From assembly GCA_947646735.1 (NCBI GenBank), contig CANTFK010000716.1, positions 1 to 64,000 on the forward strand: DNA of 64,000 nt. Reading direction: 5' to 3'. Every line of letters begins with the position of its first letter. Position 1 is the stretch's first letter. The stretch comes from Peronospora farinosa (taxonomy: Eukaryota > Oomycota > Peronosporomycetes > Peronosporales > Peronosporaceae). Positions 1 to 64,000 of this stretch are shown here, one piece after another. The notes under the pieces were generated by a model, which saw only the letters and a program-made list of their open reading frames with translations, did no database searches and had not been told where the DNA came from. Position numbers and translations under genes: made by a program.

Positions 1-12
1 AACGGGGGATGG

Positions 13-599
13 TGTAACAGGGCATCGAGTTACACGTAAAAATTAAGTAATATACTTAATGTTTGGTCTAAAAGTATCCATGATTACTTTTGACCAGTCA
101 CTTGGGTGCGACACACAAATGTGATCCACCCTCGTGAATGTGATATCCATTGATGGATTCACATTAGAAGGGATGACGCTAGTTGAAGCTAGGCATCGCG
201 ACGTCTCAGAAAGACGTCAGTTGCGATCTTAAATCTAGATTTAAGTTCATGCGACAGGATACGCTTCTAAGAGTCGCGTATCCGATCTATATACATATAT
301 AGCCAATCAGTAGTTAAGTAGATATTTAATTATAATTCATTAAATATAGCTCAGTCTTGAATTTACTCAAACAAACGCACCACGCACGAGAAGTTGCAAA
401 GCTTCTGCGTGACGTCGGTGCCTTCTTGTTAAGAAGTTCGTTGCACTCTCGCTTAAGCGAGAGGCACGACTGCTTAAGCAGTCGACCAACCTCCCAACCA
501 CCCTCGCACGCGAAGGTAAGACGGTCTAACCGCTTCCTCGCTTGTGCTGAAGGTGTGTGCTAGTAGCACGAGGCAACTTCGTATAAGTGCCCGTCTACA
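13..599 (+). repeat. 3' LTR of a family-1 Ty3/gypsy element (body left of window)
   Basis: It starts TGTAACAGGG and ends GTCTACA, matching the two LTRs of element 1 at 16862-17465 and 24394-24999. Bases 1-12 are the same purine-rich stretch that precedes the 3' LTR of element 1, so this is a 3' LTR and its element continues to the left. It is more diverged than the other copies. Two 18-bp perfect palindromes lie near its 3' end (446-463 and 467-484). The short reading frames inside it recur in the other LTRs and are not genes. Confidence 0.88.
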
Positions 600-961
600 C
601 ATTTCTTTACATCCTTTGCCTCACCGAGCTTTAGCTTTCAATGTGTGAGGAGTGAGTGACCAGATGGATGAGAGGAGGGTCCATGATTATGTTGTGGATA
701 TTTTTATCTTCAGAGTCCATTTCCCAAACTTTTTTGAGAAATTTCCACTGAGTAAGAAAGGACATTCATTAAGCTGGTTGTTCTACCCGCTCGCAATTAA
801 TGACAATGTCTAAAATCTCAATAATATATTAAATTTAAATCCAAATGCATACCCACAATACTATTGGCACAAAATAAATGACCGATCCACTGAAAAATAT
901 TACGGTTTATCGTGACACGCGGCACTTTCGAGATCAATCCTCGACCTCATAAATCATCATC
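600..961 (+). promoter_or_regulatory. Upstream region of the OST48 gene, abutting an LTR
   Basis: This 362-bp AT-rich stretch lies between the LTR end and the OST48 start codon and must hold the native promoter unless the LTR supplies one. No clear TATA box or initiator stands out. LTR insertion this close to a housekeeping gene could alter its expression, but nothing in the sequence proves that. Confidence 0.4.
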
Positions 962-2390
962 ATGGCTCTTCATCTGGTTCTGTTGACGTTGTATGTGGTG
1001 CTTACGTTGACCGTAGCACATGCTGCACGCACTGCTGTGGTGATGGGATCTCCTGAACTGCAGAAGACGCACTCCAAGTTCTTTAAGCTACTCGAAGGTG
1101 TGACAAGATTGCGCGAATTAGACGCTTTTAGACGCATTGTACTCACCCTCTCTTTCTTTGCGTTCGTGTATAGACCGAGGTCATGAGCTAAGCTTCTTTA
1201 ACAGTGGGGAGAGTGAGAAGCAGTCGCTCGAGTTGGAGATCTATGGAGAGCGTGCGTATGAGAATCTAGTGCTGTTTACACCTCAGAAGGCATTGGGATC
1301 TCTACGCAAGTCGGACTTGTTGCATTTTGTAGAAGAAGGAGGAAACGTGCTGCTGTCTGCTAGCAAGAAGATTACTAAGGTCCAGCGTGACTTTGCACTC
1401 GAGTGCGGCGTCGAGTTTGAAAAGAAAGGCAACGTGGTGTTGGATCACGTCAATCCCATTGCAGATGATGACGACATTTACAATTCGGTGATTGCTGCCG
1501 AGGACTTTGTGGCCTCGGAACGCGTAGTTGGATCACTGGCCTTAACGCCCAAGCCTGTCGCCTTTTCTGGCGTGGGCATGTCACTCGAGCCCAACAATGT
1601 CCTGGCTTTTCACGCGCTCATGGCGCCTGCCAGCGCGTACTCGGCCAATCCGGTCAAGCCCATCACGAACAAGGTTGTATCTCGTGATCTGCTTTTCGGC
1701 AACCAGATTGGTCTTGTGACTGCGGTGCAGGGCCGCAACAACGCCCGCCTCATCTTTTCTGGCTCGCTTGACCTCTTTAGCGACAAGTACTTGGACAACA
1801 AGAAGTTTGCCAACGCCGAGTTTGTCGACGCTGTGACCAAGTGGGGATTTCAGGAGAGCGGTGTGCTCCGCATGACCAATGTGAAGCATCACCGTGAAGA
1901 CGGATCGCAACCGGCTAAGATGCTGAGCGACGCGAATCGTGGCGACCAGCCGATTACGCTGTACCCGGACGCCGAGGTGGCGCGCGACTCGCTTGTGTAC
2001 CGTGTGAAGGACAATCTTACATACTCGTTGGACCTGCACGAGCTCAAGGATGGAAAATGGTTGCCATACGAGGCTGACGACGTGCAACTGGAGTTCGTCA
2101 TGCTAGACCCTCACGTGCGTACGACGTTGACGCACGACAATAAGGGGCACTTTTCCGTGACTTTCGAGGCGCCTGACGTGTATGGCATCTTCCTTTTTCG
2201 TGTGATGTACCGCCGTCTGGGACTGTCGACGATCTACACGACGACGCAGGTTTCGCTGCGCCCATATAAGCATGACGAATACGAGCGCTTCATCCCAGCC
2301 GCCTACCCGTACTACGCCTCAGCCTTCTCGATGATGGTCGGTGTGTTCCTGTTCAGCGTGTACTTTCTGTTTTACGATGGCAAACAGTAA
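962..2390 (+). CDS. OST48: Oligosaccharyltransferase 48-kDa subunit (OST48/WBP1)
   Basis: This is a subunit of the ER oligosaccharyltransferase complex, which transfers the dolichol-linked glycan to Asn-X-Ser/Thr sites. Exon 1 is 962-1097, a 76-bp GT-AG intron spans 1098-1173, and exon 2 is 1174-2390, giving 450 residues. Splicing restores the conserved stretch DRGHELSFF. Visible features are a signal peptide at residues 1-21, the family motif RNNARLIFSGSLDLFSD, a conserved LDPHVRT stretch, the motif ERFIPAAYPYYASAFSMM, and one C-terminal membrane span with a short cytosolic tail. The length matches the family (about 430-460). The ATG at 962 is the only start that gives a signal peptide. It converges with the gene at 2688-4676. 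It looks intact. Confidence 0.95.
1098..1173 (+). other. OST48 intron
   Basis: The donor is GTGTGA and the acceptor is GTGTATAG, with a pyrimidine-rich stretch (CCCTCTCTTTCTTTG) before the acceptor. Removing 76 bp joins the phase-1 exon end (CTC GAA G) to AC CGA GGT and restores the family alignment. Without splicing the first frame stops at 1184-1186. Short introns of this size are typical of oomycetes. Confidence 0.9.
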
Positions 2391-2687
2391 GAAACCGGAT
2401 GCGCCTTAAAATCCTTTAGTTGAAGGCAAGCGGTTTGTGCCTGTAAAACCTATCAGCTAAAAGGCAAGTGATATTTTCCTTAGTGCTGTGCATCATCGTT
2501 CTAGACTCATGAGCCTTCTACACGAGATAGTTACATTAAGGTTTGTTTATCGTCATATCATCAAGAATCTCCTGTCATTGGCAATGACTGGACACATTAA
2601 GGAGGTCAAACTTAGTATCTACATGCAACCGGCAAAGGGAGAGAAAGAGATTTATAACTTGGTCTGCCTGCAGGCCTAACTTGGACC
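2391..2687. other. Convergent intergenic region
   Basis: This 297-bp gap separates the stop codons of OST48 and the minus-strand triple-domain gene, so it should hold both 3' ends. AT-rich stretches are present but no canonical AATAAA is obvious. I see no gene in it. Confidence 0.6.
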
Positions 2688-4676
2688 CTAAGCCAGTTGT
2701 TCCTTAAGCAGCGCCGGTACTACAAGCGCGGGACCGTGGGGCACATTAACGTATCGCTTTCGCTCTTCTTGGGCTGGAGTGTGTATCTTTGCTGTCTTCT
2801 GAAACTTCATGGGACTTCTTTCGCAAGCGTACGAGGCTACCACACAATGTGAATCGGACTCCAACCCAGCGGTGTCAGAGTCTATACCAATCGTGGTAGT
2901 CACTTGTTGAGAAAGAGGGCCACGAGATTGACGTGGGCGCTTGGAGCCCGAGACGCTGTCCCTCTTAGCTGTACTCGAGTACATGTACACACGCTGTAGG
3001 CCACGCAGAACCACTTCCGCCTCATCTTGCTCCTTAGGGGACACTTCGTCATTACGCACGTAAGCGGAACTTCCTAACTTTTTCGGGATGCGTATCTCGG
3101 CAATACACTCACTTGCGAGCTTCTTGGAAATGCGCATGGGATTACAGCACAGTCGCGATGACAGAAAAGCACGAAGCGTAGTACCTTCAGCGATCTTTAG
3201 CACCCCCTTGAAAAAGAAATCAATAAGCGCCGCCGCGTACACCTCTTCATCTTGAGACCACGGTCCACTGCGCCGGAAGGAGCGCGCAGGACTGTCACTT
3301 CGCGTACTAGCCACACTAGCAGTCCCCGTGCTAGACACACTAGCCGTGCTGATCTTGCGCTCACACTTAATGGGCAGTGCTACTGGAGGAGAAGCATTCT
3401 TGTGGGCTTCCTCATGGGCTAGACGCAGCTCAGTAATGCGACTTTCCACTTCGAAAATCTCTTCAGAAACATCATCGTTGTCCGAGCTATCGCGTGAGGC
3501 ACCTCCTGCTACCTTGCGCAAATATCGGATATGACCGACATTATCGGGGAACTTGCGCTCACCCATGCGCCGCGGCGCTAATTTCATGGACAACTGCATC
3601 GGTGTACAGCCCAACTGCTGACACAGGTAACGCACGAGCTTTGTACCCTCGGGTAGGTCCAGCGACCCATCCATAAAGAACTCGAACATGGTAGTGACAA
3701 ACTCTTCTTCTTCAGGAGACTCAAAGCCCGTACGGATGATCCTAGGCTTGCAGCGTTTGGACTTGAACGCTGACTTTTTCATGCTAGCATGATGCATGAT
3801 TTTTTTAAGACGACGGATAGCACTGTCGTCTTTATTTTCTTGATGCAGCTCGAACAGTCTGCGCTGTAAATGACCATGGCCGTCGCCGTCGTCGTCGTTG
3901 TGAACGCTGTTCCATGGTCCAGAGTTGAGGCTAGCCCGACGAAGCTCTTCTAGCACGTTCGCGATTTCGTGTCGTTGCTTATCACTTGGAGGAGGATCAG
4001 CAGCAACAAATACTGAGGCACCAACTTTCCTCGGAAGTTTCTGACCTGCTAACAATCCTGTTCCTAGCTTCATCGAGACACGACGTCGATTGCAGTGGAG
4101 CTTCTCAGCGACATACTTGCGAAGAGTTATACCCTCTGGCAAGTCCAAAAGCCCTTCCAAGAAGTACGCGACAAGTCTGGCGGCGTACTTTTCCTCGGCG
4201 CGAGACCACACTCCACTGCGCAGTTGTTCGGACTTTTCGTCAGCAAGTGATGACGAAAGCTTTGGGTGGTGATGCTCGATGACGGCATCTGCTTGGACCA
4301 GTAGATCCAGCTTTGACATGGTGTCCGTAAGGACCAGTTGCTGCATGCCTTGTCCCTTTTTAATTTTCGTTCCATCTTCACGGCCAGCTGCCGCTCGGAT
4401 GTCATCGTCTGAGCAAGCGATGCTCCGCTTAATAGCATTGCCCCCTTCCTCTTGTTCACGCGTAGGAAAAGGGTTTTTGGCGTCACTTTTGCCACGAATG
4501 CCGTGCTGAGCATCCTCAGGGGGCTCGTCACACGGCTGTTGAAAGTCCTGGAGGATTGCCACGGCACACTGGAGCTCATCAGCACTCCAATTGCGGTTGG
4601 ACTCGCGCGGAGGTGGACCCCCCAACGCGCGCGACTCTTCCTCGAGTGCAGGGCTGAGTATCATGGAGAGATCCAT
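2688..4676 (-). CDS. Hypothetical protein with three copies of a ~75-residue domain
   Basis: This intact 662-residue frame has no recognised function. Three related repeats begin near residues 153, 313 and 466. Each starts with R-(S/T)-G followed by W/F-(S), acidic residues and an amphipathic helix, then L-(D/K)-(L/I)-x-EGT/I-x-L, a second helix ending in C-x(2-3)-(M/R)-x-(I/V/L)-S-x-KL, and a closing (K/R)-(L/F)-P-x-x-(L/V)-G. The W-S-x-x-E opening recalls Myb/SANT domains but the rest does not fit. I recall similar repeats in other stramenopile predicted proteins but cannot confirm it. The linkers are acidic, Ser-rich and basic in places, which suits a nuclear protein. There is no signal peptide or membrane span. 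ATG at 4676 is the first in frame. Confidence 0.8.
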   Translation of the reverse strand: MDLSMILSPALEEESRALGGPPPRESNRNWSADELQCAVAILQDFQQPCDEPPEDAQHGIRGKSDAKNPFPTREQEEGGNAIKRSIACSDDDIRAAAGREDGTKIKKGQGMQQLVLTDTMSKLDLLVQADAVIEHHHPKLSSSLADEKSEQLRSGVWSRAEEKYAARLVAYFLEGLLDLPEGITLRKYVAEKLHCNRRRVSMKLGTGLLAGQKLPRKVGASVFVAADPPPSDKQRHEIANVLEELRRASLNSGPWNSVHNDDDGDGHGHLQRRLFELHQENKDDSAIRRLKKIMHHASMKKSAFKSKRCKPRIIRTGFESPEEEEFVTTMFEFFMDGSLDLPEGTKLVRYLCQQLGCTPMQLSMKLAPRRMGERKFPDNVGHIRYLRKVAGGASRDSSDNDDVSEEIFEVESRITELRLAHEEAHKNASPPVALPIKCERKISTASVSSTGTASVASTRSDSPARSFRRSGPWSQDEEVYAAALIDFFFKGVLKIAEGTTLRAFLSSRLCCNPMRISKKLASECIAEIRIPKKLGSSAYVRNDEVSPKEQDEAEVVLRGLQRVYMYSSTAKRDSVSGSKRPRQSRGPLSQQVTTTIGIDSDTAGLESDSHCVVASYACERSPMKFQKTAKIHTPAQEERKRYVNVPHGPALVVPALLKEQLA

Positions 4677-7204
4677 AGATGTCGTGTCCTGCTTGGCGTC
4701 CCCTGTATGTGTCTGTTTCTGGCCTATTCTCCTCTTTTTCAGCTATGTTTGTGCTGCTGGTAGAACTGGAACTGAAGGCCAGAGCAAAAACGCGGAACAA
4801 CCTGTGTGGCGACACGACAAATACTCTAAAAGAGCAGGTATAGTTGTTCGTCTGTGTGTCGCGTCACGATTTATATAGAATTTTGTATTATGTTGCACTC
4901 AGGTGCAACTACGTGCACACATTCCAAGATTTTCGAGACACCGCCATCTTATAAGTTATTTTGACTAAGCTAACGTGAGAAAAAGATTTTAGGGCAGATA
5001 TAGTCAACGATCAGCTGTGTATGTTCACAATGAGCGTGATAGAGACTCTGGAGCTTCAGGAAAACACAGCAAAGGAGGTCGGTAACATCGCGGTTAGGGT
5101 CCGGAAGACATGTTTATTCGGTACACATTTAGCTGCAGAGCAAGTATTCAGCAACGCCAGGAAGTATAACTTCACATTATGTACCTGAATATCGCTACGT
5201 ATTGCAGGCTGAAATGCTGACATTTGCAATCTTTATCGAAAAAGTGTTAAGCTACAGCTTAGTCGAGGACCCGTCAAACTCGAGATCGATGACTTGTGTA
5301 AAGGCATCCAGAGCTTACGATAATGAGCGTCGCACTCTGCCCAGACATCACTGTCCAATGGACACGATGCCATGGCTGAAATTCTTAGGCCGATCCTCTG
5401 CTTAGCGTCGTTACAGTCCTGATTTTGCGACAGAAACTTTATCACATATCGTCGAAACTGTTCTTTGCAACTGCTTGGTCAGCTCGGCTCCGTGCCTATT
5501 GCTACGCATTTGAAACGAAGCCAAAATTGGAATTTACCGCACCAATTAAACGTCGGTCCTGGCATTGATACTTCGTGAAATATCCTTGCTGACGAATACA
5601 GTGTCAACTAGCATGGCATACCAAGGTAAGCTGACGTCAAGACAACATGCAAAGATAGAAGCAGATCCTTAAAGACCGGCATGCTTGCACTGCAACTGGA
5701 TTTTTCTGCTCAAAGTGGAAGTGAGGCCAACTTAAAATTGCAAGTGTCGCTATGACAGTGTATAATGCATGCAGATGGATCGCAGGCTCCGTTGGTACCA
5801 AATTTATATGAGAAAAACCAATTGTTGACACGTTAGTTTATAATCACAAATACACCTCGTTTATAAGGTACATACGTGTGCTAACGTTTCCTCTCAAATC
5901 GCAATCCTCCTCCTAATTCAAACAAAATGAAAAAATGATGGATTCAAGACGCCGATGCTGTGTTCGATACCTTGTTACCAAGGTCTCGGACACAGTATCG
6001 AGGGCCGTCCTTTCAAACTCGTAAAAATGTGAGCCCTTGAGGCACAAGTGTTCACTTTACGAGCAACGTGTATCGAATCACAGCGGCGAATTGCTTACCA
6101 GCAACAGTAAAAGCATAGATTGACTTTCGGTTGAATCTCAATTATCGTGCCCTTTCATAAGCATATACGACATCAAAAATACATACGCGTCCACCTCTTG
6201 CGGGACGTTGATGCTAACGTGGCCGCGGTTCGTTCTGTTCGTGGCCCAGTGCCTCGTTCTGTTCGTGGCCCAATGCCTCGTCCACCAAACGACCTCATTT
6301 TATCTCACCTCGCGTCCTAAGCTATCGCTTCTACGACACTACGGCTGCAACCGCACAAACAATGCGCTCCATATAATCGACCGTCAGCTACGCAACATCT
6401 GGCGCACGCAACGCCGGGTCATTCTCGACGCGGATAAAAAATTCCAGCACAATTTGGCCAAACGAATGGCAAAATCGCCGCATCAAAGGGCTAAATTTAC
6501 GTAGCGTCGAGGATCATGAGCCATAGTTCGACTTTTACGGGATCAATGTGCTATAACTCTTCTCTTTACCATCACGATGACATGAGGTCATGACAAACTC
6601 ATCAATTCCAAAAAGTCGCGTCTCCAGACAGACAAAAAAGCAGCAGCGTCTCGTTTTGTCCTTCACGCTCGGCCGACGCTCCCAGTTCGTGGGCCACGTC
6701 ATGGACGATTATCAACCGAACGAGGCGATCCTGCTAGTGGTATAAACGAACTATTGTCAATGTTACTCGGAGCGTCCGCATTAATTTAATCAACCTCCTT
6801 ACCTAACAAGCTCACAAACCACCCATGTCCTCGACAGAATATCAGGATGTAGCAGACGAGGTGTCTGACGCTGAATTGGCCCAACGTTTTTGTTAGCTTT
6901 GGCGTCGATATAGACGAAAGTGATCGCTTTTTAAGTGAGTAATTTGCGCACTCAATCTTAGAAAACAGTTTGAACGACCACACCGATTTGGTAACGGTTA
7001 AACACTGCTTTTTATGTATTATCGCATCCGATGCAACGCGCCAGCGCGGACGCCGATCAAGGCCATGGGCAGCGACGTTACCACGGCGTACTGCAACGCG
7101 TGTATACGCGGCAAGTGGCTGCTTTCACGAAGGCAGCGCCTTCGTGATCGACATATTAGAAAAAACTTATCGGACCAGGTAACACTGCGGGGTGTCGTCG
7201 CTTT
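4677..7204. other. Gene-poor intergenic DNA
   Basis: The first 300 bp should hold the promoter of the minus-strand gene ending at 2688. Beyond that I find no reading frame with recognisable features. A 98-codon frame at 6208-6504 has internal tandem repeats and no supporting features. A short hairpin (CGAAGGCAGCGCCTTCG) lies near 7130. Base composition is that of ordinary AT-leaning spacer. Confidence 0.5.
6232..6279. repeat. 24-bp tandem duplication
   Basis: Two adjacent 24-bp copies starting GTTCTGTTCGTGGCCCA differ at one base (6232-6255 and 6256-6279). It is a recent local duplication and produces the doubled VLFVAQCL peptide in the frame at 6208-6504, which is not otherwise credible as a gene. 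Confidence 0.85.
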
Positions 7205-7903
7205 CACGCAACTTAGCTTCTATTTGTTGTATCATCGGTCACGAACTCACGCATGGCATTGATAACTCTGGAAGATACTACGCTGGTGACGGTATCTTGC
7301 GGAACTGGTGGAGCAACGACACACCAAAAAAGTTTTGATGAAGCAATACAATAGTTTTGCAGTGACGAGATATGCAGATCAGGACAAGGTGCTGTGTCAG
7401 CTATGATAGAATATAATCTGTATTCACAATAAGTTTGTTCTGTAGCTGCTCAGACAATCATGCGGCAGCAATGTCATGACAGGGTAACTCAGCGGTGCAA
7501 ACACACGCACGGCTCTAAATAAGTTTCTCTTCACACCAGGCTTGTAGACTAGTCAAATCCCAACGATGTGTTGTCCACGTTTCAATATGGACTCGAAAAG
7601 CGCGAGTAGTAAGTGTATTTCAATCGATGTTGAACCCTGAGACTGATGCCGGCTTCAACATTTTCTCGCAACGTCGTTTATTGCTCGAGACCCTTGTGGA
7701 TCATTAAAAGTGGTTTCGACCATGTAGACGCCACATGTACTTTGCGTTTGGGCAATTAATCGAGTAGAGAGAAATTCTGGGTACCCTCTAGAAACACCGG
7801 AGCACTTCAGTATCGTGACCTGATCCCACCACACCACTGAATACAGCATCGGATGGCTCAGGTATCTTGTCGCACTATAGATGTGTATCTACCTCGGCAA
7901 AAT
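7205..7903 (+). pseudogene. Peptidase M13 (neprilysin-like) fragment; left arm of a large inverted repeat
   Basis: On the plus strand 7237-7254 encodes G-H-E-L-T-H, the HExxH zinc site of M13 metallopeptidases, followed by GIDNSGRYY and RNWW, the standard M13 context. The frame breaks soon after, and no upstream M13 sequence is attached. The whole segment recurs inverted at 13338-14035 with only scattered differences. A 64-codon frame on the minus strand at 7655-7849 is a shadow that recurs identically in the other arm. M13 enzymes are membrane or secreted zinc endopeptidases; this copy is dead. Confidence 0.8.
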
Positions 7904-8290
7904 TAGTCTTCGTATCGCTTGACGAAATCGACTTGTGCATCACAAATTGATCTTTTATCCCATAAGGCAGCGAATTGTGTACTACAAATAAAGGAAGCAA
8001 CGCTACTTCCCATTTGAAATGCAAACGTAAGTACCAACGACGCATGATCACATTCGGGTTAGATGCATCATCATCTTCGTAAAATTTACCTCGGTTGCCA
8101 TACCGTCTCAGCGCTGCTTTGTTTTCGTTTCGCATCAGTTCCGTGCCCATTGATCTCTTTTAATGTCGTAGTGTAGCTAACACGTCGTTCTTGATGGAGT
8201 CTATACAATAAGTATTTCTGTATCCTTCAAGAAGCGTGTAGAACTCCGTAATAGCGAAAACGGCAACGAAATCCACTAATTAGGCGGCAA
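7875..8290 (-). pseudogene. Possible decayed RXLR-type effector
   Basis: The minus-strand frame reads a hydrophobic leader (DFVAVFAITEFYTLL), then a stop, then NKAALRRYG followed by EDDDA, the order of leader, RxLR-like and acidic dEER-like motifs seen in oomycete secreted effectors. No ATG precedes the leader; a 91-codon open stretch runs from an internal ATG at 8150 to 7875. The motif is LRR-like rather than a strict RxLR, so the assignment is weak. Its 3' end overlaps the inverted-repeat edge. It is not expressed as an intact protein. Confidence 0.3.
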
Positions 8291-10613
8291 TTTAATGACG
8301 GGAGATTTCACCGCCTTCTGTCCTCATTCACTAGGTCAGATGCTTCACCTCGTAACACTCCGAGCTGTGGTTTAAGGTACGCGTTCGATCCCAGGACAAT
8401 AAGTTGTTATCGTAAGTGTTCCAACCGCGAAAACACCGTGACAAGTAGAGTAGATGGTGTGGCCTCTGTCGTACTCAAATCAACGCTCACATTGCCAAAC
8501 AATGACAGCTTCACCGAGATCTTTTGCTAGTGCCACACTGATCAATTTAAGCGAGTCCAGTATAGCCTTGACACCGTTTAAGCTCCAGTTTCATTGTAAG
8601 AGCAATATTGCGCTTCATTAGGATTGTCTCGTGGCTGCCGTTCAGTTTTAAGGAGACCTTGTATCTCCCAAAGTTCTGCACAAGGCAATCGTTTTTTCTA
8701 CATTATTGCAGCCATTAAAAGTCAAAAGCTATCCTGATGCTTCTGCAGATCATTCTGCTTGACCTCTTCGTCAAGGGCGTCCATCAAAGCACGTTGGTCC
8801 TTAAACTACTTGGAGTCACACTGGTCTGGAAAGCATCAAAGAACAAATACCTTGTCTCCAGCACCAGAAGTCAGACCGGCAACCAGTTCGTATGGCTTCA
8901 TAAAATTTTTCATGTCGTTGGCAATTTCAATATAGCAGGACGGCGACATCCCACAGCGTCTAGTCGATGATGCTAGACGTAACCAAACCGACCCAATCTA
9001 CGGGGCCAATTTCGTCGATTTCCTTGCCAGTCAACCCCATCAATATCTTCACATCCTTGATTCGACGTAGGCACGAGAAGTCTTAGTCGTTTTTATAATA
9101 CAGACTCCTTTTATTCACATTCTTGATGAAGACATTGACACGGCAGAAGCAAGCTGGTGGTTCTGCACCCGTAAGAACAACCCCAGGTCGCAGGTCCCTC
9201 ATTTTACGTCCTTCGTTTATTGCAGTTTCTTTCTTTTACCGAATTTGTGTTCTACGTAAGCTTGCTCGCTATAATTTCTGCCTCTGCAATAGCTGCGCAA
9301 ACTAAACGTTCACGTTTGCTTCGCAATAACTTTTGCTGCGCTTTCGTACTAAATGATGCCTCCACATCGCTTGAGCGGCTGCAAATGCCACTCATATATA
9401 TCATGGTCCAAGCAATTGGCTACCATCGCAAGCAACACCAACGCATCCCCGATATAATTCGCGGCGTCATGGTTCCTTAGCAGACACACCAACATTTTTT
9501 TGTAGATTCAGGGGGTCTTGATCGCCGTTCTTATTGCCAGCTTCGCTTTCAAATAGTTCTCAAAATTGGCCCCGGACGCAGGAACGCTTAATGCATTTGG
9601 CCTCCGGTCGCAGGACGCTTGATGCGTTGCTCAGGCAAAGTTATCTTTGTCTCGCTCAACTTCTTACTGACCTGGATAGTATCCTGGGCAGCGGTAGATT
9701 GGACGCCTGAAGGGCAAAAATGACTGAAGCGGGTGAAAGCCCTTGCTTTCTAAGGCCGGAAACGTTTTTATAACTTCCATTTTTCATGCAGCAAAAGATG
9801 GATCACCATCGCTTGGTTTTATTGCCGTAGTGTTAGTGAGACCATTGCCAAATGGTTAAAAAAATAAGCTCAAATTATTGATAGAATCTGTTTGAACGGT
9901 CAATGCTTTGACTGAAATGTATATGTGAACGAGTAGGAAAATAGTTTGTATGTTGACTGTATGCACGTAGAACTTTGCAAGTCAACAAGCATTTTATCGG
10001 CCATGATGCTGTATATTCGTTTCTTGGGTACGACAGCTCCTTATGAAGAAATAAGCCCTAATTCTGTTAGTGAAACGTTTTTAATCAATAAACACAGTAT
10101 GAAGCAAGAGTCATAGGCGTTTTCCGCATCAGCGCCTAACGTGTATTATCATTTAATGTCATGAGTGCTAGTCTCGATTTCCTACATTACAAGCCATAAT
10201 GACAACTTGACAGCAAAGTGAACGATCGAACGAATTTCCAAAAGCCATTTAAGGATGCGAGTGAGGTGTAAAATCGCCCGATTTTTCAATATGCATCGGG
10301 ACGACAGGCTAAGAAGGGTACAATTGCATAGCAGTTTCACGAAGACTGCGTGTAGCACCCATTGCAGGATTCTCGCACAGCAGAACCATAGCTGAGATTA
10401 CCAGTCCGTAGAATATGTTCATGGTGCGTAGTCCTTGATAAATGCAGGTATGATGTGATGGTTGCAATGCCAATTGGGGAAATGAACATCAATGCTCCTC
10501 GGTCATCCGAACTCGTAAGCAGCTGCCAATCCAAACTTGGAAGCCCACAAGATTCTATCAGCTGACCTGTAGTTTTTATACTCTAGCAACAAATCGATTT
10601 GGACCTTGCTGAT
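8291..10613. other. Gene-poor DNA with decayed coding traces
   Basis: Between about 8470 and 9120 the minus strand contains several open but frame-broken stretches (for example IANDMKNFMKPYELVAG and KILMGLTGKEIDEIGP) that look like an old, mutated gene I cannot identify. The rest shows no coding signal, apart from the RXLR-like frame at 9220-9480 listed separately. Confidence 0.35.
9220..9480 (+). pseudogene. RXLR-like relic without start codon
   Basis: The frame gives a hydrophobic leader (FYVSLLAIISASAIA) followed at once by QTKRSRLLRNN, which contains a true R-x-L-R match about 10 residues after the predicted cleavage site. The only in-frame start is TTG at 9220; a stop lies at 9172-9174 with no ATG between. 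Only about 50 residues follow, with no dEER motif. It may be a truncated effector gene or chance. It is one of two such traces in this gene-sparse interval. Confidence 0.25.
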
Positions 10614-11258
10614 TAGATTTATTCTAATCACTTCCCAATTCGAGCCTTCGAGCAACAACGGCCAAGAGACGAAGACCTTCAAAGAGCCGGTCAACCGGCC
10701 CCCTCCGACCAGGGCGGGAAGTCCCTCCAACGGGAGGCCCAGGATAAGAGGGGGGAGGTTTTCCCTCTGCTGCGTGCGCTATGGGGGGCAAGCGCAGCGT
10801 GCGAACCGTAAGGGGAGCACCAACCCTGTTACCCCCGGGGGGAGAGGATCGATGACCGCGGTTATCATTCCCTCTTTCCCCAATAGTTCCTGCTATTCTA
10901 CGTCAGCCTTCAAGCCGCCGATTCGATCGCCGAGCGCGAATCTCGGTCCCACGAAGTGAACTTGCCAAGAACGTGAATTGATCGGCCCCGTCCAGGTGCA
11001 TCAGCGGTCGATCGGGACTGATCGGTGTGGTGCCCGGCGCTTGTTGCGATCATTGAGCCACTGTTTACACCTCGGGCTGGATACCCGATTCCACGTGCCC
11101 TTTTCGGAGTGTCCCCCGTGACGCCCGACGTCTCGAGCCAGCAGATTGAGCCAGCGAGGCGAAGAATGACGAAGTCCTGGTAGAAGCACTCCAGACATCT
11201 TACCAATCCTTAATGTTTGAAATAGACGGTCTGTTCTTCTCTCTAGATTTATTCTAAT
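10614..11258. mobile_element. 615-bp GC-rich insertion with 15-bp target duplication
   Basis: The 15-mer TAGATTTATTCTAAT occurs at 10614-10628 and 11244-11258 and flanks a GC-rich block that contrasts with AT-rich surroundings. Target duplications of this length are typical of LINE/SINE-type retroposition. No poly(A) tail, terminal inverted repeat or clear tRNA-type A/B box is visible. The plus-strand frame across 10629-10959 is Pro/Arg/Gly-rich, as in some LINE ORF1 starts, but is not diagnostic. The class is undetermined. Confidence 0.6.
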
Positions 11259-12081
11259 GCTCTGGCCAATCAGCAAGTGACACTTCAATGTCGACACTAT
11301 CTTTAGGGACATAGTATTTTGGTCACAGGAAACAATTTTGACGTCATTTGATGACGCCTTCACCTCAGACGAGCATCACTGTGTGAAGTAATACCTGGAA
11401 GCCGCCCATCATGGCATCGGCAGCTGCTAAATGATCCGGAAGCAGCCGGAGATTAGCCGCCTCTTTAGCAGCTTTTATCTCGCTGACTATCTTTTGGATT
11501 GAACTGGGCTCCTAAGTTTATACCACGCTGATGTATGCTTACTCAAGAAGTAACTTTCTGCCTTGCTGGCAGCCAGATAAGGCGGAGCCTGTACGTTTCG
11601 CAGAACGATCTGAAATCTCGGATGAGTAATATCGTCCAATATCGCTAAACAGCAGCCGTACTCAAACCTCACCGGTGCGCAGCACGTCAATGTAATTATT
11701 CGTCGTGATGCCAGCAAAATGCTTCGGACAAGATTTCATCAGCATGTTGGCAAAGTCTTCATCAGCACGAAACATTTGCCTTTGCGTTTACCACCGTTCG
11801 CAAGAACTAATGCATTGGAGGAAGCGGGCGCTTGTGATCGGGGGAGGGGGGGGGGCGAAAGCAGAAGCAACCTAGACGATGTCGGACTGGATGGATCGGG
11901 ACATGACATGGGGTCCACTGAGCCGACGAACAACCCGCTCAAACTGAATCAGCATGTGAAGCTTCACCTGTGGACGTCTAGGATAGGCGAGTCTATCAAA
12001 TTGCTAAAGTGAAGTCGCCTACGCGCCACGATGGACCACGGCAGCATTCGATGACTGTGAATGCCTTAAGCTCGGTATGGC
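11259..12081. other. Spacer with one unidentified decayed frame
   Basis: The minus-strand frame at 11487-11717 (76 codons) has protein-like composition (IVLRNVQAPPYLAASKAE) and an upstream broken continuation to about 11900, suggesting an old gene remnant I cannot identify. A poly-G run (GGGGAGGGGGGGGG) lies near 11840. Nothing else is supportable. Confidence 0.3.
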
Positions 12082-12185
12082 GTGAGTGTCAGCGCAAAGC
12101 GGGAGAGCGGATACAGCTAAGTCCAGCGCATGTGTGAGTGTTAGCGCGAAGCGGGAAAGCGGGTGCAGCTAAGTCCAGCGCATGT
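12082..12185. repeat. 52-bp tandem repeat, two copies plus partial third
   Basis: The unit starts GTGAGTGTCAGCGC and ends CAGCGCATGT. Copies begin at 12082 and 12134, and a partial third begins at 12186. A few substitutions separate the copies. It lies just upstream of the decayed frame at 12253. Confidence 0.85.
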
Positions 12186-12252
12186 GTGAGCGTTGACCTA
12201 ACGGCAGACGTTGAATTGAAATGAAAGCGTTTATATCATAAATCGGGTAGAT

Positions 12253-12612
12253 ATGCCCATTGAACACGAGTTAGTCGCACAGAGTGTGGCTTACAACGAG
12301 TTCCGTAGGGTATTGTCCGGATCGAAAGTACACACGCCAAGTGGCGGTGGTGAACCGCGGCTAAATTTACATCTCGGAGGGTACCGTAAGATGGCCATTC
12401 ATCTAGCTCGAAGAAACGCTTAGCATGAGGTCAGCATCGAAGATGCTATTAATATTCGACACGTAAATGAAGAAATGGTCGGCGAGGTTGTCAAACTCGC
12501 CAGATCGGTGCTTAAAAACCAAGAATTAGAATCTTGGTCGGTAAGACATTGGCAAGCTTTCTTCAACCTTAATCTTCACGCGAACTATGCCACCGGCGCC
12601 TTGGTCAGCTGA
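12253..12612 (+). pseudogene. Unidentified frame interrupted by one TAG
   Basis: An ATG at 12253 opens a frame of about 119 codons that runs to TGA at 12610 with a single in-frame TAG at 12421. The residues look protein-like on both sides of the stop (MPIEHELVAQSVAYNEFRR before; INIRHVNEEMVGEVVKLAR after). I do not recognise the family. It is most simply a recently inactivated gene or a coding relic of a transposon. Confidence 0.35.
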
Positions 12613-12686
12613 TCGAGTTGTTGCTAGTAATTCTGCTGCTGGAAAATAGGATGCCATGGTTCTTGAGCAGCGACACGAAAATCTTC

Positions 12687-12881
12687 CTAAAGCAGTGCGC
12701 CGGAAGGCGTGCCTATTTCGATGACCACACATAACGCACGAGGTTGTACGTATGGACAGGCTCGGTCAATCGAAGCGGTAATCTGGCTCCAGTCGCCACC
12801 AGCCTCATACAAAGCTTCGACGGCCTTGATGTCAATCGTCTTGGGTCGGGGCATTACGACACACGGACGGGGAGATGTCAC
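12687..12881 (-). pseudogene. Possible transposase N-terminal fragment
   Basis: The minus-strand frame contains MPRPKTIDIKAVEALYEAGG followed by DWSQITASI, which resembles the helix-turn-helix opening of a DDE transposase. The similarity is from memory and the frame ends after 64 codons, with more open but shifted sequence downstream (12526-12732). No terminal inverted repeats were found. Confidence 0.25.
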
Positions 12882-13337
12882 GACGGAACACCGTTGAAGC
12901 GTGTGAAGCGATGAAGCAGGGCACGAAGCGTCGGTAATGGCGTGGAAACGCTGTGACGAAGTACAAGATGTCGTGTCCCTGATTCTAGGTGGGACATCGA
13001 ACAGTTAGTCGAATGATGCTGGGACGCATCGTTCCGTTGACAGTTGAGGTATACCTGTTGGTATCGACTGTAGTCTAGTCGAACAGAGGGGGTTGTCACC
13101 TACGAGGTTTTTCCCTCCTCAATCCCAAAGTTGCTCAGTGGGAAGCAAGTGTTCCGTGTTCAATATTCCCTACTCTGTATTATTCACCCTACCGAACAAC
13201 GACACTCACCTGCGCAATGATAAGTGTGACAAAGGCTAGGGATTTGGCGTGTATTGTCGCCGCATAAGATGGCAAAGCGCTGTCAGTATTGGGTGACGCT
13301 TCCTATTCCTTAACGTTGACACTCGGTGCGGCTTTTG

Positions 13338-14740
13338 CCGAGGTAGATACACAGCCATAGTGCGACAATATACCTGAGCCATCCGATGCTGTATTCAGTG
13401 GTGTGGTGGGATCAGGTCACGATACTGAAGTGCTCCGGTGTTTCTAGAGGGTACCCAGAATTTCTCTCTACTCGATTAATTGCCCAAACGCAAAGTACAT
13501 GTGGCGTCTACATGGTCGAAACCACTTTTAATGATCCACAAGGGTCTCGAGCAATAAACGACGTTGCGAGAAAATGTTGAAGCCGGCATCAGTCTCAGGG
13601 TTCAACATCGATTGAAATACACTTACTACTCGCGCTTTTCGAGTCCATATTGAAACGTGGACAACACATCGTTGGGATTTGACTAGTCTACAAGCCTGGT
13701 GTGAAGAGAAACTTATTTAGAGCCGTGCGTGTGTTTGCACCGCTGAGTTACCCTGTCATGACATTGCTGCCGCATGATTGTCTGAGCAGCTACAGAACAA
13801 ACTTATTGTGAATACAGATTATATTCTATCATAGCTGACACAGCGCCTTATCCTGATCTGTATAACTCGTCACTGCAAAACTATTGTATTGCTTCATCAA
13901 AACTTGTTTGCTGTGTCGTTGCTCCATCAGTTCCGCAAGATACCGTCACCAGCGTAGTATCTTCCAGAGTTATCAATGCCATGCGTGAGTTCGTGACCGA
14001 TGATACAACCAATAGAAGTAAAGCTGCGTGCAGGTGGTATTTAAAAGCGAAAAATGGCGACTGGAGTTGGAAGTACGATCTGGTTTTAAGTCGGGTTACA
14101 CTACGCGTTTACTTTAACACGCGTCGTTGTACATTCGTTGCGGTTTAATAGACCACCGACCCGTCCTATATCTCGATTATACCGATGCTTCATGACGATC
14201 CCGCATATTCTCTGCATGTAGTGCGTCGCCGCGTAGTTCGTACGGAAAGTGCTCGGCGAGAGTCGAGTACCCAATAAGATTGGTCATGGTGCCTATCTTT
14301 TCGACAGCGGCCTGTCAAGTGGACCTGTCCAGCCAATCCGCCTGCTTGAGGTTCTTCTGCATCGACGCTTGAACTTGCGCCACAAGTTGGCTGGCAAGGT
14401 GCTCACTGGCCTTGTTGAACTCGAGGTGCGCAATATACTTGCTCAGTAAATCAGGAAATGTGTTGGTAAAATGGTACAGGCACTCCTTCCATCACATGGA
14501 ACGCTTCTTCTGACCGCCAACAGTCCGATCATAAATGGAGAAGTTTCGCTTGAATGAAAGATTCGCTGACGAAACCTACCTTGGCGCTGATAAACTGGTA
14601 CATCAGCACACTTTTCAGGGTTTCCAAAGTCACAGAATCTCCAGTCACAAGCTTTTCAACACGCTTAAAAAAATCGGGCATTTGCACGATCACGTTAGCG
14701 TTCTGATCTGTGAGGTTCTTAAGCAACATGCGCCCTTCAA
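13338..14740 (-). pseudogene. Peptidase M13 (neprilysin-like) pseudogene; contains right inverted-repeat arm
   Basis: Read on the minus strand from about 14740, the order is that of an M13 protein: NVIVQMPDFFKRVEKLV, then WKECLYHFTNTFPDL, then QADWLDRST and EKIGTMTNLIGY, and finally the zinc motif GHELTHG at about 13970-14000. Two TGA stops and at least one frameshift interrupt it. The part from 14035 down to 13338 is the inverted copy of 7205-7903. This arm keeps sequence upstream of the zinc motif that the other lacks, so it is nearer the parent gene. Confidence 0.8.
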
Positions 14741-14776
14741 GGACTGTGAGAAAAACAACGGATATCTATCAGCAGC

Positions 14777-15546
14777 TTGATCCACGCTCATGCGATTGGC
14801 TTAACCCATTTGAGATCGATACCGGAAGAAAGGTCCCAATTTGATTCTCACGAATACAAAGAATACGATGGTCTGGGCCCACAACCAATCTCAGAGTTTC
14901 CTTCAAAGTTCGCCAAAGATCGTCGAGACGTAGTGCGTAAGGCACGAAAAAAACCTAGAGCAAGCCCAACAAAGACAGACTAAGTACTACGACTCTAAAA
15001 GAACAAACCTCACCTTTAATGTCGGTGACTTAGTTCTACTGGATACCAAAAATTTACCGTTGAGGACAGTCAACGCTCACATTTGGTTAAAGAAAGCAAA
15101 GCTCGCGGCCAAAAAAGTTGGACCGTTTGAGATAATCAAGATGATCAACCCGAATGTAGCGAAGTTGAAGCTACCACGAAATTGGAAGAAACTGCACTCA
15201 TCGTTTAACGTCGACTTACTCTTTCCATTAAAAGCCGAATGCCTCTGAGTTCGCTGGACGACCGATTCCAAAAACATCACCGGTTATCCTAGAGGCAGAT
15301 ACCGGTAAAGAATTTCACATTGTGGAAAGGTTGCTTAGTCGTCGTCAGCGCAGCCGTCAAATAGAATGGTTAGTAATATGGCACGGCCTGCCGGAGTGTA
15401 ATAGTACTTGGGAACGCGAGAAAGCTATCCGCCACGTTTCGCATTGGCAGCGACTAGTACAGGACTTTCGAGACCGCCAACGCGAAGTCAAGTCCGGGGA
15501 GATGTCAGGTCGCAAGGTACGTGCGGTGCTACAGAGCGTGTGTTAG
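14777..15546 (+). pseudogene. Ty3/gypsy integrase C-terminus and chromodomain fragment
   Basis: Three shifted frames (14777-14983, 15060-15248, 15322-15546) make one retroelement tail. The first resembles the end of an integrase core; the second is the integrase C-terminal fold (VGPFEIIKMI, LPRNWKKLHSSFNVDLL); the third is a chromodomain (FHIVERLLSRRQR, EWLVIWHGLPECNSTWE). The gag and RT parts are absent. It is distinct from the other gypsy families here and is old, judged by its frameshifts. Confidence 0.8.
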
Positions 15547-15741
15547 AGTTACACATAGTGGATAGGCCATGACGCCACAGCCTGGCGTCACAGTCTCGCG
15601 TCATTAGATGACGTCACTACGAAGCTTCTAGAAGGAATTAGATGAGTAGGCTTAGAGGTAGCACAGGGTAGCGAACTAAGGACCTACGTAGATTTTCAGC
15701 TTCAAATATACCGAGTAAACCATTAGTCCTTACAGACAACG
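15547..15741. other. Possible LTR remnant
   Basis: TGTTAGAGTTACACA begins at 15541, directly after the chromodomain, where a 3' LTR would start. It shares inverted-repeat style sequence (GCGTCATTAGATGACGTC) with the LTRs elsewhere. No LTR end is recognisable before the next gene. Confidence 0.35.
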
Positions 15742-16401
15742 TCAGTTGGTAACATCTTCATCCACGTGGTTGTCTCGGTCGCTAAGCGGGTCACGCGTGG
15801 GGCCTGTAAAGAGCTTCCTTGAACCACGAAAACCACCAAGAGGAGCAATACGCCGGGGCCTCCAACTACCCAGCGCAACAGGTTTCTGCATCAATAGCGG
15901 CAAAGATCTTGCATACACCAGCGATTCATCTTCATGGTTCAGAAGCAGCTGCTCATCTTTTATTCTCTGCTGCTTTGTGGATAGCGCCTCTTCGTCATCG
16001 AGAGGGGGCTCGACTCCAATTCCGTCGTAGCTTTTCGTCCTTTTGCTGTATCGAGCGCTACATTTCAAGTACAATTTTGAATGCTCTTGACAGTGTCGAT
16101 CGAGCGCACAGTTGATACAGATACGTGGATCGAGAGCGAGAGGAGTATCAACGAGGCTTTCGTGTGTCCGAAGATTATTGTAAACGTGTGAGGCTGTCAA
16201 ACCCAAGTGCCCTTTCAAGAAGAACATAGCCCCTTCCATCTCAGCTTTTGCTCTGCCTTTCTTCGTAGGACAGCCAACCTGTCGTAGTATTTCGTCTGTT
16301 GAACCAACATGGAATTTTGAATGGGTCTGCTGTAGTGAGGTATCATATACAAATTTGGTGAGCTTGTGTTTTTTTTCAAAACGAGTTGTGGAGAGGGAAT
16401 G
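15742..16401 (-). CDS. Hypothetical protein, 5' end unresolved
   Basis: A continuous minus-strand frame of 220 codons runs from 16401 to the TAA at 15742. The only ATG is at 16239, giving 165 residues, but the frame upstream (KLTKFVYDTSLQQTHSKF, DEILRQVGCPTKKGRAKAEM) looks equally coding, so an upstream exon is likely. Features include a Cys/His cluster (CINCALDRHCQEH) that might bind zinc, an acidic patch (PPLDDEEAL) and a basic C-terminal third. No signal peptide. It is divergently arranged with the aminopeptidase pseudogene whose ATG is at 16553. I do not recognise the family. Confidence 0.5.
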   Translation of the reverse strand, partial: HSLSTTRFEKKHKLTKFVYDTSLQQTHSKFHVGSTDEILRQVGCPTKKGRAKAEMEGAMFFLKGHLGLTASHVYNNLRTHESLVDTPLALDPRICINCALDRHCQEHSKLYLKCSARYSKRTKSYDGIGVEPPLDDEEALSTKQQRIKDEQLLLNHEDESLVYARSLPLLMQKPVALGSWRPRRIAPLGGFRGSRKLFTGPTRDPLSDRDNHVDEDVTN

Positions 16402-16552
16402 TCACTCGTCTGTATCATTCACATGAGTCATCCTCTATCTACTTCAAAATGAGATCCATTTCCAACTTTCCTTTTTGTCTCATTTTCTCGTCTCACTTTT
16501 GTATTCGCACGAAGCAGCCAAAAAGAAGATATCTCAATATTTTCCCCTTAAA

Positions 16553-16861
16553 ATGGTGCACTTCACTTCCCTGTCCTCTCTCCAAAAGCGCGTAAACCGC
16601 GTACTTGTCGTCGAGTCCTTGAACACATTGCAGTACCAAGGCATCGCCAATAGTTTCCTCCAACAAACGCTAACAACCGCTTCGTCCAATACGATTGAGT
16701 TTCATCTCGAACCAATCTTCTACTTCTACAACATGCTCTGGCTACTCTCAACCCCAGTACCGACCATGGCTCCACCTCTGAGCTTTTAATCATTCGTGAT
16801 ACAATTGGTGCACTACACGTGACGCTATTTGCGTTACCGACGCAAGTGTCGCGTTCCAACA
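16553..16861 (+). pseudogene. M17 leucyl aminopeptidase (NPEPL1-like) pseudogene, 5' part
   Basis: ATG at 16553 starts MVHFTSLSSLQKR. After a frameshift between about 16690 and 16740 the frame continues ATLNPSTDHGSTSELLIIRD and VTLFALPTQVSRSN, the N-terminal region of NPEPL1-type M17 aminopeptidases (the animal protein has ALSTLNP and LPCRVSRHN at the same places). The gene is cut at 16861 by element 1 and resumes at 25005 in the same frame once one copy of the CAACA duplication is removed. M17 enzymes remove N-terminal residues using two metal ions. Confidence 0.8.
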
Positions 16862-17465
16862 TGTAACAGGGTATCTAGTTACACGTAAACATTAAGTAAT
16901 ATACTTAATGTTTGGTCTAAAAGTATCCATAATTACTTTTGACCTGTCACTTGGGTGCGATACACAAATGTGATCCACCCTCGTGAATGTGATATTCATT
17001 TATGGATTCACATAAGAAGGGATGACGCTAGTTGAAGCTAGGCATCGCGACGTCTCAGAAGGACGTCAGTTGCGATCTTGAATCTCTAGATTTAAGATCA
17101 TGCGACAGGATACGCTTCTAAAGAGTCGCGTATCCGATCTATATATATATATATATAGCCAATCAGTAGTTAAGTATATATTTAGTTATAATTAATTAAA
17201 TATAGCTCAGTCTTGAATTTACTTAAACAAACGCACCACGCACGAGAAGCCGAAAGACTTCTGCGTGACGTCCGTGCTTTAGTGTTAAGAAGTTCGTTGC
17301 ACTCTCGCTTGAGTGAGAGGCAACTGGTGGTACGACTGCTTAAGCAGTCGACCAACCTCCCAACCACCCTCGCACGCGAAGGTAAGACGGTATAACCGCT
17401 TCCTCGCTTGTGCATAAGGTGTGTGCTAGTAGTACGAGGCAACTTCGTAGAAGTGCCCGTCTACA
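16862..17465 (+). repeat. 5' LTR of element 1
   Basis: It begins TGTAACAGGG and ends GTCTACA. It contains a (TA)n run near 17141-17157, an 18-bp palindrome CGACTGCTTAAGCAGTCG (17333-17350) and a TATA-like AATTAAATATAGC near 17195 that could position transcription. The minus-strand frame inside it (17182-17442) is repeated in the 3' LTR and is a by-product. Confidence 0.93.
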
Positions 17466-17467
17466 CT

Positions 17468-17485
17468 TGGTAGCACTAGTAGTCC
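17468..17485 (+). promoter_or_regulatory. Primer binding site of element 1
   Basis: TGGTAGCACTAGTAGTCC begins two bases after the LTR. It starts with TGG, as expected for pairing with a tRNA 3' CCA end. Element 3 has the same sequence (37416-37433) and the unrelated-LTR element 2 has TGTTAGCACTAGTAGTC at the same place (30019-30035). The tRNA cannot be named from the window. Confidence 0.65.
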
Positions 17486-17524
17486 TTCCCACGACCCGTC
17501 TCTCTGAGCGTGCGTGTGGTTGAT

Positions 17525-18607
17525 ATGGTCCTTAATATGGACTGGAGTGACTTCCCTCACCTCTCCCAACATCATAGGAAGTTGGCAGAGCATATGGCGC
17601 AGGGACTTGGTGAACAAGCCCTGGTCAACCTCTTGCGTTGTCCTCCTGAGCAACATGTTGCTCAGTTGGAGCAATTTGAGGCGATTGTGCTCGGACAGAG
17701 TAGAAACGCGTCCGAGGTAAACAGTCAAGCCACCTCTGAGTCCATCACTAAGACTCAGGATGAGCTTAGGCTTGAGCAAGCACGTAATGAGGCGCTCAAC
17801 AGAACTGTTGAGACGCTCTCTGCCCGGCCTGCTCAACCGAGGCCCATTCGGATGGACCCTCCGAAGTTCGATGGAACTAGCCCTCACACGATTGTTCACT
17901 GGTTATTAGCAGTGGAGCAATGTGGAGTGGCGCAGCTCATCGAAGACGACACCAGAATGGTGTCGTATGCCATGTCCAACTTGCGTGGCAAAGCGTCAGA
18001 GTGGGCATACTCTGCGCTGATGGCTAATGCTGATGCATTTCCATCATGGGCGATCTTTAAGGCAAAGATTCGCGCCATGTATCAGCCGCCTAACAACGAA
18101 GTGTTGCTTATGGCGCGCTTCTTGGGAGCACGACAGGCGAAACGCTCTCTGCAAGAGTTCGTGCAGGAGATGCGTTCGCTGTCGGCGTCCATCAATGGGG
18201 AACAGATACCAGAGCGTATCAAAGTAGCCACGTTCATGAATGGACTTAGGCATGGCCCATCGCGTCAGGCCCTTTTCAGAAAGGTGCCAGCGACGATGGA
18301 AGAGGCAATTGACATTGCCTTAGTTGGGGAGCAATCCTACAACAGCGCCTCGACGACAGCCTATTACAGGCCGTCGTCCGAGAAGTCGGATGCCACTCCT
18401 ATGGAGTTAGGCAATGCAGATGTGATCTGCTACAAGTGCGGCAAGCGAGGCCATATGATGGCTCGCTGCTATGCCAAAGTAGATGCTGGTGCTAAGGCAG
18501 CCAGCAAAAGGTCTCCCAACCCGAAGGGAGGTGTGAAAAACCAGCGTGCACGACGCACGGGCTCAGCACCTGCCCAAGATGGGTCGGGAAATGCGGGAGC
18601 GCAGTAG
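17525..18607 (+). CDS. gag: Gag polyprotein, element 1
   Basis: This intact 360-residue frame starts at ATG 17525 and ends at TAG 18605-18607. It makes the virus-like particle that packages element RNA. The central part has the retrotransposon gag fold (WAYSALMANADAFPSW, FLGARQAKRSLQEFVQEMR), and a CCHC zinc knuckle CYKCGKRGHMMARC lies near the C-terminus, followed by a basic tail. A -1 frameshift signal overlaps the end and feeds pol. The sister gag in element 3 is broken, so this copy might supply particles to others. Confidence 0.93.
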   Translation: MVLNMDWSDFPHLSQHHRKLAEHMAQGLGEQALVNLLRCPPEQHVAQLEQFEAIVLGQSRNASEVNSQATSESITKTQDELRLEQARNEALNRTVETLSARPAQPRPIRMDPPKFDGTSPHTIVHWLLAVEQCGVAQLIEDDTRMVSYAMSNLRGKASEWAYSALMANADAFPSWAIFKAKIRAMYQPPNNEVLLMARFLGARQAKRSLQEFVQEMRSLSASINGEQIPERIKVATFMNGLRHGPSRQALFRKVPATMEEAIDIALVGEQSYNSASTTAYYRPSSEKSDATPMELGNADVICYKCGKRGHMMARCYAKVDAGAKAASKRSPNPKGGVKNQRARRTGSAPAQDGSGNAGAQ

Positions 18608-18625
18608 GGGCGGGATGCCCTACTG
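18586..18625 (+). promoter_or_regulatory. Predicted -1 ribosomal frameshift signal (gag-pol)
   Basis: In the gag frame the codons TCG GGA AAT contain the heptamer G GGA AAT (18586-18592), which fits X XXY YYZ. After a 9-nt spacer, CAGTAGGG (18602-18609) can pair perfectly with CCCTACTG (18618-18625) around an 8-nt loop. The gag stop TAG is inside the stem. A -1 shift enters the open pol frame, which is -1 to gag. The arrangement is identical in element 3 at 38535-38574. Confidence 0.8.
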
Positions 18626-21600
18626 TCGCGGACTCTGAAGCTACCCCTAAGCTCAGAGTGATCGAACAAATGGGTAGCATAGTCCCTGAGGTTCCGAAAG
18701 GTCGGACCTCAACCCTTTTGGTCTATAGCGCTCGAGTACGAGGCTATGACCAAGTGATGACCCTTCTCGTGGATTCGGGTGCATCACAAAACTTTGTGAA
18801 ACTCGCGGCTCTGAAAAAAGAGACCGGCGAGTTATGAGTCGCTTTGCCAGGATGACAAGCGAGAAGAGGCGACCGTTCGCTTAGCGAACGATGTGCTCGT
18901 CAAATCGGAGGGAGTTCAAGTTGAACTCGCCTTCATTTTCAGTGACTTCTCCTGTAAAGAGAAGTTCACAGTGCTAGGTATGGAGAGTCCGTATGACCTC
19001 ATCCTAGGCATGCCTTGGTTGGCTAAACACCAACCATGGATAGACTGGCGTACACGCACAGTCGCTAGCTCTACGCAAGACACCGGAAAGGATGTGCTCT
19101 TGCGAGAGGCTTATGTAATTGATGCTGTGTCCAACACAGTCGAGGGTGCGACGATGGTATGTCAAATGGCACCAGGAACTACCCAGCTCGAAAGGAGTGG
19201 TGTAGTTGGAAGTGCCCTGGCAGAAAGCCAGGTGACACATATTCCTACCCAGGTCTAAAAGACTGGTGTAGTGAATGGGGCGATGACAGGTAGTCATGCG
19301 CTCAATAGTACTGCACAGAGCCGAGAGCCTGTGGCAGTTGATGGTGGGCTGACAGGAAGTCAAGCGCCACAAGAACTGGCACAGAGCCATGAGCGTGGTG
19401 CGGTTGGAAGGAGCGCGTTGGATGAGATAGCAACGACACCTTCTTCCAGGCCAAAGGTCGTGGTCACTCCAACAGAAAGCACCAGACATATTGAAGACGA
19501 TTAAGGGCACGTCGAAACGAGTGACCCTGGATCAGTCTCGGTCCAAGAGGACGGACCTACGAACGAGTTGTTCGAGGGCGTCGAAGACAAAATGCCGGAG
19601 GCATACTCAGTTGAGGTGCTCCAACCTGTTTTGGCATCTGCCGAGGAGATAGTAAATCTCTCGGAGATGACCTGGGATCTGTTCCTGTCCGAACTAAAGA
19701 AAGAAAAGATCCACGTGATGGTCGCACCAGTTCCAGAAGAGAACGTGGTGGACAGTTCCTCGTAGTCCGCAATGGATGAGAGCGTCTTTGCCCTGAAACC
19801 GACAAGAAGAAACGGTTCGCTGCTCAAGACTGGGAAGCCTTGAAGGACAGCCCGTTCTATGATGTTCTGTGGAAACACCGTGATGTGTTTCCAGCAGAAG
19901 TGCCGAGCCGCCTACCGGCCGATAGGGGCATTAGGAACGAGATTGACCTGGAGCCTGGCACCAAGTATTGTGTGACCAGGCAATGGCCGTTGCCGAAGGA
20001 ACAAGTCGATTACATCGATGAGTTCTTCGACAAGCGAGCCAAGGCGGGACATGTACGTGAGAGCAAGTCGCCTCACTGCAGCCCGACCTTCTGTGTGCGT
20101 AAAGCAACGGGTGGATGGCGCGTGGTTCATGATTATAATAAGCTGAACACGGCCACCATTCCGGCGCAAACGCCGATCCAGCGGAAAGATGTTTTGTTGA
20201 ATTCCATGGGAAAGTCAACTATCTTTTCCGCGTTGGATCTGAAGGATGGCTACTATATAGTTCTCATGAGAGATACTGATGTAGCCAAAACGGCACTAAG
20301 CACTTCAAGCGGTTTGCTGTGGGAGTGGCTTGTGATTACACATGGGTTGCAACATGCTCCAGCAACTTTCAACCGAGTGGCGGCTCACGTGATGCGTCAG
20401 CACCGTGCCTACGCGCCCCATTACTTTGACGATGTATTCGTGCATAGTAGGGCGGAAGAGGGTTTGAGCGCGATAGAGTCGCACAAGCATCATTTAGAAG
20501 CTGTGTTGCAGACTCTGGGTGACGCCCAATTATACGTGAACTTGCAAAAGTGCGTAATAAGGGTCCCCGAGATACCTGTGCTGGGCTGCATTGTTGTTGC
20601 ACACGGTGTTCGAGCAGACCCAGAAAAGGTAAAGGCTATCAAGGAATGGCCAGTCCCACGTCATGTGAAGGATCTGCGCCAATTCCTTGGGCTCACTAAT
20701 TACTTGCATAAGTACAGCAAGAATTATGCGGAGCAGACTAAGCCATTGTCTACCCTTTTAAAAAAGGATACAGAATGGACGTGGTCAAAGGAGCAAGTTG
20801 ATGCGTTCACTTCAGTGCAGCAAATCTTGAGAAGCACCGGTCTTGGCATTGCCAGGCGCGGATAAGATCTTTAGCGTCGTCTGCGATGCAAGCAATTTTG
20901 CAATCGGCAGCTCGCTCATGCAGAAGGATGACAACGGCGTTGACACCGTGTCATTTATTATCAGTCTCGGCTTTTAAAAGCTGCCGAGCTGAATTACCCT
21001 GTGCATGACAAGGAGCTACTTTCAATTAAGTATGCCCTTGTGAAGTTTCGGGTGCACTTCTTGGGCACCGAGCCTTTTGTGGATTTATAAGGATCACGCA
21101 TCACTGCGGACCGCTATAAATTCACCGCACCTCTCGCCTAGGATGGCGAGATGGCTAACATTCTTCTCTGAATTTACTTTCAAAGTTGAATATAAGCCGG
21201 GTAAGTCGAATGTCTTGGCTGACGCGGTATAGACTTCGAGGCAAGACACCAGGAAAGTGTGTCTCGTGCGAAAGCACAAGTTGATTCGTCAACATTGGCA
21301 GCCATGAAGGCGTACCATGTGACGAGCTCAATGGCCTCCGATATCAAGGAGTGTTACAGTCAGGACGAACATTGTCGCCTGCTGTTGGATCATTTTGGTG
21401 GACGAAAGGTTACCCTTCCGTCGCACCTCAAAGCGAAACTAAATCGCTTTAGTTACAGTGATGGCCTGTTATGGCATCAACTGTCACCCTGTGATCCCTT
21501 GAGAATCTATGTCCCTCATGACACAGATCTCAAGCTGATGATACTCCACGAGTGCCATGATGCGCCATCTAGTGGGCATCTGGGCCGTGAAAAGACATTC

Positions 21601-23421
21601 TTACGAGTGTCAGAGGAATTTTGGTGGCCCCACCTATATCGGTGGGTGGCCAACTATATTCGCTCTTGTGAAGAGTGTCAGCGCATAAAGCCTGCACCTT
21701 CAAACAGTGCGCCACTGAAGCCACTGCCGATTCCAACTGAATGTTGGAAGTCGGTCAGTTTGGACTTTATGTTTGGCTTACCGCCTGACCATAAAGGCAG
21801 GACGGGAATCGTCGTCTTTGTAGACAGACTGAGCAAGATGGTGCATTTGGCACCATGTAGCACCAAGATCTCAGGAAAAGAGGCTGCCCTCTTGTTTCTG
21901 TATCATGTGTATCGGCTACACGGGATGCCCGAGTCCATAGTATCGGACCGGGATCCGCGTTTTACGTCGGGTTTTTGGCGACATGTGTTCGAGCTGCTGG
22001 GTAGCAAGCTCCACATGTCAACCGCTGATCATCCCCAGACCGATGGCCAAACCGAACGGGCCAATCGGGTCGTGGCGGATGTGTTGCGTACAATAGCGAC
22101 TCCTAAAGAATGGAGAAAGCAATTGCCATTCGTGGAGTTTGCTATTAATAACAGTGTTCACGCCAGTATGGGTGAAACACCGTTTTACATTAACGGACTG
22201 AGTCATCCTCGAACGCCAGTCTTGTTTGTATGCAGCCCGAGTCTTAGTGGGGGAGGGCCCTCACTTCGCTCGGTGCGAATGCCAAAAAGGACCAAGGTTG
22301 CCCTAGTGACACTGCTACTTTAGCAGTGGTCACGACACCTACAGGTGTCACAAAGGAGGCACGGCAAGAAATGCCAGTGCTCCTTGACGATGACACTATA
22401 GTGTTATCAACAGCGTCGACCCATGAACGACCTCTTGGAGGCGTCATAGGCGAGCTGGATGCTAAAAGCGTGAGCGAAGCTCAGCGCTTTGTGGATGAGC
22501 GATTAGCCATCACACATAAAGTCCGTGACGCGATGGCAAGCGCACAGGACAAGCAAAAACAATATTGCGGACCAAAATGGTCGCAAAAACAATGAACACT
22601 TTAGTGTTGGGGACAAAGTGCTATTAAGTACTGCTACCCTACCTAAACATGCAATTTCTGTACTACCTGGTGGTACTACTAAGCTATTGCCCCGATTCAT
22701 TGGGCCCTTTACAGTGGTTGAAGAAGTTGGAGACCTAAATTATAGGCTCACTCTCCCACCGTATATGAAGACGCACCCCGTATTTTACGTGGGTCGTCTG
22801 AAACGGTATGTTGATCCAGAAGAGATCACATATCCACATCGGTCTAACGAGATCGATGGTGACGCCGACTGTGAGTCGAGCGTCGCGACCGATCAGGCGA
22901 CGAGGAAGCCGAAAGGCTCCCCGTGTATGAACGAGGCGATAGAGGACTCGGTGATCGAGGAGGACTCCGCGCTTGACGCGGGTCTCTCATCACCAGTCGC
23001 ACTAAAATGTCCAAGCGGGTCTTCAGGCGGTCATACCCCTGACGGTCTCACGCCCTCACATCACGCAGATCCGAGGTCAGTCGCGAGACTTGACTCTCGA
23101 GATCTGTCACCTGCCTCTTCAGCGCAGCAGACTCAGCCTGCGACTGAACAGCAGCAGGATAGGCAGCCGCGAGTAGGTGGGCGTAATCGCCGCTCCTATC
23201 GGGCGCCACCTGTGCTGGTGGACACGGAAGGGAATACGCGCTTCCTTGTTGGAAGGCTGTTGGCCCACTGGTTTGTGAAGCGAAAGCTCCAAATCCTTGT
23301 CCAGTGGAATGGTTACCCAACGAGCTTTGGCTCGTGGGAGCCTGTGGACGCTTTGCGCGTTGACGTGCCTGGGCTGGTGGCTGCTTATGTGAAGCAGCAC
23401 CAGCTGTCTTCTTTCTGCTAG
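18593..23421 (+). pseudogene. pol: Pol polyprotein, element 1 (frameshifted)
   Basis: The order is protease (LVDSGASQNF at about 18770), RT (FSALDLKDGYY, HYFDDVFVHS), RNase H, integrase with an H2C2 zinc finger (ECHDAPSSGHLGREK, CEECQRIK) and the DDE core ending DHPQTDGQTERANR, then a chromodomain-like tail (ILVQWNGYPTSFGSWEP). Lesions are a 1-bp gain near 18820, a TAA at 19256, a 2-bp gain near 20943, a loss of about 10 bp near 21229 and a shift near 22323. The integrase frame 21259-22323 is open. In the RT core MPQG is replaced by ITHG. Confidence 0.9.
22246..22257 (+). promoter_or_regulatory. Candidate central polypurine tract, element 1
   Basis: AGTGGGGGAGGG lies just after the integrase core. 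The same position of element 2 has TGGTGGGGGAGGG, which is identical to element 2's terminal tract. In element 3 the tract is degraded (AGTGGGGAAGGG). Central tracts prime a second plus strand in Ty1 and lentiviruses; here it is inference. Confidence 0.45.
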
Positions 23422-24287
23422 GTCCGGAAGGACTAGCAGAAGAAGCGTGGCGAGAATCAATTGGGGGTCGCTTACCGCCCATAATTTCATGCGCACGCTT
23501 CATGGCGAAGCTGATTCGCTGCGAACGCTGTTTCGTTGCATCTTCATGCAAGGTAACACGGCGCCGAAGTTCAGCTTCATATTCGTCGGCTGTTTCGTTA
23601 GAACGCAGCACGACTGGAATTGGGAAAGCACGACCAAGTGTTTTGCCCTGCTTTTCCACAAGGGAAAGACGCTTAAAATCTATGAGCGTCTATAGTGCCA
23701 CGCTGAAAAAGCGCTGCGCAAGACCCATCCGAGTTCATCCACTCAGATGGAGGTGGCATTGGTGGCAAGCCACCACTCACGTAGCCGCTCTCGCGACGGC
23801 GGGCTAGTGAGGCCGAAGGTGTACTTGGTGGAGCTTCAAGCTCACACTCACCTGAGTCTGACTCTCCATTATGGATTGTCAAGACATCAGCATGAGGAGT
23901 CACATCTGACTGAGTTGCGACTACTTTTTTCGAAGTTGTGTGCTCAGTCTTAGTCGCTGCGCTCGTAGGCGCAGGCAACGAGGCTTTACCTTCGCTTGCA
24001 GGAAGCATAAAAGCTTTCTCAAGGACGGGTGCCTCAAATGATTGGGACATATGTCTCATTAATGCGCTTTGCTCATCTCCACTTTGGGGTGATGGCAATG
24101 GCGTAGTCTAATTGAAATCTACAATGAGAGATGGATCTTCATCCACATTATCGTGAGATGGAAGATTCACCCCAGTGCCTGACGCACTTTGCGACGGCTG
24201 CGATAAATCGCGGCGCGTGCGCTTAGTGCTGGACTGCATGGGTGCCTTTGCAGGCGACCCATCGGCCTTACCACGTTTCGTTGGCAT
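23048..24287 (-). pseudogene. Antisense coding region of element 1, overlapping the pol 3' end
   Basis: ATG at 24287 opens a frame beginning MPTKRGKADGSPAKAPMQ with a nuclear-signal-like KRTRRD. It meets TAG at 24108-24110, continues in frame (SGDEQSALMRHMSQSFEAP) to 23673, and then continues one frame over through FKRLSLVEKQGKTLGRAF, SNETADEYEAELRRRVTL and a Ser/Pro/Gln-rich stretch to a coiled coil ending ALKRQVTDLESQVSRL at about 23060-23110. About 370 nt overlap pol on the other strand. Element 3 has the same layout. No known domain was recognised. Confidence 0.6.
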
Positions 24288-24379
24288 GAGTACTGAGCAG
24301 ACTAAAGCGGCGCGTGTATAACGGCTCGCAAGTCTCTCTGTCTCTTAGGTGATGCTTTACAAAATGTAAACATCGTTCT

Positions 24380-24393
24380 AAAACGGGGGATGG
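24380..24393 (+). promoter_or_regulatory. Polypurine tract of element 1
   Basis: AAAACGGGGGATGG sits immediately before the 3' LTR at 24394, the standard place for the plus-strand primer. The same sequence precedes the LTR at position 13. Confidence 0.75.
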
Positions 24394-24999
24394 TGTAACA
24401 GGGCATCGAGTTACACGTAAACATTAAGTAATATACTTAATGTTTGGTCTAAAAGTATCCATGATTACTTTTGACCAGTCACTTGGGTGCGATACACAAA
24501 TGTGATCCACCCTCGTGAATGTGATATTCATTTATGGATTCACATAAGAAGGGATGACGCTAGTTGAAGCTAGGCATCGCGACGTCTCAGAAGGACGTCA
24601 GTTGCGATCTTAAATCTCTAGATTTAAGATCATGCGACAGGATACGCTTCTAAAGAGTCGCGTATCCGATCTATATATATATATATATATAGCCAATCAG
24701 TAGTTAAGTATATATTTAGTTATAATTAATTAAATATAGCTCAGTCTTGAATTTACTTAAACAAACGCACCACGCACGAGAAGCCGAAAGACTTCTGCGT
24801 GACGTCCGTGCTTTAGTGTTAAGAAGTTCGTTGCACTCTCGCTTGAGTGAGAGGCAACTGGTGGTACGACTGCTTAAGCAGTCGACCAACCTCCCAACCA
24901 CCCTCGCACGCGAAGGTAAGACAGTATAACCGCTTCCTCGCTTGTGCATAAGGTGTGTGCTCGTAGTACGAGGCAACTTCGTAGAAGTGCCCGTCTACA
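24394..24999 (+). repeat. 3' LTR of element 1
   Basis: It is nearly identical to the 5' LTR (about eight differences in 604 bp plus a length change in the TA run near 24673). It ends GTCTACA at 24999 and is followed by the target duplication CAACA. Confidence 0.93.
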
Positions 25000-26184
25000 C
25001 AACACGTTGGCACGACCTCATGCCATTGCGTCCTTTGTCAAAAATCACGCCAAACTAATAATTAAAAAAGGTGCAGAGCAAAATGAAGATAAGGTGGTGC
25101 TAGTGGTGTTGATGCTACTGAATTATATGGACACGTGGTTTGCTGCTGGAGCGGCCGTGGCTCGCGCAGTTCCACTTTATAAACACACTTTATACAGAAA
25201 AAATGCTCTGCCAATGACAGCAGAAAATTGATTCGGATAAGCTCGAGGTGGTGTATCAGACCCCATTGGCATGGGAGGAGACGACACTCTTGCAACATAC
25301 AGCCAATGCCATTCAATTGGCGACGAGACTTGTAGACGCTCCACCTAATGAACTGCACTCGGATGCATTCATTGCTGAAGCTCGTGCAGTGGCAGAAAGG
25401 ACCAAGGCTGCGATCGTGGTTATTCAGGGTGAAACACTTCATGAACAGGGATTCAGTGGCATATACGGAGTCGGAAAAGCTGCGACTCATAAACCAGTGC
25501 TGGTGTGTTTGAGTCACGTACCGGAAGGAGCTGAGGGTGCGAAAGGGGTGGCGATGGTTTGAAGCAGCGTGTCACGCAAAGAATACGACAGATAAGACTC
25601 CGTTGCATGTGGTACTATGTGTGGCTGAGAACTCAGTGGGACTGGACTCGATGCGTGTAGATGATGTACTGGCGATGTACTCGGGCAAAACGGTGGAGGT
25701 AAACAACACGGACGCCGAGGGAAGTCTTGTGCTTGCTGATGGCGTGGCGTATGCTGTCAAGCACCTAAATCCAAAGGTGATCGTGGATATGGCCACGTTG
25801 ATGGGAGCACGGAGCATTGCTACAGGTAACCGTATCGGTGCTGTCTACACAAATGACGGTAGTCTGGAGGAACTGGCTGTTAAGGCGGGTAAAGTATCTG
25901 GCGACTTGGTGCACTCCATGCCGTATGCGCCGGAGTTTCACCGCCTCGGGTTCACGAGCAACATAGCCAACATGAAGAACTCGGTGAAAAACCGTGCTAA
26001 CGCGCAGGTGTCGTGCGTCGGGCAGTTCATCGCAAACCATTTGGGAGACTTCGAGCATACGGGCAAGTGGCTGCACGTCGACATGGCATTTCCAGTGTTC
26101 ACAAGTGATGACGAGCGATCAACAGGCTTTGGTGTGGCGTTTATCCAGTCGCTGCTCAAGGAGATTGACAATGCAGGCTGGTAA
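25000..26184 (+). pseudogene. M17 leucyl aminopeptidase (NPEPL1-like) pseudogene, 3' part
   Basis: From the duplication the frame reads TLARPHAIASFVKNH, then AAGAAVARAVPLY, shifts near 25220, and continues TRLVDAPPNELHSDAF and GIYGVGKAA to VAMV at 25560. About 36 codons are then missing with a frame change; this block should hold the GKGIVYDTGG-type metal-binding segment. The rest (YSGKTVEVNNTDAEGSLVLA, MATLMGARSIATG, MKNSVKNRANA) runs open to TAA 26182. The M17 signature NTDAEGRL reads NTDAEGSL, with the catalytic Arg replaced by Ser at 25723-25725. The gene is inactive several times over. Confidence 0.9.
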
Positions 26185-26804
26185 GCAGAGTGAGATTGTG
26201 GCTGAAAGAAAATATGAGGATTGCCATTACATTGTTGTCTTTTGTCTATCATTGAATGGATTTCAGTTCACCTGCAAGATGTTTTTTATTGAGCAATGAA
26301 GCGAAAGCCCTCTTGTATTTTTACTTCGAAGTATGTTCCTATCAGGGTATCATAGTATAAACTTTGGCTGTAGAATGTTTCATTCGGGGTGATGCCAGCG
26401 GGTGTATTGATCTGATGATTGATGGCTGCATCTTTTCACAGTTTACTAGAACGCCCATACCGACTGTGAGCGAAAAAGTAGGGCTCAATCAGTCTGCATG
26501 TTTACCTTGTTTCCGCGAAGGAAGACGAAGCAGCTGCAGCAGCATCAGTAGGTCATTGCTGTCGCTGCTACAGCGACTATTGGCAAAAATGTAGACTGCC
26601 GGCAAAACAACGTTCTTTTCGATCGTTGTGGCGCAAACGCCGTCCAGTGTCCTGCACAACGTTTTCGTTATGTGCACTTACAAAAAACATTTTTATCAAA
26701 GCTATTAAAGGTTACCGATTAAAATATTCTTTATCGTTTACTGGGTAGCTGAAATTAAGTCGATCACGCGTATGATGAAGAGTCGCATAGGATTAGGAAA
26801 CGTT
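26185..26804. other. Spacer after the aminopeptidase pseudogene
   Basis: It is AT-rich with no credible gene. The short frame at 26364-26594 has no recognisable features. Confidence 0.5.
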
Positions 26805-26989
26805 TGACATGCTATATATGTGAGTTACATGTAGATCATGTAGTAGGCAAAATTGAGCTACGATAAATGAATCACTTCCAAATATTCTCTCTTCTGCTCA
26901 AGTCGTTCAATCTTCACTCAAGTGCAGACTTACTTCGATTTCTAAGCTTTTCTTCTCGTCGTTTCACTCAAGATTTCATTTCCTATCAG

Positions 26990-28140
26990 GTTATGAGCCC
27001 AAGTACCATGTCCTCTGGCCAAGACTCGACGACCAAGGTCTCCACTGACATATTCAATGGGTACAACTATTCGACATGGAACCGCTACATGCGTGGCGCG
27101 TTCATGACCAAGTCAACGTGGCACGTGGTTAGCCGGGAAACCACCCATACCTTCACGTACCCTCGTATGTCCGATGAGTACGTCAGGACAAGCAACATCG
27201 CTTTTGGCCTGATGTTACTGCACATGGATGCAGACTACCACCACGTGGTCGACAATTGCGAGGAAGCGTGGGTAGCATGGGCCCGGTAAAAGACACTTAA
27301 CAGCGGATCGCAGAAGGCTGGACGCATATATTTATAGCGCCAGCTCTTCAGCATGGAGATGGTGGAAGGCGCCAACGTATTAAATCACTGCAATGAAGTC
27401 ATGAACATCAGGGCCAAGCTTCGCAGCATCGGGGCCAAGATGGAAGACGAAGATGTGGCAATCTGCTTGTCGCGCAGTCTCCTAAAAGGCTACGAGAATT
27501 TAGTGCTAAATCTGGAGATGATCAGTGCGGAATTGCGTACGCAAGACGTTGTGAAGGTGCTCATGAATGAGCATCAAGAGGAAAGGTGAGAAGACGGCAT
27601 CGGTGAAAGTCAAATAAACAAGTAAAGCTTTTAGCACCGAATATGAGTCTCGCCATTGTACCTTTCGCGGAAAACTGGGGCACACGGTGAAGTGGTGCTG
27701 GACTAAGCAAAAGGAGAAAAATCGAGGAGCTCAACACGGTGTGAATGCTCGTGGACGCGAAGCCAGCCAAGTCCAGTGGAAGGGCTATAAAATAACTATG
27801 AACACGATCGAGTGGTGTTTTGCTGCGTCACTGGAGTGTGGGCTATCGACAGGTAAATGAATGCCTGGATAGTGGTCAATTGACAGTGGTGCCACGCACC
27901 ATATATGCCATGACAAGCCAGATTCAGAGATCGCAGATGGAAATAAGGCAGAAATTAAGGGTATCGGAACCATCGTTAAATATGTGGTCTTACCTAAAGG
28001 TGACGAACGTGAATTAGAGATTAATAATGCGCTCTTCGTATCAAGTATGAACAAGAATCTGCTGTCAATTTCGCAAATTAACAAGAGCGGAAAGGTTCAA
28101 GTCATGTTTAAAGGATTTAAGATGCACGTTTTTTTGGTAC
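26990..28140 (+). pseudogene. Ty1/copia gag-protease-region remnant
   Basis: The sequence ATCAGGTTATGAGCCC at 26987 resembles a copia primer site following an LTR end. It is followed by a copia-type gag ([17 protein letters not shown], then [13 protein letters not shown]), a degenerate zinc-knuckle region near 27650-27700 (GKLGHTVKWCW) and a pre-integrase segment ([19 protein letters not shown]). Stops and frameshifts are frequent and integrase and RT are absent. The left LTR, if present, would end at about 26988 but its start is unclear. Confidence 0.75.
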
Positions 28141-28214
28141 ATTACAGTTATTTTAATATACCTAGCGACCCGAAAATTTCCGTCCGACTAAGGCCTACAC
28201 ATCCCTCGTCGCTT

Positions 28215-29386
28215 TGATAGCTACGTATTTCTACGTGCCACCACATGCACACCACTGCGAGGTGCCTTATTACTATCCAACACCACCGTGCACCTTGCGC
28301 TGTCCATTTCATTTGGAGCCAGACCTAAGTCCCCTCGTAATGCCTCCTTGACGCTTGCCCACCGTGAGGGAAGCCTCTCCATGTCGCTTGTCAGAGTTGT
28401 GTGCTCTTCCTCGAGTCCATCGCTATGTTATCCAGAGCATCCGCCATTTTATTGAAATGACGAAGATGATGTCGCCAAGTGGACACGTTTAGCCGATCAG
28501 CGATCCTCCTGCATTGTCGGTATAGGTCTTGCAAATGCCGTGCTTTCGGCTCCTTTCTTCTCCTCAACTGCCCCAAAACGAGGCTACTGTCGCCAACGAC
28601 GTGAAGTCCATTTAGGTTGTAACCTTGAGCTTTCCTGAGACGAAACAGAAGGCCCCTGTACTCAGCCACATTGTTGGTCGTGTAAGGGGCGGCGAGGGAG
28701 ACGCTGCTCATCCATAGGATAAACGACGGTTTTGTGGCCTTTCCGTTTACAACAAATATAGAGCCGGCGCCCTCGGGGCCCGAATTACCTCATGCACCCC
28801 GTCAAAGAAGAGTATCGTGTTCTCGCGATCACTTCTCCAATGGAGCTCCTGTATTACGATCCCCGAAGTGGCAGCAAAAGCCGCATGTACAACTCATGCC
28901 GCACGACAGACCGCCTCATCTTGTGTTCTCGTCAGTACTTTTTCTCGTAGCGCTAGCCTCCCATGATGTACCCGGCCTCGTAGTAGCGCTGTCGATCGAT
29001 TTAACGAGTTTCTCAGAGTCACGTCCCTGCATCTGCATCTGCGGTTCCAGACCACCTGGAGCGTGTGTAGTACTCCTAGCCGCCACTACTCGTTTAAAGT
29101 GTCATAGCACCATCCATATATCTCCTCCTGCTGTGCCTCTGTCAGGTTTCCGCAAAGTTGATGTAGTACCTTCCAATCCCGGTTGGCACCATTGGCAATT
29201 TAAAACCAAAATTAGGACGAGGATCGTTAGCCTTCAATTGCAAACCAAGTTCTGCCCACTTCCTCAGAAACTCTCTCCAAAGTGGCCGCGTTGCTCGACA
29301 TTCCCACCAGATATGCGACTTGTTGATGCCGAATTCTCGACACTCCGGCAATGGACAGCCAACGACCGTTGGACGGAATACCAGGT
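28215..29386 (-). pseudogene. LINE (non-LTR retrotransposon) 3' fragment
   Basis: On the minus strand a reverse-transcriptase zinc-binding segment (ECREFGINKSHIWWECRATR) is followed by an RNase H domain (YTTNNVAEYRGLL, VVGDSSLVLGQL, RRIADRLN, FNKMADAL) and a short tail. This order is typical of the 3' part of oomycete LINEs. It is broken between the two domains and cut at 29386 by element 2. The 234-codon plus-strand frame opposite it is a shadow. Confidence 0.75.
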
Positions 29387-30016
29387 TGTAACGGGGTTAC
29401 ACGACGGTTGTAGCGTCTTTCCGAGAGTTTACGGTTAAACTCCCCTTTGTATTGCATATAATGCATTATGATACTTCTCTTAAGAGAGGTATTAAGTATA
29501 AACGTGAAAGATACGGTATTCGGTAATACCGTATCTTATCGATTAGGATTCGATAAAACAATAATGCTGTACTAAGTACATCATACACAGATGTTTAGAC
29601 GATACGTCGTTCAATAGCAAAGTCTGCATATAATAATTACTATTATCGTAATTAATCTACTTAGAGTAGCACTATTCATAAAATCTTAAAGCATAAATAA
29701 AATCAGTACTCATTTTGAGTTTAAGATCGCAAGTCGCTCTGACTTGATCTCTTGTGCACTTCGTGCGTTGGTTCTCTGAACCTCTACGCTTCTAGCTTGT
29801 TCTTGCACTCTATGCGTTGGTCTCTGAGCCTTAAGCTTATTGCTTGACTGACTAAAAGTCTCTTTCCTCGTTCCGTAGAACAGGGTGCTTTAAGTCGTTT
29901 AATTAGTTCCTTAGAACTAAGTGGCTTTTTGCCTTAACTCTATTTAGTTCTCTAGAACTAAGAGGCTTCCAGCCGAAAGTCTTCCTCTGGCTAAAGAGCT
30001 GTGCAGCTCCGCTACA
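29387..30016 (+). repeat. 5' LTR of element 2
   Basis: It begins TGTAACGGGGTTACAC and ends GCTACA. It contains a strong hairpin GATACGGTATT-CGGT-AATACCGTATC (about 29510-29535) and two TTAGTTC/GAACTAA hairpins near 29904 and 29945. It is unrelated in sequence to the family-1 LTR apart from its termini. Confidence 0.92.
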
Positions 30017-30076
30017 CTTGTTAGCACTAGTAGTCAATCCTACACCTAAGTCTTTCAAGACTGACCCTCTGTGAGG

Positions 30077-31067
30077 ATGGAGAATCAAAATCACCTCTCT
30101 GAGGCACAACGACTCGCCTTAGATAAATTATCTGCGTTCGTCGGGCCCGATCAAATCGAGGCCCTTTTGGCCCAAGGCCCCAAGTTCTAAATGCTCGTCT
30201 TGAGGCCTTTATGCGCTATGAGGCAACGCTCCTCGGGCAGGTCCATGACCAGGCAGCGTCAGCTGCGCCTATACAGTACATTCCAGTACCTGTGCCCGAT
30301 GCAGAGCCAAAGGCTCGCCCACTTGTTTTAAACGTAAAGACCTTCGAGGGGAAGGAGGAAGAAAATCTTCTCCTCTGGATCCGAGAAGTTGAAATGGCAA
30401 TGGATGCCGCCATGCTTGTATCCGATAAGCAATGAGTTGGCCTGTCCATATATAAGCTCTGTGGAAGATCTATAGAGTGGGATCTAACGAGCGATGTCTC
30501 TGTAAATGCTGCATTCCCCACATGGGAAATGCTAAAAAAGCAATCAACTTGCGTGTTTGCACCGCCTAATCAGGCTTATCGCGTGCTCTTACGCTTCTTA
30601 GCTACCCGACAGGGTAAGAAAGAATTGTCGGACTATGTCCAAGAGTTACGAACTCTCATTGCTGCTATGCAGCAGGACCCTCTGGCAGAGGAAGTCCGAG
30701 TAATCATTTTTTATGGAAGGACTTCGTATTGGGGTCGCCAGGACGAAAGTTTTCCGTGTCCAGCCTTCGACTTTCATAGAGGCAGTAAGCGGCTAAATTT
30801 AATTTTAAAACTGCTCGATATGGTCTGCCATGGTATAATCCAAATGCCTCTAACAGGGCGGAACCCATGGACCTCAGCCATGCTGAAGAAGCTGAGCTTC
30901 AAGCTGCAGAGCAGCAAAATAAAATCCGTAGATGTTACATGTGCGGAAGCACTAGGCACCTCCGCCCTAGCTGTCCGCTGCAAAAGCAACGTTCAAATCG
31001 GCAAAGCCGAAACCCTGCTCCTAGCCAAAAGGCGAGCACCGCAGGGGAAAACGTCAGCTCCCAGTAG
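30077..31067 (+). pseudogene. gag: Gag, element 2 (broken)
   Basis: ATG at 30077 begins [18 protein letters not shown]. The frame shifts near 30190, has a TGA at 30433-30435 and shifts again near 30750-30870. Recognisable parts are the gag core (FLATRQGKKELSDYVQELR) and the CCHC knuckle CYMCGSTRHLRPSC. The C-terminal frame ends at TAG 31065-31067. An imperfect hairpin, CCCAGTAGG with CCTAATGGG, encloses this stop as in element 1. Confidence 0.85.
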
Positions 31068-34000
31068 GTGCGGGGCGCCCTAATGGGAAAAAACTTAGTT
31101 CTGTTGGATCTTTAGGAGGTAAAGGTAAACAGGGCTTAGCCCCAGGTGGTTCTGTGGATGCTTCCATAGAACAAAATTACAAGCCAGGCTTGTTGGTTGT
31201 GTCGGCAACCGTTAAGGGTTTTGAGAAACCATGGTCAATTTTAATTGACTCAGGGGCGTCAGGTAATTATGTCCGACGTCGTTCCCTTGAATGGAGTCAG
31301 CGGCATGATGAGGTGCTAAAAGCACAAGAGGGTGACAGTATAACCGTGCGTCTCGCAACAGGTGTACGTGTTACCGTTCCTATAGTTCCGTTGAACTTAG
31401 GTGTGAAGTTCTTAGACTTCAATAGCGTTGAACGCTGTCTTGTCCTAGATTTGGACTCGAGATATGATCTCATTCTCGGTGGAACGCCATGAGCCATGGA
31501 TCGATTGGAGATCCAAAACATTAGGCGCAACGCGCAATGTTCCTAGCGAAGCTTTGGAGAGTCATGAACCTACCTTCGCTAGAAAACAAAAGTGCTATTG
31601 GCGCGAGCCATTAACTGATTCCGTTAGTGTGCTGGACATTGTAGTGTCTGAGTTAATAAACTCCAATGTCAACAATAATAGTGTCGAGCAGAGCTCAATG
31701 ACATCTAGTGGAACGGCACGTACTCCGTTGAGTGACACTCAAAGTAATATTGAGACACTGGATGTCGGTAATGACATCGGCTCTCGTATAGAGCGAGTAA
31801 AGATCGATGACCTTGTTAGTGGTGTCATCTGTAATAGTGACTCACTGGATGTCGATACTGACATCGGCTCTCGTATAGGGCAGGTCAAGGTCAAGGGATC
31901 TGTTGACCTTGTGGATGATGGTATCTCAAGTACGTTGAAGAGTACGGTCTCGTCAATGAGACGGCAGCGTCGCCAGATGGCGGCTGCGAGACGCAAAGCG
32001 TCTGTTTTATCGCATAATAATGTCAGTGACCAGTTGTACACCCTGGTCAACGGAGTGACAGGTGATGTAGATGGTGAGGTTGACCTTGAGACCCTCCCAT
32101 CATTAAATGCTCTTTTAGAGCTAGACGAAATGTCTGTGGATGAATTTCATCAGGCCTTGAAGGCAGGTGCTCTATCCAATATGGTGGTCATTCGACCTAA
32201 CCTCGAGCTGAACTCATCCTCGCTTGTCGATGAGACAGTCCTTGAAGATACAAAAGCGGCACTGAGTGCACGTAGTGGGGCATCTATTCTGAAAGACCCT
32301 TTAGATCCCTACCATCCTTTAGTTAAGGAATTCCAGGATGTGGTGTGTCACGATCCACCGTCGGTTCTACCACCTGATAAGGGTGTACGTCATGAAATTG
32401 ACTTGGTTCCCAGAACCAAATACTGTGTACACGGCAGTGGCCTTTGCCCAAAGAACAGTGTGACGTCATTGACGAGTTCTTTCGTGCAAAGCACGCGGCG
32501 GGCATGGTGCGTGAGAGTAAATCTCCGCACTCGACACCCACTTTCTGTGTTAAGAAACCAAATGGTAAATGGCGTATCGCTCATGCTTATAATAAGCTCA
32601 ATGCGGCCACTATACCTGCACAGACACCGTTACCTAGAAAGGATGTTCTTTAGAACAATATGGTCGATTGTACCATGTACAGTGCGCTCGACTTAGTCGA
32701 TGGATATTACCAATTGCTCATGCGAGCTAGTGATATTCCACTTACTGCTGTTAGCACTCCGAGCGGTATGCTCTGGGAGTGGTTAGTGATGCCCCAGGGG
32801 CTATCTAATGCTCCGGCTACATTTAACCGTTTGGTGACGCAATTGTTTCGACCCCATCGAAGTTATGCACAGACGTATTTTGATGACATTTTTGTCCATA
32901 GCCGAGCTGAACATGGGCGGTCAGATATTGAGAACCATAATGTTCATTTACGAGCAGTGCTCGAGTGCATGCGCACTAATAAATTATATGCTAATGCATC
33001 TTCGGGGCCGAAGAGATTCCCTTTCTAGGGTGCTGCATTGGGAAGCGAGGCCTCCGAGCGGATCCCGCTAAGGTCAAAGTCATAGTCGATTAGCCTGTTC
33101 CACAGTCTTAGAAGGACTTGCGTAAATGGCTTGGCCTTGCCGATTACTTACACAAGTATAGCGAAAAATACGCTGACATGGCTCGGCCATTATCCAATTT
33201 ACTAAAGAAGGATGTGGAATGGTGTTGGCACGCCAAATACGAAAGGTGCTCTCAAGCGGTGAAGGCGAGCCTTCTACATGCTCCTATTTTGGCTTTGCCA
33301 GACCCTGATCGACCGTTTAGCGTCGTCTGTTACACGTCGGATTTTGCCATTGGAAGTGCTATGATACAAACAGATGATGAAGGCCGTGAGCGTGTGATCG
33401 CTTTTGAATCTCGCCAGCTGAAAGCTGCAGAAAAGAACTTTTATTTCATGACAAAGAACTACTTGCGATTAAGTATGCCCTGTTCAAATTCAGAACTCAT
33501 CTGCTTGGATCGAAGCCTTTTCTGATCTATACTGATCATGCGTATTTACGCACTTCGACTCAGTGGCCTCATCTCTCGCAGAGAATGGCCAGATGGCTGT
33601 CATTCTTTGCCGAATATAACTTCGAGGTGAAATATAAGCCAGGCAAGCAAAATGCTTTGGCTGATGCGTTGTCACGCAGACCTTACTATGAGCTTGGTCA
33701 TGTTACTACGTTGTCGTCTTCTATCATTGATATCATTCGTACGGCGTATGCTAAAGATGATCACTGTATAGCGTTGCTACATGCTCTTGGCAGTGATGAG
33801 TTTAAAGACTCGGACATTAAATTGTCGGCAAGATTACGTGCGAGCCTCCATCGATATTCTATCGATCAGGGGCTGTTGTACTATCGTACAGATGTGGTGG
33901 ATTCTCCGCTTATTGTGGTTCCTCATGACGAGGACCTGAAGTATCGTATCCTCTATGAGGTACATGACACCGCCATCGGTGGTCATTTGAGTCGTGAAAA

Positions 34001-35492
34001 GACCTATGGGGCAGTATGCCAAGGTTATTGGTGGCCCAAATTATACAAATGGGTGAGCACATATGTGCGTACGTGTGAAACGTGTCAACGGGTGAAATTA
34101 TCGCCCCATTCGGCAGCGCCGCTGGATAGTTTGCCTATTCCCACTGGATGCTGAGAGTCCATTAGTATGGATTTTGTATTTGGCCTACTGAAAGATTCGC
34201 ACGGCAATACAGGTATTGTGGTCTTTGTGGACCGTTTGAGCAAGATGGCTCACTTAGCGGCTGTCCCAGAATCGATCGATGGTGTTGGTACAGCAGAGCT
34301 GTTTATCGACTGAGTGTTTCGCCAACATGGCTTGCCAGTGGCAATTGTTTCTGATCGTGATTTTCGTTTTACGAGTAAATTTTGGAAGTCCGTCTTTCAG
34401 GTGCTGGCCACACGTTTGGACATGTCCACAGCGGATTATCCGCAGGCCGATGGTCAAACTGAACGCGTGAATCGCGTTGTTGAAGATATCCTACGCAGCG
34501 TTTGTGCTGAAACACCTAAGCGATGGAGCGCTATGCTCCCTGTAGTTGAGTTTGCACTCAATAATTCCGTGCACGCCTCTACCGGCTACACTCCGTTCTA
34601 TGTGAATGGCATTACACACCCACGCGTTCCGTTAACGCTACCACCGAGTGGTTCAGGGCTTGGTGGGGGAGGGGTTGCCGATCGGCTTGCTGATGTCAGT
34701 CCTAATACTGTTAGGAAACAGGTAAATGCGTTTCTCGCAACGCGACTAAATGTCTTACGACATGTGCAAGATGCAATGGCTGATAGTCAAGATAAACAAA
34801 AGGAATATGCAGATGCGAAAGGCAGAGGTTGTATTAATGATTATGAGGTCGGAGACCAAGTATTATTAAATGCTAAAAATCTACCTACCAATGTAGTATC
34901 CTTTGTCTTTAAGACGAAGTTGCGCCCGCGCTTTATCGGAACCTTTAAGGTCATTGCCAAGAAAGGCACAGCGTATACGCTTAACTTGCCGCGCAAATTG
35001 CGTACACATCCTGTGTTCTATGTCGGCATGCTCAAAAGGTATCGGGATCCGTCCCAAGTAAACATTAAGGCGCTCGCGCCGAGCCCATTGGCATTGTCAC
35101 GGGACGAAGCATCTGCGCCAACAGGTCAAGCTGACCCTGCAGTCGGGTCCGACTCTCTTCCAGGGACTCAAGCCGGGAGTTCATCGTCTGCCTCTCTTCA
35201 CGAAGGGACCGCACCTCTTGAACAAGCACGGCATGAGCTTGTGCCGATACACCGGCCTCCTCCGGCTTTGCTCGATGCGCAGGGGAACCTACAGTTCCAT
35301 GTGGAGCGTCTACCGCAGAAGCGTCGCCGCCATGGTCAAAACCAGTATCTGGTAAATTGGCGGGGTTATCCCGAGTCGTGGAACTCATGGAAGTTTGAGA
35401 CTCCCCTTCGGCAGGACTGCCCATACGCCGTGGACGTTTTTGAGCGTCGTGCGCAGGGTCAGCCTGTTGGCGCTGACGCTTCTCACCAGTAA
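31060..35492 (+). pseudogene. pol: Pol, element 2 (broken)
   Basis: It is read in the -1 frame relative to gag. The protease has LIDSGASGNYV at about 31240. RT ([40 protein letters not shown]) is followed by RNase H (FTVV-like FSVVCYTSDFAIGS), the integrase H2C2 finger (YEVHDTAIGGHLSREK, CETCQRVK), the DDE core (YPQADGQTERVNR) and a chromodomain-like end (YLVNWRGYPESWNSW). Breaks include shifts near 31490 and 32430, stops at 32651, 33027 and 34152, and a TGA at 34311. A purine tract lies at 34661. Confidence 0.9.
34661..34673 (+). promoter_or_regulatory. Candidate central polypurine tract, element 2
   Basis: TGGTGGGGGAGGG occurs here and again at 36433-36445, directly next to the 3' LTR. It is about two thirds along the element and at the same pol position as the tract in element 1. 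Confidence 0.55.
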
Positions 35493-36340
35493 TGGTGAGG
35501 GTAGGCGGGTTAGCGACCTCGGGCTGTCGTGGACTCGCGGCTACAGGGGTAGCCTAAACATTGGGATGCTGGGTAGCAGACGCATAATGCGTTCGTTGGG
35601 ATTTCAATTTTCCCCGGGCCTTCAATTTACCGTAATCGTAACGCATCTTCCGCTCGAGTCGAACATCTACCACATCGGCACTTGCCCGTAGGGCCCACAT
35701 GCTGCTTAAACGTCGCGCATAATGCGCCCAGCGGCTGAAAGCCGTGTCTTCTTCGTCCTCGGTTTCCCCCGCGAACAGAAGGATGGAAACACCCTTTATG
35801 GGAGGAACTGGCGCACCGCGCACTTGCCTGTTAAGGTGTGCCAAGTATTGGCTTTGTGTAGTAATGTGGGGTTCCAGATATCGTTGTCGAAGTGCCGTGC
35901 GCGTGGCAACATCCTCAGGTGAAATGGCCTCAGGCCCAATGGTCCAGCCAGAAAGGGAATGCCCAGATGCTTCCTTTAGGCGTTCTTCCACCGTAGGTGG
36001 TTTGAACCTGTACTGTCGGTGGTCCTGAATCCTCACCATACTCTTCGTCCGGCGCTTGGCACCTTCCTCTTGGTCAATGGTCTGCTGCTGTTGTTCGTCG
36101 AGTGCGCCGTTGACGATAGGTCAGGCGGGTCACGTAACGCTGTTAGCGCATCTGCAGCACCACTTTCAGGGAACGGATTTGGTGCATGACTAGTGTCATC
36201 TTCACCCGTGAGGGTGGCTAAAGAGACCCATCGGGTTTCACAGAGACGGTGTCACTTTCGTAATCAACCGCTTCATCAAGGTCGCCTTCAATGGTGTCCC
36301 GTGGAGTCGTGTTACTCACTGCCAGGAGGCGTCATGTTAT
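35065..36340 (-). pseudogene. Antisense coding region of element 2
   Basis: Minus-strand frames include an acidic start (DTIEGDLDEAVDYESDTV, from about 36320), a 161-codon stretch 36039-35554 (FKPPTVEERLKEASGHSL, DEEDTAFSRWAHYARRL) and a 119-codon stretch 35424-35065 that ends in a coiled coil (VQEVRSLREERQTMNSRLE). Stops and frameshifts separate them. The last part overlaps pol (to 35492) on the opposite strand. The order acidic/Ser-rich start, charged middle and terminal coiled coil matches family 1, though no residue-level match was found. Confidence 0.5.
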
Positions 36341-36432
36341 GTGCCGTGAACAAACCGTAAGGTTTTAACGTTCGCTTAAGCACTACCTCTAAGAGGAAAA
36401 ATGTCGAGTGACATTCTATGGGAACGTCAGTC

Positions 36433-36445
36433 TGGTGGGGGAGGG
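36433..36445 (+). promoter_or_regulatory. Polypurine tract of element 2
   Basis: TGGTGGGGGAGGG abuts the 3' LTR start at 36446 and is the expected plus-strand primer. Confidence 0.8.
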
Positions 36446-37075
36446 TGTAACGGGGTTACACGACGGTTGTAGCGTCTTTCCGAGAGTTTACGGTTAAACT
36501 CCCCTTTGTATTGCATATAATGCACTATGATACTTCTCTTTAGAGAGGTATTAAGTATAAACGTGAAAGATACGGTATTCGGTAATACCGTATCTTATCG
36601 ATTAGGATTCGATAAAACAATAATGCTGTACTAAGTACATCATACACAGATGTTGAGACGATACGTCGTTCAATAGCAAAGTCTGCATATAATAATTACT
36701 ATTATCGTAATTAATCTACTTAGAGTAGCACTATTCATAAAATCTTAAAGCATAAATAAAATCAGTACTCATTTTGAGTTTAAGATCGCAAGTCGCTCTG
36801 ACTTGATCTCTTGTGCACTTCGTGCGTTGGTTCTCTGAACCTCTACGCTTCTAGCTTGTTCTTGCACTCTATGCGTTGGTCTCTGAGCCTTAAGCTTATT
36901 GCTTGACTGACTAAAAGTCTCTTTCCTCGTTCCGTAGAACAGGGTGCTTTAAGTCGTTTAATTAGTTCCTTAGAACTAAGTGGCTTTTTGCCTTAACTCT
37001 ATTTAGTTCTCTAGAAATAAGAGGCTTCCAGCCTAAAGTCTTCCTCTGGCTAAAGAGCTGTGCAGCTCCGCTACA
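36446..37075 (+). repeat. 3' LTR of element 2
   Basis: It is 630 bp and about 99% identical to the 5' LTR. It ends GCTACA and is followed directly by GTCGCGTATC, which is internal family-1 LTR sequence. Confidence 0.92.
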
Positions 37076-37413
37076 GTCGCGTATCGGATCTATACATATA
37101 TAAATAGCCAATCAGTAGTATTATTTAATTTAATTATAATATATTAGATATGGCTTAGTCTCGAATTTGCTTAAACAAACGCACCACGCACGAGAAGCTG
37201 AAAAGCTTTTGCGTGACGTCCGTGCTTTAGTGTTAAGAAGTTCGTTGCACTCTCGCTAAAGCGAGAGGCAACTGGTGGTACGACTGCTTAAGTAGTCGAC
37301 CAACCTCCCAACCACCCTCGCACGCGAAGGTAAGACGGTATAACCGCTTCCTCGCTTGTGCATAAGGTGTGTGCTCGTAGCACGATGCAACTTCGTAGAA
37401 GTGCCCGTCTACA
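37076..37413 (+). repeat. Truncated 5' LTR of element 3
   Basis: It matches the 3' half of the family-1 LTR from GTCGCGTATC to GTCTACA. The upstream half is absent. It is followed by the primer site TGGTAGCACTAGTAGTCC at 37416-37433. Confidence 0.88.
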
Positions 37414-37472
37414 CTTGGTAGCACTAGTAGTCCTTCCCACGACCCGTCTCTCTGAGCGTGCGTGTGGTTGAT

Positions 37473-38556
37473 ATGGTCCTTAATATGGACTGGAGTGACT
37501 TCCCTCACCTCTCCCAGCATCATAGGAAGTTGGCAGAGCATATGGCGCAGGGACTTGGTGAACAAGCCCTGGTCAACCTCTTGCGTTGTCCTCCTGAGCA
37601 ACATGTTGCTCAGTTGGAGCAATTTGAGGCGTTTGTGCTCGGACAGCGTAGAAACGCGTCCGAGGTAAACAGTCAAGCCACCGCTGAGTCCATCACTAAG
37701 ACTCAGGATGAGCTTAGGCTTGAGCAAGCACGTAATGAGGCGCTCAACAGGACTGTTGAGACGCTCTCTGCCCGGCCTGCTCAATTGAGGCCCATTCGGA
37801 TGGACCCTCCGAAGTTCGATGGAACTAGCCCTCACACGATTGTTCACTGGTTATTAGCAGTGGAGCAATGTGGAGTGGCGCAGCTCATCGAAGACGACAC
37901 CAGAATGGTGTCGTATGCCATGTCCAACTTGCGTGGCAAAGCTTCAGAGTGGGACTTACTCTGCGCTGATGTCTAATGCTGATGCATTTCCATCATGGAC
38001 GATCCTTAAGTCAAAGATTCGCGCCATGTATCAGCCGCTTAACAACGAAGTGTTGCTTATGGCGCGCTTCTTTGGAGCACGACAGGCGAAACGCTCTCTG
38101 CAAGAGTTTGTGCAGGAGATGCGTTCGCTGTCGGCGTCCATCAATGGGGAACAGATACCAGAGCGTATCGAGGTAGCCACGTTCATGAATGGACTTAGGC
38201 ATGGCCCATCGCGTCAGGCCCTTTTCAGAAAGGTGCCAGCGACGATGGAAGAGGCAATTGAGATTGCCTTAGTTGAGGAGCAATCCTACAACAGCGCCTC
38301 GGCGACAGCCTATTACAGGCCGTCGTCCGAGAAGTCGGATGCCACTCCTATGGAGTTAGGCAATGCAGATGTGATCTGCTACAAGTGCGGCAAGCGAGGC
38401 CATATGATGGCTCGCTGCTACGCCAAGGTAGCTGCTGGTGCTAAGGCAGCCAGCAAAAGGTCTCCCAGCCCGAAGGGAGGTGCGAAAAACCAGCGTGCAC
38501 GACGCACGGGTTCAGCACCTGCCCAAGATGGGTCGGGAAATGCGGGAGCGCAGTAG
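37473..38556 (+). pseudogene. gag: Gag, element 3 (frameshifted)
   Basis: It is colinear with element 1 gag and begins at the ATG of GATATGGTCC. A 1-bp gain near 37953 (GGGACTTACTC against GGGCATACTC) shifts the frame; the second half is open and includes CYKCGKRGHMMARC. It ends at TAG 38554-38556 inside the frameshift hairpin. Confidence 0.88.
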
Positions 38557-38574
38557 GGGCGGGATGCCCTACTG
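38535..38574 (+). promoter_or_regulatory. Predicted -1 frameshift signal, element 3
   Basis: The heptamer GGGAAAT (38535-38541) is followed by a 9-nt spacer and the 8-bp hairpin CAGTAGGG/CCCTACTG (38551-38558, 38567-38574). It is identical to element 1, and the pol frame entered at 38541 is open through the protease. Confidence 0.78.
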
Positions 38575-41500
38575 TCGCGGACTCTGAAGCTACCCCTAAG
38601 CTCAGAGTGATCGAACAAATGGGTAGCATAGTCCCTGAGGTTCCGAAAGGTCGGACCTCAACCCTTTTGGTCTATAGCGCTCGAGTACGAGGCTATGACC
38701 AAGTGATGACCCTTCTCGTGGATTCGGGTGCATCACAAAACTTTGTGAAACTCGCGGCTCTGAAAAAGAGTCTGGCGAGTTATGAGTCGCTTTGCCAGGA
38801 TGACAAGCGAGAAGAGGCGACCGTTCGCTTAGCGAACGATGTGCTCGTCAAATCGGAGGGAGTTCAAGTTGAACTCGCCTTCATTTTCAGTGACTTCTCT
38901 TGTAAAGAGAAGTTCACAGTGCTAGGTATGGAGAGTCCGTATGACCTCATCCTAGGCATGCCTTGGTTGGCTAAACACCAACCATGGATAGACTGGCGTA
39001 CACGCACAGTCGCTAGCTCTACGCAAGACACCGGAAAGGATGTGCTCTTGCGAGAGGCTTATGTAATTGATGCTGTGTCCAACACAGTCGAGGGTGCGAC
39101 GACGGTATGTCAATCGGCAACAGGAACTAGCCAGCTCGAAAGGAGTGGTGTAGGTGGAAGTGCCCTGGCAGAAAGCCAGGTGACACATATTCCTACCCAG
39201 GTCTAAAAGACTGGTGTAGTGAATGGGGCGATGACAGATAGTCATGGTTCAATAGTACTGCACAGAGCCGAGAGCCTGTGGCAGTTGATGGTGGGCTGAC
39301 AGGAAGTCAAGCGCCACAAGAACTGGCACAGAGCCATGAGCGTGGTGCGGTTGGAAGGAGCGCGTTGGATGAGATAGCAACGACACCTTCTTCCAGGCCA
39401 AAGGTCGTGGTCACTCCAACAGCAAGCACCAGACGTATTGAGAAGATTAAGGGCACGTCGAAACGAGTGACCCTGGATCAGTCTCGGTCCAAGAGGACGG
39501 ACCTACAAGCGAGTTGTTCGAGGCCGTCGAAGACTAAATGCCGGAGGCATCCTCAGTTGAGGTGCTCCAACCTGTTTTGGCATCTGCCGAGGAGATAGTA
39601 AATCTCTCGGAGATGACCTGGGATCTGTTCCTGTCCGAACTAAAGAAAGAAAAGATCCACGTGATGGTCGCACCAGTTCCAGAAGAGAACGTGGTGGAAA
39701 GTTCCTCGTAGTCCGCAATGGATGAGAGCGTCTTTGCCCTGAAACCGACAAGAAGAAACGGTTCGCTGCTCAAGACTGGGAAGCCTTGAAGGACAGCCCG
39801 TTCTATGATGTTCTGTGGAAACACCGTGATGTGTTTCCAGCAGAAGTGCCGAGCCGCCTACCGGCCGATAGGGGCATTAGGAACGAGATTGACCTGGAGC
39901 CTGGCACCAAGTATTGTGTGACCAGGCAATGGCCGTTGCCGAAGGAACAAGTCGATTACATCGATGAGTTCTTCGACAAGCGAGCCAAGGCGGGACATGT
40001 ACGTGAGAGCAAGTCGCCTCACTGCAGCCCGACCTTCTGTGTGCGTAAAGCAACGGGTGGATGGCGCGTGGTTCATGATTATAATAAGCTGAACACGGCC
40101 ACCATTCCGGCGCAAACGCCGATCCAGCGGAAAGATGTCTTGTTGAATTCCATGGGAAAGTCAACTATCTTTTCCGCGTTGGATCTGAAGGATGGCTACT
40201 ATCAGGTTCTCATGAGAGATACAGATGTAGCCAAAACGGCAGTAAGCACCCCAAGCGGTATGCTGTGGGAGTGGCTTGTGATGCCACAAGGGTTGCAACA
40301 TGCTCCAGCAACTTTCAACCGAGTGGCGGCTCACGTGATGCGTCAGCACCGTGCCTACGCGCCCCATTACTTTGACGATGTATTCGTGCATAGTAGGGCG
40401 GAAGAGGGTTTGAGCGCGATAGAGTCGCACAAGCATCATTTAGAAGCTGTGTTGCAGACTCTGGGTGACGCCCAATTATACGTGAACTTGCAAAAGTGCG
40501 TAATAAGGGTCCCCGAGATACCTGTGCTGGGCTGCATTGTTGTTGCACACGGTGTTCGAGCAGACCCAGAAAAGGTAAAGGCTATCAAGGAATGGCCAGT
40601 CCCACGTCATGTGAAGGATCTGCGCCAATTCCTTGGGCTCACTAATTACTTGCATAAGTACAGCAAGAATTATGCGGAGCAGACTAAGCCATTGTCTGCC
40701 CTTTTAAAAAAGGATACAGAATGGACTTGGTCAAAGGAGCAAGTTGATGCGTTCACTTCAGTGCAGCAAATCTTGAGAAGCACCGGTCTTGGCATTGCCA
40801 GGCGCGGATAAGCTCTTTAGCGTCGTCTGCGATGCAAGCAATTTTGCAATCGGCAGCTCGCTCATGCAGAAGGATGACAACGGCGTTGACCGTGTCATTT
40901 CTTATCAGTCTCGGCTTTTAAAAGCTGCCGAGCTGATTTACCCTGTGCATGACAAGGAGCTACTTTCAATTAAGTATGCCCTTGTTAAGTTTCGGGTGCA
41001 CCTCTTGGGCACCGAGCCTTTTGTGGATTTATAAGGATCACGCATCACTGCGGACCGCTATAAATTCACCGCACCTCTCGCCTAGGATGGCGAGATGGCT
41101 AACATTCTTCTCTGAATTTACTTTCAAAGTTGAATATAAGCCGGGTAAGTCGAATGTCTTGGCTGACGCGGTATCGCGCATACCAGACTTCGAGGCAAGA
41201 CACCAGGAAAGTGTGTCTCGTGCGAAAGCACAAGTTGATTCGTCAACATTGGCAGCCATGAAGGCGTACCATGTGACGAGCTCAATGGCCTCCGATATCA
41301 AGGAGTGTTACAGTCAGGACGAACATTGTCGCCTGCTGTTGGATCATTTTGGTGGACGAAAGGTTACCCTTCCGTCGCACCTCAAAGCGAAACTAAATCG
41401 CTTTAGTTACAGTGATGGCCTGCTATGGCATCAACTGTCACCCTGTGATCCCTTGAGAATCTATGTCCCTCATGACACAGATCTCAAGCTGATGATACTC

Positions 41501-43359
41501 CACGAGTGCCATGATGCGCCATCATAGTGGGCATCTGGGCCGTGAAAAGACATTCTTACGAGTGTCAGAGGAATTTTGGTGGCCCCATACATATCGGTGG
41601 GTGGCCAACTATATTCGCTCTTTCCAAGAGTGTCAGCGCATAAAGCCTGCACCTTCTAGAAGTGCGCCACTGAAGCCACTGCCGGTTCCAACTGAATGTT
41701 GGAAGTCGGTCAGTTTGGACTTCATGTTTGGCTTACCACCTTACCATAAAGGCAGGACGGGGCTCTTCGTCTTTGTAGACAGACTGAGCAAGATGGTGCA
41801 TTTGGCACCATGTAGCACCAAGATCCCAGGAAAAGAGGCTGCCCTCTTGTTTCTGTATCATGTGTACCGACTACACGGGATGCCCGAGTCCATAGTATCG
41901 GACCGGGATCCGCGTTTTACGTCGGGTTTTTGGCGACATGTGTTTGAGCTGCTGGGAAGCAAGCTCCGCATGTCAGCCACTGATCATCCCCAGACCGATG
42001 GCCAAACAGAACGGGCCAATCGAGTCGTGGCGGATGTGTTGCGTACAATAGCGACTCCTAAAGAATGGAGCAAGCAATTGCCATTCGTGGAGTTTGCTAT
42101 TAATAACAGTGTTCACGCCAGTATGGGTGAAACACCGTTTTACATTAACGGACTGAGTCATCCTCGAACGCCAGTCTCGTTTGTACGCATCCCGAGTTTT
42201 AGTGGGGAAGGGCCCCTCACTTCGCTCGGTGCAAATGACAAAGAGGGCCAAGGTTTCCCTAGTGACACTGCTAATCTAGCAGTGGTCACGGCACCTATAG
42301 GTTAGAGGCACGGCAAGAAATGCCAGTGCTCCTTGACGATGACACCATAGTGTTATCAACAGCGTCGACCCATGAACGACCTCTTGGAGGCGTCATAGGC
42401 GAGCTGGATGCTAAAAGCGTGAGCGAAGATCAGCGCTTCGTGAATGAGCGATCATCAATCACACGTAAAGTCCGTGACGCGATGGCAAGCGCACAGGACA
42501 AGCAAAAACAATATTTCGGACCAAAATGGTCGCAAAAACAATGAACACTTTAGTGTTGGGGACAAAGTGCTATTAAGTACTGCTACCCTACCTAAACATG
42601 CAATTTCTGTACTACCTGGTGGTACTACTAAGCTATTGCCCCGATTCATTGGGCCCTTTACAGTGGTTGAAGAAGTTGGAGACCTAAAGTATAGGCTCAC
42701 TCTCCCACCGTATATGAAGACGCACCCCGTATTTTACGTGGGTCGTCTGAAACGGTATGTTGACCCAGAAGAGATTACATATCCACATCGGTCTAACGAG
42801 ACCGATGGTGACGTCGACTGTGAGTCGAGCGTCGCGGCCGATCAGGCGACGAGGAAGCCGAGAGGCTCCCCGTATACGAACGAGACGATAGAGGACTCGA
42901 TGAACGAGGAGTACTCCGCGCTTGACGCGGGTCTCTTATCACCAGTCGCTCATGTAAATCAAAGCGGAGTTTCAGGCGATCGTACCGCTGACGATCCCTC
43001 GAACTTACAGCGCTTATATACGAAATCAGTCGCGAGACTTGACTCGAAAGATCCGCCACCTCTTTCTTCAGCGCATCTATCTCCGCCTAACAACAGGATA
43101 GGCAGCCGCGAGTAGTTGGGCGCAATCACCGCTCCTATCGGGCGCCACCTGTGTTGGTGGACACGGAAGGGAATACGCGCTTCCTTGTTGGAAGGCTGTT
43201 GGCCCACCGGTTTGTGAAGCGAAAGCTCCAAATCCTTGTCCAGTGGAAAGTATTCCCGAAGATTTTGACTCTTGGGGACCGGTTGACGCGTTGCGTGTCG
43301 ACGTGCCTGGTTTGGTGGCTGCTTATGTAAAGCAGCATCAGCTGACGTCTTTCTGCTAG
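38541..43359 (+). pseudogene. pol: Pol, element 3 (broken)
   Basis: The protease frame is open to TAA 39204-39206 (LVDSGASQNF). RT at 39786-40811 keeps intact motifs (DGYYQVLM, MPQGLQHAPATFN, HYFDDVFVHS), unlike element 1. RNase H is shifted near 40800 and 41030, integrase is shifted by a 1-bp gain at about 41523, and the linker has a TAG at 43113. The chromodomain-like tail ends at TAG 43357-43359. The stop at 39204 has its counterpart in element 1, so it predates the split or is tolerated. Confidence 0.88.
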
Positions 43360-44255
43360 GTCCGGATGGACTAGCAGAAGAAGCGTGGCGAGAATCAATT
43401 GGGGGTCGCTTACCGCCCATAATTTCATGCGCACGCTTCATGGCGAAGATGCTTCGCTGCGACCGTTGTTTCGTTGCATCTACATGCAAGGTAACACGGC
43501 GCCGAAGTTCAGCTTCATAGTCGTCGGCTGTTTCGTTAGAACGCAGCACGACTGGAATTGGGAAAGCACGACCAAGTGTTTTGCCCTGCTTTTCCACAAG
43601 GGAAAGACGCTTAAAATCTATGAGCGTCTATAGTGCCACGCTGAAAAAGCGCTGCGCAAGACCCATCCGAGTTCATCCACTCAGATGGAGGTGGCATTGG
43701 TGGCAAGCCACCACTCACGTAGCCGCCCTCGCGACGGCGGGCTAGTGATGCCGAAGGTGTACTTGGTGGAGCTTCAAGCTCACACTCACCTGAGTCTGAC
43801 TCTCCATTATGGATTGTCAAGACATCAGCATGAGGAGTCACATCTGACTGAGTTGCGACTACTTTTTTCGAAGTTGTGTGCTCAGTATTAGTCGCTGCGC
43901 TCGTAGGCGCAGGCAACGAGGCTTTACCTTCGCTTGCAGGAAGCATAAAAGCTTTCTCAAGGACGGGTGCCTCAAATGATGGGGACATATGTCTCATTAA
44001 TGCGCTTTGCTCATCTCCACTTCGGGGTGATGGCAATGGCGTACTCTAATTGCTGTCAACAATGTGAGACAAGTCATCATCCGCACAATAGGGGGATGGA
44101 CCAGTATTCTCTGCTGACAAGCTGACATTAGATGTCGGCGTTGTCACAGAGAAACTTAGCAACGGCTGCGAGTTATCGCGGCGCGTGCACTTTGTGTTAG
44201 TCTGCATAAGCGTTTTTGCAGGCGACCCATAAGCCTTATCACGCCTTGGCGGCAT
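42793..44255 (-). pseudogene. Antisense coding region of element 3
   Basis: ATG at 44255 begins MPPRRDKAYGSPAKTLMQ with CTRRD, aligning with element 1's antisense start although much of the sequence between has diverged. TAG at 44046 and the later frame change at about 43610 sit at the same places as in element 1. The end, in a third frame, is again a coiled coil (ALKKEVADLSSQVSRLISY) and here runs on to 42793. It overlaps pol on the other strand. Confidence 0.58.
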
Positions 44256-44275
44256 CCTTGCTTTCGACACGGATC

Positions 44276-44390
44276 CAATTGCGTACCCACTTATACATGT
44301 GGGGCCAGAAGAAGTCTCGAGACACAGCCGCGAAAGCCTTTTCGCGGCCTAAATGGCCGCCAGCAGGGGCATCGTGGTGGGTATAAGTAA
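44276..44390 (-). pseudogene. Integrase zinc-finger fragment of another gypsy element
   Basis: The minus strand reads THHDAPAGGHLGREKAFAAV then FFWPHMYKWVRNWIR, the first half of an H2C2 integrase finger. The sequence changes abruptly at about 44275 into the element 3 antisense start. No other part of this element is present. Confidence 0.7.
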
Positions 44391-45012
44391 TTAAGTATTC
44401 TAAATTTTCTTGAGTGCGTAGTCACAATCGTTTTCTGAGCTGTTATTGGCTGGGTAGATTGTCTGTGGCCCTAGTGGTTTTGTCGGTGGCCGAAGCATTA
44501 ATGTATGAGACTCTAGTAATAATATCTGTAGCCATAGCGGGACCGAAAAATTGTTTAAGATGGATGTATACCCTCTCCCTTATCCATGGACCTTGGATTG
44601 GATATGGGATAGATCTATATTAACGATCCACCAATTTCGGAATCCTTTTTTCGTATATAAGATCTGTGGCTATTCATACATCCAATCGAATACTACCGGT
44701 CATCTTGATATTTGTTGTGTCAACAACACTTCTTTACGCTTTTAAAATTAAAACCAGAACCGTCAACATCTTTGTTAGATTGTATTATATTACTTTGCAC
44801 GCTCACAGGTGATGTTAAGATGGAGGAGAAGATGAGGGTGAGAATGGAGGTGGCGCGAAAAGATGACGGCGTTAATGCGTATGAGGCACGAGTGCATCAT
44901 TACGACTAATATGCACAGAATGAAAATTCATGTACGCTACGTGTACTTTTAATGCAACTCTAATTAATCTGTTCCACATCACTAAGTCTCGATGAGCCAT
45001 TAATCCAAGATA
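44391..45012. other. Unassigned AT-rich spacer
   Basis: No gene or repeat could be supported. Small frames at 44414-44909 lack recognisable features. Confidence 0.4.
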
Positions 45013-45613
45013 GTATACGGGCGCTTCGTCAAGAAGCTGCCACGCACTACGTGGGCACACTTTCAAGCAGCGTGAGGAAGCGGTTATACCGTCTTACCTC
45101 CGCGTGCGGTGAAGCTTGCGTTGGTCGGTTACTTAAAGCGCCAAACCAAACTGTGTACAGCCGCTTAGAGCGGTCCGCGCAACGAAAAAGTAAGAAGTGC
45201 CTCACTGACGTCACACAGAAGCTTATTAAGCTTCTCGTAGGCAGTGGGCGATAGTTAGAAAATTCAAGACTGACTTATATTTAATAAAATTTAACTAAAT
45301 ATATATCTAGCTACTGATTGGTTGATATGTAATGATGGGTGCCATCTCTTAAATGTGCATCCCAACGTGCGAGCTTAAACATACATAAGTCCGCTTAATG
45401 ACGTAACTGACTGACGTCATTTGATGACGCCTAGTCCCAGCTGGTCGTCATACCCATCAATGTGAGTACACATAGTTTATATCACATACGCGAGGGGGTT
45501 ACACATGGTGTGTCTCACCCGAACGACAGGTCTTAAGTACTTACGTACCTTTATAGACCTGCCCATTAAGTATCGCATACTTAACGGGTACGTGTAACGT
45601 TGAGGCTATTACA
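45013..45613 (-). repeat. Diverged family-1-like LTR, reverse orientation
   Basis: On the minus strand it starts TGTAATAGCC, is preceded by AGAGAGAGGGATGG (a polypurine tract), and ends near GTATAC with the same order of blocks as family-1 LTRs: terminal GGGCGCTTC, a palindrome-rich zone (GAAGCTTATTAAGCTTC at about 45222), and TTTAACTAAATATATA. The purine tract identifies it as a 3' LTR, but the matching element body is missing. Confidence 0.65.
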
Positions 45614-45669
45614 CCATCCCTCTCTCTAAGACGATTTTTACATTTTGTAAAACGTCGAAAGCAAGAAAC

Positions 45670-45960
45670 CTTGTATCCTGTACCCTGGGCCCTAGAACCT
45701 GTATCCTGGACCTTGTACCTTAAAACCCTAAACTCTGTACCCTGGACCCTGTACCCTGGACCTTGAACCCTGGTCCATGGGTACTGGTCCATGGGCCCTG
45801 GTACCCTGGTACCCGGTACCCTGGGCCCTGTACCCTGGGCCCTGTACCCTGGGCCCTGTACCCTGGGCCCTGGGCCCTAGTACCTTGGTACCCCGGTACC
45901 CTTCATTCTGTACCTCCCTGGTACCCTGGGTTCTTGTACCCTGTGCTCTTGGACCTTGGA
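45670..45960. repeat. Degenerate GTACCCTGGGCC tandem array
   Basis: Units of about 10-15 bp built on TGTACCCTGGGCCC repeat for nearly 300 bp with variants such as CTGGTACC and CCATGGGTA. It leaves long Pro/Gly/Trp-rich frames open on both strands, which are not genes. Similar units recur at 63039-63077 in element 6. Confidence 0.85.
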
Positions 45961-46161
45961 GCCTGTTCCGGCTCTGCACGTAGAAATACATTGTACCTTC
46001 TTTGACCTTTGGTAAATTCTTGGTGCATTGTAACAATGTATCCCAAAGACCTGGTCGACCAGCTGGATCTACCTTGGAAATGGTTCGGTCCTCCCGACGG
46101 AAACCTCGACCGCCCTCCCAAATGGAAGAAGTCGTTGGTGAACCTTCCAATGATCTAGAGA

Positions 46162-46779
46162 TTGCTGGCGGCGGAACCTTGGGTGGAAGCTCGTGTTCCC
46201 ATGCAACACGTTTCATTCCGACCTGTTGGCTGGTTCGCCCAGTTGGCAGCGGCTTACATCCAGTTTGACGAAGAGCATAGTCAAGCACTTTGGGAGGCGA
46301 CCCACTGCCTGTGGATTTCCAAGGACCAAGCGCGCGCGAACTCTTTCCTCGCGTCCTACTACAACGCGCGGAAGAAGCGTCGGAGTCGGGCGACTCGAGC
46401 GTGGCGGGAGGTTACCGACTTTATCTTCATTGGGATGAGCAAGGGCCTCTGCGATCTCGACCTTCTCCTGGACCCTTTCTTCCGTCATCTTCCTCGAACC
46501 CGCTGTGTAATTTTATGGTTCCCTGATCGTGAAGAGGGGTCGGACCCAGTCGACCTGCTTGAGGCCCTTGGGGTGTCGGATTCCGCGTGGCCGTGGCTTA
46601 CCCGATATCGGTTGTCTTCCGTGCCCCATCCTGGCGCGCTAATTCCACGCCTTAAAGGCAAGTTTGGGCCACCGTTTAGGTCTTCCCTTGAGCATGAATC
46701 TTCTTTTCCCTTCGATCCTATTTTGTGTTCTTGTTCTTCTTCTGTCTCCTCTTGCCATGCTTTCCTCTGTTCCAGGTGA
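46162..46779 (+). pseudogene. C-terminal part of the Chronos-like antisense gene, element 4 copy
   Basis: The 205-codon frame includes VGWFAQLAAAYIQFDEEHSQ, NARKKRRSRATRAW and GLCDLDLLLDPFF. The same blocks occur in element 6 at 62483-62770 (SGWFSDLVKL, NARKKRRPKAARA, GHCDLDALLDPYF). It is antisense to element 4, between its pol end (47008) and the GTACC array. The N-terminal and middle parts seen in element 6 are missing here. The domain is unrecognised. Confidence 0.55.
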
Positions 46780-47007
46780 TCTTGGCAATCTTCCTCCTTT
46801 GTTCTCCATTCTTCTATACTCCTGACTCGTGGAAGTTCGAGGTCGCCCCGTAGGCGACTCAGGTCTATCAACGAGGGACCGGGCCTACCAATGAGGGACC
46901 AGGTCTATCAATGAGGTACCTGGTCTACCTTCCAAGGATCTTGCTACCGTCTGCTAGTTTTCATGGCTTTGCATTACTTCAAAGCGGTTATGGATTGTCT
47001 TCTTGCG

Positions 47008-47307
47008 CTAGACGTCCCGGAGTAAAGCTCCGCAATTTAGATCCTCTTTGTCCACCCACGAGGGGTCAGGGTGCCCCTTCCATTGTACGAGGAATTCTCG
47101 TTGGTGCCTTCCATACCGAGTCTTCTTGCCTGTACGACTCTCTAAAATTTCTTCGACTTCATACTCGCCTTCATCCAATATCCGCACCCAGCTGTCTTCT
47201 GGTAGCAGACATTCGTCGAAGTCGACTCGATCTGTTCCATCCACTTTCAGCTCGCTGTTAGGTCGACCGGGGAACTCTCTGACGGGCTTGAGCTTGGAGA
47301 TGTGCAC
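47008..47307 (-). pseudogene. Chromodomain end of pol, element 4
   Basis: The minus-strand frame contains ISKLKPVREFPGRP (integrase tail), DRVDFDECLLPEDSWV and a chromodomain EYEVEEILESRTGKK with FLVQWKGHPDPSWVDKED. Chromodomains can direct integration to modified chromatin. It is one frame away from the integrase part. Confidence 0.85.
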
Positions 47308-48567
47308 GATTGGGAATAGTCTGTATTCTGTACCTCGTAATTCCAGACGTACTGCATGATACTCCGACTAATTCCCGGACTCGGAACGGTCCGTGCCATA
47401 GGTGGGCCAATTTTTTGGCATACCCCTCTTTCACCCGGTCTAAGTATTGCCATACCCGGGACCATGGCTGAATTTCGTGGCCGACTACCCCTTCATTTTG
47501 CGCTTGCACCCGAGCTTGACTAGCCGCCAGTAGGTTCTCGTTGACTTGGTCTCTTGCTCGCTGATAGTGACTCTGAATCCGATATCTCCATCTCCGAGGT
47601 CCTGATTCTCGACGTCGAGTGTTCACCATTGGTAACATAGTCTCAAGAGTGGTCCTAGCATCCCATCCATGGACCAGATATAACGGTGTTCCTCCCGCAC
47701 TCTGTCTTGAGCCGTGTTTAACGCGAACGTTAAACGTTCCGCGTATTCATCCCAGTCTCGCTGTCCCACGTCGTCTACGTACATCTTGAGTGATCTTGTC
47801 AGAGTCTGGACCATTCTCTCCGCAGTGCCGTTCGCTTGAGGTCGGTACACCATGGTCGCTCTCTGACGTTGACCCACCATAAGACTGAACGCTCGGAAGA
47901 AGTCCGACATAAACCCCGGTTCCCGATCGTGACGGATCGTCTCACTGGCGCAAAAACGGCGGAAAACGCATTCTTCATATCCCTCATCTACTGTTTGGGC
48001 TGTCCGTGACGCACTTGCTTTAGCCATCACATAACCTGTGAACAGTTCGACCCAGATCAGTAGTTCCGTATTTACTTTATGCGACTTGAGGAGAGATGGT
48101 ATGTGGTCCATCGCGATAATTTGGAAGGGGTACGTCGCTTCAACATTCCCCGGAGGCTTCCCTTGTAAAGTGGGGCTCCCTTTACCAGCCTCGCAATCCA
48201 TGCACTGACCCACATATTTCTGAACACTCCGGAACAGACCCCTCCAATGACAATATCGTCGGATCCGATGATAAGTACGCCCGATTCCCTGATGGCCGCC
48301 TTCCAAACTCGTATGATAGTGATGGAGGACGTCGGCTTGGAGACTCTCAGGTATCACCAATCTGGCAGTTATGTCTCGGTCGTCTCCCTCGATTCTCTGG
48401 CCGGGGCAGTACACTAGCAGTCCCTCTTCACTTATCTCGTAATCCTCCGACATTTTGCTGCAAGTTCGGGCCGATTCCACCGACAAGTATTTCCAGTCTT
48501 TCTTCAAATATGCCTTCAACTCGCGTACCCAGCTCTCCTCTTCTTGCGCATCTCGGATCCTATCCAT
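47258..48567 (-). pseudogene. pol: Integrase, element 4
   Basis: It has an H2C2-type finger (HHYHTSLEGGHQGIGRTY, CMDCEAGKG), the catalytic D in IIAMDHIPS, the second D in IRHDREPGFMSDFF and the E in YRPQANGTAERM. A frameshift near 47640 separates it from the C-terminal part. It is in the same frame as the RT part and is separated from it only by a TAA, where the related copy 5b encodes Gln. Confidence 0.88.
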
Positions 48568-48576
48568 CCGGAGTTG

Positions 48577-51144
48577 TTATACCACATCTTCTTGCATGAC
48601 CTCTCCCGATATTTTGACGGGGAACCGTGATCTCGTCACCGCAGATACCTTGACCGACTGACCCCGGTCTCTAGGGACCAACACCTCTGGCAGCCGATTG
48701 ATTGCTTCTAGACCTGACCACTCTCCTCTCGGTATCGACTCGACCCCTTGCTGCTGATGTAAAGCTGCACTGGCCAACTGGTCTGCGCTCTGATTCCAGT
48801 CTCGTTTCACATGTAAGACTGCATGGGTGGGCCACGACTGGAGCTTACTCAACGCCTTGGCCCGCAACGGGTATAAACCTGAAGCTTTGCATTCAATCTC
48901 TCCACGCATCTGTCTTATAACCAGATTGGAGTCTCCACAGATAATCAAACGCCGTCGCTCCATTGGCTCCAACAGGTCAAAGCCCAGTAACATGCCCTCA
49001 TATTCAGCTTCATTCACTGTAGACTTGTCGAGATATTTCGATGCAGCTTCGACTATAGTCCATGCAGGAAGTCTCCACACAATAGCGCTGCAGGCACCTC
49101 CTCCTCGCTTCACCCGGGCCGACCCATCGAAACTCATCACATACAGCTCTTCATTTAGTTCCACTGTGGGCGTCGGTAGGTCGACCACTTGCCTGGACTG
49201 CTTCTTGGGAGCAATTGAAGACAGATTTGAGTCTACATTCTCTCGAGGCGTGATGCTGGCTTCTAACGCCCCCAGTACCTGGTCTTCGCCTTTCTTGCAT
49301 TTCATAATCTCCAAAGTCCACTGGGATAAGAGAGCGGCCCAATTTCTTAAGCGACCTTGCAACTCCGAAGACTTCACTAGCCAGGCTAGTGTAGAATGTC
49401 TCGTCAGAACCTTGAGAGATCGGGTGACCAACATCGTGAAGCAAGTCTCCAATACTCGTAACAACGCCAACACTTCCTTTTCCACTGTGCTATAGTTCAC
49501 CTCGTTGGACTTGAGGGCTCGGCTCGTAAACATTACCGGCATATACAGGCCGTCGTAATTCTGCACCAACGACGCCGAGATGGACCAACCACTTGCGTAG
49601 ACAATAATAACCGCCTCTCTAGCCGGGTCGAAATGTCGTAGGATGGGCGCCGTAGCAATCTTGTTCTTTAGCATGGCAAACGCTACTTGTACCTTCGACC
49701 ATTTTTCTTCGTCTTCTTCCTTTGCCGTCACTTCGTTGTTAACCTTCAATTTGCACCTCCAAGCGTGAAAATCCACCTCTCTCAGTTCATAAAGGATCGA
49801 CGCGTATATGGCATAATCTTCGATGTACCTGCTGTAGTAATTAAGGCTTCCTAGAAAGGATTGCATAGCCTTCAGCGTTGTCGGTAGAGGTAGGTCGACC
49901 AAAGACTGAAGATCTTTTGAGTGGGCCTTTAGCCCTTCCTTGGAAACTCGATGTCCAAGATACTCGACCTTCCGACATCTCCACGTACTCTTGACGGCAC
50001 TGACCGACAAATTCCAATAGTCACACACGTCTAGAAGCCGCTCCACTTTCTGGCATGATAAGTCCCACGATTCGGCCGGAACAAGAATATCGTCAATATA
50101 TGATCGTCGACCCAATATAGAGAGGCCCGATTTTGCATCGGGTTCCCCTGTTGCAAAAAAATCCTCTGTTTCCTTTGTGGCAGCCCCTGGCGAAATCCGT
50201 AAGAATCCATATAACGCATTATCCAACCGCCTTTGATATATCTGAGGCGCATTCTTAAGCCCAAAAGGCATCCGAAGCCATTCAAATAATCCCAGTGGCG
50301 TAACGAACGCCGAGATTAGTCTCGCCCTTTCGGTCATACTGACGACCCAAAAACCACTCGCCGTATCAAGAGAACAGAGCCACAAAGCTCCGTCCAAGTC
50401 TTCCAGTAATTCGTTAATCAACGGCATCGGGTATACCATGAGCTGAGTGAGATCATTCACCAACCGATAGTCGATACACAATCGAATATCGACCCCATTC
50501 TCCTTTACGATAATCACAATTGGGCTGGCCCATGGCGAGGTGGAAGGCTGAATGATCTTTGCCGATACCAGTCCCTTGATCAGGTCGGCTAACTTCTCTC
50601 TGAATTGGGGGGGGGGCACCTTCCGTACGCGTTGCGCGATCGGTCTTGCGTTCCCACATCGATATCGCATATCGCTCTTCGGGCGGCCGGGTAAGACGTT
50701 ACCTTTGCCCATCAGCAGATGCCGTTTCTTCCATTTTATTTGTCGTAATCGATCCACCTCTCCAGGAGTGTTCCCATCTGGATCAGGAATCTGTATATCT
50801 TCTAACTCAATGCCTTCGGATGAGGGGTCCACTTCCGGTATGACCGCCCATCCTGGTCTTATGTCCTCGGCCCAAAGTTCCCCACTCTCGAAAGAACACA
50901 CCTGGTCATCTGCCTGCAACAAGTCTACCAGTTTGGCTTCCTTCTCATCGGTAGTGATCACTGCAGGTAGGACTTCTTTAGATACATTCTGTTCTTGGGT
51001 GGTCCCCTCCTGCCCATTCACCTTCTCTTTGCACGATTGTTCTTCTCTGTCGGGTATCGATTGGTGCGTCATATTCATCATTGGGGATGGGGACGTTGAT
51101 CGCTGTAAGATGTGTGACGGAATCTTATACTCTGGTCTCTCCAC
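48577..51144 (-). CDS. pol: RT with gypsy RNase H plus a second, archaeal-type RNase H, element 4
   Basis: This open frame of 855 residues has an N-terminal linker, RT (LCIDYRLVNDL, MPFGLKNAPQIYQ, YIDDILVPAES), a gypsy-type RNase H (YASGWSISASLVQ, STVEKEVLALLRVLE), a linker, and a second RNase H (MSFDGSARVKRGGGACSA, NEAEYEGMLLGFDLL, IICGDSNLVIRQM, VKRDWNQSADQLASAAL) that keeps D-E-D-D. The extra domain is of the cellular or archaeal type. The first RNase H has lost expected acidic residues (YASG where YTDAS is usual), so the second may do the work. It ends at a TAA before the integrase. Confidence 0.88.
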   Translation of the reverse strand: MERPEYKIPSHILQRSTSPSPMMNMTHQSIPDREEQSCKEKVNGQEGTTQEQNVSKEVLPAVITTDEKEAKLVDLLQADDQVCSFESGELWAEDIRPGWAVIPEVDPSSEGIELEDIQIPDPDGNTPGEVDRLRQIKWKKRHLLMGKGNVLPGRPKSDMRYRCGNARPIAQRVRKVPPPQFREKLADLIKGLVSAKIIQPSTSPWASPIVIIVKENGVDIRLCIDYRLVNDLTQLMVYPMPLINELLEDLDGALWLCSLDTASGFWVVSMTERARLISAFVTPLGLFEWLRMPFGLKNAPQIYQRRLDNALYGFLRISPGAATKETEDFFATGEPDAKSGLSILGRRSYIDDILVPAESWDLSCQKVERLLDVCDYWNLSVSAVKSTWRCRKVEYLGHRVSKEGLKAHSKDLQSLVDLPLPTTLKAMQSFLGSLNYYSRYIEDYAIYASILYELREVDFHAWRCKLKVNNEVTAKEEDEEKWSKVQVAFAMLKNKIATAPILRHFDPAREAVIIVYASGWSISASLVQNYDGLYMPVMFTSRALKSNEVNYSTVEKEVLALLRVLETCFTMLVTRSLKVLTRHSTLAWLVKSSELQGRLRNWAALLSQWTLEIMKCKKGEDQVLGALEASITPRENVDSNLSSIAPKKQSRQVVDLPTPTVELNEELYVMSFDGSARVKRGGGACSAIVWRLPAWTIVEAASKYLDKSTVNEAEYEGMLLGFDLLEPMERRRLIICGDSNLVIRQMRGEIECKASGLYPLRAKALSKLQSWPTHAVLHVKRDWNQSADQLASAALHQQQGVESIPRGEWSGLEAINRLPEVLVPRDRGQSVKVSAVTRSRFPVKISGEVMQEDVV

Positions 51145-51373
51145 TAGTGGCCCCTCTTCCTTTTCCGTTGGGTCGACGTGATGGTTGACTTAGATTCATA
51201 AGCCAGATTTAGCCATTCCGAATATCTTCGAGATCCCACCGAGACAAACCCTGGCGTTCTCGGAACTTGATCCCTGGTCAACCACATACCTATCTTGGTA
51301 TCCTCGTGCAATGTTAAGGGGCGAGGGCTGACATTGGTTATCTTCAAAATCTGTCGACGCCCTATCCCTTCGA

Positions 51374-51958
51374 TCAAGGTGGTCGCCCATCGTTCGCCTC
51401 TCGTGATCCACAATTTCCACTGTTCTGAGGTCGACCTTTGAGAGGCACTTCCGTACATCCTCCAACGGATATCTGTACATACCGACCCAATTTCACATCC
51501 GATACTCGAGTATTGTACAGCGTCCTTCGCCTGGTCAACTGTACTCGAACTTCATCGACGGAACGTAGAGTTCCGTCGGCCAAGTCTAAACGGATACCGG
51601 CCGGGACCATGAAGTCCATCCCCAAAATTGCATCTTGGCCTACCATAGGGCCTACCCACACCTTAAAGATGTACACCAAGTTCCCATTTAGAGTGACCTT
51701 GATGCGAGTGCGTCCCTCCGTGGTGTATACGGATTCCCCAATACCAATACATTCTTGTCGTTCACTTTCATCAATTTGGCAGCCTACCTTACGAGCAAAG
51801 GCGATACCCAGGATGGATATCTCGGCACCAGTATCGAACAACAAATTTGCATGGTCATTGTTGACCTTCCCAGAGTCTTTGGCTTGCCTTAACCATTTAG
51901 TAGGGGCATGGTAGTTCCAGTACCCCCTAGACTCGCCTGGCAATAAGTCTAACTCCAT
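51374..51958 (-). pseudogene. Protease region, element 4
   Basis: LLFDTGAEISILG is the aspartic protease active site and LGMDF the second hallmark. The frame is offset from the RT frame, with an additional open stretch 51144-51458 in another frame linking them, so pol is shifted at least once here. Confidence 0.82.
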
Positions 51959-52151
51959 TACTGCATTTTCTCAAGCAAAATTGTAGGCTTATTCAAAGAA
52001 GCAACATGGACCACAGGGTAATTTCCAATCTTCGATATATTTCCAATCTTAACTGGAATACCCATCTCCTCCTTGGGCTGTTTCTCCACATATGCAAAGA
52101 TACAACGATTAGAACGCTCGGCTCGTACCAGATTCCAACCTGGCGAGCGTC

Positions 52152-52697
52152 CTAATTTGTCATCTTCTTGAGTTTCTCCGGGAACATTTCTGCATGCTTG
52201 GCCGGGTTATACCATTGACGGAACAAATTGTAGAACTCCTTCATCTGGCACTTCCCAATCTCGTGAATCTCTCCACAACCCCGGCACACAAACAGGCAGC
52301 GATCAGACGGGTGACCCTTCCTTCCACAGCGTTCGCAGGTCAATCTTTTCCAGCAATTCAGATCTCCATGTTTCTTGGACCCGCAATATGCACATCTCGT
52401 GTTTGGGGTCGCTGATGATGGGCCGGGTCGCTGGTCTACTGCCTGGCGATGTTGGATGGCCTCCCTAGTCGGTAGATTCTTTGAGAACCTCACACCTGGG
52501 TCCCTCCCTGCTTCTTTATCCATAAGGTAGACTCGCCTTAGATCTCCTTTGTTCTCCGAGGAGTCTGGGCTGGAGTCTTCAGAGCTCGAGTCTTCCAGGG
52601 GCGCCCGTACTGCATGTATGGAGCGGCGATTCATATCTCTCGGCCTCTCTGGTAGTGCCGGTGCCTTCTGACGAAACTTGTTTGATCCAAACAACAT
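52152..52697 (-). pseudogene. gag: Zinc-knuckle portion of gag, element 4
   Basis: It encodes three consecutive knuckle-like motifs: CAYCGSKKHGDLNC, CERCGRKGHPSDRC and CRGCGEIHEIGKC. Three knuckles in a row is unusual for gypsy gag and suits RNA packaging. It is shifted relative to the gag core upstream. Confidence 0.82.
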
Positions 52698-52753
52698 CTT
52701 GCCTCGTCGTTCCTACATCCGCTGACATGCTGTCAATACTTCCTCCAATTCTT

Positions 52754-54667
52754 CTACACCCGCCAGACGCAACAAGTCAACTTGTCTGCTAGCTCCGGGT
52801 CGTCCACCGTCAAAATGTAGTGATCGACATGATCCTTCTGAATTTTGGGCGACCCATCCTTAATCTTCATCTTCGCCCTGAGTCCAAGCACATTCAGGCG
52901 GTACAGATAATCCAGCGGGGTCTCTTCCGACATTTTCTTCGCATGGTAGTACTGGCGGGCGACCGGTACCCCCGTGCCACAGAACCGAATCATGAACTCT
53001 TGGATTAAGTCCTTCCAGTTTCCTCGGACTGAGCGACCCAGTTGACGGTACCAATTCTGGGCCGGTCCAGTCAGCAACCCTCCAAAAACGAGACATCTTT
53101 TGTCATCTGGTGCTTGGTCTCTTATAAATGCTGTCTTGACCGTCGATACCCAGCTGCGCGCTCTGTCTTCGTCTTGGTCTCTTCCATGAAATTCTTTAAG
53201 ATCCGAGGTCGCCGAGAGTTTGATGCGAGGGACCATATTTGGTATTTGCCCCAGCGCTGCGTTCGCCATCATCGACTGAGGTCCCCTCAAATCCATGTTG
53301 TCCGGGTCGAACTCACAGGAACCGGCGGATTCCATGTCAACGTCGGTCATCGTGTGACCTCTTGGCATTTGTATGCCTGGACGCTGGTCATGGTGAGCGG
53401 TCGTCCTTTGCGCCTCTGGTCTTCCTCCTGCTACACTCCCGTTAGGGTGTGCTCGTAGTACTTGGCGTTCATTCCAAAATCTTGCCATCTCCGCGTCGAA
53501 GAGGGTCTGCAGATCACCTACCGTGTAGGTAGGACCTCCACCAACATCTTCGTCACGGGGCAAAGCAAATTCCAATTTTTTCTCGTGCTGATTTTCCATT
53601 GGCTGAAAATCGGAATGATTTTCATTTTTGCCACGCGTCGCCGTTTCGAGAACTCGTGGTTCTTGCTCCGCGCTGCGCGCTCGGGCCTGGAGCAGCGCCG
53701 CCCCAGTTGGTCCTCGGGGCATCCTAGTGACCGATGCAGTCAATGACGATCCTGGGGACCACGGAGCTGCTTCCCTCTGGCCGCTTGACGTCAGGTGTTG
53801 GGATGGACCTTGCTTCGCCCCTGGGTGGCCGGCGGCTCCATACATTTGAGGGTAGACCGCGATGTCTTGAAGCGTCATCTGGCTTTCCCTGGACCGTGTT
53901 TGTGTGGGTGTCGTCAAAGGTAGGTGTCCCTTTGCTGGCGTGGTACCAACTAGGATCGACAGACGCTTGTGTATATGTTATAACGTCTTTGTGATTCTGT
54001 CGAATCCCAGGGACAGCAGGTCATCCGGGTCGAACCGCCCTGCGACCATGTTCTCTTCACGAAGAAGGGTGACCAGCGCAGTGATCGCGTCCGTGACGGT
54101 TGCAGCCGTGATAGGGTCGATACCGACCCAGTAAGTTGACCCAGCTTCCGGATCTCCAGAGTCTTCGCGACGGGATCGCTCTCCAGGAACGCGTTCAGCT
54201 TGCGTTGGTGGTAGGCCCTCGTGACGTCAGCGTCTGACATGATGCCAATCCTGACTTCTCGGGGCCTATCGACTTGGTGTTTCCGGTTGCCTTCATCCGG
54301 AACTTTGTCGGCTTGGACTGCGCGATCTTTGTTTTTTGTTTGTTCGGGTACCTTAGCCTCTCGGTTTTCACCGTCGGCTGATGGTCCTCTGGATCGTGAT
54401 AGGTATCATGACCCAAGGTGTCCTCTACGAGGACATAGGGAGGGTATTTAGGTTTCTCTTCAATAAGTTCAGCCTCGACCATGTTGACCGGTTTCCTCCC
54501 AAGGCCCGGTCGGCTCTTCGATCCTTTGTTTTTTCTTCTTGAGTCACTGGCGATCGGTCTTCCAGTGGCTCTTCGGTCTTGTGCTCCTTCTTGACATGAA
54601 CACCTTTATCTTCTTGGGACTCGCGGTGAAATCCCGCGTCTTCCGAAGATCCGGGCACGTGCACCAT
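52754..54667 (-). pseudogene. gag: Gag core and N-terminus, element 4
   Basis: The 387-codon frame 53917-52754 has the gag fold (DEDRARSWVSTVKTAF, GPAQNWYRQLGRSVRGNW, QEFMIRFCG). Upstream, frames 53950-54718 give a long charged N-terminal region (VHVKKEHKTEEPLEDRSP, PITAATVTDAITALVTLL) in three frames. The likely start is ATG at 54667, only 3 bp inside the LTR edge. Confidence 0.75.
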
Positions 54668-54669
54668 TA

Positions 54670-55141
54670 TGGTGGAGTGAGTTCTCAAAATTGTATGATG
54701 AGACCCCAAACCACTCACTGTGCCGGACTGCCGACTATCGGAGGGGGTACCCCGATGCCGCGTACGAACCTTCTCTCACCTTGTGTACCCGTCGGCTGGC
54801 GGGTTGCACTCTTCGGAAGACTTGGGAAGGATGTAGACGTCTGCCTTAAGAGAGGTAGACCTGGGGGGACTCGAGTGGATATGCTTCACTCGGTGGGCCG
54901 GTAGGTGGCCACTCGATCGACCTTGTCGAGAGTGGACTTAGAGCCAAATTCTTCAGAGAGCTTATCCCTGGACTTTTTATTCTTGTTTCAGGGGTATCAA
55001 CCACCTGACCTTTACTTTGCTCCCGGACCGTGAGGTAAGGGAGGCCTCTTCCGATAGCGGGTCTTGGGGGGTGTTGCTACTCGAACGAGCTCACAGGCCA
55101 AATATATCCTGTAGCTCTATTCGCACTTGAACTTCGCTACA
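54670..55141 (-). repeat. Chronos-like LTR (copy a), shared between element 4 and element 5a
   Basis: On the minus strand it starts TGTAGCGAAG and ends ACTCCACCA. It aligns block by block with copy b at 59771-60223. Gag of element 4 follows directly on its low side, while its high side carries the same pre-LTR sequence (GGATATATTTTGCCCCCC against GGATATCCTTTGCCCCCC) as copy b, so it serves as a 5' LTR on one side and a 3' LTR on the other. Confidence 0.7.
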
Positions 55142-56790
55142 CAACTTTCTTCGACGGGGGGCAAAATATATCCCTTCCCGGAACAGGTGGTCCTCGAACC
55201 CGCTCATCCGGCGTCGTAATACGTGATAATCCACTTCTCTTAGCTCGTACAATATGGACGCATAAATCGCGTAGTCTTTTTAGAAACCGGCTATAGTAAT
55301 TGAGACTTCCAAGAAACGACTGCATGGCTTTGAGGGTGGTGGGCAGCAGTAAGTCCACCAATGACTGAAGATCCTTAGGGTGGGCCTTCAACCCCTCCGC
55401 GGATACTCGATGCCCAAGATAATCAGCTTTTTACATCCCCATGAACTTTTGACCGCGCTGATCGATAAGTTCCACTTATCACAAACCTCCAATAGTCTTT
55501 CCGTTTATAAGCTTAGGTCATCCCATGATCCTGAGGTTACCAAAATATCATCGATATAAGACCGGAGTCCTAATATGGACTCCTCGGGGTCCGCTTCAGG
55601 TTGACCCATTTCAAATAGGTCAACCTGTTTCTCAGCGTTGGGCTTCGAGAAAATCGTTAAGAATACATATAGAGCGTTATACAACAATCTCTGATAGATC
55701 TGCGGTGCATTCTTCAGTTCAAATGGCATTCGTCTTCACTCAAACAATCCTAGCGGAGTTACAAACGCCGGAATCAAACGAGCTCGTTCAGTCATGCTGA
55801 CCACCCAAAACCGCTATCCATATCCAGTGAGCAGTAACACAGGGCCTTATCTAGATCTTCCAACAACTCATTCACGAGAGGCATAGGATACAGTTAAGTC
55901 ATTCACCATCCGGTAGTCAATACACAGCCTTAATCTGCCTCATTCTTCTTGACAATGATTACAATCGGAATGGCCCATGGGGAGGTGGAATGCTGGATTA
56001 TCTTGGATGACAAGAGGCCTTTTATCAGGTCTGCCAGCTTCTCCCTAAATTGAGGGGCCACCTTCCGTACCCGTTGGGCGATTGGCCGTGCGTTCCCAAT
56101 ATCAATGTCTCAAACTGCTCCTCGAGCCGCCGGGAGTAATGCGTTACCTTTTCCCATCAGCAAATGTCGTTTCTCCATATAATCTGGCGGAGGCGGTCTA
56201 CCTCCTCCTTTGGGGTATCACCGGGGTCTGGGATCTGGATGTCTTCCAACGTAACTTCGTTTGTAGATGGGGTGGCCTCAGGGATAACAGACCAATTTTT
56301 GTCGATATCCTCAGCACATACGTCTCCACTCTCGTGAACACAGACTTGGTCATCGGAAGTATCTGCTTCAACCTTGATATCCTGTTGACCCACCTCCGGG
56401 TGGACTTGTTGACCCACCTCTTGGTAGACCCTCTCCTTGTCGGCCATATCCTTTGATGAGACTTCCTTGACCATTCTGGCTCTGGCCGGTTGGCTTCCAT
56501 CGAGGGTCTTCCCTCTTGACTCCTGATCTGATGGTAACGACTTGGGGTTCCTCATAATAGACTCATGCACCGCGTTAACCATTGGTACTTGGGTCCCCGT
56601 CCGTAGTGCCCTTACTTGTTATTTCTGCGTCCGATCACAGTTGAGTTGTGTTGAGAGTTCTTGCAATCCCTGGCCAAACAATCCAGGGATATGACTTGCT
56701 TAGTGTATTGGCTTCCTCGAGACCTCGGGTGGCCAAGGAATCCAGCCCGGAAGCGAAGTAGACACGTGTATTAGAAGTAAAATTGAACTC
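55142..56790 (-). pseudogene. Chronos-like element 5a: pol N-terminus to RT fragment
   Basis: Frames at 56582-56157 (VTLEDIQIPDPGDTPKEEVD) match the linker before RT in element 4, 55729-55505 is RT (MPFELKNAPQIYQRLL, SYIDDILVTS) and 55391-55137 is the RT end (LPTTLKAMQSFLGSLNYYSR). RNase H, integrase and the 3' region are deleted up to a short pre-LTR tail. Many small deletions mark it as old. Confidence 0.78.
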
Positions 56791-56986
56791 TGTTTAGTGT
56801 TAACCAATCAAAACTCGAAACCTACAATTCTGCCTATCTGTAGTCCAGGATCTATTACCACGTGTCGTCCTTTCAAAAAATTAGATCTCGATATGTGGTC
56901 CACCCCAAATGCCTTCGCCATCCCGATCCATCGGCGATCTTGCCTTATCATTGGATTGCGATCTGATTCAGATCGCGTTCAGTCTT

Positions 56987-57160
56987 GGATCGCGGTTCTG
57001 AGCCGGATCGCGGTTCTGAGTTGGATCGCGGTTCTGAGTCGGATCGCGGTTCTGAGTTGGATCCCGGTTCTGATTCGGATCGCGGTTCTAAGTCGGATCG
57101 CGGTTCTGAGTCGGATCGCGATTCTGAGTCGGATCGCGGTTCTGAGTTGGATCGCGATTT
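56987..57160. repeat. 18-bp minisatellite
   Basis: About 9.7 units of GGATCGCGGTTCTGAGTC. Because 18 is divisible by 3 it leaves frames open (for example DRGSEL repeats). Single GGATCGCG words continue up to about 58800, including inside the 5b integrase. Confidence 0.92.
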
Positions 57161-57595
57161 ACAATTTGCGAAAATTGTTTACTCGCTCCTCCACAGTGAA
57201 AGCACAGAATCACGGATCGCGAATCCACCTGAATACTAAGATTGCAGTGCGATCCAGACTTGGATCGCGGTGCTATCCAAACATTGCGATACGATATGTA
57301 TCTCGGATCGTGATTTGTCCATTACAGTTGATTGAGGCCGCGATCCATACTTTGCGAAATTTCACTCTTCCATATTCAAGTATAATCCGTACAATTTCAA
57401 TAAATCCAATTGGATCAACCTATACTGGAATCAAGTATATCCAAACGGTGATCTATTCCGTGATAATCCAATATAAGCTGGAAATGTGATCCATGCAATG
57501 ATCAGCAGTACTTTTTCATTCGATATTTCATGAATTAAGATCGACTTCACCACACCCAATAAGTCATTTTAGTAAGTGACTTAGTGGTGGACAGG

Positions 57596-57740
57596 GATCC
57601 AACAATTATGAGAAAGGGATCCAGCTGTTATGAGACATGGATCCATCCGTTATGAGAAGGGATCCAACCGTTATGGGAAAGGGATCCAACCGTTATGGGA
57701 AAGGGATCCAACCGTTATGGGAAAGGGATCCAACCGTTGG
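57596..57740. repeat. 22-bp minisatellite
   Basis: Seven units of about 22 bp starting GGGATCCAACCGTTATG; the last three full units are identical and the left ones are diverged. Each contains a BamHI site. Confidence 0.92.
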
Positions 57741-58129
57741 CGAGAAAAATCCCGATAATTCGGTTCCGGATTTATCGAGAAAATTATTAAATGGACTATG
57801 ACAAAATTCTCCAATCGACTTTGCCACAATCGACCCTGCACCGGTAGACGACATACAGTGTCAATGTGGCTGTGCATCGTCTGTCCAATTAAAATTCCTT
57901 GAGGTGTTTGTGAACTAGTAACACCTCTCAGTCGTTGAATACAATTCCATCTCGTTTGTCCATTTATCATAATCATCTCCGGAATTGTCTTCTTTTGTTA
58001 GGCCTTTTCAGCCGCGACTTAGTCTCCCAGACCTTCGATCGCTATACTCATTACGCACAAATTTCCTTTCCACCACCCTATGTAGCCTTCTTGCATATTG
58101 TACCACTCCCAGCACACGACCTGTGTTAG

Positions 58130-59770
58130 CCACCAGATCTCTCTTGATGTGATTGCATCACTTCAAAACGATTCCGGCTAATCTTGCCACGTTCAAAATC
58201 TCGCAATAAGGCACCACAATTTAAGTCGGCTTCATCCACCCAGGATAGGTTAGCATAACCTTTCCAGTAGACTTTAAACTATCTATGTACTCGTCCAAAA
58301 CGTGTCTTTCTATCATACCGTACATCCACAATCTTTTCCACTTCGAATTCATCGTCTCCCAGATTACCTTCAAAACTGTCTTCTGGCAAAAGCGCTTCAT
58401 CAAAATCGAATCGATATTCTTCTTCGATCGTCATCAAATTTTTTGGACGATCGGGGAACGTCTTCACTTTCTTCAACTTAGATATATGTACGACGGGAAA
58501 TAATCTATATGGTGTACCAGCGATCTCCAGTCGGACAGCGTGATCTCCACACATTTCTTTTACTCGAAAAGGTCCATGCCACATATGTGCTAGCTTTCGA
58601 GCGTACCCTTCTTTCACACGATCCAAATATAACCAGACTTGCACCCCTGGTTCAATTTCGTGAGGCTTGAGATTTTCATTGTGGCGATCAGCACGTGTTT
58701 GGATCGCAATTCTGAGTCTCTCATTTACTGCTTCTCTCGCCTGCTGATAATGCCGCTGCACATGATATCGCCACCTACGTGGATCGCGATCCCGACGCCT
58801 AGTACTCCCTAATGGTAAAGTATCTTCCAATGTAGATCTCGGGTCCCAACCATGAATCAAAAAATGGCGTTTCGCCGCGCACCCGATCTTGGGCGGTATT
58901 GATCGCGAAAGTTAGGCGTTCGGCATACTCATCCCAGTCTTGTTGATTAACGTCAGAGACATACATCTTTAATGCACGAGTCAGAGTTTGCACCATACGC
59001 TCAGCAGTTCCATTTGCTTGAGGTCGATATGCCATCGTTGCCCTTTGCTTTTGTCCAATAATTCGGTTAGACGCACGAAAAAATCCGACATAAACCCGGG
59101 TTTTCGGTCATGACATATTTCTTCACTAGCACCAAAACGACGGAGAATACACTCTTATAATTTTCAGCGATAGTTTGGGCTGTTCGCGACGAACTTGCTT
59201 TGGCGATCACGTAGCCAGAAAATAAATCCACCCAGATAAGTAACTAGGTATTTCCTTTATATGATTTAGGCAGAGACGGTATGTGATCCATGGCGATAAT
59301 TTAAAAAGGATAGGTAGACCGTAGGTGATTCTCCATCAATCACGGGACGTCCCTTTCCAGTTTCACAATCTGTGCATTGATTCACATAGCGTTGAACACT
59401 GATACAAACCCCTCCAGTGAAAATGCGCTCTAATCCGCTGGTAGGTTCTCCCAATTCCCTGGTGACCCCCTTCCAAACTAGAATGATAATGAAGCAGAAA
59501 ATCTTCCTGCAGATTTTCAGGTACGAACAGACGAGCGATTTCGTCCCGATCTTCGGATTTCGTTGCAGTTCCCGGGCAAAAAATAAACAAATTATCTTCA
59601 TCCACTACATAATTATCAGCCATCTTGGCACATTATTTCGCTTCCTCGACCGTCAATGTCGAAACGTAACCGATTAAATATGTCTTCAGATTAGAGATCC
59701 AGCACTCTCTGTCTTGTGCACGCTGTATGCGATCACTTCTTATCTGCTGAACCATGTCTTCCTGCAAAAT
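58130..59770 (-). pseudogene. Chronos-like element 5b: integrase and chromodomain
   Basis: Minus-strand frames give the RNase H/integrase junction (ILQEDMVQQIRSDRIQRAQ), the finger (HYHSSLEGGHQGIGRTY), the core (YRPQANGTAERM), the C-terminal fold (QVWLYLDRVKEGYARK) and a chromodomain (EFEVEKIVDVRYDRK, then LSWVDEADLN). Frames are broken. It is cut at its upstream side by the LTR at 59771. Confidence 0.82.
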
Positions 59771-60223
59771 TGTGGTGGAGTGGATTCTTAAACGACGTGA
59801 GAGAGCCACAAACACACACAGCGCCGGACTGCCGACTTACGGAAGAGGTACCCCGATATCGTGGTGCGTCAAACTTGGGTCTCACCTTGTGTGCCCGTCG
59901 GCTTGGCTGGTCTTGCTCCTCGTTAGACGCAGAAGACTTACAGACTTGGTCCTTGTATGCAGGGACTTGGGGGCCCACGAGTGAATATACTTCACTCGGG
60001 TCTAGGGTTTCTTGGGCTCAATCGACTGTGTTAAGATCAATGCACCTGGTACTACGTACCCCTTTCTGTGTCTAACTGTTTCTTCGTCCTTGGACCCCTT
60101 TCTCTTGTTCCCCGTAGGGAAACCGCATCCTGTAGCGGGTGTTAGGTGCTTTTTTTGACACTTACTTGACACCTCAGGCCAACTATCCTGAGGTTCAACT
60201 TGCGTATCTTGAGCCGTCTAACA
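59771..60223 (-). repeat. Chronos-like LTR (copy b), 3' LTR of element 6
   Basis: On the minus strand it starts TGTTAGACGG and ends CTCCACCACA. Element 6's antisense gene and pol end lie on its high side, so it is that element's 3' LTR, and 5b pol on its low side is the insertion target. A run of 11 G next to it (plus strand, 60235-60245) is part of the pre-LTR tail. Confidence 0.7.
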
Positions 60224-60699
60224 CCTGCTGACGTCGGGGGGGGGGCAAAGGATATCCCGCCCGGAAGAGGTGGAGCGACGTAGAAGCTAAGAGGAGGTGC
60301 TTGGAGCTGCCACGTGTAAAGCAAATTCGCGTGTGTTTATTCATCTTATACTTTGTATGCTTTTCTTGCCTAACCCTAACCCTTTTATCTGGATAGTGCC
60401 ACGTGTCGACTATTGGAGGAAGAATTGGCTCTTTGGTACCTGTACTTTCTGTAATCTTCGATATTCCGTTTAACGATTATGCACCCTCGGACATTGGGCC
60501 CCGGTACTGTTTCCGGGGCCTGGGGCCTGTGCTGGCTCCGCACGTCTGGGTCCTTATATTCTTAATAAGGCTGGGGCCTGGTGTGTGGTTGTAGATCCGC
60601 GAGGCCGGGTCGTGGTCACTTCCTCGGGGGAGTGACCAGATATTCTCTTGCTCTCTGTTCCCATTTCCTTAAACTCTAATTTTTCCTGGCACTTCACCA

Positions 60700-62776
60700 C
60701 AGCTGTCCCCTGCGCGCTGGTCTTCCGAAGTGCGGCAAGACCCCGTGCATCCTTGTCCAGACCATTCGAATTGACAGTAAGTGACCATATGTCGTTTGGG
60801 TGGTTGCGTTCACCAACTAACAAGTCTTGTATCCGTTAGTGACTTCTCGTAATCTTTCCACAGGGTTCCAAGCACCTGACCGTTGGCCTCTTCCCGCGCT
60901 TCCTGGACCTGACCCTGACGAGGTCGCCCCGACCGTGGACTTTATTGGGGAGCCCCCCAATTATCTGGAGGTCTCTCAAGCTTGGGAAGCCTTACGTGTT
61001 GCGGTGGAACGGGCTCAGTCTATGGAGACCCTCGCTGAAGAACACAGGGTCCTCCAACGGGCCTACCAGATAGAAACATCGCCGGAACGCGGAATTACAG
61101 CGTCGCGTAGACGACCTCACGAAATTCGGGGTGACCCATGCGCCCCGGATACAGTCTTGGGTCCGGAATCTGGTCCACGAGCATGAAGTGGACCAGCTGG
61201 CCATCGCCGAGTACCGGGATACACTCGCCCAACGGGTGGACAATTCTCAGGAAATGGAAGAATCTCGATTCCAGATCAAGTACTAGAAGGACCAGTACAA
61301 CGAGGATGTAGAAAGTTCTTCGGCCGAGATTAGGTTGCTGGAGTCCAAGTTGGACGCACTTCGCAGTCCTCAAGCACTGTCAAAACAAGTGTTGGTACTC
61401 CAGAGAGAGGTTGCCAACTACAAGAGTCGCGTGAAGACCCTCCTCCGAGAACGAAACCAGCTGCAGAAGCAGCTAACAGTTGCTCGAGGCACGGCGGCAA
61501 AATCGTCTCCAGCCACGACCAAAGCCCGACGTTCCAGAACGATGAAAAGATCACGTTCGCCTTCAGCCAAGGTTCGGTTCCCTCCTAAGCCAAAGAAGCG
61601 GAAAGACACCCATCCTCCGGAGTCATCGGGGACAGAGTATAGCAGTAGTGACGACTCGTTGTTCGCCGCAATGGCCAGGTCGCGGGCTTCCAGTCGTCGC
61701 TCCGGCCTCGTACCCTCTACTGCAGAGTTCGGCCTAGACTTCATAGACCTGTCATAAAGGCCAAGTCCAAGACCCCCGCTCGATCCTCGAAGTCCCCATC
61801 ACCTCGTACCTTCCACGCAGCTTCTCGGTCGTCACGGAAAAAGAAGGATCGTACAGCGTACTCAGACGAGTTCTTGGAAATGTTTGGTCCAGGCTCTGAG
61901 ACTGAGAATGACGAGTCTATCAACGCTAAGAGGAAGCCACCGGCCAAAGGTCCCGCTAGCAAGGGTAATACTTCGGCGCCTACAGGTCCCCGCCGCAATG
62001 GTCCCGCCGGCAAGGGTCCCGCCGGCAGGGGTCCTGCTTCAACATCCAATGGTTCCAGAAGCAAGGTTCCTGCACCCACATCCGAGCGTTCCAGTAGCAA
62101 GGGTCCCAGCAGCGAGGGTCCTGCACCAACATCCGAGGGTCCTGCCAGCAAGGGCCCCGCCCGTGATGATCCTTTAGACCATAACATCCAGGGTTCCTCC
62201 ATTCCTGGTTATGCGAAACCCAGCACGTTCGTCGTGGAAGACGTTGCCCCCTGGTCAGTTTCCCAGGTAGGGGCCCTCGTTATTACTCAGCTGACGCCAG
62301 AGGATCTTTAGGCCAAGGTATCGCTTTCACTGTCTTGGATATGTGCTTCTGATGACCAGAAGCCCCGAAGCCCCCCCCCAGTCTGGAGCGAAGGCCTCAT
62401 GAAGGACTCTCAACTTTAATATTTGATGGACTCGCGTCCTTGGGCCCAGGGGGTCGTGACCGTAACCCCTGTTTCTTTTCCAGTGTCCGGCTGGTTCAGT
62501 GACCTCGTGAAGCTCATGATACTTACGTCGATGCGTCACGCCAGAGTCTATGGGAAGACCGACACCGACTTCCTCTTTTCTCCGAGCTCCGTACGAAGAG
62601 CCAATACGCCTCTCGGCTGTTCAATGCGAGGAAGAAACGGCGGCCCAAGGCTGCGAGGGCTTGAATGGAAGTGCTTGAAAAGATCTTGGAGGGGATGAAG
62701 GCCGGTCACTGTGATCTGGACGCTCTTCTCGACCCCTACTTCCAGACCATGATTCCAACCCGTCAGCTGACCGTTT
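60700..62776 (+). pseudogene. Antisense gene of element 6 (coiled-coil, basic, with introns)
   Basis: It lies antisense to element 6. A GTAAGT donor at 60777 and TTTCCACAG acceptor ending 60863 bound a likely 87-bp intron. Then come PTVDFIGEPPNYLEVSQAWE, a coiled coil (SKQVLVLQREVANYKSRVK, LLRERNQLQKQLTV), a basic nuclear-type patch (KKRKD), Ser/acidic stretches, a KGPA-type repeat region (61935-62160), and, after a TTTCTTTTCCAG acceptor at 62481, the domain shared with element 4 (SGWFSDLVKL, CDLDALLDPYF). Frame breaks near 61090, 61290 and 61755 show decay. No known domain was identified. Confidence 0.55.
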
Positions 62777-63038
62777 AGTACCCGATTGTCACCAAGGAGG
62801 ATCCTCAGTTGAGTTTGTTGGGGGCTTTGCAAACCGCAGACTTCACTGCCCCCCTGGCGCGTGCTCTATCGCAAGAACATTCAGGAACACCCCGCCTTCC
62901 AAGGTCCCTCGTCTATCTGGCAAATTTCGCACGACCAACGATTCACAAAATACTTAGCCAGCTAGCTTCCCACGTATCCGCAATAGTTGTTCTGCTCTAA
63001 TGATTTCCCCCGTATCTTCACGCTCCTTTTCCTTGAGC

Positions 63039-63077
63039 CTGTACCCTGGGCTCTGTACCCTGGTACCCTGGGCCCTC
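63039..63077. repeat. Short GTACCCTGGG repeat
   Basis: It has four units (CTGTACCCTGGGCTC and relatives) like the array at 45670-45960. It lies between the antisense gene and the pol end of element 6. Confidence 0.75.
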
Positions 63078-63229
63078 GGCGTTCGGAGTTCGGGGTCTCG
63101 CAATACTTCGCAATTTCTTTTGTGCTGCTGCACTCTCATATATAATAACTTGACCCAGTTGTAAATGTATAACAAATATCGCCTCCTTCTTGCATCATCT
63201 TTGCCTTCCCAAGGTGAGCTCTCCCCACT

Positions 63230-64000
63230 ACTCCTCATGACTCTGCATCGCCTCGAATCGGTTCCGAGTAGCCTGCCTGCGCTCATAGTCCCTAAGCAAT
63301 CCTCCGCAGTTGAGGTCCACCTCATCCACCCATGACGGGTCAGGATATCCTTTCCATCGTACCAGTTATTCACACTGAATCCGTCCGTACCGAGTTTTCC
63401 TTCCCATACGTCTGTCTAGAATTTTTTCCACTTCGTATTCGTCATCTTCCAGTTCCGCGACCCAACTGTCTTCTGGCAATAGAGCTTCATCAAAATCCAC
63501 CCGGTTCGCTTCGTCTACCACCAACACCGTATCTGGTCTATCAGGGTATTGCCGGACCAGCTTCAATTTGACACGTGTACCAACGGGTATATACGGTAGT
63601 CTGCTCCACTGATATCTAAACGAACGGCATAGTCACCCACCAATTCTCTCACTCGGAACGGCCCATGCCATAGATGTGCCAGCTTTCGAGCATACCCCTC
63701 CTTGACCCGGTCCAATTATAACCAGACTTGGGACTCCACCTCAATATGACCATCAACCACCTCCCCATTGTGGGCCTGGGCCCGACTTTCCATCGCAGAT
63801 CGTAATAATTCGTTGGCCTGTTCTCTCGCTCTGCGATACTGACGTTGTACGCTATATCGCCATCGACGGGGCTCACATTCACGCGGCTTCGTGCTGCCTA
63901 ACGGTATGGTGGCTTCTAGAGTACTTCGGGCGTCCCAGCCATGTACCAAGAAAAATGAAGTTTCCTTTCGGATCCGGTCCTGGGCCGTATTCAACGCGAA
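63230..64000 (-). pseudogene. pol: Integrase C-terminus and chromodomain, element 6
   Basis: Frames at 63994-63716 (NTAQDRIRKETSFFLVHG, RRWRYSVQRQYRRAREQ) and 63566-63366 (RVDFDEALLPEDSWVAEL, EYEVEKILDRRMGRK) continue to a chromodomain end (DPSWVDEVDLNCGGLLRDY) near 63270. It is homologous to the same part of elements 4 and 5b. Frameshifts separate the pieces; the rest is beyond the window. Confidence 0.82.

What the first reader, a model, noticed from the sequence alone, without database searches (positions are those of the whole stretch)
23048..24287. Antisense coding region at the pol 3' end of gypsy family 1, conserved between copies that differ in DNA
Elements 1 and 3 each carry a minus-strand coding region opposite the pol tail. 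In the segment where the two elements diverge, the antisense peptide keeps its heptads: ALKRQVTDLESQVSRL against ALKKEVADLSSQVSRL. The diverged starts still share MP-x-x-R-x-KA-x-GSPAK and TRRD. This is what selection on an antisense protein would leave. Antisense ORFs are known in some plant Tat-type elements; I know of none described for this oomycete family.
Basis: partly seen in the sequence, partly recalled or inferred. Interest (0 to 1): 0.88.

Follow-up and report, generated by a model that had tools for sequence, protein, structure and literature searches.

The report
Retrotransposon gene on the opposite strand
A family of mobile DNA elements in what looks like a downy mildew genome carries an extra protein gene written backwards across the end of its main gene; both copies in this window are broken, but other copies keep it open and natural selection appears to have preserved the protein.

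Summary
The antisense frame is real and longer than reported: about 481 codons (element 1: 22844-24287, minus), from just inside the 3' LTR back over the last ~575 nt of pol, opposite the chromodomain. Both window copies are pseudogenes. Elsewhere in the genome it is open: 23 of 88 scored places match residues <=2 to >=485 of relative P0007 without a stop. Relatives of 46-62% identity keep the full length. In 37 copies, private substitutions are neutral in the antisense frame (omega ~1.04), those in 2-3 copies not detectably constrained (0.87), those in >=4 copies constrained (0.35, P=0.001). A second chromodomain family (element 2) has its own antisense frame, 443 codons and stop-free at 30 of 150 scored places, in the same phase against pol and ending just past the integrase SH3 domain. 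Best reading: an inherited antisense accessory gene, probably a nuclear oligomeric regulator (function inferred). Such genes are known in plant Tat/Retand elements; my searches listed none for oomycetes. New variant of a known kind. No transcript evidence; selection in the overlap itself is not established.

The parts
22844..24287 (-). Element 1 antisense gene (homologue of the 481-codon frame); pseudogene in this copy: stop at codon 60 (24108-24110), two 1-nt deletions, stop at codon 414 (23048-23050)
23051..23689 (-). Longest surviving open piece of the element 1 antisense gene (end of core domain, linker, start of coiled coil)
22525..23421 (+). Element 1 pol 3' end: integrase SH3 (SH3_Tf2-1) and chromodomain (here below Pfam's cut-off, above it in copy L009); overlaps the antisense gene by ~578 nt
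16862..17466 (+). Element 1 5' LTR (98.5% identical to the 3' LTR)
24394..25000 (+). Element 1 3' LTR; the antisense ATG lies ~107 nt inside it
17510..18607 (+). Element 1 gag (Retrotrans_gag, zinc knuckle)
19840..22323 (+). Element 1 pol region with reverse transcriptase (19840-20865) and integrase (21259-22323) pieces
42793..44255 (-). Element 3 antisense gene; pseudogene, shares three lesions with element 1 and has further indels; ends diverged
35065..36120 (-). Element 2 (different chromodomain family) antisense gene, C-terminal part (188 + 162 codons); in-frame TAG at 35554-35556 in this copy, stop at 35065-35067; 443-codon open frame in other copies; 5' end not determined
34314..35492 (+). 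Element 2 pol 3' end: integrase SH3 (~34851-35045) and chromodomain (~35295-35450); overlaps the antisense gene by ~428 nt in the same relative phase as family 1
29383..37075 (+). Element 2, LTRs 29383-30016 and 36442-37075 (99.05% identical)

Best explanation
It is an antisense accessory gene of a chromodomain Ty3/gypsy lineage. Shown from sequence: a ~481-codon minus-strand frame lies between pol and the 3' LTR and runs back over the pol end; old variants in its non-overlapping part show purifying selection while private ones are neutral, as expected of a gene needed while elements multiply and idle after insertion; the parts of the two proteins alternate across the strands (the antisense coiled coil and S/R-rich tail lie opposite the pol linker, the chromodomain lies opposite an antisense stretch of low predicted order, and the antisense stop falls ~31 nt past the integrase SH3 domain); a second family has a similar layout and the same phase. 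Inferred: it is transcribed from a promoter in or beside the 3' LTR; the protein enters the nucleus through its basic N-terminus, oligomerises through the coiled coil, contacts RNA or chromatin through the basic S/R tail, and regulates the element's own expression or nuclear steps of its life cycle.
For: Open frames: 23 of 88 scored places of 1186 candidates; 15 of 37 fetched copies have full length, no stop and no frameshift. Relatives P0007 62%, P0012 49%, P0013 47% (19 member sequences), P0014 46%, 480-559 aa. Conserved modules separated by gap-rich linkers in five full-length members: core 169-275 has 43 of 107 invariant residues and no gap column, variable 68-145 has 8 of 78 and 42 gap columns. 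Selection, non-overlapping part: private variants S63/N174 (omega 1.04); variants in >=4 copies S21/N17 against 11.3/26.4 expected (0.35), codon positions 9,7,23, P=0.001; a 1242-nt pol stretch from 19 copies used as control shows neutral private and constrained shared variants. Six of the more divergent copies, each compared with L013, give pN/pS 0.32-0.61 in that part, each P<0.03. Coiled coil: model helix 366-435, with the 40 residues at pLDDT >=90 in about 391-430. Second family. Relatives P0012 and P0019 carry upstream residues (YTIPP..FTFCK) resembling those that the family 1 LTR/polypurine junction encodes (inference), so they too seem to sit beside an LTR.
Against: No transcript or protein evidence. 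Variants in 2-3 of 37 copies are not detectably constrained (0.87, P=0.27), while the pol control is in its 2-3 class (P=0.0018, of 19 copies). In the overlap with pol no frequency class is significant in either frame, and pairwise values are mixed (antisense 0.40-0.81, pol 0.65-1.25). The >=4 class holds only 39 sites, and 18 of the 20 copies were picked for long open frames; the six pairwise comparisons share one partner. Homology of the family 2 protein to family 1 is weak: the family 1 HMM does not find it (E 7.2), hhalign gives probability 1.8%, E 0.027, and Smith-Waterman against shuffles gives P=0.002 to 0.89 over 12 comparisons. The nuclear role rests on composition only; Pfam gives only weak coiled-coil type matches (best CLZ, E 0.0013).
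Confidence: 0.77

Rival explanations
1. A host gene or gene fragment was captured backwards into the element once and is carried along passively; its open frame is inherited, not selected.
For: Transduction is named as one possible origin of such frames in plant elements (PMC11963269, passages). Nothing found here says where the gene came from.
Against: Old variants are constrained, relatives at 46-62% identity keep full length and domain pattern, and two families have the layout. Passive cargo would hardly persist through that divergence.
Confidence: 0.08
2. The open frame is a by-product of constraint on the sense strand (pol codon bias and chromodomain conservation leave the antisense frame open).
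For: It could explain part of the overlap: the 50 residues opposite the chromodomain have no gap column, and overlap selection is not assigned clearly to the antisense frame.
Against: 868 of ~1443 nt do not overlap pol and have no open sense frame (8.2-15.3 stops per copy in the three sense-strand frames), yet show the constraint. In the diverged C-terminal segment between elements 1 and 3 changes lean silent in the antisense frame, not in pol.
Confidence: 0.04
3. The minus-strand RNA, not the protein, is what matters (double-stranded RNA or silencing control).
For: Antisense transcripts can feed small-RNA silencing; raised for plant elements (PMC7264820, passages).
Against: Third-position pattern and protein-level conservation across ~46% identical relatives point to a protein.
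Confidence: 0.06
4. The antisense genes of family 1 and family 2 arose independently.
For: Profile comparisons are not significant; P0001, P0012 and P0013 do not align to the family 2 core better than shuffles.
Against: Similar position, same relative phase (1 in 3 by chance), stop just past the integrase SH3, C-terminal coiled-coil-like stretch opposite the pol linker, and a core stretch aligning at P=0.002 to P0014, 0.004 to P0007 and 0.016 to P0015.
Confidence: 0.35

Closest known systems
Antisense ORFs between pol and 3' LTR of plant Tat/Retand elements (Retand ORF4 with Transposase_28/TRP28 PF04195; maize Grande gene23; rice RIRE2; PvRetro13)
   Same: Same place and orientation; present in many copies and in distant relatives; several are SMC-like, presumed DNA-binding or nuclear; function unknown (PMC11963269 and PMC7264820, passages seen).
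   Different: No PF04195 match in any of 7 members scanned; chromodomain elements of an oomycete; the frame overlaps pol by ~575 nt, while the word 'overlap' does not occur in the main text of either paper.
HTLV-1 HBZ (retroviral antisense leucine-zipper protein; recalled; a 3' LTR antisense promoter of HTLV is mentioned in PMC7264820)
   Same: Antisense gene near the 3' LTR, coiled-coil protein, thought regulatory.
   Different: No sequence relation tested or claimed; no bZIP family among the 8 Pfam families matched at E<=1.
Chronos elements of Peronosporales (PMC5348765, passages seen)
   Same: Oomycete Ty3/gypsy with a chromodomain at the pol end.
   Different: Chronos is described with a second RNase H; Pfam finds none in the family 1 pol scanned. 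'Antisense' does not occur in that paper's main text.

Membership tests
Plant TRP28 antisense proteins (PF04195) | Transposase_28 domain | tested here: not met
   not among the 8 families matched by any of 7 members at E<=1
[quoted passage not shown]
   the share of all copies that are open is not measured, since only the best-scoring places are listed
Antisense aORF (aORF-3R) of LTR retrotransposons, as a kind | Antisense transcription | not testable with these tools
   no RNA data held
Ty3/gypsy LTR retrotransposon with chromodomain | LTR pair, gag, RT, RNase H, integrase, then chromodomain | tested here: met
   (LTR pair in 15 of 22 elements; domains scanned in element 1 and in copies L022 and L009)
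Chronos | Additional RNase H next to the native one | tested here: not met
   only RT_RNaseH-type matches in the L022 pol piece (930 aa); a degenerate second domain is not excluded. The element at 47.6-54 kb in the window does match RVT_3

The most novel reading that the evidence does not exclude
An overlapping antisense gene is an ancestral, vertically kept trait of an oomycete chromodomain Ty3/gypsy lineage: two families whose pol ends are only 30% identical share it in the same phase, with ordered parts of the two proteins alternating across the strands. It evolved independently of the plant Tat antisense genes, so oomycete and plant elements converged on an antisense nuclear accessory protein.
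Probability: 0.52. Interest if true: 0.8.

Novelty: new variant of a known kind. Interest (0 to 1): 0.7.

Why it matters
Conserved antisense accessory genes are described for plant LTR elements and for retroviruses; none of the titles and abstract openings listed by my searches describes one in an oomycete element, though I opened only three papers, by passages, and subscription journals are mostly not held. A gene of this kind overlapping pol in two chromodomain families would add to the reported convergence of oomycete and plant retrotransposons, give a natural case of coding on both strands, and make the question of what such proteins do testable across lineages. It also suggests that 'unnamed protein product' entries in Peronospora genomes (the cluster of P0002 holds 19 member sequences) are transposon genes.

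Tried and rejected
Intron idea: a GTGAGT...TAG pair in the minus strand of element 1 seemed to rejoin the broken frames; rejected because open copies need no splicing and the break is explained by two 1-nt deletions. Pfam and PDB searches with family 1 proteins gave only weak coiled-coil type matches. An IMG/VR scan found no relative by two peptide patterns. Structure model: only part of the coiled coil is confident (mean pLDDT 47.1, pTM 0.21), so no fold search was run. A third window element (47.6-54 kb) has a plus-strand frame 46162-46779 beyond its pol end, but genome hits place related sequence inside frames of up to ~1000 aa, so it looks like another repeat and was not counted. Comparison of stop load between pol and antisense was dropped because copies were chosen partly for long antisense frames. 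For the pol control, 3 of 22 elements (L014, L023, L025) had no single match of 900 nt and were left out, leaving 19. In some searches only two-allele columns were used; other variable columns were dropped. Whether any of the 37 copies are segmental duplicates of each other was not checked.

Full report
What is there. Element 1 (LTRs 16862-17466 and 24394-25000, 98.5% identical) is a Ty3/gypsy element with gag, reverse transcriptase, integrase, an integrase SH3 domain and a chromodomain (the chromodomain is below Pfam's cut-off here and above it in copy L009). In the window's own genome (46.85 Mb, 274 contigs; unnamed, inferred to be a Peronospora-type downy mildew from a 94% protein match to P. 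effusa) a search with the 203-aa piece scored 150 of 778 candidate places; 150 matches are listed, with open frames of up to 537 codons.

Twenty copies were fetched with surroundings (18 chosen for long open frames, 2 for divergence). In 15 of 22 elements examined (these 20 plus the two window elements) an LTR pair was found, 90.0-98.8% identical, about 600 bp. The antisense frame starts ~107 nt inside the 3' LTR and ends inside pol; in copy L013 it is 481 codons, and the pol stop falls at its codon 290, so ~575 nt overlap. Of 37 copies aligned, 15 have full length, no stop and no frameshift. Elements 1 and 3 do not: they share a nonsense codon 60 and two 1-nt deletions and each carries more. 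The window copies are pseudogenes that record an ancestral gene. Without regard to how copies were picked, 23 of 88 scored places (of 1186 candidates) match residues <=2 to >=485 of P0007 with no stop and a single frame of >=484 codons.

Is it selected? Variants were sorted by how many of the 37 copies share them. In the 868 nt that do not overlap pol, 241 private variants are neutral in the antisense frame (S 63 against 63.4 expected, N 174 against 168.2); 71 variants in 2-3 copies are not detectably constrained (S 22 against 19.3, omega 0.87); 39 variants in four or more copies lean to silent change (S 21 against 11.3, N 17 against 26.4, omega 0.35; codon positions 9, 7, 23), P=0.001 by resampling. 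A 1242-nt pol stretch from 19 copies serves as control: private S 82 against 76.7, P=0.26; 2-3 copies S 29 against 18.4, P=0.0018; three or more S 16 against 8.0, P=0.0014. The pattern of neutral young and constrained old variants is what a gene needed for multiplication and idle after insertion should show. Six of the more divergent copies against one open copy gave pN/pS 0.32-0.61 in the non-overlapping part (each P<0.03), 0.40-0.81 for the antisense frame and 0.65-1.25 for pol in the overlap; these comparisons share one partner and are not independent. In the overlap the frequency test is not significant for either frame. Each frame's third position there faces the other's second position, so a flat pattern is expected under double constraint, but weak constraint would look the same.

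Relatives. The protein search returned 15 proteins, the profile search 18, and a core-domain search 12; the first two scored only the ~7,990 candidates sharing most words. Named ones are unnamed products of Peronospora effusa and P. farinosa; diverged ones (P0007 62%, P0012 49%, P0013 47%, P0014 46%) come from contigs of 2.1-2.9 kb of unnamed source and keep the full length. Other hits are shorter or partial (P0015 419 aa; P0017-P0019 234-249 aa), and P0016 departs from the family after its first third. In five full-length members, conserved modules are the basic N-terminus (13 of 30 invariant), an acidic motif at 47-67 (11 of 21), the core 169-275 (43 of 107, no gap column) and the coiled coil 375-440 (23 of 66); stretches 31-46 and 68-145 are variable and gapped. 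The model shows a helix 366-435, confident in about 391-430, and a low-confidence helical core. No Pfam family fits beyond weak coiled-coil type matches. The open frames of P0012 and P0019 reach upstream into residues that look like the translated LTR/polypurine junction of family 1, which suggests, without proving, that they also lie beside an LTR.

A second family. Element 2 (29383-37075, LTRs 99.05% identical) is a chromodomain family whose pol end is 30% identical to that of family 1. Opposite its pol end the minus strand holds 188 + 162 codons separated by one TAG. In the genome, 30 of 150 scored places (of 382 candidates) matching the C-terminal piece have a stop-free match in an open frame of exactly 443 codons (for the other piece). 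Its stop lies ~19 nt past the integrase SH3 coding region (~31 nt in family 1), and the codon phase against pol is the same. A coiled-coil-like stretch, seen by eye and by weak Pfam matches (E 0.02-0.04), lies opposite the pol linker; no model was made for it. Sequence similarity of the cores is weak: Smith-Waterman P=0.002 to P0014, 0.004 to P0007, 0.016 to P0015, but 0.14 to P0013, 0.40 to P0001 and 0.89 to P0012; hhalign finds the same stretch at E=0.027, probability 1.8%; the family 1 HMM gives E=7.2. I think common origin more likely than not.

Mechanism. Inferred: transcription from the 3' LTR side, a nuclear protein (KRTRR-like basic start), self-association through the coiled coil, nucleic-acid contact through the S/R-rich tail, and regulation of the element's own life cycle. 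The interleaving of ordered and poorly ordered parts on the two strands would explain how both proteins can be kept.

Known relatives of the kind. Plant Retand elements carry antisense ORFs between pol and the 3' LTR, 97% of clusters with a TRP28 domain, and Grande's gene23 has its own promoter (PMC11963269, PMC7264820; abstract and passages seen). The oomycete protein does not match TRP28. The paper on convergence of oomycete and plant elements describes chromodomain and extra RNase H capture in Chronos and does not use the word antisense in its main text (PMC5348765, passages). Pfam finds no second RNase H in the family 1 pol scanned. Literature searches in the held library listed no title or abstract opening describing an antisense gene in an oomycete retrotransposon; most subscription papers are not held, and early work on Phytophthora gypsy elements (recalled) was not seen.

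Verdict. The protein's role and its expression remain untested. On re-checking the calls I lowered the best-explanation confidence from 0.78 to 0.77 and the novel case from 0.55 to 0.52, because the 2-3-copy class is not constrained and the family 2 link rests on weak alignments.

Noticed in passing
29383-37075: Second chromodomain gypsy family with its own antisense frame (443 codons, stop-free at 30 of 150 scored places).
   Followed up: partly
47623-53917 (-): Third gypsy element with gag, RT, RNase H and a second RNase H-like domain (RVT_3), i.e. Chronos-like by that feature.
   Followed up: no
46162-46779 (+): 205-aa frame beyond the pol end of the third element; 155 matches in the genome, some within frames near 1000 aa, so probably part of another repeat.
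   Followed up: partly
7205-7902 and 13333-14030: 698-bp inverted repeat, 98% complementary, 5.4 kb between the arms; not identified.
   Followed up: no
1-601: Family 1 LTR copy, ~92% identical, at the window start.
   Followed up: no
1137-2387 (+): Host gene for an OST48-like oligosaccharyltransferase subunit.
   Followed up: no
37075-37414: Element 3's 5' LTR is cut short exactly where the 3' LTR of element 2 ends, which suggests an insertion or deletion there.
   Followed up: no
56959-57192: 18-bp tandem repeat array inside an open frame.
   Followed up: no
L050:125-781: Decayed copy of an older subfamily whose antisense N-terminus resembles that of element 3 slightly more than element 1; hint that element 3 is a mosaic.
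   Followed up: partly
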